Assembly: GCA_902611845.1 (NCBI GenBank)
Contig: CACMAX010000001.1
Coordinates: 62,001-126,000, forward strand
Length of the DNA: 64,000 nt
Direction: 5' to 3'
From: an uncultured Pelagibacteraceae bacterium
GTDB taxonomy: Bacteria > Pseudomonadota > Alphaproteobacteria > Pelagibacterales > Pelagibacteraceae
The notes below the pieces were generated by a model. The model saw nothing but the letters and a program-made list of their open reading frames with translations, searched no databases and was not told the origin of the DNA. Below are positions 1 to 64,000 of the stretch, piece after piece (position 1 is the stretch's first letter; the number at the start of each line of letters is the position of its first letter). The position numbers were made by a program, and so were the translations under genes.

Positions 1-1
1 G

Positions 2-937
2 TTTTTTGATGAAGAGAGAATTTTATCTGTAAGAGAAATGATTTTATCAAAATCAAAAGAAGATAGGGCTAGTGCTTTAAAGAAACTACTTCCTTTTCAA
101 AAAAAGGATTTTATTGATATCTTTAAAATTATGAATGGTCTACCTGTTACAGTTAGATTATTAGATCCACCGCTTCATGAATTTTTACCGAAAAATCGAA
201 AAGAAATTAGCGATGTAGCAAATGCTTTAAACATCAAAAGTTCAGAATTAGAGGGAAGAATAACAGAACTTCATGAACAAAATCCAATGCTCGGTCATAG
301 AGGTTGTAGATTAGGTATATCATTCCCAGAGATATATGAGATGCAGTGCACAGCGATTTTTCATGCATTAGCAGAATGTAAAAAACTCAAGATAAAATCT
401 ATTATTCCGGAGATCATGATACCTTTGGTATCTACTGAAGCAGAAATAAAAATAATGAAAGATTTAGTAATTAGAGTTGCAAAAGAAGTTGAAAACAAAA
501 CCAAAACAAAACTAAATTTTTTAGTGGGGACAATGATTGAGCTCCCAAGAGCAGCAATTAAAGCAGATGATATATCTAGACATGCAGAATTCTTTAGTTT
601 TGGAACAAATGATTTAACACAAACAACTTTTGGAATTAGCAGAGATGATAGTGGCAAGTTTTTAAATGATTATATTGATAATAAAATTTTCGATATCGAC
701 CCATTTGTTTCTATAGATGACGGAGTTGGGGATTTGATAGAAATGGCAGCAAAAAAAGGTAAAAGAATTAACAAAAAAATTAAACTTGGCATATGTGGTG
801 AACACGGAGGTGATCCTAAAAGTATCGATTTTTGTGCACGTGCTGGATTAGATTATGTATCCTGCTCACCTTATAGAGTGCCAGTTGCAAGACTTGCTGC
901 CGCTCAAGCTCAATTAAAAAAAAAAATTAAATTCTAG
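2..937 (+). CDS. ppdK: Pyruvate, phosphate dikinase, C-terminal part (5' truncated by window)
   Basis: PPDK interconverts pyruvate, ATP and Pi with PEP, AMP and PPi in the cytoplasm. Only the C-terminal PEP/pyruvate-binding domain lies in the window; the frame is open from base 2, so the ATG at 38 is internal. Visible are the GHRGCRLGI segment, the ELPRAA metal/PEP-site strand, the [13 protein letters not shown] motif shared with PEP-utilising enzymes, and CGEHGG carrying the catalytic cysteine. The gene is convergent with nadC, and their stop codons overlap by four bases. The family assignment is firm; upstream nucleotide-binding and swivelling domains cannot be checked. Confidence 0.95.
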
Positions 938-1770
938 ATTTCTAATTTTAAGTCTAAAGCATTCATTGAGTGGGTTAGAGATCCTATAGATATTCTATCT
1001 ACTCCAGTAGAGGAAACATTTTTAACATTCTTTAAGTTAATTCCTCCTGATGCTTCAGTTTCATAAAATTTCCCAGACATTTTGACTGCTTTTTTTAAAT
1101 TTTTTGAATTCATATTATCTAATAAAATTCTATCAAATTTCAGACCCAATATTCTCTTTAACTGAGATAAGTTATCAACCTCTACTGTTATTTTTTTTCT
1201 ACCCTTATTTTTGATGGCTCTTTGAATTAAATTTTCAAAATTTTTTTCAGAACTTATATGATTATCCTTTATTAAGTATTCATCACTTAAGTTAAATCTG
1301 TGGTTTGTTCCACCACCTAATTTAACAGCATATTTTTGAATTACTCTAAGATTTGGAATCGTTTTTCTTGTACAGCATATTTTAGTTTTTTTTCCTACCT
1401 TTTTTACAAACATATTTGTTTTCGTTGCTATTCCAGAAATATGAGAAACAAAGTTTAATGCTACTCTCTCGCCAGTTAAAATATTTTTTAGGTCACCATC
1501 AATAGTCGCAACTACCTCTCCTTTTTTAATTCGAGATCCATCTTTTTTTTTTTTTTTAAATTTTATTTTTTTATCAATTAATTTGAAAGTTTCTTTTGCA
1601 AATTCTATACCACCCAAAATACCTTTTTGGTTACTTATCATTTTAACTTTCTTTTTAATATTATTATTAATTAATTCTGAAGTAATATCGCCTGATGGAT
1701 ATAAGTCCTCATTCAAAGCTAATTTACATGAAGATTTTATAAAATTTTTACTTAATTGAATTTTAGACAC
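934..1770 (-). CDS. nadC: Nicotinate-nucleotide pyrophosphorylase (quinolinate phosphoribosyltransferase)
   Basis: NadC condenses quinolinate with PRPP to nicotinate mononucleotide, releasing CO2 and PPi, in de novo NAD synthesis. The 278-residue length is normal. Family signatures are the [13 protein letters not shown] segment, the [10 protein letters not shown] substrate-binding loop, [18 protein letters not shown], and the late ETEASGGI barrel motif. It is very lysine-rich, in line with the AT-rich DNA. It starts five bases after nadA ends on the same strand, so the two form an operon. No nadB (L-aspartate oxidase) is nearby. Confidence 0.95.
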
Positions 1771-1775
1771 AGATT

Positions 1776-2765
1776 TTATCTGCCTATTTCTGCCATTCTC
1801 TCTACAGATTTTCTTGCTTTTTGAATTGTCTCATTGTCCATAATTAATTCATTAGTTTCATTTTCTAAACAATCTAATATTTTAGGCAAAGTAATTCTTT
1901 TCATATGAGGACAAAGATTACATGGTCTAATGAATTCAACATTTGGATTATCAATTTGGACATTGTCACTCATCGAGCATTCTGTGACCATCATAACTTT
2001 TTCTGGTTGATTATCTCTCACATATTTAATCATTCCACTTGTAGAACCTGCAAAATCAGATGCTTGTATTACATCAGGAGGACATTCAGGATGTGCTATT
2101 ATTTTTATGCCTGGATTAGCTTTTCTAATATCATTAATTTCTTGATCATTGAATTGTTCATGCACTTCACAAGTTCCCTTCCAAGAAATAATTTCTATAT
2201 CAGTTTGTGATGCCACATATTTAGCTAAAAAATCATCAGGTAAAAATATTACTTTTTTTACTCCTAATGACTCTACAATTTTTACTGCATTTGCAGATGT
2301 ACAGCAAACATCAGTTTCGGCTTTAACATCAGCCGATGTATTTACATACGAGACCACTGGAACACCAGGATATTGTTTTTTCAGATTTCTAACATCATCA
2401 CCCGTAATAGATGAAGATAATGAGCAGCCTGCTTTCATATCTGGTAGTAAAACTTTTTTTTCAGGACTCATTAGTTTTGCAGTTTCAGCCATAAAATGAA
2501 CACCACACATTACAATTATATCTGCTTTTGTTTTTGCAGCCTCTACTGCTAACGCTAATGAATCTGCAGAAAAATCTGAAATGCCGTGATAAATTTCTGG
2601 TGTTTGATAATTGTGAGCAAGAATTACTGCGTTCTTCTCTTTTTTTAATTTATTAATTTTATAAATATATGGTGCATGTGTAGCCCATTCTATCTCAGGA
2701 ATTTTTTTTGATACTTTATTGTAAATTGAGTTTGTTGCTTTTTTAATTTCACTAGTAAATTCCAT
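1776..2765 (-). CDS. nadA: Quinolinate synthase A
   Basis: NadA uses a [4Fe-4S] cluster to condense iminoaspartate with dihydroxyacetone phosphate into quinolinate. The 329-residue protein shows AHNYQTPEIYH near the N-terminus, CGVHFMAETAKLM with the first cluster cysteine, HPECPPDV with the second, and CNLCPHMKRITL with the third. It is first gene of the nadA-nadC operon. Its ATG at 2765 is followed on the opposite strand by the tRNA-Leu promoter, so the 58-base gap 2766-2823 serves divergent transcripts. Confidence 0.95.
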   Translation of the reverse strand: MEFTSEIKKATNSIYNKVSKKIPEIEWATHAPYIYKINKLKKEKNAVILAHNYQTPEIYHGISDFSADSLALAVEAAKTKADIIVMCGVHFMAETAKLMSPEKKVLLPDMKAGCSLSSSITGDDVRNLKKQYPGVPVVSYVNTSADVKAETDVCCTSANAVKIVESLGVKKVIFLPDDFLAKYVASQTDIEIISWKGTCEVHEQFNDQEINDIRKANPGIKIIAHPECPPDVIQASDFAGSTSGMIKYVRDNQPEKVMMVTECSMSDNVQIDNPNVEFIRPCNLCPHMKRITLPKILDCLENETNELIMDNETIQKARKSVERMAEIGR

Positions 2766-2782
2766 AAAAAAAACTTATCAAC

Positions 2783-2811
2783 TTGAAATAGAATTGTCAT
2801 TCATTTAATCT
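2783..2811 (+). promoter_or_regulatory. Promoter of tRNA-Leu
   Basis: TTGAAA (2783-2788), a 17-base spacer and TAATCT (2806-2811) give a plausible sigma-70 promoter, with a predicted start about six bases before the mature tRNA. A short inverted repeat, CCGCAT-aac-ATGCGG (2813-2827), follows it and overlaps the acceptor stem. Consensus reading only. Confidence 0.45.
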
Positions 2812-2823
2812 GCCGCATAACAT

Positions 2824-2909
2824 GCGGTCATGCTGAAACTGGTAGACAGGCACGGTTGAGGGCCGTGTGGGCCTAGCCCATGAGAGTTCGAGTCTCTCTG
2901 ACCGCACCA
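2824..2909 (+). tRNA. tRNA-Leu (anticodon GAG)
   Basis: A class II tRNA of 86 bases with encoded CCA. The acceptor arms GCGGTCA (2824-2830) and TGACCGC (2899-2905) pair fully. The anticodon arm is CACGG-TTGAGGG-CCGTG, giving anticodon GAG. There is a long variable arm and a T-loop TTCGAGT. It reads CUC/CUU leucine codons. It runs head-to-head into the tmRNA gene on the other strand. Confidence 0.95.
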
Positions 2910-2927
2910 AAAACAAATATTTATTAA

Positions 2928-3184
2928 GGGGCGTTCTGTTGCCAGGTGCCCCAAACCCCGTAACTTAATTAATAAATTAATTAAGCTGCAAGTGCGTAAC
3001 TTTCGTTAGCATTTATAAATTAGCCCTTCACGGCGGAACAATACCGAACGAAAGAATAACTTTTAGTCATCCGTCGATCCTAATTCACCCCCATAAGTTG
3101 AAAATGGTGGAGGTGGTGGGTACTGCCCCCACGTCCGTAATGGTTATTACGAAATTCGTTTATCGTCATAGTTGGAAAACCAAC
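2928..3184 (-). ncRNA. ssrA: Circularly permuted two-piece tmRNA (ssrA), tag ANESYALAA
   Basis: Transfer-messenger RNA rescues stalled ribosomes and tags the nascent peptide for proteolysis. On the minus strand the acceptor (3') piece comes first. It has a T-arm with stem GTGGG/CCCAC and loop GGCAGTA, then CACCTCC-A-CCA ending at 3105. A spacer of about 12 bases (3093-3104) would be removed. The coding piece then starts at 3092 with GGGGGTG, which pairs with CACCTCC using one G-U, followed by GGATCGACGG. The tag frame GCT AAC GAA AGT TAC GCA CTT GCA GCT TAA lies at 3010-2981. A hairpin GTTGG-TTTT-CCAAC (3184-3171) marks the likely transcript start. This permuted form is known in alphaproteobacteria. 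Exact processed ends are estimates. Confidence 0.93.
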
Positions 3185-3190
3185 ATTAAT

Positions 3191-3218
3191 AATATAAAAC
3201 CAAATTCAATAGATTCAA
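3191..3218 (-). promoter_or_regulatory. Promoter of the permuted tmRNA
   Basis: On the minus strand, TTGAAT (3218-3213), a 16-base spacer and TATATT (3196-3191) place the start near 3184, at the first base of the hairpin that begins the predicted precursor. The gap 3185-3228 must also carry the thyX promoter in the other direction. Confidence 0.5.
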
Positions 3219-3228
3219 TAAATTATTC

Positions 3229-4176
3229 ATGAAGTTAACCGACGAACAAATAAAAGAAATAAAAGATCAGCAATCTCAGCAAAATTCAACAAAAAGAGTA
3301 ACAGCCCCAGAACTTGAAAAAATTCTGTACGATGCAATTCCAATATTAGACCACGGTTTTATAAGAGTTGTTGACTATATGGGCGATGATACCTCTGTAG
3401 TTCAATCAGCTAGAGTTTCTTATGGTAAAGGCACAAAAAAAGTTTCAACAGACTCTGGTTTAATAAAATATTTAATGAGGCATTGGCATAGTACTCCTTT
3501 CGAAATGTGTGAAATAAAATATCATGTAAAGCTACCTATATTTATAGCTAGACAATGGATTAGACATAGAACAGCAAATGTAAATGAATACTCTGCAAGA
3601 TACTCTATCTTAGATAAAGAATTTTATCTACCTGAGCCACAACATCTTGCTGCTCAATCACAAAGTAATAGACAAGGTAGAGGTGATATTTTAGATGGAG
3701 AAAAAGCAAAAAAAGTTTTGAATTTATTAAAAGGAGATGCTGAACAAACTTATAATAATTATGAAACTATGCTTAATGAAAGATATGATGGATCAACTAT
3801 AGACGAGAATGCTGTAGGTTTAGCAAGAGAGCTTGCTAGAATGAACTTAACATTAAATACTTATACTCAATGGTATTGGAAAACAGATTTATTAAATCTG
3901 ATGAATTTTTTGAGGCTTAGAGCAGATCATCATGCACAATATGAAATAAGAGCTTATGCAGATGCTATGCTTGATACTGTAAAAAAATGGGTGCCAATAA
4001 CTTATGAAGCTTTTATGGATTATAGGGTTGGTGGAACAGAAGTTTCGGCAAAAGGAAAAATTATTATTCAAAAACTTATAAAAGGTGAAAATATTTCTAT
4101 CGATGATACAGGATTATCGAAAAGAGAATGGAACGAACTTATGGAAGCTTTTGATCTTAAAGATAAATTGATTTAA
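3229..4176 (+). CDS. thyX: Flavin-dependent thymidylate synthase ThyX
   Basis: ThyX makes dTMP from dUMP with methylene-tetrahydrofolate, FAD and NADPH. The signature [15 protein letters not shown] fits the RHRxxxxNExSxRY motif that binds FAD and d[17 protein letters not shown] near the C-terminus is also characteristic. At 315 residues it is at the long end of the family but usual for alphaproteobacteria. The ATG lies 44 bases from the tmRNA start, divergent, with no clear Shine-Dalgarno sequence. Its 3' end overlaps the mrp tail by 20 bases, convergent. Confidence 0.95.
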
Positions 4177-4982
4177 TTTTTTCTGCAAACTTAAAATATT
4201 TTTTTGATATCTCATGGTCTGGCTTGCTTTCTACTATCGGCAAACCTAAATCTCCTTGCTTTCCAACTTCAGGATCAATTGGTATTTCACCCATAAAATT
4301 TTTTTTAAATTCTTCAGCAGTCTTTTTTGACACCTCCTTCGCCAAAAATTGCATACTTTTTTCCATCATCTCCGATGAAATGACTCATATTATCTATAAG
4401 TCCTAATATTTTTACTTTAAGTTTATCAAACATCCTTATTCCACGTTTTACGTCCTGTAATGCTATCTCTTGTGGTGTAGATATAATTATTACTCCATCC
4501 ATGTTAATTTCTTGCGCAAAAGTCAATTGTGTATCACCAGTTCCTGGTGGCATATCAACAATTAAAAAATCTAAATTTTTCCACAAAACTTTTTGTGTAA
4601 AAGTTTTTATCGCAGAAATTACCATTGGACCTCGCCAAATCATTGGTGTTTGCTCTTCTGTTAAAAATCCTATGGACATACATTGGATTCCATATTTTAA
4701 AATTGGCTTTAAATTTTGCCCATCACTTTCAGGCTTTTCATTTATTGAGAATAATTTTGGAAGCGATGGTCCATATATATCTGCATCAAGCAAACCGACA
4801 TTTAAACCCATTTTTTTTAATGCCAAAGCAAGATTCGAGGCAACTGTTGACTTTCCAACACCCCCTTTGGCACTTGAGATTGCAATTGTAAACTTTGTTC
4901 CAATAATCGGGTTCCTTCTAAAGGTTTTTGGCTCAGTTTTTGCCTTTGTTGTGTCACTTAAACCTACTTTTTTATTGTCCAT
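4157..4982 (-). pseudogene. mrp: Mrp/ApbC-family Fe-S cluster carrier ATPase, frameshifted
   Basis: Mrp/ApbC proteins are cytoplasmic P-loop ATPases that carry Fe-S clusters to apoproteins. The first frame (4982 to the stop at 4314) gives 222 residues with deviant Walker A KGGVGKST (39-46), GLLDADIYGPSLP and DMPPGTGDTQLTF. The rest of the domain, KKTAEEF through MGEIPIDPEVGKQGDLGLP, continues in the +1 frame (to 4157). The switch falls at an A6 run on the coding strand (4328-4323). Removing one A restores a protein of about 274 residues. The region matching the CPxC-bearing segment of many relatives reads HFIGDDGKKY and has no cysteine. Because this gene is normally kept intact, a sequence error or recoding is as likely as true decay. 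Confidence 0.85.
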
Positions 4983-4996
4983 AATTTACCATTACC

Positions 4997-5031
4997 TTGT
5001 TTTTACTAATAAAGACACTATATAGAGTGTC
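4997..5031 (+). promoter_or_regulatory. hflK operon promoter with an overlapping dyad
   Basis: TTGTTT (4997-5002), 16 bases and TATATA (5019-5024) form a possible promoter for hflK, whose ATG is at 5037. The -10 sits in the imperfect palindrome GACACTATATAGAGTGTC (5014-5031; arms GACACT and AGTGTC), which could be an operator or a 5' hairpin. Inference from sequence only. Confidence 0.4.
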
Positions 5032-5036
5032 GTATT

Positions 5037-6128
5037 ATGAGTGATTTTAGAAATCAAAGCCCATGGGGAACGCCTCCAGGTGGAGGTGGTAGTGGAAATG
5101 GTGGATTTAGAAAAGGTCCTACTCCACCAAATATTGATGAAGTTATAAGTAAACTACAAGCATTAATAAATAGATTTTTAGGTGGCGGTAAAGGTGGTGC
5201 TAAGCCAATAATAATTGGTCTAATAATTCTCCTAATTGTTTGGACTTTAAGTGGTCTTTATAGAGTTTTACCTGACGAGCAGGGTGTTGTTTTAAGATTT
5301 GGAAAATTTGTTAAAACTACACAACCTGGATTAAATTATCATCTTCCTTTTCCAATTGAAAATGTACTAACACCAAAAGTTACAAAAGTTAATCGGATGG
5401 ACATTGGATTTAGATCAGAAAGAGACAGTGGATTTTCCTCAGGTGGTGTTGCAGATGTTCCAGAAGAAAGTTTAATGTTAACAGGTGATGAAAACATAGT
5501 TAACATAGATTTTTCAGTTTTTTGGGTAATTAAAGATGCTGGTAATTTTTTATTCAAAATTCAAGATCCAGAAGGAACAGTTAAAGCAGCTGCTGAAACA
5601 GCGATGAGAGAAGTCATTGCACGATCTGATATTCAACCAATTTTGACTGAAGGTAGATCTCTCATAGAAGCTGATACTCAAGAGATAATTCAAGAAATTT
5701 TAGATGAATACACAAGTGGAATTCAAATTACACAAGTTCAAACTCAAAAAGCTGATCCACCAGACCAAGTTATTGATGCATTTAGAGATGTCCAGGCAGC
5801 TAGAGCGGATATGGAAAGATCTAAAAACGAAGCAGAAGCATATGCCAATGATGTAATACCTAGAGCACGAGGAGAAGCAGCAAAAATTCTCCAAGCAGCA
5901 GAAGCTTATAAAAAAGAAGTTGTTGCTAAGGCAGAAGGAGAAGCAAGTAGATTTTTATCAATTTATAATGAGTACGCAAAAGCTAAAAAAGTAACTCAAG
6001 AAAGAATGTATCTTGAGACAATGGAAGAAGTGTTAGCAGATATTAATAAAATAATTATCGACAAAAATTCAGGCGAAGGAGTAGTACCATATCTGCCATT
6101 ACAAGAATTAAAGACAGGAGCTAATTAA
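5037..6128 (+). CDS. hflK: HflK, SPFH-domain regulator of membrane protease FtsH
   Basis: HflK and HflC form a large membrane complex that encloses and modulates FtsH. The 363-residue protein has a glycine-rich cytoplasmic N-terminus (to about 30), one membrane segment (about 59-77, IIIGLIILLIVWTLSGLY), then an SPFH/band-7 domain beginning LPDEQGVVLRFGKF, and a long Ala/Glu-rich helical region with the SRFLSIYNEYAKAK block typical of HflK. It is first in a plus-strand run with hflC (one base between stop and start), DUF2065 and degP. Confidence 0.95.
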   Translation: MSDFRNQSPWGTPPGGGGSGNGGFRKGPTPPNIDEVISKLQALINRFLGGGKGGAKPIIIGLIILLIVWTLSGLYRVLPDEQGVVLRFGKFVKTTQPGLNYHLPFPIENVLTPKVTKVNRMDIGFRSERDSGFSSGGVADVPEESLMLTGDENIVNIDFSVFWVIKDAGNFLFKIQDPEGTVKAAAETAMREVIARSDIQPILTEGRSLIEADTQEIIQEILDEYTSGIQITQVQTQKADPPDQVIDAFRDVQAARADMERSKNEAEAYANDVIPRARGEAAKILQAAEAYKKEVVAKAEGEASRFLSIYNEYAKAKKVTQERMYLETMEEVLADINKIIIDKNSGEGVVPYLPLQELKTGAN

Positions 6129-6129
6129 A

Positions 6130-6999
6130 ATGAAAGCTGGAAAATTTTTACTACCAATAATCATACTAATTGCTGCAACAATTTACTTTTCAGTTTTTAT
6201 TGTCAAAGAGGTTAACCAAGCAATTGTTCTTCAATTTGGTGATCCTAAAAGAATTATATCAAAACCTGGAATTAATTTTAAAATTCCATTCATACAAAAC
6301 GTTGTATTTTTAGATAAAAGAATTTTAAATCTTGATACACCACCAGAGGAAGTAATTGCATCAGATCAAAAAAGACTTATCGTCGATGCTTTTGCAAGAT
6401 TTCAAATAATTGATCCTCTAAAATTTTATATATCTGTGGGAAATGAAAGAGTTGCAAGATCAAGATTAGCTACAATTATAAATTCTAGAATAAGAAACGT
6501 GCTTGGTCAACAAGAACTACAAACACTTTTATCAGAAGATAGAACAAAACAAATGTCATTAATTCAAGAAGGTGTAAATAATGAAGCAGAAAATTTTGGT
6601 ATTAGTATTGTTGATGTAAGAATTAAAAGAGCAGATCTTCCTCAAGCAAACAGTGATGCAATTTTTAGAAGAATGCAAACTGAAAGAGAAAGAGAAGCAA
6701 AAGAATTTAGAGCAAAAGGTGCAGAGATGGCAGTAACAATTACCTCAACTGCAGATAAAGAAGTTACCGTTATACTTGCAGATGCACAAAAAAAATCTGA
6801 AATCATGAAAGGAGAAGGAGATGGTTTGAAAAACAAAATTTTTGCTGATGCCTTCGGACAAGATCCAGAATTTTTTGCATTTTACAGAGCTATGCAGGCG
6901 TATCAAAAAGCTTTAATTGGTGGTGAAACTTCAATGATACTTTCTCCAGATAGTGAATTTTTTAAATTTTTTGGAAATATAGATCAAAAAGTAGAGTAA
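6130..6999 (+). CDS. hflC: HflC, partner of HflK
   Basis: A 289-residue SPFH protein with an N-terminal membrane anchor (residues 5-25) followed by VNQAIVLQFGDPKRIISKPG, the usual HflC start of the band-7 domain. DVRIKRADLPQ and the TEREREAKEFRAKGAE helix are HflC hallmarks. It follows hflK by one base and is followed after five bases by a DUF2065 gene, the common alphaproteobacterial order. Confidence 0.95.
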   Translation: MKAGKFLLPIIILIAATIYFSVFIVKEVNQAIVLQFGDPKRIISKPGINFKIPFIQNVVFLDKRILNLDTPPEEVIASDQKRLIVDAFARFQIIDPLKFYISVGNERVARSRLATIINSRIRNVLGQQELQTLLSEDRTKQMSLIQEGVNNEAENFGISIVDVRIKRADLPQANSDAIFRRMQTEREREAKEFRAKGAEMAVTITSTADKEVTVILADAQKKSEIMKGEGDGLKNKIFADAFGQDPEFFAFYRAMQAYQKALIGGETSMILSPDSEFFKFFGNIDQKVE

Positions 7000-7004
7000 G
7001 TTTA

Positions 7005-7190
7005 ATGAGAGAATTGATCATCGCATTTGGTCTATTCCTTTTTATTGAAGGTATTGTTTACGCCATATTTCCATCAAAAATGAAAAATATGATAATGAAA
7101 TTAAAGGAAGCCACTGACAATCAGCTAAGAACTGGTGGATTAATATTTGCAGTGATTGGTTTTTTTATTATTTGGTACTTAAAAAGATGA
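7005..7190 (+). CDS. DUF2065 small membrane protein
   Basis: A 61-residue protein with two membrane segments (about 3-20 and 42-59) separated by a basic loop, PSKMKNMIMKLKEATDNQLR. This pattern is the DUF2065 family, found next to hflC in many proteobacteria; its function is unknown. Its TGA overlaps the degP ATG (ATGA), suggesting coupled translation. Confidence 0.85.
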   Translation: MRELIIAFGLFLFIEGIVYAIFPSKMKNMIMKLKEATDNQLRTGGLIFAVIGFFIIWYLKR

Positions 7191-8590
7191 GATTCATAAA
7201 GATTTTATTACTAGTATTATTTTCAATAAATATTCAACATACTTCTAATGCAGCAAATATGCCTGCGTCTTTTGCAGATCTAGCTGAAAAATTAATGCCA
7301 TCAGTAGTAAATATTTCTACTACAACGACAATAACCACTAGGTCAAATCCATTTCCATTTGAATTTCCTCCAGGTTCTCCTTTTGAAGATATGTTCAAAG
7401 ATTATGGAACGCCGCAAAAGAGACAGACAAGTGCGCTTGGATCTGGCTTTATAATAGATGAAAAAGGAATTGTTATTACAAATAATCATGTGATACAGGG
7501 TGCAGAAGATGTTTTTGTTAGAGTTAACGGTGAGAAAAATATAAAGGCAAAAGTTATTGGAGCTGATCCCGGTATGGATTTGGCAGTTCTTCAAATAGAA
7601 TCAGATCAGAAATTTACCCCAGTTAAATTTGGAGACTCTGATACTGCAAGAATTGGTGATTGGGTTATTGCAATTGGGAATCCATTTGGCTTAGGTGGAA
7701 CAGTTACCGCAGGAATAATCTCTGCAAGAAATAGAAGTATCGGTCTTTCTAGATATGAAGACTACATACAAACTGATGCATCTATTAACCAAGGTAATTC
7801 AGGAGGTCCTTTGTTTAATATGGATGGTGATGTAGTTGGAATTAATACTGCAATATTAGGTCAATCGGGTTCAATTGGAATTGGTTTTGCAATTCCATCT
7901 AATAGTGCACAAAAAGTAATTAACCAATTAATTGAATTTGGTGAAACTAAAAGAGGATGGCTAGGTGTAAGAATCCAAACAGTAACAAAAGACATTGCAG
8001 ATGTTGAAAAATTAGATGAACCAAGAGGAGCACTTGTTGCAAGTGTAGCCGAAAATAGTCCATCAGATAAAGGAGGAATAAAAGCAGGAGATATAATTTT
8101 AGAATTTGATGGTAAAAAAATTAATGAAATGAGTGAACTACCTAGAATAGTTGCTGAAACTGAAGTTGGAAAAAAAGTAAAACTCAAAGTGTGGAGAAAT
8201 AAACGTGAAATAACAAAAGAAATTATACTTGGAAGACTGGAAACATCTGAAGACTTTAAATCTCAAGGTTTAGTTACAGAAAAACCTAAAGAAGATGTAA
8301 TAGATGGTTTAAAAATTAAAGTGAGATTATTGACTAAAGATGACATTAAAGAGAGAAATTTACCAAAAAATACTACAGGATTAGTTATCACAGAAATCGA
8401 TAAAGACAGTCCAGTTAATTATCTTCAAGTAAATAATATTATTGTTGAAGCACAAAAGAAAAAGATCAACACCATTGGAGATCTAGATAACATTGTAAAA
8501 CTAGCCCTAAAAGGTAATGATAAAAGTTTACTTATTGCAATTTACAATAACAATAACCAAAGAAGATATATTGGTGTTAAATTAAATTAA
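7187..8590 (+). CDS. degP: Periplasmic serine protease/chaperone of the DegP/HtrA (Do) family
   Basis: Removes or refolds damaged envelope proteins. The start is taken at 7187, where ATGA overlaps the previous stop and a signal peptide MRFIKILLLVLFS follows; an upstream in-frame ATG at 7172 would put charged residues before it. The mature part shows the triad: His in TNNHVIQGAED, Asp in DPGMDLAVLQ, Ser in NQGNSGGPLFN. Two PDZ domains follow (first around WLGVRIQTV, second from about residue 365). The length of 467 residues fits DegP/DegQ. Its stop overlaps the miaA start by one base. Confidence 0.93.
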   Translation: MRFIKILLLVLFSINIQHTSNAANMPASFADLAEKLMPSVVNISTTTTITTRSNPFPFEFPPGSPFEDMFKDYGTPQKRQTSALGSGFIIDEKGIVITNNHVIQGAEDVFVRVNGEKNIKAKVIGADPGMDLAVLQIESDQKFTPVKFGDSDTARIGDWVIAIGNPFGLGGTVTAGIISARNRSIGLSRYEDYIQTDASINQGNSGGPLFNMDGDVVGINTAILGQSGSIGIGFAIPSNSAQKVINQLIEFGETKRGWLGVRIQTVTKDIADVEKLDEPRGALVASVAENSPSDKGGIKAGDIILEFDGKKINEMSELPRIVAETEVGKKVKLKVWRNKREITKEIILGRLETSEDFKSQGLVTEKPKEDVIDGLKIKVRLLTKDDIKERNLPKNTTGLVITEIDKDSPVNYLQVNNIIVEAQKKKINTIGDLDNIVKLALKGNDKSLLIAIYNNNNQRRYIGVKLN

Positions 8591-9501
8591 TGGACTTAAA
8601 GTCCAAAATAATTCTTATTTCAGGACCAACCGCATCAGGTAAATCAAAATTTGCTATTCAGCTTGCAAAAAAAATCAATGGCGAAGTAATAAACGCAGAT
8701 AGTATGCAAATATTTAAAGAATTAAAAATTCTTACAGCAAGACCACAGCGAAATGATTTAAAAAATATAAAACATTATTTATATGGATTTAAAAGTGTAA
8801 AGGACAATTATTCCACAGGAAATTGGCTTAATGATGCTAAGAAAAAAATTAACAACATTAAGAAAAAGAATAAAATTCCAATCCTTGTTGGTGGCACTGG
8901 TTTGTATTTTAAAGCACTTATTGATGGTATAGTTAAAATTCCTGATATTCCATTGACTATTCGAAATAGAATTAGAAAAAAACAATCAAAAATAGGACAA
9001 ACTAAATTTTACTCTGCACTTATTAAACTAGACCCACTTTGCAAAAAAAAAATCAATAAAAATGACACCCAAAGATCAATAAGAGCCTATGAAGTAAAGA
9101 AGTTTACAAATAAATCTTTGTTTGATTGGTATAGTGAAACTTACTCTGATTTTACTCAGGACAGCTTTATAAAGTTACATATTGATTATCCTAGAGATAA
9201 GTTAATTGAGAGAATTTCTTTTAGAACAAATGAAATGTTAAGAAATGGAGCAATACAAGAGGCTAAGAGGTTTTATAAATTAAGAATAAAGAAAGATTTA
9301 TCATCTAATAAAGTTATTGGTCTAAGTGAGATTAAAGATTATCTGGAAAAAAGAATAAATCTTAATGAACTTAAAGAAAAAATATCAATAAAAACAAGGC
9401 AATATGCTAAGAGACAGTCTACTTGGGCAAGAGGCCAGATGTCTGATTGGCAAAGAATAAAATTTAATAGACTTGAAAAATTTTTAAAAAAAATTTCCTA
9501 A
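8590..9501 (+). CDS. miaA: tRNA dimethylallyltransferase MiaA
   Basis: Transfers a dimethylallyl group to N6 of A37 in tRNAs reading UNN codons. The P-loop GPTASGKSKFA sits at the N-terminus, followed by INADSMQIFKELKILTARP, and LVGGTGLYFKALIDG; the C-terminal RQYAKRQSTWARGQ block is diagnostic. The 303-residue length is typical. Start is ATG at 8590 overlapping the degP stop; it ends about 50 bases before ilvB, which seems to have its own promoter. Confidence 0.95.
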   Translation: MDLKSKIILISGPTASGKSKFAIQLAKKINGEVINADSMQIFKELKILTARPQRNDLKNIKHYLYGFKSVKDNYSTGNWLNDAKKKINNIKKKNKIPILVGGTGLYFKALIDGIVKIPDIPLTIRNRIRKKQSKIGQTKFYSALIKLDPLCKKKINKNDTQRSIRAYEVKKFTNKSLFDWYSETYSDFTQDSFIKLHIDYPRDKLIERISFRTNEMLRNGAIQEAKRFYKLRIKKDLSSNKVIGLSEIKDYLEKRINLNELKEKISIKTRQYAKRQSTWARGQMSDWQRIKFNRLEKFLKKIS

Positions 9502-9516
9502 ATCTTCATAGATAGC

Positions 9517-9546
9517 TTGACCTATTAGCACAACTTCAGCTAGATT
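9517..9546 (+). promoter_or_regulatory. Promoter of ilvB, leaderless layout
   Basis: TTGACC (9517-9522), 18 bases and TAGATT (9541-9546). The ATG is at 9553, only six bases past the -10, and no Shine-Dalgarno sequence precedes it, so the transcript would begin at or next to the start codon. Confidence 0.45.
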
Positions 9547-9552
9547 GTCTGA

Positions 9553-11319
9553 ATGTCAAAATTATACTCTGGAGCTGAAATCGTATTTAAGTGTATGGAG
9601 GACCAAAATGTTGATCATATTTTTGGTTATCCAGGCGGCGCCGTGCTTCCAATTTATGATGAATTACAAAATTTTAAATCAATCAAACACGTTTTAGTTA
9701 GACATGAACAAGGTGCAGGTCATGCAGCAGAAGGATACGCAAGATCTTCCGGTAAACCTGGTGTTATTTTAGTAACGTCAGGACCAGGTGCAACAAATGT
9801 AGTTACAGCTTTGACTGATGCGTATATGGATTCTATTCCATTAGTTTGTATCTCTGGACAAGTTCCAACTCATTTAATTGGTACAGATGCATTCCAAGAA
9901 TGTGATACAACTGGAATAACCAGACCTTGCACTAAACATAATTGGTTAGTCAAAGATATAAATGATTTAGCTAGTACAATACATAAAGCTTTTGAAGTAG
10001 CAACTACTGGTAGGCCAGGACCAGTTTTAGTTGATATACCAAAAGATATTCAGTTTCAAAAAACAAAATATAACAGACCAAAAAAAGAAAAAAAACTTAA
10101 CGGTAAATCTCACAATCATTTTAATCAAAATAGTATTGATGAATTAATTGAATTAATGAGTAAATCGTCAAAACCTATTTTTTATACTGGTGGTGGAGTA
10201 ATTAATTCTGGACCTAAGGCTAGTGAACTTTTAAGAGAACTTGTTTATGCAACAGGTTTTCCTATCACATCAACTTTACAAGGATTGGGATCTTTCCCCG
10301 GCGATGATAATCAATTTTTAGGAATGTTAGGCATGCATGGAACTTATGAAGCAAATAATGCAATGCATGATTGTGATTTGATGATCAACATTGGTGCACG
10401 TTTCGATGATAGGATAACAGGGAAAATAGATGAATTTTCTCCAAAATCAAAAAAGGTCCATATTGATATTGATCCATCATCTATTAATAAAAATGTTAAA
10501 GTTGACCTTGCTATTGTTGGAGATGTGAAAACTGTACTTTCATCTACTTTGAAAAGTTTAAAACAAAAAAAATCAAAATTCTTAAAATCAAACAAGCAAA
10601 AAACTTCTAAATGGTGGGAAAAAATTCAAAAATGGAGATCAGTTAGATCTTTAGATTACATTGGAAGTGAAGAGACTATAAAACCCCAATATGCAATTGA
10701 AAGATTATATGAATTAACTAAAGATAAAGACTCCTATATTACAACTGAAGTTGGACAGCATCAGATGTGGGCCGCACAACACTATAAATTTAATAAACCA
10801 AATCGTTGGATGACATCTGGTGGTTTAGGTACTATGGGATATGGTTTACCAGCAGCAGTGGGTGTTCAAGTTGCTCATCCAAAAAAATTAGTTATTGATA
10901 TTGCGGGAGAGGCTTCAGTATTAATGACAATTCAAGAAATGTCCACAGCTGTACAATACAACCTTCCGATTAAAATATTTATATTGAATAATCAATACAT
11001 GGGAATGGTTAGACAATGGCAAGAACTTTTGCATGATAAAAACTATTCTGAGAGTTATACTGCTGCTTTACCAGATTTTGTTAAATTAGCGGAAGCATAT
11101 AATTGTGTTGGTATAAGAGCAAAAACTCCAGAAGAGTTAGACGATAAAATTATTGAAATGCTGAATACAGATAGACCTGTAATTTTTGATTGTATGGTTG
11201 ATAAAGTTGAAAATTGTTTTCCAATGATACCATCAGGAAAGCCTCATAATCAGATGATTTTAGGGCCCAAAGATCAAGAAAGTAAGAAGATTACTGGCAA
11301 AGGTAAGTCCTTAGTTTAA
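9553..11319 (+). CDS. ilvB: Acetolactate synthase, large (catalytic) subunit
   Basis: Joins two pyruvates, or pyruvate and 2-oxobutyrate, to acetohydroxy acids, the first common step to valine, leucine and isoleucine; needs TPP, FAD and Mg. The 588-residue protein has FGYPGGAVLPIYDEL, the catalytic glutamate in RHEQGAGHAAEGYA, and the C-terminal TPP domain with LNNQYMGMVRQWQ. At the usual GD(G/A) metal-binding position it reads AGEAS, a conservative Asp-to-Glu change. It overlaps ilvH by one base, and ilvC follows, so this is an ilv operon. Confidence 0.95.
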   Translation: MSKLYSGAEIVFKCMEDQNVDHIFGYPGGAVLPIYDELQNFKSIKHVLVRHEQGAGHAAEGYARSSGKPGVILVTSGPGATNVVTALTDAYMDSIPLVCISGQVPTHLIGTDAFQECDTTGITRPCTKHNWLVKDINDLASTIHKAFEVATTGRPGPVLVDIPKDIQFQKTKYNRPKKEKKLNGKSHNHFNQNSIDELIELMSKSSKPIFYTGGGVINSGPKASELLRELVYATGFPITSTLQGLGSFPGDDNQFLGMLGMHGTYEANNAMHDCDLMINIGARFDDRITGKIDEFSPKSKKVHIDIDPSSINKNVKVDLAIVGDVKTVLSSTLKSLKQKKSKFLKSNKQKTSKWWEKIQKWRSVRSLDYIGSEETIKPQYAIERLYELTKDKDSYITTEVGQHQMWAAQHYKFNKPNRWMTSGGLGTMGYGLPAAVGVQVAHPKKLVIDIAGEASVLMTIQEMSTAVQYNLPIKIFILNNQYMGMVRQWQELLHDKNYSESYTAALPDFVKLAEAYNCVGIRAKTPEELDDKIIEMLNTDRPVIFDCMVDKVENCFPMIPSGKPHNQMILGPKDQESKKITGKGKSLV

Positions 11320-11867
11320 TGCCTAATTCAAAGTCAGCGTATAGTTTTTCAAATAAAAAAGAAAAATTTGATACACATATTATAGTTGTTTGGGTCGACA
11401 ACGAAGCTGGTGTATTGGCTAGAGTAGTAGGTCTATTTTCTGGCAGAGGTTATAATATTGAATCTTTAGCAGTTGCCCAAGTTGACGAAAAGTTAAAGAT
11501 ATCAAGGATAACAATTGTAACCACAGGAACACCACAAGTTGTTAATCAAATTAAACTTCAATTAAGAAAACTTGTTCCTGTTCATAAGGTTGCAGATTTT
11601 AAAAGAGAAGATAAAGCAGTCATTTTTAAGGAGATGGCATTATTTAAAATCGTTGGTCCAAATAATAAATTAGAGGGTGCGTTGAAAGCTTGTAAAAAAT
11701 ATAATCCTGTATTACTAGACAAAACAAAAAAATCGAATGTTATTCAAATAACAGCTTTAAGACGAGAAATAGACAAAATGTCAAAGGATTTAAAAAAATT
11801 TGGATTGGTGAGTGTTTCAAGAACAGGAGCCGTAGCTATGACAAGAGGTGCAGATATATTTAAATAA
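11319..11867 (+). CDS. ilvH: Acetolactate synthase, small (regulatory) subunit
   Basis: Activates the large subunit and confers feedback inhibition by valine. The 182-residue length is normal. An N-terminal ACT domain starts HIIVVWVDNEAGVLARVVGL with FSGRGYNIESLAVA; the C-terminal ALS_ss_C domain contains REIDKMSKDLKKFGLVSVSRTGAVAMTRG. It starts in the ilvB stop (TAATG) and ends 18 bases before ilvC. Confidence 0.95.
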   Translation: MPNSKSAYSFSNKKEKFDTHIIVVWVDNEAGVLARVVGLFSGRGYNIESLAVAQVDEKLKISRITIVTTGTPQVVNQIKLQLRKLVPVHKVADFKREDKAVIFKEMALFKIVGPNNKLEGALKACKKYNPVLLDKTKKSNVIQITALRREIDKMSKDLKKFGLVSVSRTGAVAMTRGADIFK

Positions 11868-12908
<1,041 letters not shown>

Positions 12909-12918
12909 CTTCATGTAA

Positions 12919-12947
12919 AAATTGGGTTAAATTACCCAATTTATTTT
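12919..12947 (+). terminator. Likely intrinsic terminator after ilvC
   Basis: AAATTGGGT (12919-12927), loop TAAATT and ACCCAATTT (12934-12942) form a 9-bp stem followed by ATTTT. GC content is modest, so efficiency may be low. It separates ilvBHC from leuA, which has its own promoter. Confidence 0.55.
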
Positions 12948-12973
12948 GCAATCTGAGCGAGAGCATGTATTAT
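12946..12973 (+). promoter_or_regulatory. Promoter of leuA
   Basis: TTGCAA (12946-12951), 16 bases and TATTAT (12968-12973), directly after the ilvC terminator. The predicted start near 12980 leaves a leader of about 17 bases before the ATG at 12997. Confidence 0.5.
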
Positions 12974-12996
12974 GCCCGAGCAAAAAAAAATTTACA

Positions 12997-14571
12997 ATGT
13001 CAGATAAAGAAAAATTATACATATTTGATACGACTATGCGTGATGGTGAACAATCACCAGGTGCATCTATGAGTGTTGAGGAAAAAATTCAGATTTCAAG
13101 AGTATTTGATGAAATGGGAATAGATATTGTTGAAGCGGGTTTCCCAATTGCATCACCAGGAGATTTTGAGGCAGTTTCTGAAATAAGTAAAATAATGAAA
13201 AACTCAATTCCATGTGGTCTTTCAAGGGCATTAAAAAAGGATATTGATGCATGTCATGAGTCATTGAAACATGCGCCAAGATTTAGAATTCATACTTTCA
13301 TTTCTACAAGTCCCTTACATATGAAACATAAACTTGAAATGACAAACGAGCAGGTTCTAGATGCAATTAAAGAAAGTGTTACATATGCAAGAAACTTTAC
13401 TGATGATGTTGAGTGGTCATGTGAAGACGGGACAAGAACTGATATGGATTTTATGTGTAAAACAGTTGAGCTTGCAATTAATTGTGGAGCTAAAACAATA
13501 AATATTCCAGATACTGTTGGATATTCTATACCCGAAGAATTTGCAAAAACAATTAAACACTTAAAAAATAATGTTCCAAATATAGATAAAGCAATATTAT
13601 CCGCACACTGTCATAATGATCTTGGCTTAGCTGTAGCTAATGCATTAGCTGGAGTTTCAGAAGGTGTAAGACAAATAGAATGCACAATTAATGGAATAGG
13701 TGAAAGAGCAGGAAATGCTGCATTAGAAGAAGTAGTTATGGCAATTAAAACAAGAAATGATTTAATGCCATATAATACTGGTATTAAAACAGAACTAATA
13801 AGCAAAGCCTCTAAAATTGTTTCAAACGCAACTGGTTTTCCTGTTCAATTTAATAAAGCTATAGTTGGAAAAAATGCTTTTGCTCATGAGTCAGGAATTC
13901 ATCAAGATGGAATGTTAAAAAATAGAGAAACTTATGAAATTATGACACCAGAAAGTGTAGGTGTTAAGAAAACTTCTCTTGTTATGGGTAAACACTCTGG
14001 AAGACATGCTTTTAAAGATAAATTATCTGACTTAGGTTATTCAGATCTTACTGATGATATTATCCAAGCTGCTTTTGGAAAATTCAAAGTATTAGCTGAT
14101 AAAAAGAAACATATTTATGATGAAGATATAGTTGCTTTAGTTGATGACAGTTTAATTGTAGATAATAAAATAAATGCAATAAATTTAAAATCTTTAAAGG
14201 TGTTTGCTGGTACAGGAGAACCACAAAAAGCTGAAATGACATTAGATGTTTATGGTGATATTAAGAATACAACTGAAACAGGGGATGGACCAGTTGATGC
14301 AATATTTAAATGTATAAAAAAACTATTCCCTCACGATGTTAAATTATCTCTTTATCAAGTACATGCAGTAACAGAAGGTACAGATGCTCAAGCGACTGTT
14401 AGTGTAAAAATTGAAGAAAATGATAGAACAACCGTAGGTCAATCAGCTGACACAGATACTTTAGTTGCATCAGCAAACGCATATTTAAATGCATTGAATA
14501 AAATGCTTATAAAACGTGAGAAAAGAGCACCTTCTCAAAATATAAAACATCAAAAAGTGAAAGGAATATAA
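12997..14571 (+). CDS. leuA: 2-isopropylmalate synthase
   Basis: Condenses acetyl-CoA with 2-oxoisovalerate, the committed step of leucine synthesis. The start is taken at 12997 (MSDKEKLYIFDTTMRDGEQS): an in-frame ATG at 12946 would add 17 unrelated residues across the promoter. The DTTMRDGEQSPG metal/substrate motif, SAHCHNDLGLAVANA (HxH metal ligands) and GIHQDGMLKN are present, then the C-terminal leucine-binding regulatory domain (about 390-510). The 524-residue length is normal. The gene ends three bases before mreB. Confidence 0.95.
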   Translation: MSDKEKLYIFDTTMRDGEQSPGASMSVEEKIQISRVFDEMGIDIVEAGFPIASPGDFEAVSEISKIMKNSIPCGLSRALKKDIDACHESLKHAPRFRIHTFISTSPLHMKHKLEMTNEQVLDAIKESVTYARNFTDDVEWSCEDGTRTDMDFMCKTVELAINCGAKTINIPDTVGYSIPEEFAKTIKHLKNNVPNIDKAILSAHCHNDLGLAVANALAGVSEGVRQIECTINGIGERAGNAALEEVVMAIKTRNDLMPYNTGIKTELISKASKIVSNATGFPVQFNKAIVGKNAFAHESGIHQDGMLKNRETYEIMTPESVGVKKTSLVMGKHSGRHAFKDKLSDLGYSDLTDDIIQAAFGKFKVLADKKKHIYDEDIVALVDDSLIVDNKINAINLKSLKVFAGTGEPQKAEMTLDVYGDIKNTTETGDGPVDAIFKCIKKLFPHDVKLSLYQVHAVTEGTDAQATVSVKIEENDRTTVGQSADTDTLVASANAYLNALNKMLIKREKRAPSQNIKHQKVKGI

Positions 14572-14574
14572 TAA

Positions 14575-15606
<1,032 letters not shown>

Positions 15607-15611
15607 ATATT

Positions 15612-16448
15612 ATGTCAACAGAATCGAGTAGAGATGACTTTATTATTGCTATTCGTTCAGCATTTTTAAAAAAAGGAAACAGACAAAAGTTTTCCTTATT
15701 TACACTATTAATTATATCTATTTTAGTCTTATCATTAGAGTATTTTAAAACTGGTCCTGTTAATCAATTTAGGTCTATTACAAAAGATATAATATTTAGA
15801 GGTTCATATGTCGTATCTAGCCCATTTAAATATGTAAAAGACAAATACTACCTCTTCCAAGATCATATGAGTATGTATGAAGAGTTTTTAGTTTTAAGAG
15901 ATAAGGATCTTGATCTTGACTCACTTAGGAAAGAAGTTGATTTTTATAAATCAGAAAATGCTCTTTTAAAAAAATTGATAGAGGAAAGAGATCTCTTTTC
16001 TAAAGAGTATATGTTAACTAAGATTTTATTGGACAAACAAAGTCCGTATTTAAAGTCTTTAATAATTAACAAAGGTCAAAAAAATGGAGTTAAATTAGGA
16101 TCAGCAGTTAAAGATCGATTATATTACATTGGAAAGGTTGTAAATGTTAACTTTTTGAGTTCTAGAGTATTACTGGCTAATGATCTTAATAGCAAAATCC
16201 CAATCATTATTGAGCCAAGTGGTATCAATGCAATACTCTCAGGAAATGGGAATGATGATTATGCAGAGCTGGAGTATTTGCCAAAAGACAACGAAATAAA
16301 AGAAAACGAAATTGTATATACCTCTGGATCAGATGGTACAATTCCAGCATCAATTCCTGTTGGAAAAATAATTATTCAGGATAATAAAAAATATGTGAAG
16401 TTTTTTAGCAATTTAAATCAACTTAATTATGTGCAGGTGAATAAGTAA
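15612..16448 (+). CDS. mreC: Rod-shape determining protein MreC
   Basis: A periplasmic scaffold that activates PBP2-RodA. The 278 residues comprise a short basic cytoplasmic tail, one membrane segment (about 29-45, LFTLLIISILVLSLEYF), a coiled coil (about 90-130, with KEVDFYKSENALLKKLIEER), and the beta-barrel MreC domain with GQKNGVKLGSAV and the IPASIPVGKI motif near the end. Five bases separate it from mreB and one base from mreD. Confidence 0.92.
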   Translation: MSTESSRDDFIIAIRSAFLKKGNRQKFSLFTLLIISILVLSLEYFKTGPVNQFRSITKDIIFRGSYVVSSPFKYVKDKYYLFQDHMSMYEEFLVLRDKDLDLDSLRKEVDFYKSENALLKKLIEERDLFSKEYMLTKILLDKQSPYLKSLIINKGQKNGVKLGSAVKDRLYYIGKVVNVNFLSSRVLLANDLNSKIPIIIEPSGINAILSGNGNDDYAELEYLPKDNEIKENEIVYTSGSDGTIPASIPVGKIIIQDNKKYVKFFSNLNQLNYVQVNK

Positions 16449-16449
16449 A

Positions 16450-16972
16450 ATGGCCAGAAGAGATATAAAAATTTATCAATACCTATTAAATGGTTTTCCA
16501 ATTATTTTATTATTTTTCTTTGCTTTAACAGGCTACTCATTTTCATTTAATATTTTTAAAATTAATATATCTTTTAATTTTATTCACTTAATTGTTTTTT
16601 ATTGGGTTTTAAGAAAGCCCGAAATGCTTGGTTATGGACTTATTTTTTTTCGCAGGTGTTATTAATGATGTTGTACAAAACCTACCAATTGGTGTTTCAT
16701 CAATAAATTATCTTTTACTTTGTGTTATTGCGTCTTTTTTTAGGACTAGAACTTTAGTTCCTAATCTAATTTATGATTGGATACTATTCTTTATCGCAAT
16801 ATTAATTATTAGCTCAATTCATTTCTCAGTATTAGCAATTTTTTTTGATGGAAGTATTAGTTATGGGGCTTTAATGTCAACGGCCTTTTTTTCTTTTTTA
16901 ATTTATCCATTTGTTGCAAAATTATTTAATCAAATTTATTTATTAGGTTTAAAGCAAGAAAATGTTGAATAG
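16450..16972 (+). pseudogene. mreD: Rod-shape determining protein MreD, frameshifted
   Basis: MreD is a small polytopic membrane protein of the elongation complex. The first frame from 16450 gives two membrane segments and RKPEMLGYGLIFF, then ends after 71 residues. The next frame continues with AGVINDVVQNLPIGVSSINYLL and more membrane segments to 16972. Fusing them by removing one T from the T8 run at 16643-16650 gives about 173 residues, the normal MreD size, with the conserved phrase GLIFFAGVINDVVQNLPIG intact. It overlaps the PBP2 start by 11 bases. A base-call error, transcript slippage on T8, or a genuine mutation are all possible. Confidence 0.85.
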
Positions 16973-18911
16973 AGGGAGAAACATAGAGAAAGGCAGAGTT
17001 ATAACAAGGAGGATGTTTATACTGGCTGCAGCAAAAATATTACTCTTTGCAGGTATTTCATCAAGATTATATAATTTACAAATTTCTGATAGAGAAAAAT
17101 ATGAAATTTTATCAGATAAAAATAGAATACGTGAATGGAAAACTCCTCCTCAGAGAGGAATAATTGTAGATAACTTTAATAAAGTACTAGCAAGCAACGA
17201 TAGAGTTTTTCAGCTACACTTAATACTAGATGAAATTAATGATTTTGATGTAACAATATTTAAAATCAAAAATATAATCGGATTAGATCAGTTTGAAATT
17301 AAAAAATTATATAAAAAGAAGGAAAGATTAAAACCTTGGGATACACTGGTAGTTTCGGACAATTTAACTTGGGAACAATTCTCAAAAATTAATTTATATT
17401 TACATGAATTAGAAGGTGCGAAACCTGTATTATCGACATCCAGGTTCTATCCTTATGCAAATGACTTAGTACATATAGTTGGTTATGTTGGTGATGCTAG
17501 TCCAAAAGATCTTGAAAAACCTGAGATAAAAGAAAATTTTGTTCCAGGTCTAAAAGTAGGGAAATATGGAATAGAAAATTCTCAAGAGAAAATGTTAATA
17601 GGTAACTACGGTATTAAAAGATACGAGGTTAATGCATCTGGAAAAAGAATAAGCCAAATAGACTATATTAAAGAAAGACAGGGGAACAAAGTAAACTTAA
17701 CTATAGATATTGAAATTCAAAAATATGCCCAGGAGTTGTTAAAAGGAAAAGCAGGCTCAATATGTGCAATGGACATTTATACTGGAGAAGTTGTTGCAAT
17801 GGCATCATCCCCAACCTATGATCCAAATAAATTTACGCATGGAATTAATCAAAAAGATTGGCAAGAAATCAGAAATAATCCTTTAAAACCTTTGATAAAT
17901 AAGTCTATTGCAGGACTTTATTCTCCTGGATCAACTTTTAAGCCATTAGTTGCTCTTGCAGCTCTAGAATATGGAATATTAGATCCTAATAAAACAATAA
18001 GATGCAAGGGTCATAAGCATCCTTATGAACTATATGGAGTAAAATATCACTGTTGGAAAAAAGAAGGTCATGGATACATGAAGCTCAGAAATGCCATCAA
18101 ACAATCTTGCGATATATACTTTTATGAAATGGCAAGATTACTTGGAGTTGACAGATTATCAATAATTGCAAAAAGATATGGTCTTGGGACTAATGTGCTA
18201 GGAGATCTTTATAACGATGAAAAAAAAGGATTAGTTCCGGATACTAAATGGAAGAAACGTGCATTAGAACAAAGTTGGTATTTAGGTGAGACTGTAATTA
18301 ACGGTATTGGGCAAGGCTATATTCAGACCACACCACTTCAACTTTGTCTAATGACTGCACAAATTGCAAATGGAGGATATAAAATAAAACCTCATATCAT
18401 AAAAGATGACTCTATAAATTATAAGGATATATTAAATAAGATTAAATTAGATCAATCTAATTTTCCTTTACATGAAAGAAATTATTTAGATGACATTAAT
18501 GTTGAATATTATCAGAGAATGTATCACAAGAAGTCTAATATTAATTTTGTATTAGATGCAATGTTCGGTTCTACAAACGAGCAGTATGGAACTTCATATA
18601 AATCTCGATACGATGATCCCAAATATCAATTTGCAGGCAAAACTGGAACATCACAGGTAAGAAGAATAACTGATCTTGATAGAGAACTAGATTTAGATAC
18701 TGATCAAATTGAATACAAAAAAAGAGATCATGCATTGTATGTTGCTTTTGCGCCATATAAGGATCCACGATATGCAATAAGTGTTATTATTGAACATGGA
18801 GGCTCAGGAAGTAAAGCAGCAGCGCCACTTGCAAGTAAATTAATAAAAAGAATTATTGATAGACATAAATTAAGAGAACAATTTAATAATGGAAATACAA
18901 GTTTAGCATAA
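16962..18911 (+). CDS. mrdA: Penicillin-binding protein 2 (elongation transpeptidase)
   Basis: Crosslinks peptidoglycan during elongation, partnered by RodA. The 649-residue protein has an N-terminal membrane anchor (about 16-32), the PBP dimer domain with TPPQRGIIVDNFNKVLA, and a transpeptidase domain: SPGSTFK (catalytic Ser324 and Lys327), the QSCD (SxN-type) motif, and AGKTGTSQV. The start overlaps mreD and the stop overlaps rodA by one base. Residues 500-560 form a loop rich in Asp and Tyr before KTG. Confidence 0.94.
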   Translation: MLNRGRNIEKGRVITRRMFILAAAKILLFAGISSRLYNLQISDREKYEILSDKNRIREWKTPPQRGIIVDNFNKVLASNDRVFQLHLILDEINDFDVTIFKIKNIIGLDQFEIKKLYKKKERLKPWDTLVVSDNLTWEQFSKINLYLHELEGAKPVLSTSRFYPYANDLVHIVGYVGDASPKDLEKPEIKENFVPGLKVGKYGIENSQEKMLIGNYGIKRYEVNASGKRISQIDYIKERQGNKVNLTIDIEIQKYAQELLKGKAGSICAMDIYTGEVVAMASSPTYDPNKFTHGINQKDWQEIRNNPLKPLINKSIAGLYSPGSTFKPLVALAALEYGILDPNKTIRCKGHKHPYELYGVKYHCWKKEGHGYMKLRNAIKQSCDIYFYEMARLLGVDRLSIIAKRYGLGTNVLGDLYNDEKKGLVPDTKWKKRALEQSWYLGETVINGIGQGYIQTTPLQLCLMTAQIANGGYKIKPHIIKDDSINYKDILNKIKLDQSNFPLHERNYLDDINVEYYQRMYHKKSNINFVLDAMFGSTNEQYGTSYKSRYDDPKYQFAGKTGTSQVRRITDLDRELDLDTDQIEYKKRDHALYVAFAPYKDPRYAISVIIEHGGSGSKAAAPLASKLIKRIIDRHKLREQFNNGNTSLA

Positions 18912-20041
18912 TGTTGAGGGAAAGAATACAAGCAAGCAATTATAGTTTTTTAGATAAATTAAGATCAATTGATTATTTATTAATATTATTAATCATTGCT
19001 ATAGGTTCAATTAGTGTCTTTGCGATTTACTCTACAGAGGGAGGAAAATTTTCATTTTATACAAAAAATCATATAATTAGATTATCAGTATTTTTTAGTT
19101 TATTTTTACTTTTATCTTTTGTGAGAGTCTCAACCTGGTATAAAAATGCTTACTTATTCTATTTTGTTGGGTTACTTTTATTAATAACTGTTTTATTTTT
19201 TGGAATTTCAGCATCAGGAGCTAAAAGGTGGATAAACTTATACTTTTTAAATTTACAGCCATCAGAATTAATGAAGATTGCTGTGATAATATGTTTTGCA
19301 AGATATTATCATAGAATTCAAAGCTCAGATATTCAAAGCTATAAGTTTTTAATTCAACCAATCATACTATTAATAATTCCTTGCTATCTTGTTATCCAGC
19401 AGCCTGATTTAGGTACTTCAATTTTAATTGCAGGAAGTGGTATTGCTATAATTTGGTTGGCAGGTCTTAATATCAAATATTTTGTTTACTCAGGATTGTT
19501 GTTATTAGTCTCATTACCTTTTGCTATATCCATTTTAAAACCTTACCAAAAATCAAGAATTTTAACTTTTTTTAATCCTGACAGAGATCCTTTGGGAGCT
19601 GGATATCAAATAATTCAATCTAAAATAGCTATTGGATCTGGTGGTTTTTTTGGAAAAGGATACTTAAAAGGAACTCAAAGCTATCTAGAATTTTTACCTG
19701 AAAAACATACTGACTTTATATTTACGCTTTTTTCTGAAGAATTTGGGTTTCTTGGGTCAATTATACTTTTATTGTTATACATACTATTAATTTATAGAAT
19801 AATAAATGTTGGACTAGTCTCAAGGAGCTTCTTTGCAAAATTATATTGCTTTGGTTTTGCTACAGCAATTTTTTTATATGTATTTGTTAACATAGCAATG
19901 GTTTTAGGTATGCTACCAATTGTTGGTGCGCCATTACCTATAATGTCTTATGGTGGATCATCCTTATTATCTATTATGTTGGGATTAAGTATTGTTATGA
20001 GTTGTAAAATATATAATCAAGAGCAAATTTCAGCTTATTAG
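18911..20041 (+). CDS. rodA: RodA, SEDS peptidoglycan glycosyltransferase
   Basis: Polymerises lipid II for cell elongation. The 376-residue membrane protein has about ten hydrophobic segments and SEDS signatures: SGAKRWINLYFLNLQPSELMKIA, QQPDLGTSIL, PDRDPLGAGYQIIQSKIAIGSGG, LPEKHTDFIF and the final PLPIMSYGGSSLL. It closes the mre operon and its stop abuts the stop of the convergent phosphatase gene. Confidence 0.95.
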   Translation: MLRERIQASNYSFLDKLRSIDYLLILLIIAIGSISVFAIYSTEGGKFSFYTKNHIIRLSVFFSLFLLLSFVRVSTWYKNAYLFYFVGLLLLITVLFFGISASGAKRWINLYFLNLQPSELMKIAVIICFARYYHRIQSSDIQSYKFLIQPIILLIIPCYLVIQQPDLGTSILIAGSGIAIIWLAGLNIKYFVYSGLLLLVSLPFAISILKPYQKSRILTFFNPDRDPLGAGYQIIQSKIAIGSGGFFGKGYLKGTQSYLEFLPEKHTDFIFTLFSEEFGFLGSIILLLLYILLIYRIINVGLVSRSFFAKLYCFGFATAIFLYVFVNIAMVLGMLPIVGAPLPIMSYGGSSLLSIMLGLSIVMSCKIYNQEQISAY

Positions 20042-21331
20042 TTATTTTCCATCTATAGCAACAATTGTTAAATCATCTTTTTGTACATGACCTGCTCCTA
20101 AAATATCATCTATCATTGTTTTTAATCTCTCATTAATTGCAGTTGATTGATATTTTTTAATATAATTTTCAAAGCCTTCTGATCCTAACATTTCCCCATT
20201 TGGATTTTTTATCTCTGTAATTCCATCTGTAAAAATATACATTGAGCTATTTTCGAAAGGAATGGTGTGCTCAGGATATTTCGTTTTAGGCATTATACCC
20301 AAAGGAGGACCAGCTTCAGAAAAATTACTAAAAGTTCCATCAGCTGATAAAATTAATGGAGGTTCGTGGCCAGCGCTTGAAAGCAGCAACTCTTTTTTAT
20401 TTGAGTCGTATATTCCAATTAACATAGTAACAAACATACCTCTTGATATAGTTTCACATATTTCATTATTTAATTGAAACAATAAATCAGATGCAGAAAA
20501 ATTTGTTTTACTTAAGCATCTATACAAACTAGATGCTTTAGACATTAAGAGCGATGACTTTATCCCTTTTCCAGACACATCTGCAACCCCAAATCCATAT
20601 TTTCCATCCCCTAAATCAGAAAAATTATAAAAGTCGCCCGAAACAACTTTTGCTGGTATATTGATTCCTGAAATAGGAAAGTCTTTCTCTTTATTTTTAG
20701 ATAATAAAGATCTTTGAATTTCTCCAACGATTTCTACTTCTTTTTGTATTTTATTTTTTTCGACCATTTCTTTAGCCATCTTTGCATTTCTAATAGCTAA
20801 AGCAGCTGGTGCAGAGAGAGTTTCTAAAAGCTTTCTATCATCCTCAATAAACAATTTATCATCAGTTTTTTTATTTAAACAGTGGATTACACCAATACAT
20901 TCATTTGCAGCAATTAAAGGAGAACATAAAACTGAGTAGGTTGTAAAATTTGTTTTATTATCGAGGTCAAAATAAAATTCCGCTATTTCACGTACATCTT
21001 TTCTTACGTTACCAACACGGATACACTTTCTTTGTTCGACAGCTTTACCCATAACTCCATCTTTTAAATCTAGCTCATACTCATCTAAATAATCTTGATG
21101 TAGAGATGCGATACATTCAAACTTTTTCTTTTCTTCATTAATTAAAAATATATTCGCAGCTTGCGCATTAAGTCTTGCAATAATAACTCTAAGTGCATTC
21201 ATTAGGGTATCATTCAAATCTAGAGATAAAGCGAAATCCTGATTCATTTTTGTGACCAGTTCTAGATCCACATTAACTTGTGAAACTTCTTTTTCTGGCT
21301 CGATAGGTTTTTTTGACTTAAAAAAGATCAT
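20042..21331 (-). CDS. GAF-domain SpoIIE/RsbU-type PP2C serine phosphatase
   Basis: A soluble 429-residue protein with no membrane segment. Residues about 25-195 form a GAF sensor domain (NAQAANIFLINEEKKKFECI, then GVIHCLNKKTDD). A helix, KEVEIVGEIQRSLLS, links it to the PP2C domain (218-429), with metal-site motifs VSGDFYNF, GVADVSGKGIKSSLLMSK, SSAGHEPP, FTDGITE and KDDLTIVAI. Such enzymes dephosphorylate STAS anti-anti-sigma proteins in partner switches. It is a third phosphatase of the type fused to the Amt proteins further on, and the RsbV/RsbW-like pair at 44.7-45.5 kb is a plausible target. The ligand is unknown. Confidence 0.9.
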   Translation of the reverse strand: MIFFKSKKPIEPEKEVSQVNVDLELVTKMNQDFALSLDLNDTLMNALRVIIARLNAQAANIFLINEEKKKFECIASLHQDYLDEYELDLKDGVMGKAVEQRKCIRVGNVRKDVREIAEFYFDLDNKTNFTTYSVLCSPLIAANECIGVIHCLNKKTDDKLFIEDDRKLLETLSAPAALAIRNAKMAKEMVEKNKIQKEVEIVGEIQRSLLSKNKEKDFPISGINIPAKVVSGDFYNFSDLGDGKYGFGVADVSGKGIKSSLLMSKASSLYRCLSKTNFSASDLLFQLNNEICETISRGMFVTMLIGIYDSNKKELLLSSAGHEPPLILSADGTFSNFSEAGPPLGIMPKTKYPEHTIPFENSSMYIFTDGITEIKNPNGEMLGSEGFENYIKKYQSTAINERLKTMIDDILGAGHVQKDDLTIVAIDGK

Positions 21332-21460
21332 TTATTTACTAGCAATTTAAACAATTTTTGATAAATTTTTCAACAATGGAGATTATCGTCTATACGCCAA
21401 ATTTATATATTCATCTTCAAGATGCAGTGTTACTGGTACAATATGTAATCGACGGATTAA

Positions 21461-21490
21461 TTCACATTTCATCAAACATTAAATTATAAT
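21461..21490 (+). promoter_or_regulatory. Promoter of the prepilin peptidase gene
   Basis: TTCACA (21461-21466), 18 bases and a perfect TATAAT (21485-21490). The GTG start is at 21500, so the message would have almost no leader. The rest of the 168-base gap 21332-21499 holds AT-rich sequence, presumably including the promoter for the minus-strand phosphatase. Confidence 0.45.
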
Positions 21491-21499
21491 CAAATTTAA

Positions 21500-22261
21500 G
21501 TGGACTTTATATTCGTAATAGTTTTTGGAGGACTATGGGGTAGCTTTGCAAATGTTTGCATATATAGGTTTCCAAAAAATGAAGGTATCGTAACTGGAAG
21601 ATCGTTTTGTCCGAATTGTAAAACAAAGATCAATTGGTATGATAATATTCCTCTAATTTCCTATCTTGCTCTTGGAGGAAAGTGCAGGAACTGTAAAAAA
21701 AAAATTTCTACTCAATACTTTATTGTAGAAACATTAAGTATAATTCTATTTACTTCAATTTATTATAAATTTGGTGTTACACTCACCACTTTATATTTAA
21801 TTATACTTTCATTATCTTTTTTAATTATTTTTTTTATAGATCTTAAACATTTTATAATTCCAAATATTTTAACCTTTTCTTTAATGATAATAGGTTTTAT
21901 AAAATCTTTTGATCCAAATTTAGACTCAATGTTCCCTAATTATATAAACTCTTTAATTGGAGGAATTTTTGGTTATGGAATTATATGGTTGATCATATTT
22001 ATTTATAAGGCTATTAGAAAAAAAGAAGGGATGGGCTTAGGTGATGCCAAGTTATTTGGAGCAATTGGATTTTGGTTTGGATGGGTATCTATTCCTTTTA
22101 TAATATTTTTGTCTTCTATAACTGCACTTATTCATGTTATTCCTAGTTTATTAAATAGATCAAAAAATATATCTTCACAAATTCCTTTTGGTCCGTATAT
22201 CATTTTAGCCACATTGATATATGTTATTTTTGAAAGTAATATTAAATCTTTAATATTTTAA
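21500..22261 (+). CDS. pilD: Prepilin leader peptidase/N-methyltransferase (PilD type)
   Basis: Cleaves and N-methylates type IV prepilins at the inner membrane. The start is GTG at 21500. The N-terminal methylase domain carries two zinc pairs, FCPNCKT and KCRNCKK; the peptidase part has aspartates in FFIDLKHFIIPN and GMGLGDAKLFGAIG, the A24 active-site pattern. About seven membrane segments; 253 residues is full length. It lies 11 kb from the pilus operons, ahead of a MoxR/DUF58/transglutaminase set, 12 bases before the MoxR gene. It is the only prepilin peptidase in the window. Confidence 0.93.
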   Translation: MDFIFVIVFGGLWGSFANVCIYRFPKNEGIVTGRSFCPNCKTKINWYDNIPLISYLALGGKCRNCKKKISTQYFIVETLSIILFTSIYYKFGVTLTTLYLIILSLSFLIIFFIDLKHFIIPNILTFSLMIIGFIKSFDPNLDSMFPNYINSLIGGIFGYGIIWLIIFIYKAIRKKEGMGLGDAKLFGAIGFWFGWVSIPFIIFLSSITALIHVIPSLLNRSKNISSQIPFGPYIILATLIYVIFESNIKSLIF

Positions 22262-22273
22262 GGTAATATCAAA

Positions 22274-23161
22274 ATGATATTTAATGAAATAATAGCTAAC
22301 ACATCAAAAATTATAATTTCTAATGTAGATAAAGTTAAATTGACATTGGCTGCAATAGTTTCTGAAGGAAGTATTTTAATTGAAGACTATCCAGGATCAG
22401 GTAAAACTACATTTGCAAAAGCTATTACTCAAAATCTTGGTCTTAACTTTAAAAGGATACAGTTTACATCTGATTTATTACCCAGTGATATTCTTGGATT
22501 TAATATTCTTTCAGATGGGAAGTTAAATTTTCAACAAGGTCCAATTTTTACAAATATAGTTTTAGCTGATGAACTTAATCGTGGAAGTCCCAAATCGCAA
22601 AGTGCCTTCCTAGAGGCAATGGAAGAAAAAAATGTTTCTATAGATGGTGAAAGTTATAAACTGCCAGAACCATTTTTTGTTATTGCTACTCAAAATCCTA
22701 TGGATTCTTCAGGCACAAGTTCTTTACCAGATTCACAGCTTGATAGATTTATGATTTCATTTTCTTTATCTGATCTAAATGAAAACGATAAAATTTTGAT
22801 GTTAAAAAATACAAGTAAATTAAATGGTGCTTCATCAAAAGCTGTTGATTGGGAGACAATTAAACAAAAAAAAGATCAGCTAACCATAAAAGATGAAATT
22901 TATAAATATGTTGTTGAAATAGAGCAGGTAATTCAAACGCTTGATCAAAAAATTTATATTTCTGCAAGATGTTTAAAGCAAATCTTAGATTTAGCTAAGG
23001 GTTGGGCAATTATTCATGAAAAAGATTATGTAACTCATCAAGATATCAAGGAAACTCTGCCTTACATATTAAGACATAGAATTAAATATCTTAACCAGGA
23101 AGATAAGATCAGCTTCATTAATGAGGAAATACTTCAAAAAATAAAAATAACTAATGGTTAA
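22274..23161 (+). CDS. MoxR-family AAA+ ATPase
   Basis: MoxR ATPases act as chaperones that often mature or activate complexes encoded beside them. The 295-residue protein has Walker A DYPGSGKTTFAKA, Walker B VLADELNRGSPKSQSAFLEAMEE, sensor 1 FFVIATQNP and the lid helices at the C-terminus. It overlaps the next gene by eight bases, forming the common MoxR-DUF58-transglutaminase trio. Confidence 0.92.
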   Translation: MIFNEIIANTSKIIISNVDKVKLTLAAIVSEGSILIEDYPGSGKTTFAKAITQNLGLNFKRIQFTSDLLPSDILGFNILSDGKLNFQQGPIFTNIVLADELNRGSPKSQSAFLEAMEEKNVSIDGESYKLPEPFFVIATQNPMDSSGTSSLPDSQLDRFMISFSLSDLNENDKILMLKNTSKLNGASSKAVDWETIKQKKDQLTIKDEIYKYVVEIEQVIQTLDQKIYISARCLKQILDLAKGWAIIHEKDYVTHQDIKETLPYILRHRIKYLNQEDKISFINEEILQKIKITNG

Positions 23162-24074
23162 TCAGCTAGTACAGAGGTTAACGAACTTAGACTTTAAGCA
23201 TTTAATTAATCTAAATAAAAAACTTAAAGTTTACATATATCCCAATCTTCAAGGACTATTATTAGGACTGTTTGTATTTTTTTGCTTTTTAATATCTGTA
23301 TTTTATGAAAATAACTCAGGACTTCTTATTTCAATTGTTATTTTCTTTATTTTTTTTATTTCAATTTTTATCTCACATCAAAATATTAACAATTTAAGAA
23401 TAAATTTTCTAACAGAATACTTAGTTGAAGCAAATAAAACAGAACATATAAAGTTTAAGATAATTAATGATGCAAAAGAGAAAAAATTAAATATCGATTT
23501 AGAGATCAATAAATCAATATTACAAAATTTTAATTTATCAGATAAAATAAAAGAATTTAATATAAAATATAATTATGACAAAAGGGGCGTCTATTCTTTA
23601 AATAAAATAATTTTAAAATCAATATATCCATTTGGAATAATCAGGACTAAAATAAATTATCAACCTTTTAGTAAAGTATATGTATTTCCACAGAAATTAA
23701 TTCCTAATCAAGAATTATTACAAGAATTTAAAATTCACCAAAATAATAATTCTGACGAATTTGACGGTATAGATGAGTACAAAAAAGGAGATAGTTACTC
23801 AAAAATCGCTTGGAAAAAATCAACTATTGGAGATAAAAAATTTGTAAAAGAATTTAAGTCTTTTAAAAGCTCAAAAAAATCAATCCTAGATTTAAACAAA
23901 TACAGTCATATAGAATTTGAGAAATTATTAAGTTATTCAGTATTTATTTTAGATTATTATTTCACAAAAAGTCTAAATTTAACCTTTAAACACAAAGATA
24001 ATGTGTTCCATTTAAACGAAAATAAAAACTCTCTAAATAAAATTTTAAAGTATATTTCAAATGTTAAAAATTAA
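23154..24074 (+). CDS. DUF58 domain membrane protein
   Basis: 306 residues with two adjacent membrane segments (about 35-75) and a DUF58 core with FDGIDEYKKGDSYSKIAWKK, which matches the family's conserved YxxGD-x-IxWK pattern. The function is unknown in detail; the fold resembles VWA proteins and the genes pair with MoxR. It overlaps both neighbours (8 and 14 bases). Confidence 0.85.
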   Translation: MVNQLVQRLTNLDFKHLINLNKKLKVYIYPNLQGLLLGLFVFFCFLISVFYENNSGLLISIVIFFIFFISIFISHQNINNLRINFLTEYLVEANKTEHIKFKIINDAKEKKLNIDLEINKSILQNFNLSDKIKEFNIKYNYDKRGVYSLNKIILKSIYPFGIIRTKINYQPFSKVYVFPQKLIPNQELLQEFKIHQNNNSDEFDGIDEYKKGDSYSKIAWKKSTIGDKKFVKEFKSFKSSKKSILDLNKYSHIEFEKLLSYSVFILDYYFTKSLNLTFKHKDNVFHLNENKNSLNKILKYISNVKN

Positions 24075-25956
24075 ATCGCAAAATATTAGTCTTCTTACTT
24101 ATATTATATTATTCTTTTGCCTAGTTTCGTTGTCTACAGATTTAATATTAACTAATAAAATATTTTGGGGCACTTTATTTATTTTAAGTTTCATTTTTTC
24201 AAAAATACACTTTAAGTTTAAGTCCATAGCCGTTGGGGTGTTTGCTTTGGGATCTCTATATATTCAATTGATTCTCAATCAGTATGTTTTGTCCGAAGAT
24301 TTTTTTCTAAACTGCCTTGGAGTTTTGCTAATCATAAAGTTCTCAGAACTTAACAATAAAAATAATCTTTTGTCATTTAATTTAATCTCTATGATTATTG
24401 CCGTAGCAAGTTTAATTAAGGGTCAAGATATAATAAGTACATTAAACTCATTTCTAATCTTAATACTTTTAGTTGTTAACATGTATCTTATTCAACAAAA
24501 GGAAATTCTAGACTTCAGTTTAAAAAATATTTTAAAATATTTAGGCTTTGGTCTTAGTATATTTCCAATAATTATTATTTTTTATCTTGTATTTCCAAGG
24601 GCAGAGGTAAATTTCAGATTATTTGATACATCTGCAAGTTCAGTAGGTATTCCAGATAGCATAGATCTTGGATCATTTAGCCAGTTTTCGAACTCAGATG
24701 AGGAAGTTTTTACTTTAATAAATAACAATTTTAAGAAGGAGGATCTTTATTTTAGGGTCAAAATCTTTGATTATATGGAAAAAGATCAATCTTGGAGACC
24801 TTCTTCAAGTTACTATATTTTTAGTGAATTTAAAAATTCCATGAGAATAAATGGTAATGAGGATTTAAATAAAAATTATCAGATTATATTAGAGCCATAT
24901 AAAAAAAAATGGATACCAAGTTTAAAAAACTCAAAATTAATCACTAATGATATTCAAATTACAAAAGATTATTTTAACCAATCTTTTGTAAGTAGGGAAC
25001 TAATTGACAGAAAGAAGAAATTAATTTTTAAAATGAATAAATCTGATTATACTTTGGATAACCCACTTAAAAATTATTATACTCTGTTACCAGAAAACAT
25101 ATCACCAAAAATAAAAGAATGGGTAGATAAAAATAATGTGAGCACTAAAGAAGAATTTATCGAAAAAATTTATAAAAGATTTTCGGATGGATCATATTTT
25201 TATAACCTTAGTCCTCAGATAAACTCAAATAATAAATATGAAAACTTTTTCTTTAATTCTAAAGAAGGATACTGTGAATATTATGCAGGAATGTTTGTCT
25301 TACTTACAAGATTAGCACAAATTCCAAGTCGGATAGTGACAGGTTACTATGGTGGAGATTTAAATGAGATAGGGAATTTTTTCCAATTTAAACAAAAAGA
25401 TACGCATGCTTGGGCAGAAGTTTGGTTTGATGAAAGAGGGTGGGTTAGAATTGATCCAACTAGGGCAATACCTAATTCTAATATTAGAAACTCATTAAAT
25501 AATTATTTCGTAAACAATGATAAATCTTCAAGCACGATATTTTCTAATAATTTTTTCAAAATAATGAATTTTTATTTTAACTATGTTGATTTTGTATGGA
25601 CACAACATTTACTATCGTATGACGATAATGAAAGAAAAAATTTTATAAAAGAATTACTAAATTTAAATTTTTCAAAAATCGTTGTTTGGATATTCGCACC
25701 AATATTATTATTTATAAGCATAAAATTATTATATAATTTCAATTCAACCAATGTGATGAGGCTAAAATTGGCTTTCATTCTTCTAGGAAAGAAAAGAAAA
25801 CTTCAAATAAAAAATTCGGATACTATCCAAGAGATTTATCTTAAACTTATGGAAAAAGATAAAACAAAATACCAAAATTTTTTTAAATTTTACGAGAAGC
25901 AGATCTACTCAAATAACCAAATAAGTTTTATAAAAGTTTTAAAGTTAGTTTTTTAG
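24061..25956 (+). CDS. TgpA-like transglutaminase membrane protein
   Basis: 631 residues. The N-terminal 175 residues hold several membrane segments (DUF3488-like). A periplasmic transglutaminase domain follows, with Cys in EGYCEYYAGMF, His in DTHAWAEVWF and Asp in RIDPTRA. A further membrane segment (about 540-560) and a short cytoplasmic tail end the protein. Relatives such as TgpA of Pseudomonas are cell-envelope proteins with a papain-like fold. It is third of the MoxR-DUF58-TgpA set; its last 12 bases overlap the convergent autotransporter-like gene. Confidence 0.88.
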   Translation: MLKIKSQNISLLTYIILFFCLVSLSTDLILTNKIFWGTLFILSFIFSKIHFKFKSIAVGVFALGSLYIQLILNQYVLSEDFFLNCLGVLLIIKFSELNNKNNLLSFNLISMIIAVASLIKGQDIISTLNSFLILILLVVNMYLIQQKEILDFSLKNILKYLGFGLSIFPIIIIFYLVFPRAEVNFRLFDTSASSVGIPDSIDLGSFSQFSNSDEEVFTLINNNFKKEDLYFRVKIFDYMEKDQSWRPSSSYYIFSEFKNSMRINGNEDLNKNYQIILEPYKKKWIPSLKNSKLITNDIQITKDYFNQSFVSRELIDRKKKLIFKMNKSDYTLDNPLKNYYTLLPENISPKIKEWVDKNNVSTKEEFIEKIYKRFSDGSYFYNLSPQINSNNKYENFFFNSKEGYCEYYAGMFVLLTRLAQIPSRIVTGYYGGDLNEIGNFFQFKQKDTHAWAEVWFDERGWVRIDPTRAIPNSNIRNSLNNYFVNNDKSSSTIFSNNFFKIMNFYFNYVDFVWTQHLLSYDDNERKNFIKELLNLNFSKIVVWIFAPILLFISIKLLYNFNSTNVMRLKLAFILLGKKRKLQIKNSDTIQEIYLKLMEKDKTKYQNFFKFYEKQIYSNNQISFIKVLKLVF

Positions 25957-28593
25957 CAAAAGATTTCTTTCAGTCTTGAGTTTATTATTTTCTTTGATCA
26001 ACTGAATAATCATTTCTTTCATTATTCTATTCTCTTCAACTGCTCTACCACTTATCTCAGCCAATCTCTCATTTTCTTTAGCTAATTGTAATTGATCAAA
26101 TAATTTTTCTAGTTCTGGATCAATAGGTAGACCCTCTATTTTTTTGCTAATATTATTTTGAATTACTTTCGATAATGAAATACTTACTTGGCTGTTTTTA
26201 AGTCCATTTTGTTCATTAAACTCTAGATTAAAGTTTAGACCAAAATTATCAGTATTTTTGCTGATATTTAAACCAGTTTTTACTGCTAAATCATCATCCA
26301 TATAATGGGCCATGTCTTTTCTTTCACCATCTGCAACAATGTCAATTTTTTCACTCAAAGATTGATTTAAAGATAGGCCTGTATATGGCTTAAGAACGAA
26401 ACCATTTTCAAAAGATTTTGAATACTCAACATTAAATCCACCTGATAATACTTGATCCACAGCATCATCAACTGAAAGATCTCCATCCGTAAAAGATGTT
26501 AAGTAAGTTGGAAGTCTCCTTAGACCATATTTACCATCCACTTCAATATTTAAACTTTGACTGTCATCAATTTTTATATCTTTGGATGCTTTATAATTTA
26601 CAGCAGCAAACTGACCTAGGTTTTCTTTTGAAATAGTTTGCTTTGTTTCAGTTTCAAGATCTAAATATTTATTTTGAGTTAATCCAAAAATTGAAACTAC
26701 AGAAAATTTAAATTTCTCGTAATCAATATCTTTTTTTAAACCAATAGCTAAATTTTCACTATCTAAAGCTTCTCCGTTATTAAATTTTGCCTGCTGATAT
26801 GAATAACTTAAGAAGGGTGTAAAGTTATCATTTTCGATTTTAAAGTCTCCAGTAACACCTACTGTCTCATTTTTATAAATATTGTCTCTTTTTTTTACAG
26901 AATAATATCCGCTAGATTTTTTTTCTTCTGAAACTGAGTTAAAAATATCGTTTAAATTAGATAAAAATATTTCAGATCGATATTTTTTATTATGGCTATC
27001 AATATCTAAATCTTCACCATAAACATATAAGAAACCATTAGTTTCCGAATTATCAGCATCTAGATCACTGTTACTATCTAATATTTCATAGGTATCATTT
27101 CCACAAAGATTATTTGTGATTACCATATTTGTTTTATTATGAATTTCTATTTTTTGATCTTTTGAAATACTACAATCTAATGTCATTGTGGAAGTGGTAC
27201 TATTTAATTCAATTTCGCCATTATAAGTACCTTCACCTTTTGTAACTATTTCTAATCCTGTGTTATTTGAATTTGCCATAACAATAGAATTGTCACCTCC
27301 TGAAATAGTTCCTGAATTATTAATTGTTAAGTCATCAAAGTTTTTATTGGCGTGATAATCTCCAATTTTAATTCCGTCTGCATCACCATTAATTGCGCTA
27401 ATTGTTCCAAAATTATTTAGAATTACATTTTCACCAGCTTCTACAGATGTTGAATCATTACCAAATCCAATTCCAAAGTGACCTGTATCATTCTCACCAG
27501 TTGATGTTATCGTTCCATGATTATTTATGGTAAGGTTCTTTGTTCTACCAGCTCCAATAGCAGCTGTTGTTGATTTTATTGTTCCAGTATTGTCGATAGT
27601 TGTTCCACCAGTGTTTCTAGCTATTTGTATTGCCGGTCCAAACGCCGAATCTATAGTTCCACTATTTGTAATTGTATGAGCATCGTCACTATCTCCTTGT
27701 CTATCAATAAGAACCGTGCCTGTATTAGTACCTGTATTTGTTGAGCTGATTGTTCCTGAATTTATAAATGTAACTCCAGAGCACTCTCTACAATAAATAG
27801 TATTTCTATCTGAAGTTATTGTTCCACGATTATCTATTGCAATATTTGATCCATTTTCAGCTAGTATACCATATCTACCTGCACTCTCGATTGTTCCTCC
27901 CTCATAATTTATAATTTCACTATCTGTAAGATATTTTGCGATAATTGGGTTATTGCCTGATGTAGATTTAATTGTTCCTCCATCATAGTTATAAATTTTA
28001 ACACCTCGACTTCGTGGGTTTCCTCCTCCTCCGGTGCCTAACAAAATTGTTCCTTGTGTTGCACTAATCATACCGTGATTATGCAATATTAGCCCAACTG
28101 CAGTAGAGCCCGAGGATGATAAACTAGATTGACAATTATCGTTATTTCCAGCCTTATCACACCAACCAACATTTCGACCCTCAATCGCATTTCCTGCTTC
28201 AGCGCTAATTGTGGCACCCGCATTATTTGTGATTGTTATATTTTCTGCGTAATCTATATAAATCCCCTCATTATTGTCTGAGTTGATAGTTCCATTATTA
28301 GTTATTGTTGTATTTAAAGATGATTGAGCATGAATTGCTTTTTGTTTATTAGTCCCATCTTCAGTTTCAATTGTTCCGTCATTTGTAATCTGAACTCCAG
28401 TTTCATCCTCTAGATCAACAGCTTTATGATCATTGTAAGTAATTGACCCAGCAGAAGTAACATTTAAAATATCATCATCAGCACAAGCTAATTGATTTGT
28501 TGATGCACTAGCGATTGTTGTTAAACATGGACCAGCTAAACTATGAGAGCTAAATAAAAAGAATAAAATTAAACTCAGGTATATTTTTTTCAT
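25945..28593 (-). CDS. Autotransporter-like outer membrane protein with beta-helix repeats and a C-terminal coiled coil
   Basis: 882 residues: signal peptide (MKKIYLSLILFFLFSSHSLA), then about 500 residues of imperfect repeats around N(S/H/D/T)GTI motifs, typical of a parallel beta-helix passenger, an acidic junction near 560, and a barrel-like region (about 570-813) with alternating strands. Instead of ending at the last strand, residues 814-882 continue as a charged predicted coiled coil rich in Glu, Lys and Leu. It is the last gene of the minus-strand pilus operon, 12 bases after pilY1. The barrel assignment rests on strand pattern, not a named motif. Adhesion or surface display would be the usual role; that is inference. 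Confidence 0.75.
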   Translation of the reverse strand: MKKIYLSLILFFLFSSHSLAGPCLTTIASASTNQLACADDDILNVTSAGSITYNDHKAVDLEDETGVQITNDGTIETEDGTNKQKAIHAQSSLNTTITNNGTINSDNNEGIYIDYAENITITNNAGATISAEAGNAIEGRNVGWCDKAGNNDNCQSSLSSSGSTAVGLILHNHGMISATQGTILLGTGGGGNPRSRGVKIYNYDGGTIKSTSGNNPIIAKYLTDSEIINYEGGTIESAGRYGILAENGSNIAIDNRGTITSDRNTIYCRECSGVTFINSGTISSTNTGTNTGTVLIDRQGDSDDAHTITNSGTIDSAFGPAIQIARNTGGTTIDNTGTIKSTTAAIGAGRTKNLTINNHGTITSTGENDTGHFGIGFGNDSTSVEAGENVILNNFGTISAINGDADGIKIGDYHANKNFDDLTINNSGTISGGDNSIVMANSNNTGLEIVTKGEGTYNGEIELNSTTSTMTLDCSISKDQKIEIHNKTNMVITNNLCGNDTYEILDSNSDLDADNSETNGFLYVYGEDLDIDSHNKKYRSEIFLSNLNDIFNSVSEEKKSSGYYSVKKRDNIYKNETVGVTGDFKIENDNFTPFLSYSYQQAKFNNGEALDSENLAIGLKKDIDYEKFKFSVVSIFGLTQNKYLDLETETKQTISKENLGQFAAVNYKASKDIKIDDSQSLNIEVDGKYGLRRLPTYLTSFTDGDLSVDDAVDQVLSGGFNVEYSKSFENGFVLKPYTGLSLNQSLSEKIDIVADGERKDMAHYMDDDLAVKTGLNISKNTDNFGLNFNLEFNEQNGLKNSQVSISLSKVIQNNISKKIEGLPIDPELEKLFDQLQLAKENERLAEISGRAVEENRIMKEMIIQLIKENNKLKTERNLLLKN

Positions 28594-28605
28594 TATACCT
28601 CTTTG

Positions 28606-31600
28606 TTAATTTTCTCTCCAAGACTTTCTGTAAGTTTGAACTTCACCAGTTGCGGCATCTAAGGTAACGAGGTCAGCAACAGCTCCTAACGATTTACCAG
28701 ATATATTTGCAAAAATTTTGCCAGCAAAAAGTACAATTTCTGACAAGACCCCTTTACCAACAAATCTACATAAAGTTTTTTGTTGTTCTGTTCTTTTAGA
28801 CTCTAATCCGATAAACGAGTCATGTGTTCCACATTCATCATCAGTTACACAAATCAATGCATCTCCTAAATCACATTTATTTGCAGATTTTGATGGTCTG
28901 TAAACTGGGAAGTAAACCATTCCGTTGTTTACTTTTGGTTGAGCAGTAACTTTAGCAAAATCTTTTAATACAACATACCAACCTCTATCTTTCTCTTTGA
29001 CTCTACAATTTGTGCCACTCTTGTCATTTGATGTATTTTGACATTTAGAAATATCATCAGCATTAGCAGGGGTTGCAACAGATTTGAAAAATGGATAATC
29101 TGTATCTTTAATTCCAATCATTAGATTACTTGTTCCTTGAACTCGAGCATTCAACCTTTGTGCATCTCCCGTACCAGCATATAACCATAAATTATTAGTC
29201 GTCCCTCCAATAGATGCATCTAATGCTTTGTACATATATCTACCATTAGATTTTGTCGATCCTGCTTTAAACAGCGTTGTCATATCGTACATTTTAATAG
29301 GCACATTTTGAGGATCAGTACTCATATTTGTTAAATTTAGTTTACTAATTTTTCCCTCTAAATCAGACAAGTATACAAGTGCTCCTGCAAAATCAGCTCC
29401 TCTTGCTTTATCAGATGTAATGACTGTTAATGATGATGGAACAGAATTATCTATATTGCTTGCAATAGTATCTTCTACCGCAATTGACTTTATCAATTGT
29501 CCAAATTTATCTTTTGATTGCAGATCAATAATCATCACATTACTACCAGCCCCTGAGAATTGGGCACCAAATCCACCACCCATAACCGCAACTGAAATAT
29601 CATCATCTCTTTTATTATCTCCTGCACCTTTGTTCGGAAGTCTAAATATTCTAGGCTCAGACCAAGTTTCACCCAAGTTACTAAAATCCCACTCTGGATC
29701 TGTTGTAACTCCAGTTCCAACTGCACCTTGCTTTATATTCAATCCAATGGGAGAATTATCCCTATTAGTTTTTGACTCATCGGCATCAAATTTCATTTTT
29801 TTGTTAAAATTAATTTGTGTATTTCCACTTGAATCATAACTAATAGTAACGGTATTTGTTATATCTTGTCCATCTTCAATGACTGATATCATGCTTTTGG
29901 TTAAGTTCTTTACCCCTAAAGTCCATCTTGTGCTCTCGTAACAATACTTAGTTTTAGTATCATCACATTTTTGCAAACTAGATTGAGGGTTACCTTTATC
30001 AGGAGCAAAAACATTACCAACATCTTGAGCTTCAATAAATTCACTTAATGGATATGAAGTTGCAATATAATCATAGACACTAATATTATTATCGTAATCC
30101 ATTCTATAAACTTGATTGTTTATCATATCATTATAAATTGAAACTAAATGTTCAGGTTTTGCTGGATCAGTTACATCTAAAATAGAGAAACCACTACCTC
30201 CTCTACCATAAGGAACAAACAATATAGTGTGCCATTTTGGTGAAGAGTCGTGTGGACTATGAAAGAAAATGTCATGTTGTACCGGCGATCCATCAACACC
30301 ATAAATTGCATTTGATCCACCTGTGCCTGGATTCACAGAATTTAAATTTGTATTCATTATAGTTGGCAGTCTTGATGCAACAAATGGCGGAATAAATCCC
30401 CATAATTCAACTCCAGAAACAGCATCTAAAGCATGAAGTACTCCACTATTAGATCCAGCATAAATAACAGATTTTCTCAATCTTTGAGACTCAGCCCAAC
30501 TATCATAACCTTTAGTTTTTCTCCAATAAGCTTCTTGATTTTCACTAGTGAAAGATGTTTCCGCTGAGGGTGGACCTACAACAACTAACTGAGAGTGATA
30601 TACATCCCCCATAGGTTTTGCTCTGGTTTCAGTAATGTTGCAATCTGCATCATAATCAAAATAATCCGATCCTCTTATAAAGTTAATTAATCCTTTTAAA
30701 TCATCATCTGTTCCATCAGCAACACCACTAGTGTTGGCACATCTTTTATTATTTACTGATCCATCTGAATTTGCAGTTTTCCGATGATAATCTTGAATAT
30801 CAAAACCTTTTAAAGTTAAAATACTTTCAATTGATGATGAGTTACTTTCAACCCAATTATTATAATTAGTTGAATAGTCTGTGCCAGGAATTGGACTCCA
30901 TAATTTTCTGTTATTTGGTTTAGGCAAAACATCAATAGCAGACCAGTTACCTTTATCTTTTGGATCAAGATTTCCTTTCTTATCTATTTTTGTTCTTTTT
31001 ATCGTTCCAGTCCATTCTTTATTTTGAGCGTAATCGAACTGCGCTTGATATAAAGATCCATCAGAATTTAAAGTTGCAGTAATAGCAGGTGCTGTGAAAG
31101 AAAGCTTAGATGCAATTATTTGAGATACTGCAGCTGCTAATTGAGTTTTTAAAGATTCTGCTGTTGGTGCAATAATTGCTTTATTTGTTCCTCCCGCAAC
31201 AGCTAGCTCGTTAAAATATCTCATTCCTCTGCTGCTAATTCCTGTTCCAAAAGCAATAGCGAATGTGGGTATCTTATAATTATTAAATAAGTTTTTTGCC
31301 ATACTCACAGCTCTTCGGTGATTATACCAATCACCATCACCTATAACTAATACATAGCTTTTTTGACATGGTGATTTCTTATCAATTGGACTTAAACTTC
31401 CGTGAAGATAATAGTCTTGAGCTATTTTCATAAATGTATAGGCATCAGTACCACCCCTCGCATTTACTGATGAAATAATTTTATTAATTTGTGCAGCTCC
31501 ATCATTATGAACTCTTACTTTTAAACAGTTTTGAGTATCACAAGGTTTTGCTCTACCTGTGGTTATATCCCCTGACCATGAACTAAAACCTGGTGGCCAT

Positions 31601-32748
31601 GCTTTCGATGACCATGAACTTGACCAATAACCAAAGCCAAAATTTACACCAGATGTTAAATTTGAGTCTGTTACCACAGCTTTTATGGCTTTATGTGCAG
31701 CTGCCATCCTAGTCGTAGCAGCATATCCTCCAATAGACTTTATATATGTACCATTACTATCGAACACCTGAACTTTTTTTGCATTATATCCGTAAGTTAA
31801 AATTCTATTATTACTGTGATCGTAGCTAATACCCCAAGGATAATAAAAAAATGTATTACTTGCAGTTGAAATACCCATATAACGGTATCTACCTTTATCC
31901 CAATTTAACGTATATCCAGTTCTTGAGGAATTTATAGTAATTTTACGCATTTTATTATACTGACGTGCCATAATATAAAGTACATCATTTGTGCTAGGAT
32001 CTGCTTCCATTCCATAGACCCAACCTGAAGAATTATCTCTAATATTTTTATTTGTACTTCCTGTAGGACACAAAGTACCTCCAACACTAGTTAAAGGAGC
32101 ATTATAAATTCGACGACTATAGTGACTATAAAGAGTATTGTTGTTTGCTGCTATAGCAAATGAATATCTCCAAGCATTACCCGAAAAGTTACAATTTCTT
32201 AAACTATTAGTGTTCAGGTTCATTGAATACAATCCACTATTGGAAGTTGTGAACAAATAATTTTGATAAACTGTTACACCTCTAGGATAAGAACCAGTAG
32301 ATATACTTCCTAAACAAGCACCATCAGAAAGTCTAATCTTTCGGATTCTGTGATCATATAAACTTGCTACATACATTACACCATTATAAACATCTGCATT
32401 ATAAGGATAATAAGTTCTGCACGATCCACTCATACCGACCCTTCCATTTGAACCCCAAGAAGCATCAGTTTTTCCTGTGTTGTAGTCTATTTTTCTAACA
32501 CCATATCTTGAAAACTGTGCAATATAAATATTTCCTGAACTGTCCGTAACACCATCAAACATTCTATTGATTGATTGTGCGTTACTCATTCTCCACCCCA
32601 TACTACCTGATTTATCTAAAAGGATTAGTAAGTTAGATGGAACATCAGCTTGTGTTCCAGTACCTGGTGGTAATAATTTTGCATGTAGGTTTGATGAAAA
32701 AAAAGAAAAGAATATTATAAAACTAGATATAAATATTTTAAATTTCAT
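28606..32748 (-). CDS. pilY1: PilY1-like type IV pilus tip/biogenesis protein with a propeller inserted in its VWA domain
   Basis: 1380 residues with a signal peptide (1-23). A VWA domain starts with LLILLDKSGSM (MIDAS DxSxS at 45-50). Residues about 57-342 are then a separate beta-propeller of NHL-like repeats (for example DSSGNIYIAQFSRYGVRKID). The VWA fold resumes with TTRMAAAHKAIKAVV, then RGGTDAYTF and LVIGDGDW. From about 690 the classic PilY1 propeller follows (KPMGDVYHSQLVVVG, IYAGSNSGVLHALDAVSG). PilY1 proteins support pilus extension and surface sensing, often by calcium-dependent contact. The gene abuts the upstream 182-residue protein by one shared base. Confidence 0.92.
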   Translation of the reverse strand: MKFKIFISSFIIFFSFFSSNLHAKLLPPGTGTQADVPSNLLILLDKSGSMGWRMSNAQSINRMFDGVTDSSGNIYIAQFSRYGVRKIDYNTGKTDASWGSNGRVGMSGSCRTYYPYNADVYNGVMYVASLYDHRIRKIRLSDGACLGSISTGSYPRGVTVYQNYLFTTSNSGLYSMNLNTNSLRNCNFSGNAWRYSFAIAANNNTLYSHYSRRIYNAPLTSVGGTLCPTGSTNKNIRDNSSGWVYGMEADPSTNDVLYIMARQYNKMRKITINSSRTGYTLNWDKGRYRYMGISTASNTFFYYPWGISYDHSNNRILTYGYNAKKVQVFDSNGTYIKSIGGYAATTRMAAAHKAIKAVVTDSNLTSGVNFGFGYWSSSWSSKAWPPGFSSWSGDITTGRAKPCDTQNCLKVRVHNDGAAQINKIISSVNARGGTDAYTFMKIAQDYYLHGSLSPIDKKSPCQKSYVLVIGDGDWYNHRRAVSMAKNLFNNYKIPTFAIAFGTGISSRGMRYFNELAVAGGTNKAIIAPTAESLKTQLAAAVSQIIASKLSFTAPAITATLNSDGSLYQAQFDYAQNKEWTGTIKRTKIDKKGNLDPKDKGNWSAIDVLPKPNNRKLWSPIPGTDYSTNYNNWVESNSSSIESILTLKGFDIQDYHRKTANSDGSVNNKRCANTSGVADGTDDDLKGLINFIRGSDYFDYDADCNITETRAKPMGDVYHSQLVVVGPPSAETSFTSENQEAYWRKTKGYDSWAESQRLRKSVIYAGSNSGVLHALDAVSGVELWGFIPPFVASRLPTIMNTNLNSVNPGTGGSNAIYGVDGSPVQHDIFFHSPHDSSPKWHTILFVPYGRGGSGFSILDVTDPAKPEHLVSIYNDMINNQVYRMDYDNNISVYDYIATSYPLSEFIEAQDVGNVFAPDKGNPQSSLQKCDDTKTKYCYESTRWTLGVKNLTKSMISVIEDGQDITNTVTISYDSSGNTQINFNKKMKFDADESKTNRDNSPIGLNIKQGAVGTGVTTDPEWDFSNLGETWSEPRIFRLPNKGAGDNKRDDDISVAVMGGGFGAQFSGAGSNVMIIDLQSKDKFGQLIKSIAVEDTIASNIDNSVPSSLTVITSDKARGADFAGALVYLSDLEGKISKLNLTNMSTDPQNVPIKMYDMTTLFKAGSTKSNGRYMYKALDASIGGTTNNLWLYAGTGDAQRLNARVQGTSNLMIGIKDTDYPFFKSVATPANADDISKCQNTSNDKSGTNCRVKEKDRGWYVVLKDFAKVTAQPKVNNGMVYFPVYRPSKSANKCDLGDALICVTDDECGTHDSFIGLESKRTEQQKTLCRFVGKGVLSEIVLFAGKIFANISGKSLGAVADLVTLDAATGEVQTYRKSWREN

Positions 32749-33296
32749 TAATTTTGAGACTCGCTTTCTGCCATCTCTTCTTCAAGTTGGTTATAAAAAT
32801 TTCCAAGCAACTCATCATATTCCTTATTTGAAATATACATCTGCTCTTCAATAAAACCTAACTCGTCAACAACTCTTTGATAAATTATAAACTGTTTTGT
32901 TTTTTCAAATACTTCATAACCAATATAAGAAGTAGGAGTTTGACCAGTATCAAAATCACCATAATTTCTTTTTACATAATTCATTATTGTAATTTTTTCA
33001 GATTTTTTTGTATCACTGTCACTATTTATGCTTATTAAATTAATCGCAGCTAGCTTGTCATTTAAAAATCTATATTCAATTGCAACGTCTTTCAATCTAT
33101 GATTTGGACAAACTTCCTCGGCAACTGCAACTATCATTCCTAATTGATCATCTCCAATATTTTCTAAAGGCATAGCAGGCCCATACTTGCCTTCAATTTT
33201 TGAAATTTCTTCACCAAATCTTAAGTCAAATTGGCATGCAGCATGTGCATTGAAAGATAAAACTAAGAAGAAAATTATTAATACAGTTTTTTTCAT
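32748..33296 (-). CDS. Small secreted protein of unknown function in the pilus operon
   Basis: 182 residues with a clear signal peptide (MKKTVLIIFFLVLSFNAHA) and two cysteines in the mature part (ACQFDLRFG and EEVCPNHR), which could form a disulfide. The C-terminus is acidic (EEEMAESESQN). I do not recognise the family. Its position between pilX and pilY1, with a stop/start overlap to pilY1, suggests a periplasmic role with the minor pilins or PilY1, possibly in the place held by PilE/PilZ-type small proteins elsewhere. Confidence 0.7.
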   Translation of the reverse strand: MKKTVLIIFFLVLSFNAHAACQFDLRFGEEISKIEGKYGPAMPLENIGDDQLGMIVAVAEEVCPNHRLKDVAIEYRFLNDKLAAINLISINSDSDTKKSEKITIMNYVKRNYGDFDTGQTPTSYIGYEVFEKTKQFIIYQRVVDELGFIEEQMYISNKEYDELLGNFYNQLEEEMAESESQN

Positions 33297-33342
33297 AAAT
33301 CTTAAAAATTATATTTATTCATATTTATTAACTAGTAAAACA

Positions 33343-34104
33343 TTAATTTTTTGGTAAAACTACCACACTTTCTAAAGATACTATCATCCTATCTTTTTCT
33401 TTTTCAGCACCATAAATACCACATCCATAAACTCTAAAAGCTATCCCATTTTTTGAAGCATCTGTAGCATTTAATTTGATACTAGATCCAATAGATTGAG
33501 TGCTTGCGGCACCAATTCTTTCAATGAAATATTCATAATAATAACTTTTCATTCTTTTTGCTTCTTCCTTTTCGTAATCTTCACCTCTTGATTTGAATGT
33601 ATTCTCTAGAATGACACCAAGGTTATAACTGTGGGCCACTTCAGCTTTTGCTTTAGTACTGTAAATAGTTCTAAATCTATCTTCTTTTTTGGGATTATCT
33701 CTATCAATATCTCTAAAACTTTTGAAACATAAATCTTTTGTATCAATAAACTTTCTATCTTTGGTATTTGTAAATTTGTATTTAGATCCTGCATTATAAT
33801 TTTTTGTTATCATTTTTCCTAAGTAAGGAGAAGTGTGCTTTTCTGGTAAATTCGCACTTGATGTGTCTCTCGTATTTGATCTCGAGTCCCAAGGTCCAAC
33901 TTTTTCGTTTAATATATATTTTTCACCTTGCAACAGTGCCATCTCTGCTGCGTAAAAAGTTTGTTGGTATTGATCGCTATTGTTATTACTTTGGTGGTCA
34001 CCTGAAGATATTACAATTAATGCACCACCCATTAAAGACATTGCCAATAACAGCACTAATGAAAGAACCATTGCAAATCCTTTTTCTGTATTTCTATCTA
34101 TCAT
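33343..34104 (-). CDS. pilX: PilX-like minor pilin
   Basis: 253 residues starting with a short basic leader and GFAMVLSLVLLLAMSLMGG, the PilX N-terminal pattern, which lacks the glutamate at mature position 5 found in other pilins. A helix, QTFYAAEMALLQGEKYIL, follows. Minor pilins of this class prime pilus assembly and carry PilY1. ATG overlaps the pilW TGA (ATGA). Confidence 0.85.
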   Translation of the reverse strand: MIDRNTEKGFAMVLSLVLLLAMSLMGGALIVISSGDHQSNNNSDQYQQTFYAAEMALLQGEKYILNEKVGPWDSRSNTRDTSSANLPEKHTSPYLGKMITKNYNAGSKYKFTNTKDRKFIDTKDLCFKSFRDIDRDNPKKEDRFRTIYSTKAKAEVAHSYNLGVILENTFKSRGEDYEKEEAKRMKSYYYEYFIERIGAASTQSIGSSIKLNATDASKNGIAFRVYGCGIYGAEKEKDRMIVSLESVVVLPKN

Positions 34105-34898
34105 AATCCCATATTTCTTGTGTGTGCTGAAACAATTAAAGCTTCTCTTAAGTATTTATCTTTAAATGATTTGTTTGATTTCTGACCTAAAGATCTAAAA
34201 GATAAATCCTTTTCTTCTCTAAAAAACTCTCCTTGAGATCTTAATGAAAGCATGATGTCTACTACTTTAATTTTGTTACTCTCGGTCAGTGTTTTTGGAA
34301 CTGGAACCATCGTTTTACCTTTGTTGTCTATTGGTATAAAAATTAATTCTTGAACATAGTCCACTACTAATTCATCTTTATAAATTAAATCGTCTGTTGA
34401 CTGAGAAGGTGCAGTCCAACTTGAGCCATTCCATAAATATTTAGATTTATATATTGCATATGCACTTATTTTTGTTTTAGTTTTTTTATCTATAATATTT
34501 GATTGTTTGCACTCATATATAATTTTATAAGTTCTATATAAAAATACAGCAGGTTTTACATTTGGCTGTTTAGGATCTCTTATTCTATCACCATAAGTAA
34601 TTTCAATTTTATCACATCCACTTCCTGATGCTTTTGTTATTAAAATAGGCACATAGTCTGTAGGTGTTTTGCTGACATCATCAAAATATCTAAATCCGGC
34701 TAATCTAATATCTTTAACAAGCATTCCAAGCAGGTCCCTTCCATTTTGACTTATTTTCGCTCTATCGATTACTTGAGAATAACTGTTATTAACTGCATTA
34801 TATGATGTGAACATGGCAGCCATCATAATCATTGAAATCACTACACCAATTAGAATCTCGACTAATGTTACTCCACTTTCTTTATTTAAATTTTTCAT
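34101..34898 (-). CDS. pilW: PilW-like minor pilin
   Basis: 265 residues from ATG at 34898 (MKNLNKESGVTLVEILIG), chosen because the prepilin leader must be short and the ATG overlaps the pilV stop (TAATG); a longer frame to 35012 would bury the leader. The GVTLVE cleavage site with E5 and the following hydrophobic helix define a prepilin; the size and position match PilW. Confidence 0.85.
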   Translation of the reverse strand: MKNLNKESGVTLVEILIGVVISMIMMAAMFTSYNAVNNSYSQVIDRAKISQNGRDLLGMLVKDIRLAGFRYFDDVSKTPTDYVPILITKASGSGCDKIEITYGDRIRDPKQPNVKPAVFLYRTYKIIYECKQSNIIDKKTKTKISAYAIYKSKYLWNGSSWTAPSQSTDDLIYKDELVVDYVQELIFIPIDNKGKTMVPVPKTLTESNKIKVVDIMLSLRSQGEFFREEKDLSFRSLGQKSNKSFKDKYLREALIVSAHTRNMGL

Positions 34899-35536
34899 TA
34901 ATTCATTTGGAAATATAAATATTTCACTTTTCTCTTTTGTTTTCCTGTTTTTGAGTCTGTTCCTGTAGTAGGCATTTTTATCTCCATTCGCCCAATATAA
35001 GTTTTGTCCCATAAATCGTCATTTCGATAATCACAGTCTGATCTTGTTTTTCCATCTACTTTAACGTTTCTACGACAAATTTCATAAATTTTTAATTTTT
35101 TTATATCCTCTGTGGTTGTTGCTTTAGAATCTTTTCTAGAGCATTTTACCCTATCGCTCGAAGTTCTAAGTTTCCATTTTTCCAACTTATTATCTATCGC
35201 GATATCTTTACCCGCATATGGATTTCCAGTTATTTTTTTTTTGTCTTTGCACTCTGTATTTTGCCATGCATAATTATTTTTATCAGTTAAATTTGCTAAA
35301 TGTTCATACAATCTTACATCACCTTTTTTTGAGTTGGTATCTCCTATTAAATCTTCTGCAATCATTGATGTTAAATAATTTGACTTTGTCCTTTCTCCAG
35401 ATACATCAATTGACCTTACAGAGTAATTAACCATTTGAAAAACTGCAATAAAACCAATTCCCACAATTGCGGTAGCAACAAGGGCTTCTAGCAAAGTTAG
35501 ACCTTTTTCACTAAATTTATTGTCTTTCCCAAGCAT
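34898..35536 (-). CDS. pilV: PilV-like minor pilin
   Basis: 212 residues with prepilin leader MLGKDNKFSEKG and the mature start LTLLEALVATAIVGIGFIAV, the usual PilV phrase. Six cysteines in the globular part (such as NTECKDKK, VKCSRKD, EICRRN, RSDCDYR) could form disulfides. It overlaps fimT upstream by 20 bases and pilW downstream by one. Confidence 0.85.
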   Translation of the reverse strand: MLGKDNKFSEKGLTLLEALVATAIVGIGFIAVFQMVNYSVRSIDVSGERTKSNYLTSMIAEDLIGDTNSKKGDVRLYEHLANLTDKNNYAWQNTECKDKKKITGNPYAGKDIAIDNKLEKWKLRTSSDRVKCSRKDSKATTTEDIKKLKIYEICRRNVKVDGKTRSDCDYRNDDLWDKTYIGRMEIKMPTTGTDSKTGKQKRKVKYLYFQMN

Positions 35537-36251
35537 TTTTATTTTCTTTCCATTTAAATTTACTTACATTGCCAAATCTTGACCATTTAATTAAATAAGC
35601 TGGCTGTTTAAGTTTTGTACCTTTTATTGGACATACAAAAGCATTATCCTTTGCTGTTTTTTCAGTGCATATAACAATATAATTTGGGGTAACGCCACCA
35701 TCTAAAGCTACATTAATGTTACTTGCTTTTGAAAGAGCTTCTACTGCTTTGTAATAACTACCACCTTTTCCAAAACAAATTGCGGATGTTCTTGAAAAAT
35801 GTATTCCTATTTTTGCTTCTCCAATCACTTTATCATTTGGATTATAAAATTCGTAAAATTCACTATACGTTTGTCCATCAATATTTTTGCTGGAACTTTC
35901 ATATTTATCCCAATAACCAGTATTTCTTATTGGACAATTAATTTGCCCAGATTGTAAATAGTTTTTAAAATTTTTATCGCTCATCCCTTTTGAGATAAAA
36001 ACTGGAACTTTTTTATTATTAATATTTACTACTTTTATCATTAGTTGACTGTATGAAAATGTTCCCCTTTGTGTTTGTGTTGAAATATTTGAAATCATAC
36101 TTGCAACTTTTTCTGTTGCAGTTCTTACTTCTCTTTCAGTTCTCCACTTTGAAAAATTTGGAAATGAAATAGCTGAAATAATTGCCACAATTGTAATAAC
36201 AACTAGCAATTCTAAAATTGTAAAACCTTTAATGTCCTGATCTCGCTGCAC
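35517..36251 (-). CDS. fimT: FimT/GspH-type minor pseudopilin
   Basis: 244 residues with GTG as the likely start at 36251, giving leader MQRDQDIKG and mature FTILELLVVITIVAIISAI. The GspH/FimT order is supported by its position right after pilT and before pilV. Cysteines occur in INCPIRN, AICFGKGG and VICTEKT. The start lies 23 bases inside pilT. Confidence 0.83.
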   Translation of the reverse strand: MQRDQDIKGFTILELLVVITIVAIISAISFPNFSKWRTEREVRTATEKVASMISNISTQTQRGTFSYSQLMIKVVNINNKKVPVFISKGMSDKNFKNYLQSGQINCPIRNTGYWDKYESSSKNIDGQTYSEFYEFYNPNDKVIGEAKIGIHFSRTSAICFGKGGSYYKAVEALSKASNINVALDGGVTPNYIVICTEKTAKDNAFVCPIKGTKLKQPAYLIKWSRFGNVSKFKWKENKNAWERQ

Positions 36252-37245
36252 CTGGATCTATTTTACCTGACTTTATTAATTCCTCCAGTGATTTTTCCAT
36301 TGTGATCATGCCGTCACGCACTGCTGTTTGCATAATACTAGGTATTTGATGAATTTTTGCCTCTCTAATCAAGTTTTGAATTGGTGGAGTACACTTCATT
36401 ATTTCAAAAGCTCCAACTCTACCTGCGCCATCTTTTGTTTTTAACAATCTTTGTGTAACTACCATTTTTAATGATGTAGATATTTGAGCTCTAATTTGTT
36501 CTTGTTGTTCTGGTGGAAAAACATCTATAATTCTATTTATTGTACTTGGTGCTCCGCTAGTGTGCAGAGTTCCAAAAACAAGGTGACCCGTTTCAGCCGC
36601 TGTAAGTGCTAAGCTTATTGTTTCAAGGTCTCTCATTTCACCAACTAGAATTACATCTGGATCTTCTCTTAAAGCTGCTTTAAGTGCTGCAGCAAAAGAT
36701 TGAGTTTGTTTTCCAACCTCACGATGTGAAACAATACTTTTATTATCTTTATGAATAAACTCAACTGGATCTTCAACTGTAATTATATTAGAAGTTCTTG
36801 TTTTATTAATTTCATTTACAATGGCTGCAAGTGTTGTTGACTTTCCAGATCCTGTTGGTCCGGTAACAAGCACAAGTCCTTTATGAAAATCAACAATATC
36901 ATATAAGGCTTGAGGCAAACTAAATTGATCCATATCTGGAATTTTGCTTTCAACTCTTCTTAACACTGCAGCTGGTCCACTTATAGTTTTATAAAAATTT
37001 GCTCTAAATCTCAAACCACTTAGCATTACAGCTGAATCAAGTTCATGTGTTTTTTCAAATTTTTCAGCCTCTTGCTCATTACAGTTCATAGATATTAAGT
37101 CTTTTAAATCTTGAGCTGTTACATTAGTGCCTTCAACTTTCACAATTTCTCCTGTTTGTCTATATGCTAGTGGTGAACCAGATCTGATGTGAAAATCAGA
37201 AATCTTCTTATTATCTTTTGCTAATTGCTCTAATTTTTCAAACAT
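36229..37245 (-). CDS. pilT: Pilus retraction ATPase PilT
   Basis: A 338-residue hexameric ATPase that powers pilus retraction. It shows Walker A GPTGSGKSTT, the Asp box with ITVEDPVEFIH, Walker B DPDVILVGEMRDLET and the His box GHLVFGTLHT. It starts at 37245 and heads the minus-strand operon of minor pilins; pilMN diverges from it 154 bases away. No pilU follows. Confidence 0.95.
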   Translation of the reverse strand: MFEKLEQLAKDNKKISDFHIRSGSPLAYRQTGEIVKVEGTNVTAQDLKDLISMNCNEQEAEKFEKTHELDSAVMLSGLRFRANFYKTISGPAAVLRRVESKIPDMDQFSLPQALYDIVDFHKGLVLVTGPTGSGKSTTLAAIVNEINKTRTSNIITVEDPVEFIHKDNKSIVSHREVGKQTQSFAAALKAALREDPDVILVGEMRDLETISLALTAAETGHLVFGTLHTSGAPSTINRIIDVFPPEQQEQIRAQISTSLKMVVTQRLLKTKDGAGRVGAFEIMKCTPPIQNLIREAKIHQIPSIMQTAVRDGMITMEKSLEELIKSGKIDPGAARSGH

Positions 37246-37252
37246 TGTATAA

Positions 37253-37280
37253 TTTATACTTTAGTACAATAAATTGTCAT
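37253..37280 (-). promoter_or_regulatory. Candidate promoter of the pilT operon
   Basis: On the minus strand, ATGACA (37280-37275), 16 bases and TATAAA (37258-37253), close to the pilT ATG at 37245, so nearly leaderless. A short dyad GTATAA-T-TTATAC (37247-37259) overlaps the -10. Weak, consensus-only evidence. Confidence 0.3.
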
Positions 37281-37362
37281 TAAATTAGTCATAAATATTT
37301 CCAAAAACCCATTTCAGACACTATACTTGAAAGTTCGAGTATTAGTTGATTTAATGTAAATA

Positions 37363-37368
37363 TATAAT
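37363..37368 (+). promoter_or_regulatory. Candidate -10 box of the pilMN-pilC operon
   Basis: A perfect TATAAT 32 bases upstream of the fused pilMN ATG at 37400. No good -35 lies at the right spacing (about 37340-37345 reads TATTAG), so activator help may be needed, or the call is wrong. Confidence 0.3.
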
Positions 37369-37399
37369 ATTTGTTTAGTAACATGGTTAGATTTTAAAA

Positions 37400-39115
37400 A
37401 TGAAAAATCCTTTCGCAAATTTATTAAAAAAAAAACCCAAAGTTGGAACAGAATCGCCCGTTCCTAAAAAAGAGGATAAAAAGAAAAAAGAGGGTTTCTT
37501 TAGTAAATTTTTTAAAAATAGATTAGGGAAATCAGCAGTTCAAGGTGAAGAAATTGTTGGAGTTGAACTTTCTCCAACAGAAATAAGACTTGCTCAATTA
37601 ACTACTGATAAATCAAACAAATGGGTTTTAGAAAAGTTTTTTATTCATCCAGTTGAAGGATTAGATAAAAACGCAACAGTTTTAGACAATCAAGATAAAT
37701 TTGGTGAAGAACTTAAAACAGCTCTTCAAAAGTCAAAAATTACAACAACCAATGCAGCTATAGCAATCCCCGTAACAAGTGCAATTATAAGAGTTGTTAC
37801 TGCACCCTTGATGACAGATGAAGAATTAAGCAAAGCCATTGATACAGATTCTTTGTGGGAAAATCTTGTTCAATTAACTGATAACTTAAATGATTACTCT
37901 ATATTTCATCAAGTAATCAATAGAGATAAAACTGCAAATACTATGGATATATTATTTGTTGCTTCAAAATTATCAGATATCAACAGTTATACAGCAATCA
38001 TTAAAAAAGGTGGTTTGAATGCAGTTATTATTGACGTGAAATGTTTTGCTTTGAAGTCTGCAGTGGATCAAATGAACCAATTAGCGGGATCAATCGAAGA
38101 TGCCAACTTAACCGCAGTTTTAGAATTTGGTTTAGATGAAAATTATGTAATGATATTATATGAAAATAATCCTATAATTACAGATATCTTTATTAGATCT
38201 CAAGATAGAAATACACTTCAAAATTCAGATAATCAGGAAGAAATGGATGCATTAGTTAGAAGATACGTAACACAAGTCAAACAAGCTGTGCAGGATTTTG
38301 AGACAAAATATGAAAAAAGAATAAGGAATCTAAAAGTAGTCTCAAATTTAGAAAATGTTGAAATGTATTTAGGAACTTTTAGAAAAAATTTAGCAAATAC
38401 GGGTTTTAATTTATTAGATCCCATAAAAGAAATTAAAGTACCTGCTCAGTTAGAAGAAAGTGTAAAATTGGAAAACAGATCTTATCTTTCAACTGTAATT
38501 GGATTAGCATTCAGAAAACTAGATGTATTCGGCTATTATAAATTTGTAACTGCTGTTAAAAATATTAACCTTCTTCCAAATAGAGATAGTATGATTGCGC
38601 AAAAAAAAGCAAAAGTATTTTCAAACTTTGCATTTAAAGGTGCAATAGGGGTTATTTCAATCATATATATAGTTCTCTTTGGATTGTCTTTTTGGCAAAT
38701 TAATACATTGAATCAAAAATTAGTAGGTTATGAAGATATTTTACAAACACATGAATTGAGAACTCTTGAAAAAAACAAAGTCCAAAAAGAGGTAGCACTT
38801 ATTTTAAAATCTTTAAAAATTAGTAAATCAATTAAATCAAATAAAAAAGTCAGTTTTAGAGTATTAGCTCAAATAGCATCAGCTGTTCCAAAAAGAGTAA
38901 AATTTAATTCAATAGAATATAATGGATCAAATCAAATAATTATTGAGGGTACTGCGTCTAGCGACCAAGATATATTGAAACTAATCAGGAACTTGAATAA
39001 TAAAAAACTTATAATGCAAGCACAATTAGCTACTATGACATTGCCAGATGGGCAAATAGCTGGTGCCCCTACAATGAAGGGATTTAAAATAGCCTGTATT
39101 TTGGAGAGTGTATAA
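37400..39115 (+). CDS. pilM: Fused PilM-PilN type IV pilus alignment protein
   Basis: 571 residues combining two proteins that are normally separate. A basic leader (1-45) precedes an actin-like PilM domain (about 50-385; EIVGVELSPTEIRLAQL). At 388-395 is NINLLPNR, the conserved peptide by which PilN docks into PilM, followed by a membrane segment (about 414-438) and a periplasmic PilN domain. In the standard complex the cytoplasmic PilM ring binds PilN tails under the PilO/PilP/PilQ column; here that contact is covalently fixed. No stop or frameshift separates the halves. It overlaps pilO by one base. Confidence 0.88.
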   Translation: MKNPFANLLKKKPKVGTESPVPKKEDKKKKEGFFSKFFKNRLGKSAVQGEEIVGVELSPTEIRLAQLTTDKSNKWVLEKFFIHPVEGLDKNATVLDNQDKFGEELKTALQKSKITTTNAAIAIPVTSAIIRVVTAPLMTDEELSKAIDTDSLWENLVQLTDNLNDYSIFHQVINRDKTANTMDILFVASKLSDINSYTAIIKKGGLNAVIIDVKCFALKSAVDQMNQLAGSIEDANLTAVLEFGLDENYVMILYENNPIITDIFIRSQDRNTLQNSDNQEEMDALVRRYVTQVKQAVQDFETKYEKRIRNLKVVSNLENVEMYLGTFRKNLANTGFNLLDPIKEIKVPAQLEESVKLENRSYLSTVIGLAFRKLDVFGYYKFVTAVKNINLLPNRDSMIAQKKAKVFSNFAFKGAIGVISIIYIVLFGLSFWQINTLNQKLVGYEDILQTHELRTLEKNKVQKEVALILKSLKISKSIKSNKKVSFRVLAQIASAVPKRVKFNSIEYNGSNQIIIEGTASSDQDILKLIRNLNNKKLIMQAQLATMTLPDGQIAGAPTMKGFKIACILESV

Positions 39116-39768
39116 TGGATTTAAAAAATATTGACTTAAAAAATATAAATGTAAGCGATTTAGCTGCAAAATTAAAAACGGTTGATAAAAAAACTCTAAT
39201 TAAATTCGCAGCAGGTTTTTTTTCGGTAATTGTTTTTTTAATTGGATATTACGTAATTTTAAATCCAATAGTAAAAGATAAAAAATCCAAATATGATGAT
39301 AAAATTTTAAAAGAGCAAGAAATTTCACAGTTTGAAAGCGAAATTATAGCAAATAAAAAAAGATTAAAAAAACTTGAACCAGAATTTAAAAAGAGTTCAA
39401 CTTTATTTCATTCCAAAGCTGAAGTTGAAGGGCTTTATCAAAGTTTAAGTAAGTTTGCTGGAGTTAACGGATTAACCATTTCTAAAATTGAAAAGAAAAA
39501 ACCAAAACCAGTTTTAAAAAAAGGTGTTGCTCAACAAGCTGAAGAATTGTTAAAAAAGAGGGATATTTCATATTATCAAATTCCTGTTGAATATGAGATA
39601 AAAGGGAACTTTTTAGGATACATAAAATTCAAAAGATCGATTGCAAAATCACAAAAAATGTTAAATTTTGACAAAGAGACTATAAGTATAGTACAAAACG
39701 ATTCAACTGGAGCGATAATTGCAAAAGGAGAATTAACAATAGTGGGAATACCTGATGAATTCTTTTAA
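39115..39768 (+). CDS. pilO: PilO-type inner membrane alignment protein
   Basis: 217 residues with a cytoplasmic N-terminus, one membrane segment (about 31-52, LIKFAAGFFSVIVFLIGYYVIL), a coiled coil (about 65-95) and a ferredoxin-like periplasmic domain. Order and layout fit PilO, the partner of PilN. It overlaps pilP by 14 bases. Confidence 0.85.
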   Translation: MDLKNIDLKNINVSDLAAKLKTVDKKTLIKFAAGFFSVIVFLIGYYVILNPIVKDKKSKYDDKILKEQEISQFESEIIANKKRLKKLEPEFKKSSTLFHSKAEVEGLYQSLSKFAGVNGLTISKIEKKKPKPVLKKGVAQQAEELLKKRDISYYQIPVEYEIKGNFLGYIKFKRSIAKSQKMLNFDKETISIVQNDSTGAIIAKGELTIVGIPDEFF

Positions 39769-40219
39769 AAAATTAATACTTTTTTTTATTCTTATTCTGT
39801 TTCCTAACTTAGCTTTTTCAGACAATCACTCCTCCAATGCTGAAATTGTAGAAAAGGCAAAAGAAATTACTAAAACTTTGGAAACAAAAGTTGTTGAGGA
39901 GGAGGAAGATGTACCACTTAATGATCCTTTTGCTGGAAATGAAGGTACTAACTCTTCGATGAACCTTGAAACTGGTGAAGAACGAGATCCTTTAAGTTTA
40001 TATAATTTTAAATTATCTGGTTTGATATCTGGAACAGATGCAAGTTACATAAGTTTAACAGATGCGTCTGGAGATGTTATGACAATAACACTTGGTCAAT
40101 ATCTAGGTAAAGTCAAATTAATTGACTTAAGACTATCAGAAGCAATTTTTCAAAAGGAAGATAAGTCTTACATCATAATAGATTTTAATAATCAAGTAAG
40201 AGAGGCTAATGAGTATTAA
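39755..40219 (+). CDS. pilP: PilP-type pilus assembly protein
   Basis: 154 residues with a signal peptide (MNSFKKLILFFILILFPNLAFS) and an acidic linker, then a small beta domain (NFKLSGLISGTDASYISLTDASGDVMTITLGQYLG) like PilP/GspC HR domains. Typical PilP is a lipoprotein, but no cysteine follows this signal peptide, so it is probably a soluble periplasmic protein or keeps its N-terminal helix as an anchor. Assignment leans on position between pilO and pilQ. Confidence 0.78.
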   Translation: MNSFKKLILFFILILFPNLAFSDNHSSNAEIVEKAKEITKTLETKVVEEEEDVPLNDPFAGNEGTNSSMNLETGEERDPLSLYNFKLSGLISGTDASYISLTDASGDVMTITLGQYLGKVKLIDLRLSEAIFQKEDKSYIIIDFNNQVREANEY

Positions 40220-41756
40220 AAAATTTTATACATTTGCTTATTTGATTGTTTTAGCAATACTTCTAAATAGTTGTGGTCCAAATTCAAAATTTAATCAGAA
40301 ATATAACAAACCTTTTAAGCATAATACCCCACTAATTAAAAATGATATTAGAACAACTGGTCAGGCCGAAATCGCAAAAACATTAGAAATGGGCCCAAAA
40401 CCTGTTGAAGGTGATGCTGTTAAATTAAAGAAAAGAAGAAAAATTACATCTGAGACACAAAGAAATTACCTTCTTATCTCTGATGATTATCCACTACTTA
40501 AACAGAGAGTAACTTTAAAATTTAAAAATCTTGATTTTAAAGAAACTATGAAGTTGATGGGAAAAATTGGTGAAATAAATGTATTAGTTGGTGATGAAGT
40601 TGCTGGAGCAATATCTGCTGAGTTGATAGATGTTCCTTGGGACAAAGCCTTTCAGGCACTATTAGACATGAAAAATTACGCTTCTGACATAGATGTAAAT
40701 AGTAATTTAATCAGAATACACTCACCAGAAACACTGACTGCACAAGAAACTTATAAGTCAGAAAGGGCTCAGGCTGTAAAAAATAAAGTAGAATTAGAAG
40801 ATAGCGTTGAACCAATAATTTCTGAGATATTTAGATTATATTATATCTCTCCTGAATTGGCAAAAGCTACAATAGAAGAATTATTTCAATCAGGTGGAGA
40901 TGGATCAGCATCTCCTATAAAAATTACAGAGGAAACTGCCACCAGATCAATTATCGTGAGAGGTAAAGAAAGAGATCTTGATACAGTTGATAAAGTTTTA
41001 GCAGAGATAGATATTAAAACAGAGCAAGTATTGATAGAAGCATTTGTTGTAAAAGCTACATCGGAATTTGAGAGACAGCTTGGTACGAGACTTGGAGGAT
41101 ACTATCAAAGACAAGGTGAACAAATTGGTGGAGTAATAGGAACTACCAGCTCTTCAGGAACTTTAGATGATACCTCGGCTGCACTTGTACAAACAGCAAA
41201 AGATAGTTTGACAAATTTACCAGCAATTGGCGCAACAAGTGGTATTGGAGTATTAAAAAGAACAGGATCTGCAGTGTTGAAAGCTGAAATCACGGCTTTA
41301 GAAAAAACTGGAATAGTGGAAACCATATCTAATCCAAAAGTATTTACAATTAACAATCAGCCAGCTTCAGTAACTCAAGGAAAGGAAATCCCATATGAAA
41401 CAACTTCTGAAGGGACGACTACAACTTCTTTTAAAGAAGCTGCCTTAAAACTTCAAGTAACCCCAAGTATAATTGGTGATGGTAACGTATTATTAGACAT
41501 TCAAGTAAACAATGATGATGCGGATACTTCGCAATCAGAGCCTCCTATTACTAAGATGGAAATAACTACCAAACTTTTAGTCGCGGATGGGGATATTGTT
41601 GTGATTGGCGGAATAAAATCAAATAATAAGACAAAAGCAAATGAGCAAGTTCCAGGACTTGGAAATGTCCCAGTTATTGGCAACTTATTAAAGTATAAAA
41701 AGAATGAGGACAATTTAGAGGAATTGCTTATATTTATAGCACCAAGAATTTTATAA
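40209..41756 (+). CDS. pilQ: PilQ/MshL-type secretin, predicted lipoprotein
   Basis: Outer-membrane channel through which the pilus passes. 515 residues: signal peptide with a lipobox-like LLNSC near residue 22, a STN-type N domain (VTLKFKNLDFKETMKLMGKIG), an N1 domain with AEIDIKTEQVLIEAFVVKA, and the secretin core with VETISNPKVFTINNQPASVTQG and the final VPVIGNLLKYKKNEDNLEELLIFIAPRI. It is short for PilQ, lacks AMIN domains, and the lipobox recalls MshL; self-piloting could explain why no pilotin gene is seen. Confidence 0.88.
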   Translation: MSIKKFYTFAYLIVLAILLNSCGPNSKFNQKYNKPFKHNTPLIKNDIRTTGQAEIAKTLEMGPKPVEGDAVKLKKRRKITSETQRNYLLISDDYPLLKQRVTLKFKNLDFKETMKLMGKIGEINVLVGDEVAGAISAELIDVPWDKAFQALLDMKNYASDIDVNSNLIRIHSPETLTAQETYKSERAQAVKNKVELEDSVEPIISEIFRLYYISPELAKATIEELFQSGGDGSASPIKITEETATRSIIVRGKERDLDTVDKVLAEIDIKTEQVLIEAFVVKATSEFERQLGTRLGGYYQRQGEQIGGVIGTTSSSGTLDDTSAALVQTAKDSLTNLPAIGATSGIGVLKRTGSAVLKAEITALEKTGIVETISNPKVFTINNQPASVTQGKEIPYETTSEGTTTTSFKEAALKLQVTPSIIGDGNVLLDIQVNNDDADTSQSEPPITKMEITTKLLVADGDIVVIGGIKSNNKTKANEQVPGLGNVPVIGNLLKYKKNEDNLEELLIFIAPRIL

Positions 41757-43504
41757 TGCTTAAAATTAGTAGAGAATCAGAAATAAATTTAATTAATATT
41801 CTCATAGACCAAGATATTATTTCTGGAAAAGATTTAGTTGATATAAAAAAAGCTTCATCTGAAGGAGAAAAATCTCAAATCGAGGCAGTATTTGAATTAA
41901 AATTAACAGATGAGCAGAAAATTTTAGATCTGTTAGTTAATGAACAATCACTAGATGTTATTGATTTATCAACTATTGAAATTACAGATGAGATAAAATC
42001 TATTCTTCCATCAAATTATATTAATATGAATTTTATAGCTCCCTTTAAAATAGAGGGAAATATTTTGCATATTGCTATTCCTGATAGTTCAAAATTAAGC
42101 TTGATGAGAAATTTAAAAACCATCACGAAAAAGGACATTGAGCTTCATGCAGCTAAGATTTCAGATATTTCAAACTACATAGACAAATTGTTAGCCGATG
42201 GAGAAACTACAATGGCATCTATACAAAAAGCTAACAGTGAAAAAACAAAGACTTTCGATTATGATGTAGATGAAAACGCAGAGGTATTAGAAGAAAAACC
42301 AGAGGAAGATATTGAAGCAATTGAAAATGAGTCTGATGTAATTAAATTCAGTACAGCAGTTGTTGCGGAAGCTATTAAATCAGGTGTATCTGATATCCAT
42401 ATAGAACCCTACAGATTTACATCAAGAGTAAGATATAGGTTAGATGGTATATTAACCGAACAAGAACATTTCGCAAAATTTCTACATTCAAATTATGGAG
42501 CAGTCGTCACACGTTTTAAAATTATGGGTAAACTAGATATTGCTGAAAGAAGATTGCCACAAGACGGAGCTATTCCTTTTAAGATAGATGGAAAAGTAGT
42601 TGATCTCAGATTATCAATTTTACCAACTGCAAATAATGAGAGAATTGTCATGAGGGTTCTAAATAAAGATGCTGGAGATATAAGTTTAGAACAATTAAAT
42701 TTTGAAGAAACTGATCTGACAAATCTTCGTAAAGCCATACATGGAACTCAAGGCCTAGTTTTAGTTACTGGACCCACAGGATCAGGTAAAACAACTACAC
42801 TTTATAGTATTTTAAAAGAAGTATCTAAACCACACTTAAATATTTTAACTGCAGAAGATCCGGTTGAATATGAATTAGACGGAGTTGGTCAAGTTCAAAT
42901 TAAAGATGATATTGGTCTAAATTTTGCAGCAGCACTCAGATCTTTTTTAAGACAAGATCCAGAAATAATTCTTGTAGGTGAGATGCGGGATAAAGAAACA
43001 GTTGATATTGGATTAAAGGCAGCTCTTACTGGTCACCTAGTATTTAGTACACTTCACACAAATGATGCACCAAGTACAATTACCAGACTACAAAATATGG
43101 GAACGCCTGATTATTTAATTAGTGCAGCAGTATCTCTTGTATTAGCACAAAGACTTGCAAGAAAAACTTGTACAGAGTGTAGAGAGCCTGATGAAGATAT
43201 TACTCCAAAAGCATTAGCTGATTTGGGTTTTACCGTTGAGCAAGCTTCAAGAGCAAAAGTTCAAAAAGGTAAAGGTTGTGCAAAGTGCAAAGATACTGGA
43301 TATAAAGGTAGAATGGGAATTTATGAAATACTTAATGTCACAAAACCAATAAAAGAAGCTATTTTGAGAAAAGCAACAACTCCAGAATTAAAAGAAATTG
43401 CAACTAATGAAGGTTTTAGAACAATGCAAGATATGGGAAGAGAACTGATCTTAACAGGTGATCTAAATTTTAGAGAGTATGATAGAGTTCTATCAATGGA
43501 TTAA
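41756..43504 (+). CDS. pilB: Pilus extension ATPase PilB
   Basis: 582 residues. The N-terminal GspE-N/MshEN-like region (about 1-150) is followed by the ATPase: SDIHIEPYRFTSRVRYRLDG, Walker A GPTGSGKTTT, Asp box ILTAEDPVEYELDGVGQVQ, Walker B DPEIILVGEMRD and His box GHLVFSTLHTND. A zinc tetracysteine CTEC...CAKC lies near the end. Starts in the pilQ stop (TAATG). Confidence 0.95.
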   Translation: MLKISRESEINLINILIDQDIISGKDLVDIKKASSEGEKSQIEAVFELKLTDEQKILDLLVNEQSLDVIDLSTIEITDEIKSILPSNYINMNFIAPFKIEGNILHIAIPDSSKLSLMRNLKTITKKDIELHAAKISDISNYIDKLLADGETTMASIQKANSEKTKTFDYDVDENAEVLEEKPEEDIEAIENESDVIKFSTAVVAEAIKSGVSDIHIEPYRFTSRVRYRLDGILTEQEHFAKFLHSNYGAVVTRFKIMGKLDIAERRLPQDGAIPFKIDGKVVDLRLSILPTANNERIVMRVLNKDAGDISLEQLNFEETDLTNLRKAIHGTQGLVLVTGPTGSGKTTTLYSILKEVSKPHLNILTAEDPVEYELDGVGQVQIKDDIGLNFAAALRSFLRQDPEIILVGEMRDKETVDIGLKAALTGHLVFSTLHTNDAPSTITRLQNMGTPDYLISAAVSLVLAQRLARKTCTECREPDEDITPKALADLGFTVEQASRAKVQKGKGCAKCKDTGYKGRMGIYEILNVTKPIKEAILRKATTPELKEIATNEGFRTMQDMGRELILTGDLNFREYDRVLSMD

Positions 43505-43506
43505 AG

Positions 43507-44748
43507 ATGTCATCTGAGACATTTTCTTATAAAGGGATATCAGCCGGCAAATATATAGAGGGCGAAATTGAGGCTATTAATCAAGAAGAAGCCTCTTTTA
43601 AACTTAAAGAGCAAAAAGTAATAATCACAAATCTAACTAAAATTAAAAAGAAAAAAGCCGAAAAAGAAACAAAAAAAGGTGGAGGTTTCTCTTTTGGTAA
43701 AAAGAAAGTTAAACCTGAAGACGTAATGATTTTCTCTAAACAGTTTGCGACTATGGTAAAAGCAGGTTTGCCAATACTTAATGTTTTAGGGATGTTGAGA
43801 GATCAAATAGAACATCCAACTATGAAAGAAATAATAGAAGATGTTAGAAAAAATCTTGAGGGAGGTATAACTTTATCCAAATGTTTCGAAAAATACCCAA
43901 AGATATTTGATAATGTTTACATCAATCTTATAAAAGCTGGAGAGGCCAGTGGTAAATTAGATGTGTTCTTATTAAAATTAGTAGATTCACTCGAAAAAAG
44001 AGAGAAAGTAAAAAAGAAAATTAAAAGTGCATTAACTTACCCAGTGGTGATGTTCTCAGTTGCTATAATTGTAATGGTTTTTATGCTTATAAAAGTTGTT
44101 CCAGTTTTCGCTAAAATGTATGATGGAATGGGTGTTGCTTTACCAACTCCAACTGCAGTAATTATGAACGCCAGCAATTTTATGAGAGGATCTGGCGGAC
44201 TAACTCTTGGAATAGTGGTTATTGTTCTATTTATTGTATTTAAATATACAACAACAAAAATTCCTAAAATAAGATACAAATGGCATGAACGTGTTCTTAA
44301 AATGCCAGTTTTTGGAGACATGATATTAAAATCTTTAATAGCAAGAATTTCTCTTATCATGGGAAATTTAAGTGCAGCAGGCGTTAATTTACTTGAAAGT
44401 ATTGAGATAGCAAAATCAGTTAGTAATAATGATGTTGTAACACAAGCCTTAGAAAATGTAAAAAAAGGTGTTTTCTCTGGAGACACACTTACAAAACTTT
44501 TTTTAAAAGAACCTGTTTTCCCTCCAACATTTAGTCAGTTAATATCTGTTGGTGAACAAACAGGAAATTTAGACGAAATGTTTACCTCTGTTTCTTCATA
44601 TTATGAGGAAGAATTTGATACAGCTGTAGACAACATGTCTAGTTTAATTGAACCAATAATGATCGTTTTTATGGGAACGATGATAGGTGGCTTGATGATA
44701 GCAATGTACTCACCAATATTTAATGTTGGTGCAATTATCGGAGGTTAA
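43507..44748 (+). CDS. pilC: Pilus inner membrane platform protein PilC
   Basis: 413 residues with two GspF domains, each ending in membrane segments: KQFATMVKAGLPILNVLGML and later ARISLIMGNLSAAGVNLLESIE, with GEQTGNLDEMF before the last segment. It follows pilB by two bases and closes this plus-strand operon; its stop overlaps the stop of the convergent kinase gene. Confidence 0.95.
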   Translation: MSSETFSYKGISAGKYIEGEIEAINQEEASFKLKEQKVIITNLTKIKKKKAEKETKKGGGFSFGKKKVKPEDVMIFSKQFATMVKAGLPILNVLGMLRDQIEHPTMKEIIEDVRKNLEGGITLSKCFEKYPKIFDNVYINLIKAGEASGKLDVFLLKLVDSLEKREKVKKKIKSALTYPVVMFSVAIIVMVFMLIKVVPVFAKMYDGMGVALPTPTAVIMNASNFMRGSGGLTLGIVVIVLFIVFKYTTTKIPKIRYKWHERVLKMPVFGDMILKSLIARISLIMGNLSAAGVNLLESIEIAKSVSNNDVVTQALENVKKGVFSGDTLTKLFLKEPVFPPTFSQLISVGEQTGNLDEMFTSVSSYYEEEFDTAVDNMSSLIEPIMIVFMGTMIGGLMIAMYSPIFNVGAIIGG

Positions 44749-45173
44749 TAATTTATTTTTTTTGTTAGAACTAGGTGGTTGATCCAAGGTTTTTCACCTT
44801 CTTTAAATACAACTGCATCCATTATTTGTTGTATAAAAAATGTTCCTAAGCCTCCTGGTTTAACGTCATCTATTTTTCTATGTCTTACATTATTTTGATC
44901 AACAGGCCTACCTTTATCATAAAATCCAATTTCTAAATCTCCTTTATCTAATGAAATTTTAATTTCCATTTTATCTTCTGTATCTTCTCCTTGGTAGGCA
45001 TGTTTCACTATATTTTGAGCAGCTTCAGCAATTGCCAAAACTAATTCATCTTTTAAATCTTGGTCTATATTTACTTTTTCGAATACTTCTCTTGAAAATG
45101 ATCTGACATCTTTAAGGCTAGAAGATTTCACAACAAAATTCCTTTGTTCTGAAATTGCTGCTTGAGAATTCAT
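44745..45173 (-). CDS. RsbW/SpoIIAB-like anti-sigma-type serine kinase (HATPase_c)
   Basis: 142 residues, a stand-alone GHKL ATPase domain. The N box is AIAEAAQNIVKHAYQG, the G1 area FYDKGRPVD and the G2 area KPGGLGTFFIQQIMD. Proteins of this kind bind either a partner (often a sigma factor) or a STAS antagonist, which they phosphorylate on Ser. It lies three bases after the STAS gene on the same strand, as rsbV-rsbW do. The pair sits between pilC and pilA. No sigma factor gene is adjacent, so the target is open. Confidence 0.88.
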   Translation of the reverse strand: MNSQAAISEQRNFVVKSSSLKDVRSFSREVFEKVNIDQDLKDELVLAIAEAAQNIVKHAYQGEDTEDKMEIKISLDKGDLEIGFYDKGRPVDQNNVRHRKIDDVKPGGLGTFFIQQIMDAVVFKEGEKPWINHLVLTKKINY

Positions 45174-45176
45174 TTT

Positions 45177-45476
45177 TTATCCAAGGTTTAATATTTGCTC
45201 TAGTTTTGCCATCATTATTACTTTTAAAACTGACTTACTAATATCTTTAAGTATAACTTTTGTTCCAAGTTCGTTAGCTTTTTGATGACTTTCGATTAAT
45301 ACAGATATTCCTGAAGAGTCCATATATTGAACTTCTTTAAGATTTAAATGGACTTCTTTTTTAGCCTCTATTAAAGGCATTATTATTTCTTTAGCTTTAT
45401 CTGTTACGTCCATATCTATTTCACCGTCAAGGTGAACAATTGATATGTTTCCCTCTTCTGTAACTTTATATGACAT
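45177..45476 (-). CDS. STAS-domain anti-anti-sigma factor (RsbV/SpoIIAA-like)
   Basis: 99 residues forming one STAS domain. The phosphorylation site is in VQYMDSSGISVLIESHQKA (DSSG). Dephosphorylated protein would sequester the kinase encoded next to it; phosphatases of the SpoIIE class reset it. Three such phosphatases are in the window, two fused to ammonium transporters. First gene of a two-gene minus-strand operon. Confidence 0.9.
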   Translation of the reverse strand: MSYKVTEEGNISIVHLDGEIDMDVTDKAKEIIMPLIEAKKEVHLNLKEVQYMDSSGISVLIESHQKANELGTKVILKDISKSVLKVIMMAKLEQILNLG

Positions 45477-45618
45477 AAACGTTAATATTTATTAGATTTC
45501 ATTGTTAAATCAACAAAAATGACCCAAATTGAATACTTTTAGGCTATAGATATTGTCTTTTAAAAGTTATAATTTATATGTATATAGATATTTTTTATTA
45601 CAAATAGGATCTAAATTT

Positions 45619-46086
45619 ATGAAAAAAAATAATAAAGGTTTTACACTTATTGAGCTACTTGTTGTAGTAGCAATTATTGGAATTCTAGCAGCAGTAGGAG
45701 TAGTCGCATACTCTGGATATACATCGGGTGCGAAAAAGCAAGCTGCTAAATCAAATCACTCAGCTGTTGCAAAATATATTGCTGCCGAATTACAGAAATG
45801 TAATATCGGAGAGGACAAAGCAATGGAAGACAACTTAGATTGTAGTGGTAACACTGCTACAGCAACTGCTACAGCAGCGGCAAAAGCACTTAAAGACTTT
45901 AAAAATCCATACAAAACACAAGACCCAGCAGTTCAAACTACTGGAGATATTACTGCTGATACAGATGTAGGTTTTGTCAGAGTTATCGGTGATAATAGTA
46001 CAAGTAAAGTTACAGTGAAAGTTTGTATAGCAACTAAATGTAATTCAACTGACAATCAAGTATCAACCGAAATTACAGTGGAATAA
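45619..46086 (+). CDS. pilA: Major-type type IV pilin
   Basis: 155 residues from ATG at 45619, chosen because it gives the short leader MKKNNKG before FTLIELLVVVAIIGILAAVG; an upstream in-frame codon at 45553 would make an implausible leader. An AGGA Shine-Dalgarno lies nine bases before. After the helix the protein is Ala/Thr-rich with four cysteines (KCNIG, LDCSG, VCIATKC), allowing a C-terminal disulfide loop. The strong RBS and position suggest the main pilin. The upstream gap 45477-45618 has a TATAAT (45568-45573) without a clear -35. Confidence 0.9.
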   Translation: MKKNNKGFTLIELLVVVAIIGILAAVGVVAYSGYTSGAKKQAAKSNHSAVAKYIAAELQKCNIGEDKAMEDNLDCSGNTATATATAAAKALKDFKNPYKTQDPAVQTTGDITADTDVGFVRVIGDNSTSKVTVKVCIATKCNSTDNQVSTEITVE

Positions 46087-46113
46087 AATTACTTAAAAGT
46101 AACAAACCTTACT

Positions 46114-46575
46114 TTGGATAAAAAATTCAAAACTACTAAAAGTTCAGGTTTCACCTTAATTGAACTTTTAGTTGTAGTGGCAATATTAGGTATTATTGCA
46201 GCAATTGGAATTACTGCTTATAGCGGATATGTATCTTCAACAAAAATAAAATCAGCTCAAAATATTCTGAAACAAATAGCACTGGGCCAATCTGAATATT
46301 ATTCTGAAAATGGATATTATTTTACAAATAGTAGCAGTTGTGGAAGTAATCCAACTACTTCACAAGAAATTGAAGCACAATTATTTAATGGCTCTAAAGT
46401 AATAGTAGATCCAAATTCAAAAAAATCTCCAAAAGAGGCGACCACAGGTTTTTATATGTGTGTTGTTGATCATGCTACAAATTACAAGGCAAGAGCATAT
46501 CCTGATCCTCACAATTCTTCAAAATGCCAAATAGAATTATTAGGAGATGGTTCATTTAAAAAAACTAATTGTTAA
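46114..46575 (+). CDS. Second type IV pilin (PilE/PilA-like)
   Basis: 153 residues with a probable TTG start at 46114 (no ATG fits), leader ending SSG and mature FTLIELLVVVAILGIIAAIG. The region YYSENGYYF after the helix, then SSCGSN and cysteines at the end (YMCVVD, SKCQIELL, KTNC), matches the PilE-type minor pilins that close many pilus loci. It is 27 bases after pilA with no visible RBS, and the TTG start suggests lower expression. Confidence 0.85.
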   Translation: MDKKFKTTKSSGFTLIELLVVVAILGIIAAIGITAYSGYVSSTKIKSAQNILKQIALGQSEYYSENGYYFTNSSSCGSNPTTSQEIEAQLFNGSKVIVDPNSKKSPKEATTGFYMCVVDHATNYKARAYPDPHNSSKCQIELLGDGSFKKTNC

Positions 46576-46580
46576 CCCAA

Positions 46581-46826
46581 ATGAATTTTGAACCAATTAA
46601 AAAATTAATATCAAAATTCATAAACTCTGAAACTACAAAAAAACAAAAAATTTATTACACACTCAGTTTAGGTTGGATAATATTTATCGGTTATTTAACC
46701 TGGTGGAATGGACTTAGAAATCCGAGTTTAGATAAAAGTTTTAGATGGGATGAGTGGATTTGGTTTGGTCTTGTTCCTGCTTTATCTCCTTATATATTCT
46801 ATTATATCTGGAAGAAAAAAGAATAG
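46581..46826 (+). CDS. Small membrane protein of unknown function
   Basis: 81 residues from ATG at 46581, six bases after the preceding pilin gene. Two hydrophobic segments (about 23-40 and 61-78) flank a loop with WWNGLRNPSLDKSFRWDEW. A basic N-terminus suggests both ends lie in the cytoplasm. I do not recognise the family; co-transcription with the pilins is likely. Confidence 0.6.
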   Translation: MNFEPIKKLISKFINSETTKKQKIYYTLSLGWIIFIGYLTWWNGLRNPSLDKSFRWDEWIWFGLVPALSPYIFYYIWKKKE

Positions 46827-46837
46827 TAAAACCTATT

Positions 46838-46866
46838 TTGAGCATCAATATTATATGATGTATAAT
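46838..46866 (+). promoter_or_regulatory. Promoter of the first Amt-phosphatase gene
   Basis: TTGAGC (46838-46843), exactly 17 bases, and a perfect TATAAT (46861-46866), the best sigma-70 match seen in the window. A leader of about 20 bases ends with the Shine-Dalgarno AGGAG just before the ATG at 46893. No sigma-54 GG-N10-GC element was seen. Confidence 0.6.
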
Positions 46867-46892
46867 CTTTTAATAATAACCTTAGGAGAGAA

Positions 46893-49043
46893 ATGGAGAA
46901 TGTAGATTTGGAATCTGTAAAGTCATTTGTTGATACTCTCTGGGTTATAGATTGCGCAATTTTAGTTTTCATAATGCAAGCAGGTTTTATGTGCATGGAA
47001 ACAGGTTTATCAAGACATAAAAATAGTATTAACGTAGCTCTTAAAAATGCAGCTGATTTTGGCTTAGCAGTTGTAATCTTTTGGTTATTTGGTTTTGGGT
47101 TGATGTTTGGAAAGAGTTTTAACGGCTATTTTGGAACTGATTTATTCTTTTTTAAAACTGATCAAGCTGAATACATGACATATTTTGTATTTCAGGCGAT
47201 GTTTGTAGCAACTGCAGCTACAATTGTTTCGGGTGCCGTTGCTGAAAGGATGAAGTTTAATGGTTATTTGATCATCACAATAATTGCTACAGGGATTATA
47301 TATCCAATTGTTGGTCATTGGGCATGGTCATCAAGTTATTTAAATAATATTGATGCTACAAGACAATTACTTGCAGTAACTGGACAAGTTAAAACAACTG
47401 GATGGTTAACAGATATTGGATTTGTTGACTTTGCAGGAAGCACAATAGTTCACTCAGTTGGTGGATGGATTGCACTTTCAGCTGTTTTAATTTTAGGGCC
47501 AAGAATAGGAAAATATTCAGACGCAAATAAAGGAAAATTTACAGGCTCAAGTTTTCCACTTGCAGTTTTGGGAACTTTAATTTTATGGTTTGGCTGGTTT
47601 GGTTTTAATGGTGGAAGCAATGGAGCTATGGATGAGGCAGTTCCTCTTATTTTAATAAATACATTTCTGGCAGCTTCTTTTGGATTATTAACGGGCCTTG
47701 GAATTTCATTTGCATTATTTAAAAAACCAGATCCTTATTATGTTATACTTGGACCACTCGCAGGGTTAGTTGCAATTACGGCTGGATGTAATTCGATGAC
47801 ATCCGTGACTTCAATATTTGTTGGAATTATAGGAGCGGTAGTTGCAATTTTTGTAAACGAATTTTTAAATAAATTTGAAATAGATGATGTTGTTGGAGCA
47901 GTGCCTGTTCATTTGGCAGCAGGAGTTTGGGGAACAATTGCTGTAGGGTTATTTAGCGATCTTGAAATTTTAGGCACAGGATTAACAAGACTTGAACAAA
48001 TCAAAGCACAATTTATCGGAATTGTATCGATCGGTATATTTTCATTTTTTGGTTCATATATTTTATTAAAAATTTTAAATTATTTTTATCCATTAAGAGT
48101 AAGTCCGTTACATGAAGAGTTAGGTTTGAATATTGCTGAGCATAATGCAACTTCTGTAGAACATGATTTAATTACAATTTTAGAAAAACAGTCTGAGTCT
48201 GGTGACTTAACAATCAGAGGTCCACAAGATCCATTCACTGCAGGAGGTGTTATTGGACTTTATTACAACAGATTGATGAGTAAATTAGAAACTAGTGAAG
48301 CTGAAAAGAAAGTATGGAGAGATAGAATTTCAAACGAAGTAAAACTTGCAGTAAAAGTTCAAGAAAACTTTTTACCAAAAAGAAATTTGGAAAATTATCC
48401 TGTGCATGGAATTAATATCGCTGCTAGAGAAGTTTCAGGAGACTTCTTTAGTTTTTATCCTCACAATGATAGTGTTTATTTTATTATTGCAGATGTTGCT
48501 GGTAAAGGAATTCATGCAGGAATGGTGATGGCAAAAGCATCAACTCTATTTGAAATAATGTCTAGAGATCAAGTAGATCCAGATGAAATGATGTTTCATA
48601 TGAATAATGATCTATTTTTAACTAAAACTGGAGGAATGTTTGTTACAAGTATATTAGGAGAATATAATATGAGGACTGATGAATTAAGATGGGTAAATGG
48701 AGGTCATCAGCCAGCTATAATTAGATCATCTTCTGGAAATTATGAGCAATTTGAAAGTAATTCTCCACCAATGGGTGTAATACTTCAAAAGGATAAGTCA
48801 GTCTACAAAACTCATAAAGTTAAGCTAGAAAACAACAGATTTTGCGCTTTCACTGATGGTTTATCTGAAAGTTTAAATAGCTCAGGTGAGGAAATAGGAA
48901 TAGACGGATCAATTCAAATAATTGAGAAAAACTTCAATAAGGATATAAAAAAACAATTAAATGAAATTACAAAAGAAGTAGTGAAAGTTGCAGGTGAAAA
49001 TAAATTAAGTGATGATTTAACGTTAATTTCGATTGGAAAATAA
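46893..49043 (+). CDS. Ammonium transporter (Amt) fused to a SpoIIE-type PP2C phosphatase, copy 1
   Basis: 716 residues. Residues 1-400 form a complete Amt domain of about 11 membrane segments, with FQAMFVA (Phe gate region), GHWAW (S1-site Trp), DFAGSTIVH (structural Asp and first pore His), WFGFNGGSNGA (S1-site Ser) and VPVHLAAGVWGT (second pore His). The conserved Amt C-tail follows (LRVSPLHEELGLNIAEHNA, from 401), then a helical linker (425-500) and a PP2C domain (502-716): SGDFFSF, IADVAGKGIHAGMVMAK, NGGHQPA, FTDGLSES, SDDLTLISIG. It likely links ammonium passage or occupancy to dephosphorylation of a STAS protein. No glnB/glnK is adjacent. Domain calls are firm; the signalling role is inferred. 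Confidence 0.95.
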   Translation: MENVDLESVKSFVDTLWVIDCAILVFIMQAGFMCMETGLSRHKNSINVALKNAADFGLAVVIFWLFGFGLMFGKSFNGYFGTDLFFFKTDQAEYMTYFVFQAMFVATAATIVSGAVAERMKFNGYLIITIIATGIIYPIVGHWAWSSSYLNNIDATRQLLAVTGQVKTTGWLTDIGFVDFAGSTIVHSVGGWIALSAVLILGPRIGKYSDANKGKFTGSSFPLAVLGTLILWFGWFGFNGGSNGAMDEAVPLILINTFLAASFGLLTGLGISFALFKKPDPYYVILGPLAGLVAITAGCNSMTSVTSIFVGIIGAVVAIFVNEFLNKFEIDDVVGAVPVHLAAGVWGTIAVGLFSDLEILGTGLTRLEQIKAQFIGIVSIGIFSFFGSYILLKILNYFYPLRVSPLHEELGLNIAEHNATSVEHDLITILEKQSESGDLTIRGPQDPFTAGGVIGLYYNRLMSKLETSEAEKKVWRDRISNEVKLAVKVQENFLPKRNLENYPVHGINIAAREVSGDFFSFYPHNDSVYFIIADVAGKGIHAGMVMAKASTLFEIMSRDQVDPDEMMFHMNNDLFLTKTGGMFVTSILGEYNMRTDELRWVNGGHQPAIIRSSSGNYEQFESNSPPMGVILQKDKSVYKTHKVKLENNRFCAFTDGLSESLNSSGEEIGIDGSIQIIEKNFNKDIKKQLNEITKEVVKVAGENKLSDDLTLISIGK

Positions 49044-49120
49044 TTTCCCCATTTTGATCTAATTTATTTTGTATGTTTTTTGTATAAATGATACGATTTA
49101 TAAAAAACAATAAGGAAATT

Positions 49121-49450
49121 ATGTTTAAAAAAATAGTCTTAACTATAGGTTTTCTATTATTTAGCACTAACTTATTTGCAGCCCAAACGCAAATCGCACA
49201 AGTAAATGGCATGATATGTATCAAGTGTCAAAAAATGGTCACTGAAGCATTACAAAAGGCTTGTCCTGATGCTACAGTTAAAGTTTCTTGGCCAGAAGGG
49301 GTTGCGGTATCTACTTTTGCAGATAAATCAAATTTATCTGAGGATGAATATAAAAACGCAATTTTAGGTACTGGATTTGAAGTAGTTAAAGTCATTAGTG
49401 TTGATGGCATAATTACAGACGCTGAAGAAGCAAGAAAACTTATAGATTAA
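49121..49450 (+). CDS. Small secreted protein with a heavy-metal-associated-like domain
   Basis: 109 residues from ATG at 49121, preceded by AAGGAA; an ATG at 49088 would add 11 residues before the signal peptide (MFKKIVLTIGFLLFSTNLFA). The mature part has NGMICIKCQKMVTEALQ, close to the GMxCxxC metal motif of HMA/CopZ domains, and the beta-alpha-beta pattern that follows. It sits between the two Amt-phosphatase genes. A periplasmic metal (copper-like) binding role is possible; the ligand is unknown. Confidence 0.75.
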   Translation: MFKKIVLTIGFLLFSTNLFAAQTQIAQVNGMICIKCQKMVTEALQKACPDATVKVSWPEGVAVSTFADKSNLSEDEYKNAILGTGFEVVKVISVDGIITDAEEARKLID

Positions 49451-49460
49451 AAAAAATTTT

Positions 49461-51698
49461 ATGACTGTAGCTGAACTCCAAATTTTGGTTGATAAGCTAC
49501 AGTCTAAAATAAGTCAGTTAGAGCTCACAAGTAAGGGAGCTATCAAAGCAACAGAGTTTAGATTAGAAGCTATACTACAAGCGAATTTAGATACATTTTG
49601 GTTATTAATTTGCGCTATTTTAGTTTTCTTGATGCAGGCTGGATTTATGTGTTTAGAATCTGGTTTATCAAGAAGCAAGAATAGCATTAACGTTGCTCTT
49701 AAAAATATTACAGATTTTGGAATAGCCGTAGTTACTTTTTGGGCCTTTGGTTTTGCATTAATGTATGGAACCAGTGTGATGGGCTTGTTTGGTAATAAAT
49801 TTTATTTTTTTACAACCAAGGTAGCTGGTTATCAAACATATTTTGTATTTCAGGCAATGTTTGTTGCAACAGCAGCAACTATCATATCTGGAGCTGTTGC
49901 TGAGAGGCTTAGATTTTTCTCATACGTAATAATTACTTTTATTACTTCAGGAATTTTATACCCAATAGTAGGCCATTGGGCGTGGGCTTTTGATTTTACG
50001 AATCCAACAGTAAAATTTGGTTGGCTAGGTAAGATGGGTTATTTAGATTTTGCAGGTGCATCTGTTGTTCATTCTGTTGGAGGTTGGGTGGCATTAGCAA
50101 TATTACTCATTATTGGAAGTAGAACAGGTAGATTTAGAAAAGATAAAGATAAAAAATTGTTTCAAGGAAGCAATACACCAATTGCTGCTCTTGGTGCTTT
50201 AATTTTATGGTTCGGTTGGTTTGGATTTAATGGTGGCGCAAATGGAGCAATGGATTTAAAAATTCCATTGATATTAATTAATACCTTTTTATCAGCATCA
50301 TTTGGTTTAATCTTTTCAAGTGCAATGGGTATTATCGTAATGAAAAAACCAGAGCCATTATTTATGATTACAGGTCCTTTGGCTGGTTTAGTTTCGATTA
50401 CAGCAAGTTGCGCTTATGTTAATCCATCAGAGGCAATATATATTGGAGCAATTGGAGGAATTTTATCTGGCTCAACAATTATTTTATTAGAGAAATTAAA
50501 AATTGATGATGTTGTTAGCGCTATACCTGTTCATCTAGTAGGAGGTATGTGGGGAACTATATCAGTTGCGATATTTGGTGATTTCGAAATGATGGGATTA
50601 GATAAAACAAGATTAGAACAATTAACAATTCAAATCATAGGAACATTTAGCATTGGTGGATTTTGCTTTTTTGCTTCATACATAATTTTTAAATCTATAA
50701 ATTATATTTATCCACTTCGAGTAGGTAAAATCCAAGAGGAGCTTGGTTTAAATATATCAGAACACAACGCATCAACAGATACTCACGAATTACTCGAAGT
50801 ACTAACCAATCAAGCAAAAACCGAAGATTATTCATTAAGAGCTCCCCAAGATCCATTTACTGATAGTGGTATTATTGGTACCCAATACAATTTTTTGATG
50901 GAAAAATTAGAACAAAGTGAAAAACAAAAAAATAAATGGAAAAACCGAGTTTCATCTGAAATTAAATTAGCAATGAATGTGCAGAGACGTTTAATGCCAA
51001 ATAGAGATTTGTCTAATTATCCAATTTATGGACTAAATATTCCAGCCAGAGAAATTTCAGGAGATTTTTACGATTTTTATTTACATGATGATCTTGTTTA
51101 CTTCACATTGTCAGATGTTTCTGGCAAAGGAGTTAATGCTGGTATGGTTATGGCTAAGGCAATTACTTTATTTAAAATTTTTTCTAGATTAAAATTTAGA
51201 CCTAATGAAATCCTACTTCAAATGAACAATGATTTAAATGAAACTAATCCGCCAGGCACCTTTATAACCTCAATAGTCGGATGCTATAATATTAAAACAG
51301 ACATTATTGAAATTGCAAATGCAGGTCATCAACCAGCTTTGTTGAGAAAAGGAAAGGATTTTGTTGAATATCCATCTTCTTCTACTCCTCTTGCAGTAGT
51401 CAAACATAAAAATGAAAATGTTTATAAGTTAGATACTTTTAAATTAGATGGAGGAAGAATATATTGTTTTACTGATGGTTTTTCAGAATGTATGGACGAA
51501 AATAAAAACGAAATAGGTATTGATGGAGTTAAGAAACTTTTACTTAATCATCAAAATTCTTCTTTACAAAAAGAACTTGAAAATTCTACTGAGGAAATAA
51601 GACTTAAAAGTCTTAAAAAAGATTACAAAGAGACTGGTATAAAAGCAAATAACGATATACTTGATGATGATTTAACTATCATCGGAATTGGGCATTGA
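49461..51698 (+). CDS. Ammonium transporter (Amt) fused to a SpoIIE-type PP2C phosphatase, copy 2
   Basis: 745 residues, paralogous to copy 1 along its whole length. It adds an N-terminal helix of about 40 residues (VAELQILVDKLQSKISQLEL) with coiled-coil character. The Amt domain keeps GHWAW, DFAGASVVH and IPVHLVGGMWGT (both pore histidines), but the S1-site serine position reads WFGFNGGANGA, Ser to Ala, which may alter substrate binding. The PP2C domain (520-745) has SGDFYDF, LSDVSGKGVNAGMVMAK, NAGHQPA, FTDGFSE and DDDLTIIGIG, with an insertion of about 20 residues before the last motif. It starts 10 bases after the HMA-like gene. Confidence 0.94.
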   Translation: MTVAELQILVDKLQSKISQLELTSKGAIKATEFRLEAILQANLDTFWLLICAILVFLMQAGFMCLESGLSRSKNSINVALKNITDFGIAVVTFWAFGFALMYGTSVMGLFGNKFYFFTTKVAGYQTYFVFQAMFVATAATIISGAVAERLRFFSYVIITFITSGILYPIVGHWAWAFDFTNPTVKFGWLGKMGYLDFAGASVVHSVGGWVALAILLIIGSRTGRFRKDKDKKLFQGSNTPIAALGALILWFGWFGFNGGANGAMDLKIPLILINTFLSASFGLIFSSAMGIIVMKKPEPLFMITGPLAGLVSITASCAYVNPSEAIYIGAIGGILSGSTIILLEKLKIDDVVSAIPVHLVGGMWGTISVAIFGDFEMMGLDKTRLEQLTIQIIGTFSIGGFCFFASYIIFKSINYIYPLRVGKIQEELGLNISEHNASTDTHELLEVLTNQAKTEDYSLRAPQDPFTDSGIIGTQYNFLMEKLEQSEKQKNKWKNRVSSEIKLAMNVQRRLMPNRDLSNYPIYGLNIPAREISGDFYDFYLHDDLVYFTLSDVSGKGVNAGMVMAKAITLFKIFSRLKFRPNEILLQMNNDLNETNPPGTFITSIVGCYNIKTDIIEIANAGHQPALLRKGKDFVEYPSSSTPLAVVKHKNENVYKLDTFKLDGGRIYCFTDGFSECMDENKNEIGIDGVKKLLLNHQNSSLQKELENSTEEIRLKSLKKDYKETGIKANNDILDDDLTIIGIGH

Positions 51699-51826
51699 AA
51701 ATTATAGAGCAAAATTTTAATACAGACTCTAACAAACAATTATCAGATATATCAAATACGGTAATTAATAATGCTGTGGATAATTAGTTAAGTGACGACC
51801 TAACCCTAATTTCTATAGGCAATTAA
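51698..51826 (+). pseudogene. Remnant of the C-terminal end of a third SpoIIE/PP2C (Amt-type) phosphatase
   Basis: Directly after copy 2, in a different frame, the DNA encodes KIIEQNFNTDSNKQLSDIS..., a TAG stop at 51785, then LSDDLTLISIGN and TAA (51824-51826). This aligns with the last 42 residues of copy 1 (QIIEKNFNKDIKKQL ... NKLSDDLTLISIGK), much better than with copy 2. There is no start and it carries an internal stop, so it is a decayed fragment left by deletion or unequal crossover. Confidence 0.85.
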
Positions 51827-51898
51827 GAATTTAGGTAAAATAAACCCGCGATCAAATATCATATATAATAAGTATGTCTTAGAAAATATATTTACAGT

Positions 51899-53140
51899 GT
51901 GTTTGAAAAAAATCTTAAAATTGGAATTATTGGAGCAGGCATTCAAGGTGTTTGCAACGCTTTATTTTTGCAAAAAAAAGGTTTTCAAGTAACGCTTTTT
52001 GATAGAGAGGAGCCAGGAAGTGCAGCTTCATATGGAAATGCTGGTCACTTTTCTCCTTATGCGTCTGTTCCTTTAAACAGACCAGATGTCATAGCAGATG
52101 TTCCTTCGATGTTAATTAGTTCAAGAGGACCTCTAGCTTTAAAGTGGAACTATGTGCCAAAGATGATCCCTTGGTTTGCAAGATTTATATTAAATTGTAG
52201 AGAAGAAAAAATGATGCATACAGCTAAAAATATGCACCAAATTTTAGATCAGTCTTTGCCGGCATTCGATGAATTATTTGAAGAAATTGATTTAGAAGGA
52301 TTAGTTGAAAATAATGGCATTCTCTATGTTTGGACTGATCAAAATATGAAAAGTAGAGAACTAGAAATTAGAATAAGAGATCAGCTTGGTGTGAAGCAAC
52401 AACTAGTAAATAAAAAAGAAATTCACGATTTAGAGCCAAACTTAAAACCATTTTATCATGGTGGGGTATTTTATGATTATGCAAGACACGCAAGAAATCC
52501 AAGAAAAATTTTAATTAAATTGTTTGAGAATTTTGTAAACAAAGGTGGAAAATTTTTAAAATTAAATATTCAAGATATTGATTTTGATGAAGAAAAACCG
52601 GTTCTTAGAACTGAAACACAAAGATTTATTTTTGATAAACTTGTTGTTGCATGTGGAGCATTCTCAAAAAGATTAACTGATAAATTACATGAAAATATTC
52701 CTTTAGATACTGAGAGAGGCTATCATGTTCACTTCAAAGATTATGACCATTTAATTTCAAGACCTATTGTTTATGCAAATAGAGGTTTTGGAATGACACC
52801 AATGGAGCAGGGTTTACGTGTTGTTGGAACTGTAGAATTTGGAGGTTTAGAAAACTCTCCATCTAAATCGAGAATAAAAAACTTGATATTAAACGCAAAA
52901 GATATGTTAGATGGGTTACCAGAACATAAAGATGAGTGGCTTGGTTTTAGACCTACATTGCCAGATTTTCTACCAGTCTTAGGACCTTCAAAAAACTATA
53001 AAAATGTTTTTTATTCATTTGGTCATCATCATTTAGGTTGGACACTTGGTGCAATATCAGGAAAAATTATATCTAAAATGATCTCAGGTGAGAATACTAA
53101 CTTAGATCTGCAACCATACAGCTCAATAAGGTTTAGTTAA
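51899..53140 (+). CDS. FAD-dependent D-amino acid dehydrogenase-like oxidoreductase (DadA family)
   Basis: 413 residues from a GTG at 51899. The dinucleotide-binding start is GIIGAGIQGVCNALFLQKKG with the acidic end FDRE, then SAASYGNAGHFSP, typical of DadA/glycine oxidase proteins (DAO family), and ending YSFGHHHLGWTLGAISG. These enzymes oxidise amino acids to 2-oxo acids. The substrate is not predictable. A TATAAT at 51864-51869 lies upstream without a clear -35. A DMT transporter and a 2-hydroxyacid dehydrogenase follow. Confidence 0.85.
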   Translation: MFEKNLKIGIIGAGIQGVCNALFLQKKGFQVTLFDREEPGSAASYGNAGHFSPYASVPLNRPDVIADVPSMLISSRGPLALKWNYVPKMIPWFARFILNCREEKMMHTAKNMHQILDQSLPAFDELFEEIDLEGLVENNGILYVWTDQNMKSRELEIRIRDQLGVKQQLVNKKEIHDLEPNLKPFYHGGVFYDYARHARNPRKILIKLFENFVNKGGKFLKLNIQDIDFDEEKPVLRTETQRFIFDKLVVACGAFSKRLTDKLHENIPLDTERGYHVHFKDYDHLISRPIVYANRGFGMTPMEQGLRVVGTVEFGGLENSPSKSRIKNLILNAKDMLDGLPEHKDEWLGFRPTLPDFLPVLGPSKNYKNVFYSFGHHHLGWTLGAISGKIISKMISGENTNLDLQPYSSIRFS

Positions 53141-53167
53141 AAGTAATCTTTTATAGTACTCTATTTA

Positions 53168-54073
53168 ATGCTTGAAAATAAAAGTAATATCATAATTGCA
53201 TCTATTTTGCTTTTTTTAGCAGCTCTGTTTTGGTCAGGAAATTTTATTGTTGGAAAGATAGCAGGTTTAAATGACATACCTCCAATTTCATTAAACATAT
53301 TAAGGTGGTCACTGGCGTTTCTAATTTTATTACCTTTTACTTATAAAGAGATGATTGAAAAAAAGGAATTAATTTTTAAAAATATTTATCTCTTATGTTT
53401 TTTAGGAATAACAGCAGTCAGTATTTTTAATTCAGCACTTTTTTATTCTTTGAAAACTACACAAGTGATTACAGGTGTACTTATGATCTCAACTGTCCCA
53501 GTTATGATTATTTTATTTTCAATTATTTTAAAAATAGAAAAAACAAATACCTTTCAAGTTTTGGGAGTAATATTTTCTTTACTAGGTGTATTATTTATAA
53601 TTTCAAAAGCAGATTTTGAAGTCTTTAAAAATTTAGCTTTTGAAAAAGGAGATTTATTTGCATTATTTGCAATGATATCATGGTCACTTTATTCAGCACT
53701 TTTAAAGAAAAAAAATTATGGATTATCTCCAATAACTTTACTTCAAGTTGTTATTGGTCTTGGTGTAATATTTCTTATACCAATGTATGCAATAGATTAT
53801 ATTTACATTGGTAATCGAATTATAATTAATACAAATTTCATTCTTGTTTTATCTTATGTTGTTTTGTTACCTGGAATAATTTCTTTTTTTTTCTGGATAA
53901 AAGGTGTTGCTTTAATAGGCGCTAATAGAGCAGGAATTTATTTACATTTAATGCCAATTCTTGCAGCAATTCTAGCGATGATAATATTTGATGAAGTATT
54001 ACTATTTTATCATTATATCGGTGGAATATTTATTATTTCAGGGATATTACTTTCAAACAAAAAAAATGCATAA
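53168..54073 (+). CDS. DMT-superfamily (EamA) transporter
   Basis: 301 residues with ten membrane segments in two EamA repeats (first LLFLAALFWSGNFIVGKIAG, second from about 160, LFALFAMISWSLYSALLKK). Such proteins export or import amino acids and metabolites; the substrate is unknown. It begins 28 bases after the DadA-like gene and overlaps the next gene by eight bases, so these genes are likely co-transcribed. Confidence 0.88.
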   Translation: MLENKSNIIIASILLFLAALFWSGNFIVGKIAGLNDIPPISLNILRWSLAFLILLPFTYKEMIEKKELIFKNIYLLCFLGITAVSIFNSALFYSLKTTQVITGVLMISTVPVMIILFSIILKIEKTNTFQVLGVIFSLLGVLFIISKADFEVFKNLAFEKGDLFALFAMISWSLYSALLKKKNYGLSPITLLQVVIGLGVIFLIPMYAIDYIYIGNRIIINTNFILVLSYVVLLPGIISFFFWIKGVALIGANRAGIYLHLMPILAAILAMIIFDEVLLFYHYIGGIFIISGILLSNKKNA

Positions 54074-55016
54074 AGTAGCTATACTCGACGATTATCAAAA
54101 CATTTCAAAAGATTTTATTGATCTTAAAAAATTATCTTCAAAATATGAATTTCAAATTTTTAATCAGCCTTTTGAAAATGAGGATGATGCAATAGAACAA
54201 CTGAAAGAATTTGAAGTACTTTTTATAATGCGAGAAAGAACAAAAATAACAAAACAATTAATAGAAAGTTTAAAAAAATTAAAACTAATTGTTACAAGTG
54301 GAATGAGAAACAAATCTATAGATTTAGATGCAGCTAAGAAAAATAAAATTTTGGTTACTGGCACTGAAATCAATAGTAACCCAACGCCAGAGTTAACTTG
54401 GGCTTTAATTCTGGGACTTGCAAGAAATTTTAAAACAGAAATAGATAATATGTATCAAGGTTACTGGCAGTCAACTATTGGAGTGGAGCTTAAAGGTAAG
54501 ATATTAGGTTTACTTGGATTGGGTAGAGTAGGTTCTGAAGTTGCAAAAATTGGTAAAGCTTTTGGTATGCAAATTATGGCTTGGAGTGAAAATTTAAACT
54601 TAGATAAATGTAAAGAGCTTGATGTTTTACCTTGTAGCAAAGACGACTTAATTGAAAATTCAGACTTTCTGTCAATTCACGTTCAAGGAGGAGATAGATA
54701 TAGAGATTGTATTACTATTAAAGAATTTGAGAAAATGAAAAAAACTTCATATTTAATAAACACTTCAAGAGGTGAAATAGTTAATGAAGATGATTTAATT
54801 ATAGCATTATCAACAAATATTATAGCTGGCGCAGGCATAGATGTTTACGAAAAAGAACCACTTCCTGAGAGCCATAAGCTTAGATTCGTACAGAATGCTC
54901 TTTTACTTCCTCACATTGGTTATGTAACTGCCGAAAATTATGAAACTTTCTACACTCAAATGATAGAGAATCTAGATAGTTTTATATCTGGTAAACCAAA
55001 AAGGGTCATTGAGTAA
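54066..55016 (+). CDS. D-isomer-specific 2-hydroxyacid dehydrogenase
   Basis: 316 residues from ATG at 54066 (MHKVAILDDYQ); a longer frame from 53988 would lie wholly inside the transporter gene. It has the NAD motif GLLGLGRVGSEVAKIGKAFG, catalytic Arg in NTSRGEIVNE, Glu in GIDVYEKEPLP and His in LLPHIGYVT. It reduces a 2-oxo acid or oxidises a D-2-hydroxyacid with NAD(P); next to the DadA-like oxidase it could act on the same carbon skeleton (inference). Confidence 0.88.
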   Translation: MHKVAILDDYQNISKDFIDLKKLSSKYEFQIFNQPFENEDDAIEQLKEFEVLFIMRERTKITKQLIESLKKLKLIVTSGMRNKSIDLDAAKKNKILVTGTEINSNPTPELTWALILGLARNFKTEIDNMYQGYWQSTIGVELKGKILGLLGLGRVGSEVAKIGKAFGMQIMAWSENLNLDKCKELDVLPCSKDDLIENSDFLSIHVQGGDRYRDCITIKEFEKMKKTSYLINTSRGEIVNEDDLIIALSTNIIAGAGIDVYEKEPLPESHKLRFVQNALLLPHIGYVTAENYETFYTQMIENLDSFISGKPKRVIE

Positions 55017-55062
55017 ATTAAATTAAGACAATTTTTACAGATATAAATTTTAATTTTTTGTG

Positions 55063-55068
55063 TATAAT
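55063..55068 (+). promoter_or_regulatory. -10 box of aceE, leaderless layout
   Basis: A perfect TATAAT ends eight bases before the aceE ATG at 55076, with no Shine-Dalgarno between, so transcription would begin at or next to the start codon. A clear -35 is not visible at normal spacing (55040-55045 reads GATATA). Confidence 0.4.
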
Positions 55069-55075
55069 TAATTTG

Positions 55076-57730
55076 ATGAGCAAAGAATTTAAAGCTAATC
55101 AAAATCAAAAATTAGATAATCAAGAGTTAAATGATTGGTTAGACTCTCTTGATGCAGTAGTTGAAAATCATGGTAGAGAGGGTGCCAAACTAATTTTAGA
55201 AAAACTTGAGAAAAGAGCAAAAGATTTAAGAGTATTATATTCACCAGTTCCATATTCACCATACAGAAATACGATATCTCAATATGACCAAGGAATTTAT
55301 CCTGGAGATTTAGAAATCGAAGAAAAAATTACAGCAATTTTAAGATGGAATGCTTTAACTATGGTTATGAAAGCAAATAAAAATTATGGTGGGCTTGGAG
55401 GACATATAGCAAGTTATGCATCTTTTGCCGAGGTATTTGAAACGGGATTTAATCATTTTTTTAAAGGCGGTGATGAAGCAGATTTAATTTTTTATCAATC
55501 GCAGTGTACAACTGGGATATATGCAAGATCTTTTTTAGAGGGAAGATTAACTAAAAATCATTTGGAACATTATAGACAAGAATTAAACGAGCAAGGACTC
55601 TCTTCTTACTGCCATCCTTATTTGATGCGAGATTATTGGACATTTACCACATCATCAATGGGAATAGGTCTAGTTAATGCAATTTATCAGGCTCGTTTCA
55701 TGAAATATTTAGAAAATAGAAACTTATTAAAAACTAATAAAAGAGTATGGGGTTTATTTGGCGATGGTGAAATGGATGAACCTGAAAGTTTGGCTGGATT
55801 ATCTATCGCATCAAGAGAAAAGTTAGATAATTTAACTTTTATTATAAATTGTAATCTTCAAAGATTAGATGGACCTGTAAGAGGTAATGGACAAATAATT
55901 CAGGAACTTGAGACAATCTTTAAAGCTAATGGATGGAATGTAATTAAAGTTCTATGGGGATCTGAATGGGATAAAATTTTTCAACAAGATAAAGATCATT
56001 TGTTGCTAAAGCGTTTTGCTAAAACCGTAGATGGAAAATACCAAACATTAGGTGCAAGAGATGGAGAGTATAACCTTAAAAATTTTTTTGCAGAGGATCC
56101 AGAAGTTTTAAAATTGGTTTCTTCACTCAGTAAAGATGAAATTGATAAACTTAAAAGGGGAGGCCATGATTTTAAAAAACTTTATGCTGCCTTTAATGCT
56201 GCTGTTAAAACTAAGGGTAAACCTACAGTTATTTTAGCTAAAACAAAAAAAGGTTATGGAATGGGTAAAGCTGGCGAGTCAAAAATGACTAACCACCAGC
56301 AAAAAGAATTAAATCTTGATGCATTAAAAGAGTTTAGAGATCGTTTTCAATTAGATATTCCAGATAATAAACTTGAAAATATGGAGTTTTATAAACCAGA
56401 TGAAAATTCTGAGGAAATAAAATATTTAAAAAAAAGAAGGGAAGCTTTAGGAGGATCTTTACCTAAAAGAAGCTTTAAAGAAGTTGAACTAGTTACTCCA
56501 AAAATTGAAAAACATTCAAACTTTTTATTCGAAGAAAGTGACAGAGAATATTCGACAACAACAGGACTTGTTAGATCTTTAGGAAACATAATGAGAGATA
56601 AAGAGTTTGGAAAAAGAGTCGTTCCAATAGTTGCAGATGAAGCTAGGACTTTTGGAATGGCTAATTTATTTTCACAAATTGGAATATATTCACCAGAAGG
56701 TCAGTTATATGAACCCGAAGATGCGACTTCAATTTTGAAATATCAAGAATCAAAAACAGGACAATTATTAGAGGAAGGAATTAATGAAGCTGGAGCCATA
56801 TCTTCTTGGCTAGCAGCAGCTACATCTTATAGCAATCATAATTTTCCAATGATGCCATTTTATATTTTTTACTCAATGTTTGGTTTTCAAAGAATAGGAG
56901 ATTTGATTTGGGCGGCAGCTGATCAAATGCCTAGAGGATTTTTAATTGGTGCAACAGCTGGCCGAACTACTTTAGCTGGAGAAGGATTGCAGCACCAAGA
57001 TGGACAAAGTCATATAATTGCTTCAACATTTCCAAATTTAAAATCCTACGATCCTTGTTTTGCAAGTGAGCTTGCAATTATTTTTGATGAGGGAATGAAA
57101 AGAATGATGACAGAATGTAAAGATGAATTTTATTACATTACAGTAAATAACGAAAAATACTCACATCCTAAAATTGATACAAAAAATAAAGATGGAATAA
57201 TAAAAGGTGGCTACCTTTTCAAAGATCAATCAAATGAAAAAATAAACATAAATTTATTAGGATCTGGACCAATTTTTAGAGAATGTATTGAAGCTTCTAA
57301 AATACTTAAAGATGAATATGGAATTGGTTCAAGATTATACAGTATAACAAGTTATTCAGAGTTAGAAAAAAATGCTAAATCAGTTTTAAGACAAAACACA
57401 TTGTCTCCCGCAAATAAAAAACAAAATTATTTGCAGCAGCTAATTTCTAATGACGACCCTATAATTGCTACTTCAGATTATGTAAGGGCATACTCACAAT
57501 TAATTTCTAGTCACATAAATAATAAGTTTTTAGCAATGGGAACAGATGGTTTTGGAAGAAGTGATACTCGAAAAAATTTAAGAGACTTTTTTGAGGTAGA
57601 TAGCAAACATATAGTTGTTAGTACTTTGTATACGCTTTATGAAGATAAGAAAGTTACATTACAAACACTAGAAAAAGCTATAAGTAAATATAATCTCAAC
57701 AATAATAAAAATAATCCTTGGGAAATATAG
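55076..57730 (+). CDS. aceE: Pyruvate dehydrogenase E1 component, homodimeric type
   Basis: Decarboxylates pyruvate with TPP and hands the acetyl group to lipoyl-E2. 884 residues from ATG at 55076; a TTG at 55058 would lie across the -10 box. Visible are YNRTI-like YSPYRNTISQ, GGHIASYAS, the TPP motif GDGEMDEPES with NCNLQRLDGPVRGNG, and the transketolase-type C-terminal half (DEARTFGM, QHQDGQSH). The length fits the E. coli type. No E2 (aceF) or E3 (lpd) gene follows, so the complex is encoded elsewhere in part. Confidence 0.94.
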   Translation: MSKEFKANQNQKLDNQELNDWLDSLDAVVENHGREGAKLILEKLEKRAKDLRVLYSPVPYSPYRNTISQYDQGIYPGDLEIEEKITAILRWNALTMVMKANKNYGGLGGHIASYASFAEVFETGFNHFFKGGDEADLIFYQSQCTTGIYARSFLEGRLTKNHLEHYRQELNEQGLSSYCHPYLMRDYWTFTTSSMGIGLVNAIYQARFMKYLENRNLLKTNKRVWGLFGDGEMDEPESLAGLSIASREKLDNLTFIINCNLQRLDGPVRGNGQIIQELETIFKANGWNVIKVLWGSEWDKIFQQDKDHLLLKRFAKTVDGKYQTLGARDGEYNLKNFFAEDPEVLKLVSSLSKDEIDKLKRGGHDFKKLYAAFNAAVKTKGKPTVILAKTKKGYGMGKAGESKMTNHQQKELNLDALKEFRDRFQLDIPDNKLENMEFYKPDENSEEIKYLKKRREALGGSLPKRSFKEVELVTPKIEKHSNFLFEESDREYSTTTGLVRSLGNIMRDKEFGKRVVPIVADEARTFGMANLFSQIGIYSPEGQLYEPEDATSILKYQESKTGQLLEEGINEAGAISSWLAAATSYSNHNFPMMPFYIFYSMFGFQRIGDLIWAAADQMPRGFLIGATAGRTTLAGEGLQHQDGQSHIIASTFPNLKSYDPCFASELAIIFDEGMKRMMTECKDEFYYITVNNEKYSHPKIDTKNKDGIIKGGYLFKDQSNEKININLLGSGPIFRECIEASKILKDEYGIGSRLYSITSYSELEKNAKSVLRQNTLSPANKKQNYLQQLISNDDPIIATSDYVRAYSQLISSHINNKFLAMGTDGFGRSDTRKNLRDFFEVDSKHIVVSTLYTLYEDKKVTLQTLEKAISKYNLNNNKNNPWEI

Positions 57731-57746
57731 TCCCTACTAATTTTTT

Positions 57747-58640
57747 ATGGAATTACCTGTCGTCAATCATAAAGATTATGAAGCTCAATTAAATGATGAC
57801 AATAAATTTCCTATAAAAAAATTTGGAGAATTAGCTAAAGGTTTAATTAAAAATAAAATAGTTAAAAATTTCTATATTCCAGAGCCATGCTCAGTAGAAA
57901 CTTTAAAAGAGGCACATACAGAAGACTATATAAATAAAATAAAAAATAAAACTTTAGATAAAAACGAGATTAGAAAAATTGGTTTTCCTTTAGTTGACAG
58001 TGTAGTTAGAAGGTCTTTTATTGCAACTGGAGGAACAGTACTTGCTACAAAGCTAGCTTTAAACTATGGCATAGCATGTAATACTGCAGGAGGTAGTCAT
58101 CATGCAACATCTAATGAAGGAGCTGGTTTTTGTGTTTTTAATGATGTAGCGGTAGCAGCCAAATATTTAACAACAAGAGGTTTGGCAAACAGAATTTTAA
58201 TTATTGATTTAGACGTTCACCAAGGTAACGGCAATTCTGAAATATTTAAAAATGATAATCAAGTCTTTACATTTAGTATGCATGCGAAAGTTAATTATCC
58301 AGCAAAAAAATCAATAAGTGATCTTGACATTGAATTAGATGAAAATTTAGAAGATAGAGAATATATCAATATTTTAAAAAATAATTTAAAATATTTGAAC
58401 CAAGAAGAGTTTGATTTTGTTTTTTATATTGCTGGGGTTGATATTCACTATAATGACAGGTTGGGTAAACTAAAAATTAGTGATAATGGTATATTTGAAA
58501 GAGATGAGTTAGTAATTGATAATTTCTTCACAAATAAAATCCCTATTTGTGGAGTATTAGGAGGTGGATACAACGAAGATTTTAATAAACTAGTAGAATT
58601 ACATTCTAGTTTACATAAAACATGTGCTAAATTTTTATAA
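57747..58640 (+). CDS. Histone deacetylase-superfamily hydrolase
   Basis: 297 residues with the zinc-hydrolase signatures GGSHHAT (catalytic His pair), DLDVHQGNG (zinc ligands) and AGVDIHYNDRLG (third zinc Asp), then GVLGGGYN. Bacterial members deacetylate small acetylated amines or lysines; the substrate is unknown. It starts 16 bases after aceE and overlaps msrB by one base. Confidence 0.9.
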   Translation: MELPVVNHKDYEAQLNDDNKFPIKKFGELAKGLIKNKIVKNFYIPEPCSVETLKEAHTEDYINKIKNKTLDKNEIRKIGFPLVDSVVRRSFIATGGTVLATKLALNYGIACNTAGGSHHATSNEGAGFCVFNDVAVAAKYLTTRGLANRILIIDLDVHQGNGNSEIFKNDNQVFTFSMHAKVNYPAKKSISDLDIELDENLEDREYINILKNNLKYLNQEEFDFVFYIAGVDIHYNDRLGKLKISDNGIFERDELVIDNFFTNKIPICGVLGGGYNEDFNKLVELHSSLHKTCAKFL

Positions 58641-59005
58641 TGAAAAAAAATTCAAATTTAACTTTTGAACAAGAGAATATTTTATTTAATGAAGCAACTG
58701 AGTCTCCAGGTTCAAGTAAATTAAATGATGAAAAAAGAGAAGGCTCATATCATTGTGCCAACTGTGATGCTGAACTATTTAAATCGTCAACAAAATATGA
58801 AAGTGGATCAGGCTGGCCATCTTTCTATAAATCTCTTCCGGATGTTTTTGAAACTAAAACTGATCATCATATAGGTTATGCCAGAACAGAGTATCATTGT
58901 AAGAAATGTGGTGGACATCATGGTCATATTTTTGATGATGGCCCACAACCTACAGGTAAAAGATATTGTAACAATGGTATTTGTTTAATATTTAAAGCAA
59001 AATAA
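58640..59005 (+). CDS. msrB: Peptide methionine-(R)-S-oxide reductase MsrB
   Basis: Repairs methionine-R-sulfoxide in proteins. 121 residues with two zinc CxxC pairs (HCANCDAE, HCKKCGGHHGH), YESGSGWPSFYK and the catalytic cysteine in GKRYCNNGICLIF. Many relatives read RYCxNSxxL, so NGIC is a small variation. It starts in the stop of the HDAC-like gene. Confidence 0.93.
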   Translation: MKKNSNLTFEQENILFNEATESPGSSKLNDEKREGSYHCANCDAELFKSSTKYESGSGWPSFYKSLPDVFETKTDHHIGYARTEYHCKKCGGHHGHIFDDGPQPTGKRYCNNGICLIFKAK

Positions 59006-59030
59006 TTACTTAATTCGTTAATTTTTTTTT
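58998..59030 (+). terminator. Weak possible terminator after msrB
   Basis: TTAA-TTCG-TTAA (59012-59023) is a 4-bp stem with a TTCG loop followed by a run of nine T. The stem is all A-T, so it is at best a weak terminator. The remaining gap to 59083 is AT-rich, with a TATAGTATAT stretch that may hold the next promoter. Confidence 0.25.
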
Positions 59031-59083
59031 GTTCATTTAAAGTTTTTTATCATTATAGTATATAAGATTTATAAATTAAATTT

Positions 59084-59911
59084 ATGAAAAAATTTCTAAT
59101 TGTTATAATTTCTTTATTTTTTTTAGCATCGGCATCAAATGCAGATGTAATATCAGAATATATATCTAATTTGATACCTGGAGATGGAGATACAGAGGTA
59201 AGTATAGATTTAAGAGAAAATTATTCTCCAGATTATAGCATCTTGATGGTTAGAGAATTATCATCTGATACTAATGAAAATACTTTTACACAACTTTCAC
59301 TTTTTAATACTGAAAAAAATTCAGATGATAGAGTCGTGGCAAACCTTGGTTTAGGAAAAAGATTTTTAAGTGAAGATAAGTTTTCGATGACAGGAATTAA
59401 TGCTTTTGTAGATTATGATGATGAGGGCAATTTAAGATCAAGTATTGGTTTTGAAATGAGAAACGCAGTTTTAAATTTTGCATTCAATAATTATTTTGGA
59501 CTAGACGATGCAGATGGAGAGAGAGTTTTAGATGGATATGATATGAGACTAGCATCACAAATACCTTATATTCATTGGGCAGACTTATTTGTAAACTCGT
59601 ATTCATGGGAAGGTGAACAAAGAAATGATGTTGATGGTTTAATGGTTGGGTCAGAATTGTCTTTATCACCAAATTTAAATTTCGAAATAGCTTACGATGA
59701 TAAAGATCGTGCAGGACTTGATGATGAATATTATGTGAAATTAATGTTTGTACACCCTCCAAGAAATGGACCTACTTTAAGTGATGGTATTAATGGAGAT
59801 ATGTGGAGAAAACAGACTGATATGTCAGATCAAATGTTAACTAAAGTTAAACGAAATAATAAAATTTTCGTAGAATTCAGTGGATCTGCCAGTATTGTGA
59901 GGGCAGATTAG
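59084..59911 (+). CDS. Inverse autotransporter (intimin/invasin-type) beta-barrel protein without passenger
   Basis: 275 residues: signal peptide MKKFLIVIISLFFLASASNA, then a barrel resembling the IAT_beta domain: NLGLGKRFLSEDKFSMTGINAF, VDYDDEGNLRSSIGFEMR, DGYDMRLASQIPYIHWADLF and YSWEGEQ. Known members export C-terminal Ig-like passengers in the same chain; here only about 50 residues follow the barrel (LSDGINGDMWRKQTDMSDQ...). The next gene starts one base later and encodes a secreted protein that may be a partner. The family call is by pattern recognition. Confidence 0.75.
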   Translation: MKKFLIVIISLFFLASASNADVISEYISNLIPGDGDTEVSIDLRENYSPDYSILMVRELSSDTNENTFTQLSLFNTEKNSDDRVVANLGLGKRFLSEDKFSMTGINAFVDYDDEGNLRSSIGFEMRNAVLNFAFNNYFGLDDADGERVLDGYDMRLASQIPYIHWADLFVNSYSWEGEQRNDVDGLMVGSELSLSPNLNFEIAYDDKDRAGLDDEYYVKLMFVHPPRNGPTLSDGINGDMWRKQTDMSDQMLTKVKRNNKIFVEFSGSASIVRAD

Positions 59912-59912
59912 T

Positions 59913-60686
59913 ATGATAATATTCAGATTGATATTTGCAACAATTTTACTTTTTTCATTAACAACAAATGTTTACGCAGCACTAGGAAAAGCTGCAGTAT
60001 ATAAAGTTACAATGAAAAAGGTTGCATTATGTACTGGAAAAGGTTCAGGCACTACTTGTTTAGGAGAAGTTATTATTGGAACTGGTAGTACAGAAGTTGA
60101 CGTTGCTGCCGTAGATGCTGGTGCAGTTGCTGGTTCATTTGGAAATCCTGCATTGCTTCCATTAGGAAAAACGTACACTCATATGCAAGTCACAATAGAT
60201 AGAAAATTTACAATCAAAACATCTGATACTGCAGGTGAAATGTTAAAGACTGATAACGGAGATGTTTGCAGAACAGTTGCAAATGCAGATTCGCAATATG
60301 GAACTACTGAAGCTGCTAGAAAGTATACTCACAAAAGAGCTGTTGATGAAGGAACAGGTTCAGCATCCGCTGAGACAAGAGTTTATTTAATGAATCATGG
60401 TACAAATAATGTAACAACTTGTGCGGCAACCGATTGTTCTTCAACTGGAACTACAACTTCAGGAAGTAGTTGTACATATTGTGAAGCAATGAAAACAGAT
60501 TTAGACTCAGATGATACTGAACACGTTTTAATTTATGCACTTACAAAACCATATACAGTAACCACAAAACCACCAACAGTAACTATGAAATTTGGAACTG
60601 CCGAAGCATTATCTGCAAGTGATGTTACGGGCACAGTATGTAATATTTGGGCCGAAGAACCAGTTTTTACTGCAACAATTGAATAA
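59913..60686 (+). CDS. Secreted cysteine-containing protein of unknown function
   Basis: 257 residues with a signal peptide (MIIFRLIFATILLFSLTTNVYA). The mature part is Thr/Gly/Ala-rich with eight cysteines (for example VALCTGKG, TTCLGE, DVCRTV, CTYCEAM, GTVCNIW), an even number suggesting disulfides, and has a beta-strand-like pattern. I do not recognise the family. Being one base after the inverse-autotransporter-type barrel gene, it may be its surface or periplasmic partner. Confidence 0.65.
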   Translation: MIIFRLIFATILLFSLTTNVYAALGKAAVYKVTMKKVALCTGKGSGTTCLGEVIIGTGSTEVDVAAVDAGAVAGSFGNPALLPLGKTYTHMQVTIDRKFTIKTSDTAGEMLKTDNGDVCRTVANADSQYGTTEAARKYTHKRAVDEGTGSASAETRVYLMNHGTNNVTTCAATDCSSTGTTTSGSSCTYCEAMKTDLDSDDTEHVLIYALTKPYTVTTKPPTVTMKFGTAEALSASDVTGTVCNIWAEEPVFTATIE

Positions 60687-60702
60687 TTAATTTTATTTCT
60701 TA

Positions 60703-60957
60703 TTATTTTAAAGAAGAAAAAAGATTTCCTGAAACTTCTAAGGCTCTAAGTTCTTGATAACCACCGATATGTTCCTCATTAAAAAAGATTTGAGGGATTG
60801 TTCTTTTACCATTTGCTTTTTTTATCATTTCATCTCTTATTCCAGGACCTGTCGAAACATCGATTTCCTTAAATTCTAAATTATTTCTAGATAATAATCT
60901 TTTTGCTGCGTCACAAAAATTGCACATAGGTCCAGAGTAAACAGTAATATTTTTCAT
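60703..60957 (-). CDS. grxC: Glutaredoxin
   Basis: 84 residues with the thioredoxin-fold layout of a small glutaredoxin: active site GPMCNFCDAAK (CxxC; most relatives have CPYC), RTIPQIFFN (cis-proline and glutathione binding) and HIGGYQELRAL. It reduces disulfides or mixed glutathione disulfides in the cytoplasm. Convergent with the preceding gene, 16 bases apart. Confidence 0.9.
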   Translation of the reverse strand: MKNITVYSGPMCNFCDAAKRLLSRNNLEFKEIDVSTGPGIRDEMIKKANGKRTIPQIFFNEEHIGGYQELRALEVSGNLFSSLK

Positions 60958-60989
60958 TTATTTATATATAGACAAAGTTTAAAAAATTA

Positions 60990-61289
60990 CTAGAGCAAGT
61001 AATCGTTTTTATTAATTTTTGATTTAATAAGTTTTCTTGAGTATTCAAATTTTTTTCTGTGTTTTATGCTTTTTGAGCTTGCTCTTTTTCTCCACAATCT
61101 AAAAGAAGAAGGTTTTAAAGATCTTCTCATAATCTTAATGACTTCACTTTCAGTCTTTCCGGTTTTTTTCTCAATTTCTTCAAAAGTAATTCTGTCAGCC
61201 CATGCTGCCCATATGACCCAATCTGGACTCTCCAAAGGAGGTTCTGGATTCTTAACTCTAGTTGTGGGTCTGTGACTTTTTTTCATCAA
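60990..61289 (-). CDS. DUF2805 (TIGR03643-type) conserved protein
   Basis: 99 residues, basic, with PDWVIWAAWADRITFEEIEKKTG and KIMRRSLKPSSFRLWRKRA, the recognisable core of the TIGR03643/DUF2805 family. The layout resembles a small helix-turn-helix protein, but function is unknown. The start is MMKK at 61289; the second Met is an equal candidate. Confidence 0.8.
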   Translation of the reverse strand: MMKKSHRPTTRVKNPEPPLESPDWVIWAAWADRITFEEIEKKTGKTESEVIKIMRRSLKPSSFRLWRKRASSKSIKHRKKFEYSRKLIKSKINKNDYLL

Positions 61290-61353
61290 AATTCAACAAA
61301 TTGCTAAAATTATTTTAATGCAAATACTTAATGCTATGATATTATCATTTTTA

Positions 61354-61406
61354 GATAGTCCTATCTAGCCATCTTTAGCTCCCGGTTTTTTAGGACTATC
61401 CTTAAA
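61354..61406 (+). promoter_or_regulatory. Leader inverted repeat covering the RBS of a LysE-family gene
   Basis: GATAGTCCTA (61354-61363) and TAGGACTATC (61391-61400) are perfect 10-base inverted arms around 27 bases containing a minor AGC...GCT hairpin. The only Shine-Dalgarno-like AGGA (61392-61395) lies in the right arm, 11 bases before the ATG at 61407. Folding would hide the ribosome site, so this is a candidate translational switch. I could not match it to a known riboswitch. Confidence 0.5.
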
Positions 61407-62021
61407 ATGCTTCCCTTAGATTTTATTCTTTTTTTACAGATCATCATTTTTATGTTTATAACCCCAGGCACACCTAGAATTGTTATTATTTCTTATTCTA
61501 TGAACTACGGTGTTCAAAAATGTGTTTGGACTGCATTAGGAGATGTAACTGCAAACATTATTCAGGCAACTTTAGTAATTTTCGTTATCGGATCTTTTCT
61601 GTCGGACAATCCAACAATATTAAATACTTTAAAATGGTTAGGTATCGCTTATTTAACCTATCTTGCTTATGATATTTATAAATCGAGACCTAAGGATATA
61701 AATACAAAGGATATTTCTGATAAAAGTTTTTTTTCGTTTTACAAAGATGGATTTTTAGTAGCAGGAACAAGTCCAAAAGCTTGGATGTTCTTTCCATTTA
61801 TATTTCCGCAATTTATTGATTTTAATTCTAATTACATTGTTCAGTTTATTATTTTAATTACAACTTACGTTGTATTAGATTTTTTATCTCTAGTTGGTTA
61901 TGCAATCTTAGCTAATAAATTAATTGTTTGGATTAAAGCCAATCCTAAAATTATAAATACAATTTCTGCTTGTGTAATAATTTTTATAGCAATAATTATT
62001 GCATTTACTCAACAATACTAA
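61407..62021 (+). CDS. LysE/RhtB-family amino acid exporter
   Basis: 204 residues with six membrane segments. The N-terminal MFITPGTPRIVIISYSMNYG matches the LysE/RhtB PGP region, and FLVAGTSPKAWMFFPFIFPQFI matches its second repeat. Such proteins export amino acids or their analogues. The substrate is unknown. A 10-base inverted repeat overlaps its ribosome binding site. Confidence 0.85.
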   Translation: MLPLDFILFLQIIIFMFITPGTPRIVIISYSMNYGVQKCVWTALGDVTANIIQATLVIFVIGSFLSDNPTILNTLKWLGIAYLTYLAYDIYKSRPKDINTKDISDKSFFSFYKDGFLVAGTSPKAWMFFPFIFPQFIDFNSNYIVQFIILITTYVVLDFLSLVGYAILANKLIVWIKANPKIINTISACVIIFIAIIIAFTQQY

Positions 62022-62105
62022 GTTATATTGCGCTACTACTCCCACTTGCAATTAAATAATTTTTGTTATTAATTTAAAATTTATTAATTAATTAAAGGGG
62101 AATAA

Positions 62106-63344
62106 ATGAAAATAAAAAACATTTTAATTACATTTGTTTCTGCAATAGCATTATTATTTTCAACTTCAGTTGTATCATTTGCAAAAGTAGTTGGAGATAA
62201 AATTATTTTAGGTGCTGCAATCTCTTTAACTGGTAAGTATTCATCTAATGGTGTTCATACTCAAAACGGCTATAACATGGCTGTTGACAGAATTAACAGT
62301 ATGGGTGGAGTAAAAGTTGGAGGAAAAACTTATAAGTTTGATATTATTTATTACGATGATGAGTCAAACCCAAAAAGAGCAGCTCAGCTAGCAGAAAGAT
62401 TAATCTCACAAGATAAAGTAGAGTTCATGCTTGGGCCATACAGTTCTGGTTTAACAAAAGCGATTGCACCAGTAACAGAAAAATATGGTGTACCAATGGT
62501 TGAGGCTAACGGTGCTTCTAGATCTTTGTTTACGAAAGGTTACAAATATCTATTTGCGGTATTAGCACCAGCAAACTTGTATCTTGATGTAGCGATAAGA
62601 ACAGCTGTTGAGTTAAATGGTGGTAAAGGTGTAAGAATTGCACAAGCTTTTGAGCAAGATGCATTCTCTCAAGACGTCAGATTAGGTATTTTAGATGCTG
62701 CTAAAGAAACTGGATCTGAAATTATAATTGACGACAAACTTCCAAAAGAGCTTAATGATATGGCAGCTACATTAGTTAAAGTAAAACAAATGAAGCCAGA
62801 TGTATTGGTTGTTTCAGGTCATACAAAAGGAGCTTTGACAGCTATAAGACAAATTTCAGAAATGAAAGTTGACGTTCCAATGTTGGCAATGACACACTGT
62901 GATGCTGCAAAATTATCAAAGCAACATGGTAAAAATTCTCAATATGCATTATGCGCTTCTCAATGGCATAAAACATTAACTTACAAAGATGATTTCTTTA
63001 AAGATGGTATGACATATGCGGCAGATTTTGAAAAAGAATTTGGCTATGATCCACCATATCAATCTGCAGAGTCTTCAGCTGCACTGTTAGTATTTAAAGA
63101 TGCTTTTGAAAGAGCTAATACTTTTGATCAGAAAAAAGTAAGAGATGCTCTTGCTGCAACTAACATGCAAACATTCTATGGAAATATTAAATTTGCACCT
63201 GGTGGTCAAAATGTTGACAAACCAATGGTACTTTTCCAAGTAATGTGTGATGATGCTGGTAAGTGTGAAAATAAAGTTGTTGCTCCATTAAAATGGGCTT
63301 CAGCTGAATTAATACACCCAGTACCAAAGTGGTCTGAAAGATAA
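62106..63344 (+). CDS. Branched-chain amino acid-type ABC transporter, periplasmic substrate-binding protein
   Basis: 412 residues with a signal peptide (to about FAKV, residue 28) and the Periplasmic_binding_6 (LivJ-type) fold: ILGAAISLTGKYSSNGVHTQNGYNMAVDRIN, DDESNPKRAAQLAERLISQDKVEF and GPYSSGLTKAIAPVTEKYGVP. The ligand may be branched-chain amino acids, amides or urea; sequence alone does not decide. A strong AAAGGGG ribosome site precedes the ATG by five bases. A strong terminator follows, then the permease gene, an arrangement that keeps binding protein in excess. Confidence 0.92.
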   Translation: MKIKNILITFVSAIALLFSTSVVSFAKVVGDKIILGAAISLTGKYSSNGVHTQNGYNMAVDRINSMGGVKVGGKTYKFDIIYYDDESNPKRAAQLAERLISQDKVEFMLGPYSSGLTKAIAPVTEKYGVPMVEANGASRSLFTKGYKYLFAVLAPANLYLDVAIRTAVELNGGKGVRIAQAFEQDAFSQDVRLGILDAAKETGSEIIIDDKLPKELNDMAATLVKVKQMKPDVLVVSGHTKGALTAIRQISEMKVDVPMLAMTHCDAAKLSKQHGKNSQYALCASQWHKTLTYKDDFFKDGMTYAADFEKEFGYDPPYQSAESSAALLVFKDAFERANTFDQKKVRDALAATNMQTFYGNIKFAPGGQNVDKPMVLFQVMCDDAGKCENKVVAPLKWASAELIHPVPKWSER

Positions 63345-63357
63345 AAAAAAATTAATT

Positions 63358-63388
63358 AAGCCCCCTAGAAATAGGGGGCTTTTTTTTA
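63358..63388 (+). terminator. Strong intrinsic terminator between binding protein and permease
   Basis: AAGCCCCCTA (63358-63367), GAAA tetraloop and TAGGGGGCTT (63372-63381) form a perfect 10-bp stem followed by a run of T. Partial read-through would give less permease than binding protein. Confidence 0.93.
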
Positions 63389-63407
63389 TAGAAATCAAAA
63401 TTAAATT

Positions 63408-64000
63408 ATGGATTTTTTAGTCTTCCAATATCCAATGATAACCATTCAAGCATGTCTTGATGGACTTTTACTTGGAATATTATTTGCGTTAATTGCTTAT
63501 GGAATGGCACTCCAATGGGGTGTTATGAATATAATTAATATTGCTCAGGGAGACCTTGTTATATTGGGTGGTTACATCGCATATTTTATGTATCTCTATG
63601 GTATTCATCCAGCTTGGGGAGTGATTGTCTCTCCTATAATTATGTATTTTGTTGGTATTGCAATTTATAAATTAGTTATAAATAAAGTTGTAGACAGAGA
63701 TCTATTCATTTCAATATTAGCGACTTTTGGAATTAGTATTCTTTTCATGCAGTTAATGAACTTTGCATTTGGAGCAGACGTTGTTTTGGCTAATTCTGGA
63801 TACGGGACCACAATGTTGTTTGATAATAACGTTGTTTTGCCGAACTCTAAAATATTTTCTGCCTTTATAAGTATTGTATTTGCAATTTGTTTAGTTGTTT
63901 ATATGAAAAGATCAAAATTAGGTCGTGCTATTAGAGCAACAGCTCAAAACGCAAGAGCTGCAAAAATTTTAGGTGTTGATACTGAAAAAGTTTATGCAGC
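63408..64000 (+). CDS. livH: Branched-chain amino acid ABC transporter permease (LivH type), 3' truncated by window
   Basis: Open from ATG at 63408 to the window end (197 codons). The translation begins MDFLVFQYPMITIQACLDG and includes GMALQWGVMNIINIAQGDLVILGGY, a LivH hallmark, then the SILATFGISILFMQL segment and KRSKLGRAIRATAQNARAAKILGVD, the cytoplasmic coupling loop. It forms the membrane channel with LivM for the preceding binding protein; livM and the ATPases would lie beyond the window. Confidence 0.93.
   Translation, partial: MDFLVFQYPMITIQACLDGLLLGILFALIAYGMALQWGVMNIINIAQGDLVILGGYIAYFMYLYGIHPAWGVIVSPIIMYFVGIAIYKLVINKVVDRDLFISILATFGISILFMQLMNFAFGADVVLANSGYGTTMLFDNNVVLPNSKIFSAFISIVFAICLVVYMKRSKLGRAIRATAQNARAAKILGVDTEKVYA

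Follow-up and report, generated by a model that had tools for sequence, protein, structure and literature searches.

Introduction

Sd-Amt1 of Shewanella denitrificans (PDB 8qj3, 8qj4, and 8qpf), which we take to be a fusion of Amt, HAMP, and diguanylate cyclase domains, was reportedly described in Science Advances in 2024. In Nostoc, HmpU, HmpV, and HmpW form a partner switch that controls hormogonium motility. Ks-Amt5 of Ca. Kuenenia stuttgartiensis (PDB 6eu6) is an Amt–histidine kinase with a buried two-ammonium site (PMC5764959). The phosphatase RsbU works through a partner protein, RsbT, according to a study that also argues that sensor domains can be exchanged among PPM phosphatases, kinases, and cyclases by way of crossing helical linkers (PMC12143880).

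One report describes SAR11 bacteria as the heterotrophs with the greatest abundance in the surface ocean (PMC12636525). Phosphoproteomics of the SAR11 strain HTCC1062 found the kinase RsbW, but none of the annotated phosphatases was predicted to have proteins as substrates (PMC13198564). Here, we consider a 64,000-nucleotide stretch of DNA (the window) from an uncultured Pelagibacteraceae bacterium, in which a locus combines putative sensor phosphatases with a probable substrate and a probable site of action, in a SAR11 genus where no PII was found. In our best reading of the sequence, each of its two fusion proteins would be an ammonium receptor in the membrane, of the same type as Ks-Amt5 and Sd-Amt1, in which a serine phosphatase of the SpoIIE/RsbU type has replaced the output domain.

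Two Amt–SpoIIE genes in the window

Fusion 1 (716 aa; 46893–49043, + strand) matches Pfam PF00909 over residues 17–420 and PF07228 over residues 526–714 (E-values of 5e-111 for Ammonium_transp and 1e-35 for SpoIIE), and fusion 2 (745 aa; 49461–51698, + strand) matches the same families over residues 47–438 and 544–741 (2.9e-106 and 1.5e-26). The original prediction was of two adjacent genes, each joining an Amt channel to a complete SpoIIE domain. Both open reading frames were recovered with both domains complete by Pfam, but the genes do not adjoin directly, as the gene for a 120-aa protein lies between them (49088–49450, + strand). This protein, which contains a CxxC motif and starts with a stretch resembling a signal peptide, gave no match in a Pfam search and is MerP/CopZ-like by subthreshold NCBIfam matches (MerTP/CopZ/MerP); in all 39 copies of fusion 2 that were examined, a relative of this protein is encoded no more than 60 bases upstream. 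An 85-aa protein encoded between pilin B and fusion 1 (46569–46826, + strand) is present in most pilus-linked loci and has no family match in Pfam or NCBIfam. A promoter scan from the start of the STAS gene to fusion 1 gave 10 sites against a shuffle mean of 9.4, which is no excess.

A predicted receptor-type Amt domain

The Amt domain of fusion 1 (46941–48152, + strand; Pfam residues 17–420) was compared with Ks-Amt5, in which the second-site reference positions are Q24, E31, N47, D50, T109, and T112. The equivalent residues by alignment, Q29, E36, N52, D55, T110, and S113, are invariant across the aligned fusions: the buried letters Q-E-N-D, T, and S stand in all 122 unique rows with data (88/88 for fusion 1 and 34/34 for fusion 2), from 138 rows of which 124 are unique and in which some named loci and other genomes represent the same cell. 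Position 51 in Ks-Amt5 numbering is F in the fusions, as in Sd-Amt1. Among Amts fused to outputs other than SpoIIE, 43 of the 44 with data keep Q24, E31, N47, D50, and T109. The closest solved structure to the fusion 1 domain in a fold search is 8qj4, the receptor Sd-Amt1 in its ON-state. The assignment of the Amt half of both fusions to the known receptor type (the Ks-Amt5/Sd-Amt1 kind) is supported, and we predict that it is an ammonium receptor.

It is quite improbable, in our estimate, that the Amt half is instead an ordinary ammonium transporter, with the phosphatase merely tethered to the membrane or acting back on transport. Such a transporter would fit the intact filter, Phe gate, and His pair of fusion 1; the pore histidines had been described as retained, and both fusions indeed have an intact His pair, Phe gate, and filter Trp. 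At the positions that block the pore in Ks-Amt5, fusion 1 has F-M-L and fusion 2 has F-L-L, resembling the F-L-L/M of the stand-alone Amts of the order, and because receptors and stand-alone Amts are alike here, these positions give no argument for a loss of transport. The second site points the other way: no fusion row with data lacks Q24, D50, or T109, whereas all 16 stand-alone Amts of the order have other residues there. Five of the 11 stand-alone Amts that come from other orders or beyond do have the second-site residues, so the residues alone are no proof of a receptor. Also at odds with a transporter are the filter of fusion 2, which reads W-A in all 34 unique copies with the filter Ser lost, and a tree that places the Amt domain with receptor Amts and separates it from the order's stand-alone proteins at moderate support (89/83; the stand-alone near duplicates L025–L032 as well as L162, L178, and L189 were left out).

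Linker and phosphatase domain

A conserved Amt tail had been expected to pass the signal to the phosphatase. This region is better described as a HAMP-like helix–connector–helix that receptor Amts with kinase or cyclase outputs also have. The HAMP label does not have the confirmation of Pfam, which gave no match in two of two Amt–SpoIIE linkers; the related linkers of kinase- and cyclase-type relatives have weak, subthreshold HAMP matches in three of three cases. In an AlphaFold2 model, the fusion 1 linker (48153–48401, + strand) forms two helices, residues 422–436 and 450–492, joined by the connector.

The SpoIIE/PPM phosphatase domain of fusion 1 (48402–49034, + strand), assigned by Pfam, residues, and fold match, carries the metal Asp residues D517, D534, D655, and D707/D708. 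All metal Asp residues are present in 87 of 90 fusion 1 rows, the remaining three ending at a locus edge, and in 34 of 34 fusion 2 rows. In the predicted model, the PPM fold is preceded by a long N-terminal linker helix, and a fold search matched the domain to RssB, SiaA, RsbX, and SpoIIE. The conclusion that the phosphatase half is intact, and is a putative SpoIIE/RsbU-type PPM phosphatase, is supported.

Distribution of the fusions

Amt–SpoIIE matches at an E-value of 1e-90 or better, counting either paralog, were found in 102 of 399 genomes of the genus, many of them incomplete; the near-complete genomes divide into 20 with the fusion and 38 with no match. One genome of a second genus carries it as well (order sample), and the architecture, at first noted in a single stretch of DNA, proves to be that of a conserved SAR11 family. 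No listed match in the 102 genomes contains a stop codon, so the fusion is not a product of chance. At least one copy spans query residues 10–696 in 95 of the 102, and the Amt part alone was seen in one genome (G987).

An assembly artefact, a decaying gene, or a functionless chance fusion has a vanishingly small probability. The copy in 1 of 58 carriers of the order sample (G1264), which is 5′-truncated with stops in the matched stretch, is of the kind that this explanation would call for, whereas intact copies occur across many separately assembled genomes, with catalytic and binding-site residues invariant where sequenced. A chance fusion or pseudogene as such is refuted by this conservation. 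A phage-borne gene was rejected, a scan of IMG/VR having returned 124 pattern matches and no relative.

Elsewhere in Pseudomonadota, no Amt–SpoIIE protein was found among 385 genomes drawn from the class and 398 from the phylum, the two draws overlapping in part, each including the window's own genome, and both covering Pseudomonadota only. The 45 related Amt fusions outside SAR11 comprise 25 with a kinase, 16 with a cyclase, 2 with a chemoreceptor, 1 with PAS only, none with SpoIIE, and 1 (L162) with no recognized output class; they are the long proteins among 56 loci outside the window's own genome, of which the other 11 are stand-alone Amts, and the count leaves out three more matches (G184:C169, G095:C48, and G298:C233). 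These classes were read from motifs, and Pfam, applied to 10 of the 45, agreed in seven cases and supplied or corrected the class in three (L160, L170, and L182). Among the matches listed from the open-access literature, no paper describes an Amt–PP2C/SpoIIE fusion.

The partner switch and the pilus cluster

A STAS gene, the suggested target of the phosphatases, is borne out at 45177–45476 (− strand). It encodes an anti-anti-sigma-type protein with a DSSG phospho-site motif (Pfam; NCBIfam TIGR00377 above cut-off) and adjoins a gene for an RsbW-like HATPase_c_2 kinase (44745–45173, − strand; Pfam and NCBIfam). The DSSG motif is kept in 45 of 45 unique STAS copies. The kinase has N, G1, and G2 boxes, with the N-box pattern in 57 of 58 unique copies (the remaining one retains E and N) and GGLG in all 58. 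A search of the genome, which is 92% complete, found one STAS protein, one RsbW-like protein, and three SpoIIE proteins, the third being a GAF–SpoIIE phosphatase (20042–21331, − strand) encoded beside the prepilin peptidase gene; relatives carry CHASE2–SpoIIE.

Of the Amt–SpoIIE carriers with a completeness of 90% or more, 40 of 41 have RsbW; for non-carriers with 95% or more, the figure is 7 of 20 (Fisher 1.4e-7). This is a comparison among genomes related to each other that takes 41 of 42 near-complete carriers (the window's own genome, which has RsbW, is excluded) and the 20 listed non-carriers, with 219 further ones left out. In 35 of those 40 carriers, RsbW lies at 1.6–2.7 kb. In a less complete sample, it was missing from 3 of 14 carriers (G017, G020, and G021; 55–74% complete) and present in 4 of 23 non-carriers (Fisher 4e-4).

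The STAS–RsbW switch sits within a type IV pilus cluster. The window encodes the prepilin peptidase PilD (21500–22261, + strand; Pfam Peptidase_A24), a PilT-type ATPase (36229–37245, − strand; Pfam T2SSE), and an operon for PilM–N, O, P, Q (secretin), B, and C (37400–44748, + strand; Pfam, with PilP assigned by position alone and no Pfam match). Two pilins with Pfam N_methyl matches follow on the + strand, pilin A (45553–46086, listed with a TTG start, an ATG at 45619 being more likely) and pilin B (46114–46575). In the second genus, a stretch of ~11 kb holds STAS, RsbW, pilD, Amt–SpoIIE, pilC/B/Q, a pilin, and the MerP-like gene, at 31–50% identity. Among 80 named Amt–SpoIIE loci, which are the best 80 of 281 relatives and thus biased toward close ones, 62 are linked to pilus or switch genes and 12 are not. 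RsbW occurs in 15 of 16 sampled genus genomes with PilC versus 0 of 21 without, and as the two genes are neighbors, assembly gaps would remove both together. Pilus linkage is no proof that the pilus is the output.

The same receptor–phosphatase switch could instead have RsbW sequester a sigma factor, RpoD or the heat-shock RpoH, so that ammonium would set transcription or growth globally and the pilus neighborhood would be incidental or one target among several. We think this unlikely. STAS and RsbW match anti-anti-sigma and anti-sigma families (RsbW below curated cut-offs), RsbW of Chlamydia trachomatis binds the primary sigma factor according to one study (PMC4552016), and the genome holds two proteins with sigma-70 region 2, of 620 and 299 aa. 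However, no further, dedicated alternative sigma-70 factor that could be the client of the switch was found in the 92% complete genome, RsbW is embedded in the pilus cluster, and RsbW was not found in the 21 sampled genus genomes lacking PilC, which must have a primary sigma factor too.

PII and nitrogen control

The original prediction held that SAR11 bacteria do without the usual PII control and that the fusion could be the missing nitrogen sensor. The first part agrees with our searches: PII had no match in the window's own genome or in any of 37 genus genomes (the control was positive in 13 of 14), whereas the sister family has it in 21 of 24 genomes. A PII-linked transporter was rejected on the same counts. 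The second part fares poorly, and a fusion that replaces PII as the sensor of nitrogen status and controls nitrogen assimilation is improbable. The absence of PII matches and the predicted ligand, ammonium, both speak for such a role. Against it, 38 of the 58 near-complete genomes have no Amt–SpoIIE match, so this PII-less genus mostly manages without the fusion, and the usual neighbors are type IV pilus genes. For four unlinked copies, 10 neighbors examined by Pfam include no nitrogen regulator, glutamine synthetase, or PII; they encode glycosyltransferases, a DNA polymerase V-type protein, a TauD dioxygenase, an alginate lyase, methyltransferases, and oxidoreductases.

Proposed mechanism

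We propose that ammonium passing the outer filter would occupy the buried second site, as the residues there suggest, and that the HAMP-like helices would then move, changing the pairing of the phosphatase or the position of its switch helix by analogy with Sd-Amt1 and RsbU. The phosphatase would dephosphorylate the STAS protein, the presumed substrate because it is the only one found in the genome, is co-located, and has an intact phospho-serine motif. Taken together, these three steps are probably correct. By homology, free STAS would bind the single RsbW-like kinase and a client would be released; GAF–SpoIIE and, in relatives, CHASE2–SpoIIE would feed the same switch.

From the linkage, the client would most likely be a component or regulator of the type IV pilus and not an alternative sigma factor. 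Because the fusions usually neighbor the STAS–RsbW switch and pilus genes, the target of ammonium control may be the pilus and not the uptake of nitrogen, and we put the pilus as output of this chain at slightly less than an even chance. More tentative, and on balance doubtful, is the full proposal that external ammonium directly switches the pilus on or off in many SAR11 bacteria, with the pilus machinery as client, no sigma factor involved, and two Amt receptors, one with Ser and one with Ala in the filter, acting through their SpoIIE phosphatases on one STAS–RsbW switch. If true, it would amount to a circuit from ammonium to surface behavior in a streamlined marine bacterium that is credited with little regulation. 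Because a few genes are enough to reconstruct the chain in Escherichia coli, both gating and output are directly testable.

Comparison with known systems

The SAR11 fusions share with Sd-Amt1 an Amt domain that is 46% identical, equal second-site letters (Q-E-N-D-F-T-S), and an alignable C-terminal linker region, but have a SpoIIE phosphatase where Sd-Amt1 has a cyclase. With Ks-Amt5, they agree in the Amt fold, in the retained pore residues, and in the letters at the buried site for two ammonium ions. Identity is lower (39%), however, the output of Ks-Amt5 is a histidine kinase, its T51 and T112 read F and S in the fusions, and its extra pore-blocking Y30 and F34 become M and L in fusion 1 or L and L in fusion 2. 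The PPM fold, metal Asp motifs, and long helix into the domain are like those of RsbU, SpoIIE, SiaA, and RssB, whereas the sensor is a polytopic Amt, unlike the sensors of SpoIIE and RssB. The occurrence of a single sensor domain with a kinase, a cyclase, a chemoreceptor, or a phosphatase as output, four kinds in all, is a natural case of the exchange of modules that PMC12143880 proposes for PPM phosphatases.

The switch would follow the RsbU–RsbV–RsbW logic of Chlamydia trachomatis, in which the output is the primary sigma factor (PMC4552016); the SAR11 switch genes sit in a pilus cluster. As in AmtB–GlnK, an Amt channel would serve ammonium signaling, but here the output is fused, and neither the window's own genome nor any of the 37 genus genomes gave a PII match. 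The Nostoc Hmp system likewise ties a PP2C–STAS–RsbW switch to type IV pilus motility, but it is cyanobacterial and has no Amt sensor.

Architecture of the Amt-SpoIIE fusions

Two long open reading frames lie on the + strand exactly where the original prediction had them, at 46893–49043 (fusion 1, 716 residues) and 49461–51698 (fusion 2, 745 residues), and each has Pfam matches far over the cut-off to an ammonium transporter domain and, after it, a SpoIIE phosphatase domain. They represent two paralogous families, about 54% identical. The genes are not directly adjacent, as had been thought: a gene for a 120-residue MerP/CopZ-like protein (49088–49450) sits between them. This protein has a signal-peptide-like start, its MerP and CopZ matches are sub-threshold, and its family has a CxxC motif. 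In 39/39 copies of fusion 2 with at least 700 residues (including loci L228–L241, L034, and L035; some of these are the same cell entered under two names), the gene lies upstream at a distance of no more than 60 bases; it also stands beside the sole Amt-SpoIIE of another genus (genome G1173, locus L242). It may encode a periplasmic partner of the Amt receptor.

Judged by its residues, the Amt half belongs with the receptor Amts. In the Amt-histidine kinase receptor Ks-Amt5, Q24, E31, N47, D50, T51, T109, and T112 form a buried site that takes up two ammonium ions and is described as absent in assimilatory Amts (PMC5764959). At these positions, 17/17 fusion rows of our alignment read Q-E-N-D-F-T-S, identical to Sd-Amt1, the receptor Amt of Shewanella denitrificans; the order's stand-alone Amts, 16 in all (3 of the genus itself and 13 of the sister family, several of the latter near-identical), read A-E-N-(L/K)-x-S-S. 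A larger set, which leaves out 2 rows starting too late, keeps the letters in 88/88 fusion-1 and 34/34 fusion-2 unique rows with data. Of 11 stand-alone Amts taken from other Pseudomonadota, 5 likewise have Q, D, and T, and the fusions cannot be told from the order's ordinary Amts at the positions that narrow the pore in Ks-Amt5. The pore histidines are retained, as expected from the first reading: the His pair, the Phe gate, and the filter Trp are invariant in fusion rows wherever sequenced. The filter Ser is replaced by Ala in 34/34 fusion-2 rows and by Thr in G1173, a difference that would fit receptors set for different ammonium concentrations.

The structure closest to our AlphaFold2 model (mean pLDDT 85.5, pTM 0.62) is PDB 8qj4, "Receptor Sd-Amt1 (ON-state)," with 46% identity over Amt. 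In the tree, both Amt-SpoIIE families form one clade (support 100/100). Its branching relative to cyclase-type Amts and Sd-Amt1 is unresolved (80/13), so the tree does not show which output the ancestor had. The wider group that adds kinase-type Amts has support of 89/83.

In the modeled linker, a helix (422–436) and a connector precede a second helix (450–492) that runs into the phosphatase. HAMP matches are weak and below cut-off (E 0.001–0.018) in three kinase- or cyclase-type relatives, and neither of the two Amt-SpoIIE linkers tested gave one; the Amt-SpoIIE linker could be called HAMP-like by homology alone. The SpoIIE/RsbU-type phosphatase domain is complete, as proposed. The metal-binding residues Asp517, Asp534, Asp655, and Asp707/Asp708 are retained in 34/34 fusion-2 rows and in 87/90 of fusion 1, where the exceptions (L057, L058, and L237) stop at the locus end before the last Asp pair; the linker-phosphatase model (pLDDT 83.3) matches the phosphatase domains of Pseudomonas aeruginosa RssB and SiaA as well as RsbX and SpoIIE. 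Work on RsbU describes activation once linkers form a coiled coil that dimerizes the phosphatase domains and proposes sensor-domain exchange between phosphatases, kinases, and cyclases (PMC12143880). The Amt receptors seem to exemplify such exchange, and in the fusions ammonium would bind the Amt half and gate the phosphatase.

Distribution and the apparent absence of PII

The host genome (1.26 Mb, 26 contigs) is 91.67% complete. The original prediction proposed surveying the taxonomic spread of the architecture, and we find the full protein in 102/399 genus genomes (E 1e-90 or better), with a copy covering query residues 10–696 in 95 of the 102. Within the order sample 58/297 genomes match, 57 from the same genus and one, G1173, from another genus of the family. 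A search of the named genome collection with the linker-phosphatase junction gave 281 relatives, and every one of the best 80 comes from a record titled Pelagibacteraceae; most of these bear AG- names, of a kind used for single-cell genomes. Among the matches listed from 385 class and 398 phylum (Pseudomonadota) genomes, none outside the query's own genome passes query residue 548, at most the start of the phosphatase domain. The 45 long proteins there, classified by motif (Pfam on 10; three further matches left out), comprise 25 kinases, 16 cyclases, 2 chemoreceptors, 1 with PAS only, and 1 with no output recognized; SpoIIE is the output of 0/45.

PII was found neither in this genome nor in any of 37 sampled genus genomes, whereas the same search found it in 21/24 sister-family genomes. 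This much agrees with the suggestion that the fusions stand in for PII control; the suggestion is nevertheless weakened, because PII was found in no sampled genus genome yet just 20/58 that are at least 90% complete carry the fusion.

Candidate partner proteins

The genome has three SpoIIE domains, those of the two fusions and of a GAF-SpoIIE protein (20042–21331) whose gene adjoins pilD. One STAS protein (45177–45476, − strand) and one RsbW-like HATPase_c_2 match (44745–45173, − strand) were found. Since this genome is 92% complete and one STAS was found, exclusion leaves the phosphatases a single known STAS, which would be their substrate. Its DSSG motif is present in 45/45 unique copies; the RsbW N-box pattern occurs in 57/58 unique copies, the remaining copy keeping E and N, and GGLG in 58/58. 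In some relatives (L050, L052, L195, and L202) two tandem STAS genes, not one, stand beside RsbW. Elsewhere in the window (2824–3200), predicted genes for tRNA-Leu and tmRNA lie on opposite strands and share 20 bases.

Amt-SpoIIE and RsbW co-occur. RsbW is present in 40/41 carriers tested (of 42 in the order sample that are at least 90% complete; own genome left out) and in 7/20 noncarriers (95–100% complete, the 20 listed for the order sample), three of the 7 being divergent copies. Fisher's test gives 1.4e-7, or 3.7e-10 if only the four close noncarrier copies are counted, although related genomes are not independent trials. The sole one of these 41 carriers without RsbW (G1264, L244) has a 5′-truncated Amt-SpoIIE of 622 residues that starts at about residue 95. 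A less complete earlier sample gave 11/14 carriers and 4/23 noncarriers (Fisher 4e-4; related genomes). The distance from Amt-SpoIIE to RsbW is 1.6–2.7 kb in 35 of the 40 and 10–29 kb in 4; in 1 they are on different contigs.

Linkage to type IV pilus genes

The STAS-RsbW pair is placed between pilC and pilin genes, on the opposite strand. PilT, PilM–N, O, Q, B, and C surround it by Pfam and PilP by position only, with two pilins nearby. PilB (41756–43504) carries an MshEN domain, presumably one that binds cyclic di-GMP. At least one pilus gene lies within the 1.5-kb flanks of RsbW in 15/15 genus genomes with a clear HATPase_c_2 (L195–L209). PilC occurs in 16/37 genus genomes and RsbW in 15 of those; the sixteenth (G003) has an RsbW fragment next to PilC, at the edge of a contig. 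In the 21 genus genomes without PilC, no HATPase_c_2 match is better than E 1e-6, and weak hits there fall in longer frames. In G012 and G357 (L240 and L245), a divergent RsbW (about 40% identical) adjoins PilT in a pilus cluster that is itself divergent, and no neighboring STAS gene was recognized.

Of the 80 named Amt-SpoIIE loci (best 80 of 281), pilus or switch genes are present in 62 and absent from 12 that extend at least 2.5 kb upstream; the remaining 6 do not reach far enough to tell. Ten neighbors of four unlinked Amt-SpoIIE copies are of mixed kinds and include no nitrogen regulator. In G1173, STAS, RsbW, pilD, Amt-SpoIIE (50% identical), the MerP-like gene (45%), a pilin gene, and pilC/B/Q (31–41%) occupy about 11 kb. 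CHASE2-SpoIIE genes of relatives (L041, 5697–7748; L047, 6105–8105; L052; L053) also stand among pilus, FecR-like, or autotransporter genes, and a SAR11 autotransporter adhesin is described as always beside pilus and/or type II secretion genes (PMC12636525).

These arrangements suggest that the output would be the pilus. The RsbW client could instead be a sigma factor: two sigma-70 region-2 proteins (620 and 299 residues) were found in the genome, and a Chlamydia RsbW is reported to bind that organism's primary sigma factor (PMC4552016). We consider this unlikely here and favor the pilus as output.

Comparison with known receptors

Among the matches listed in the open-access literature, no receptor Amt with a phosphatase output, or within a pilus cluster, was found. 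Ks-Amt5 couples a receptor Amt to a kinase, whereas the output here is a phosphatase. Sd-Amt1, a receptor by its PDB title and, we presume, fused to a cyclase, has the same second-site letters but differs from the fusions in that output. Receptor Amts with kinase or cyclase outputs were already known; the SAR11 fusions vary this kind by a predicted phosphatase output and a place in a pilus cluster.
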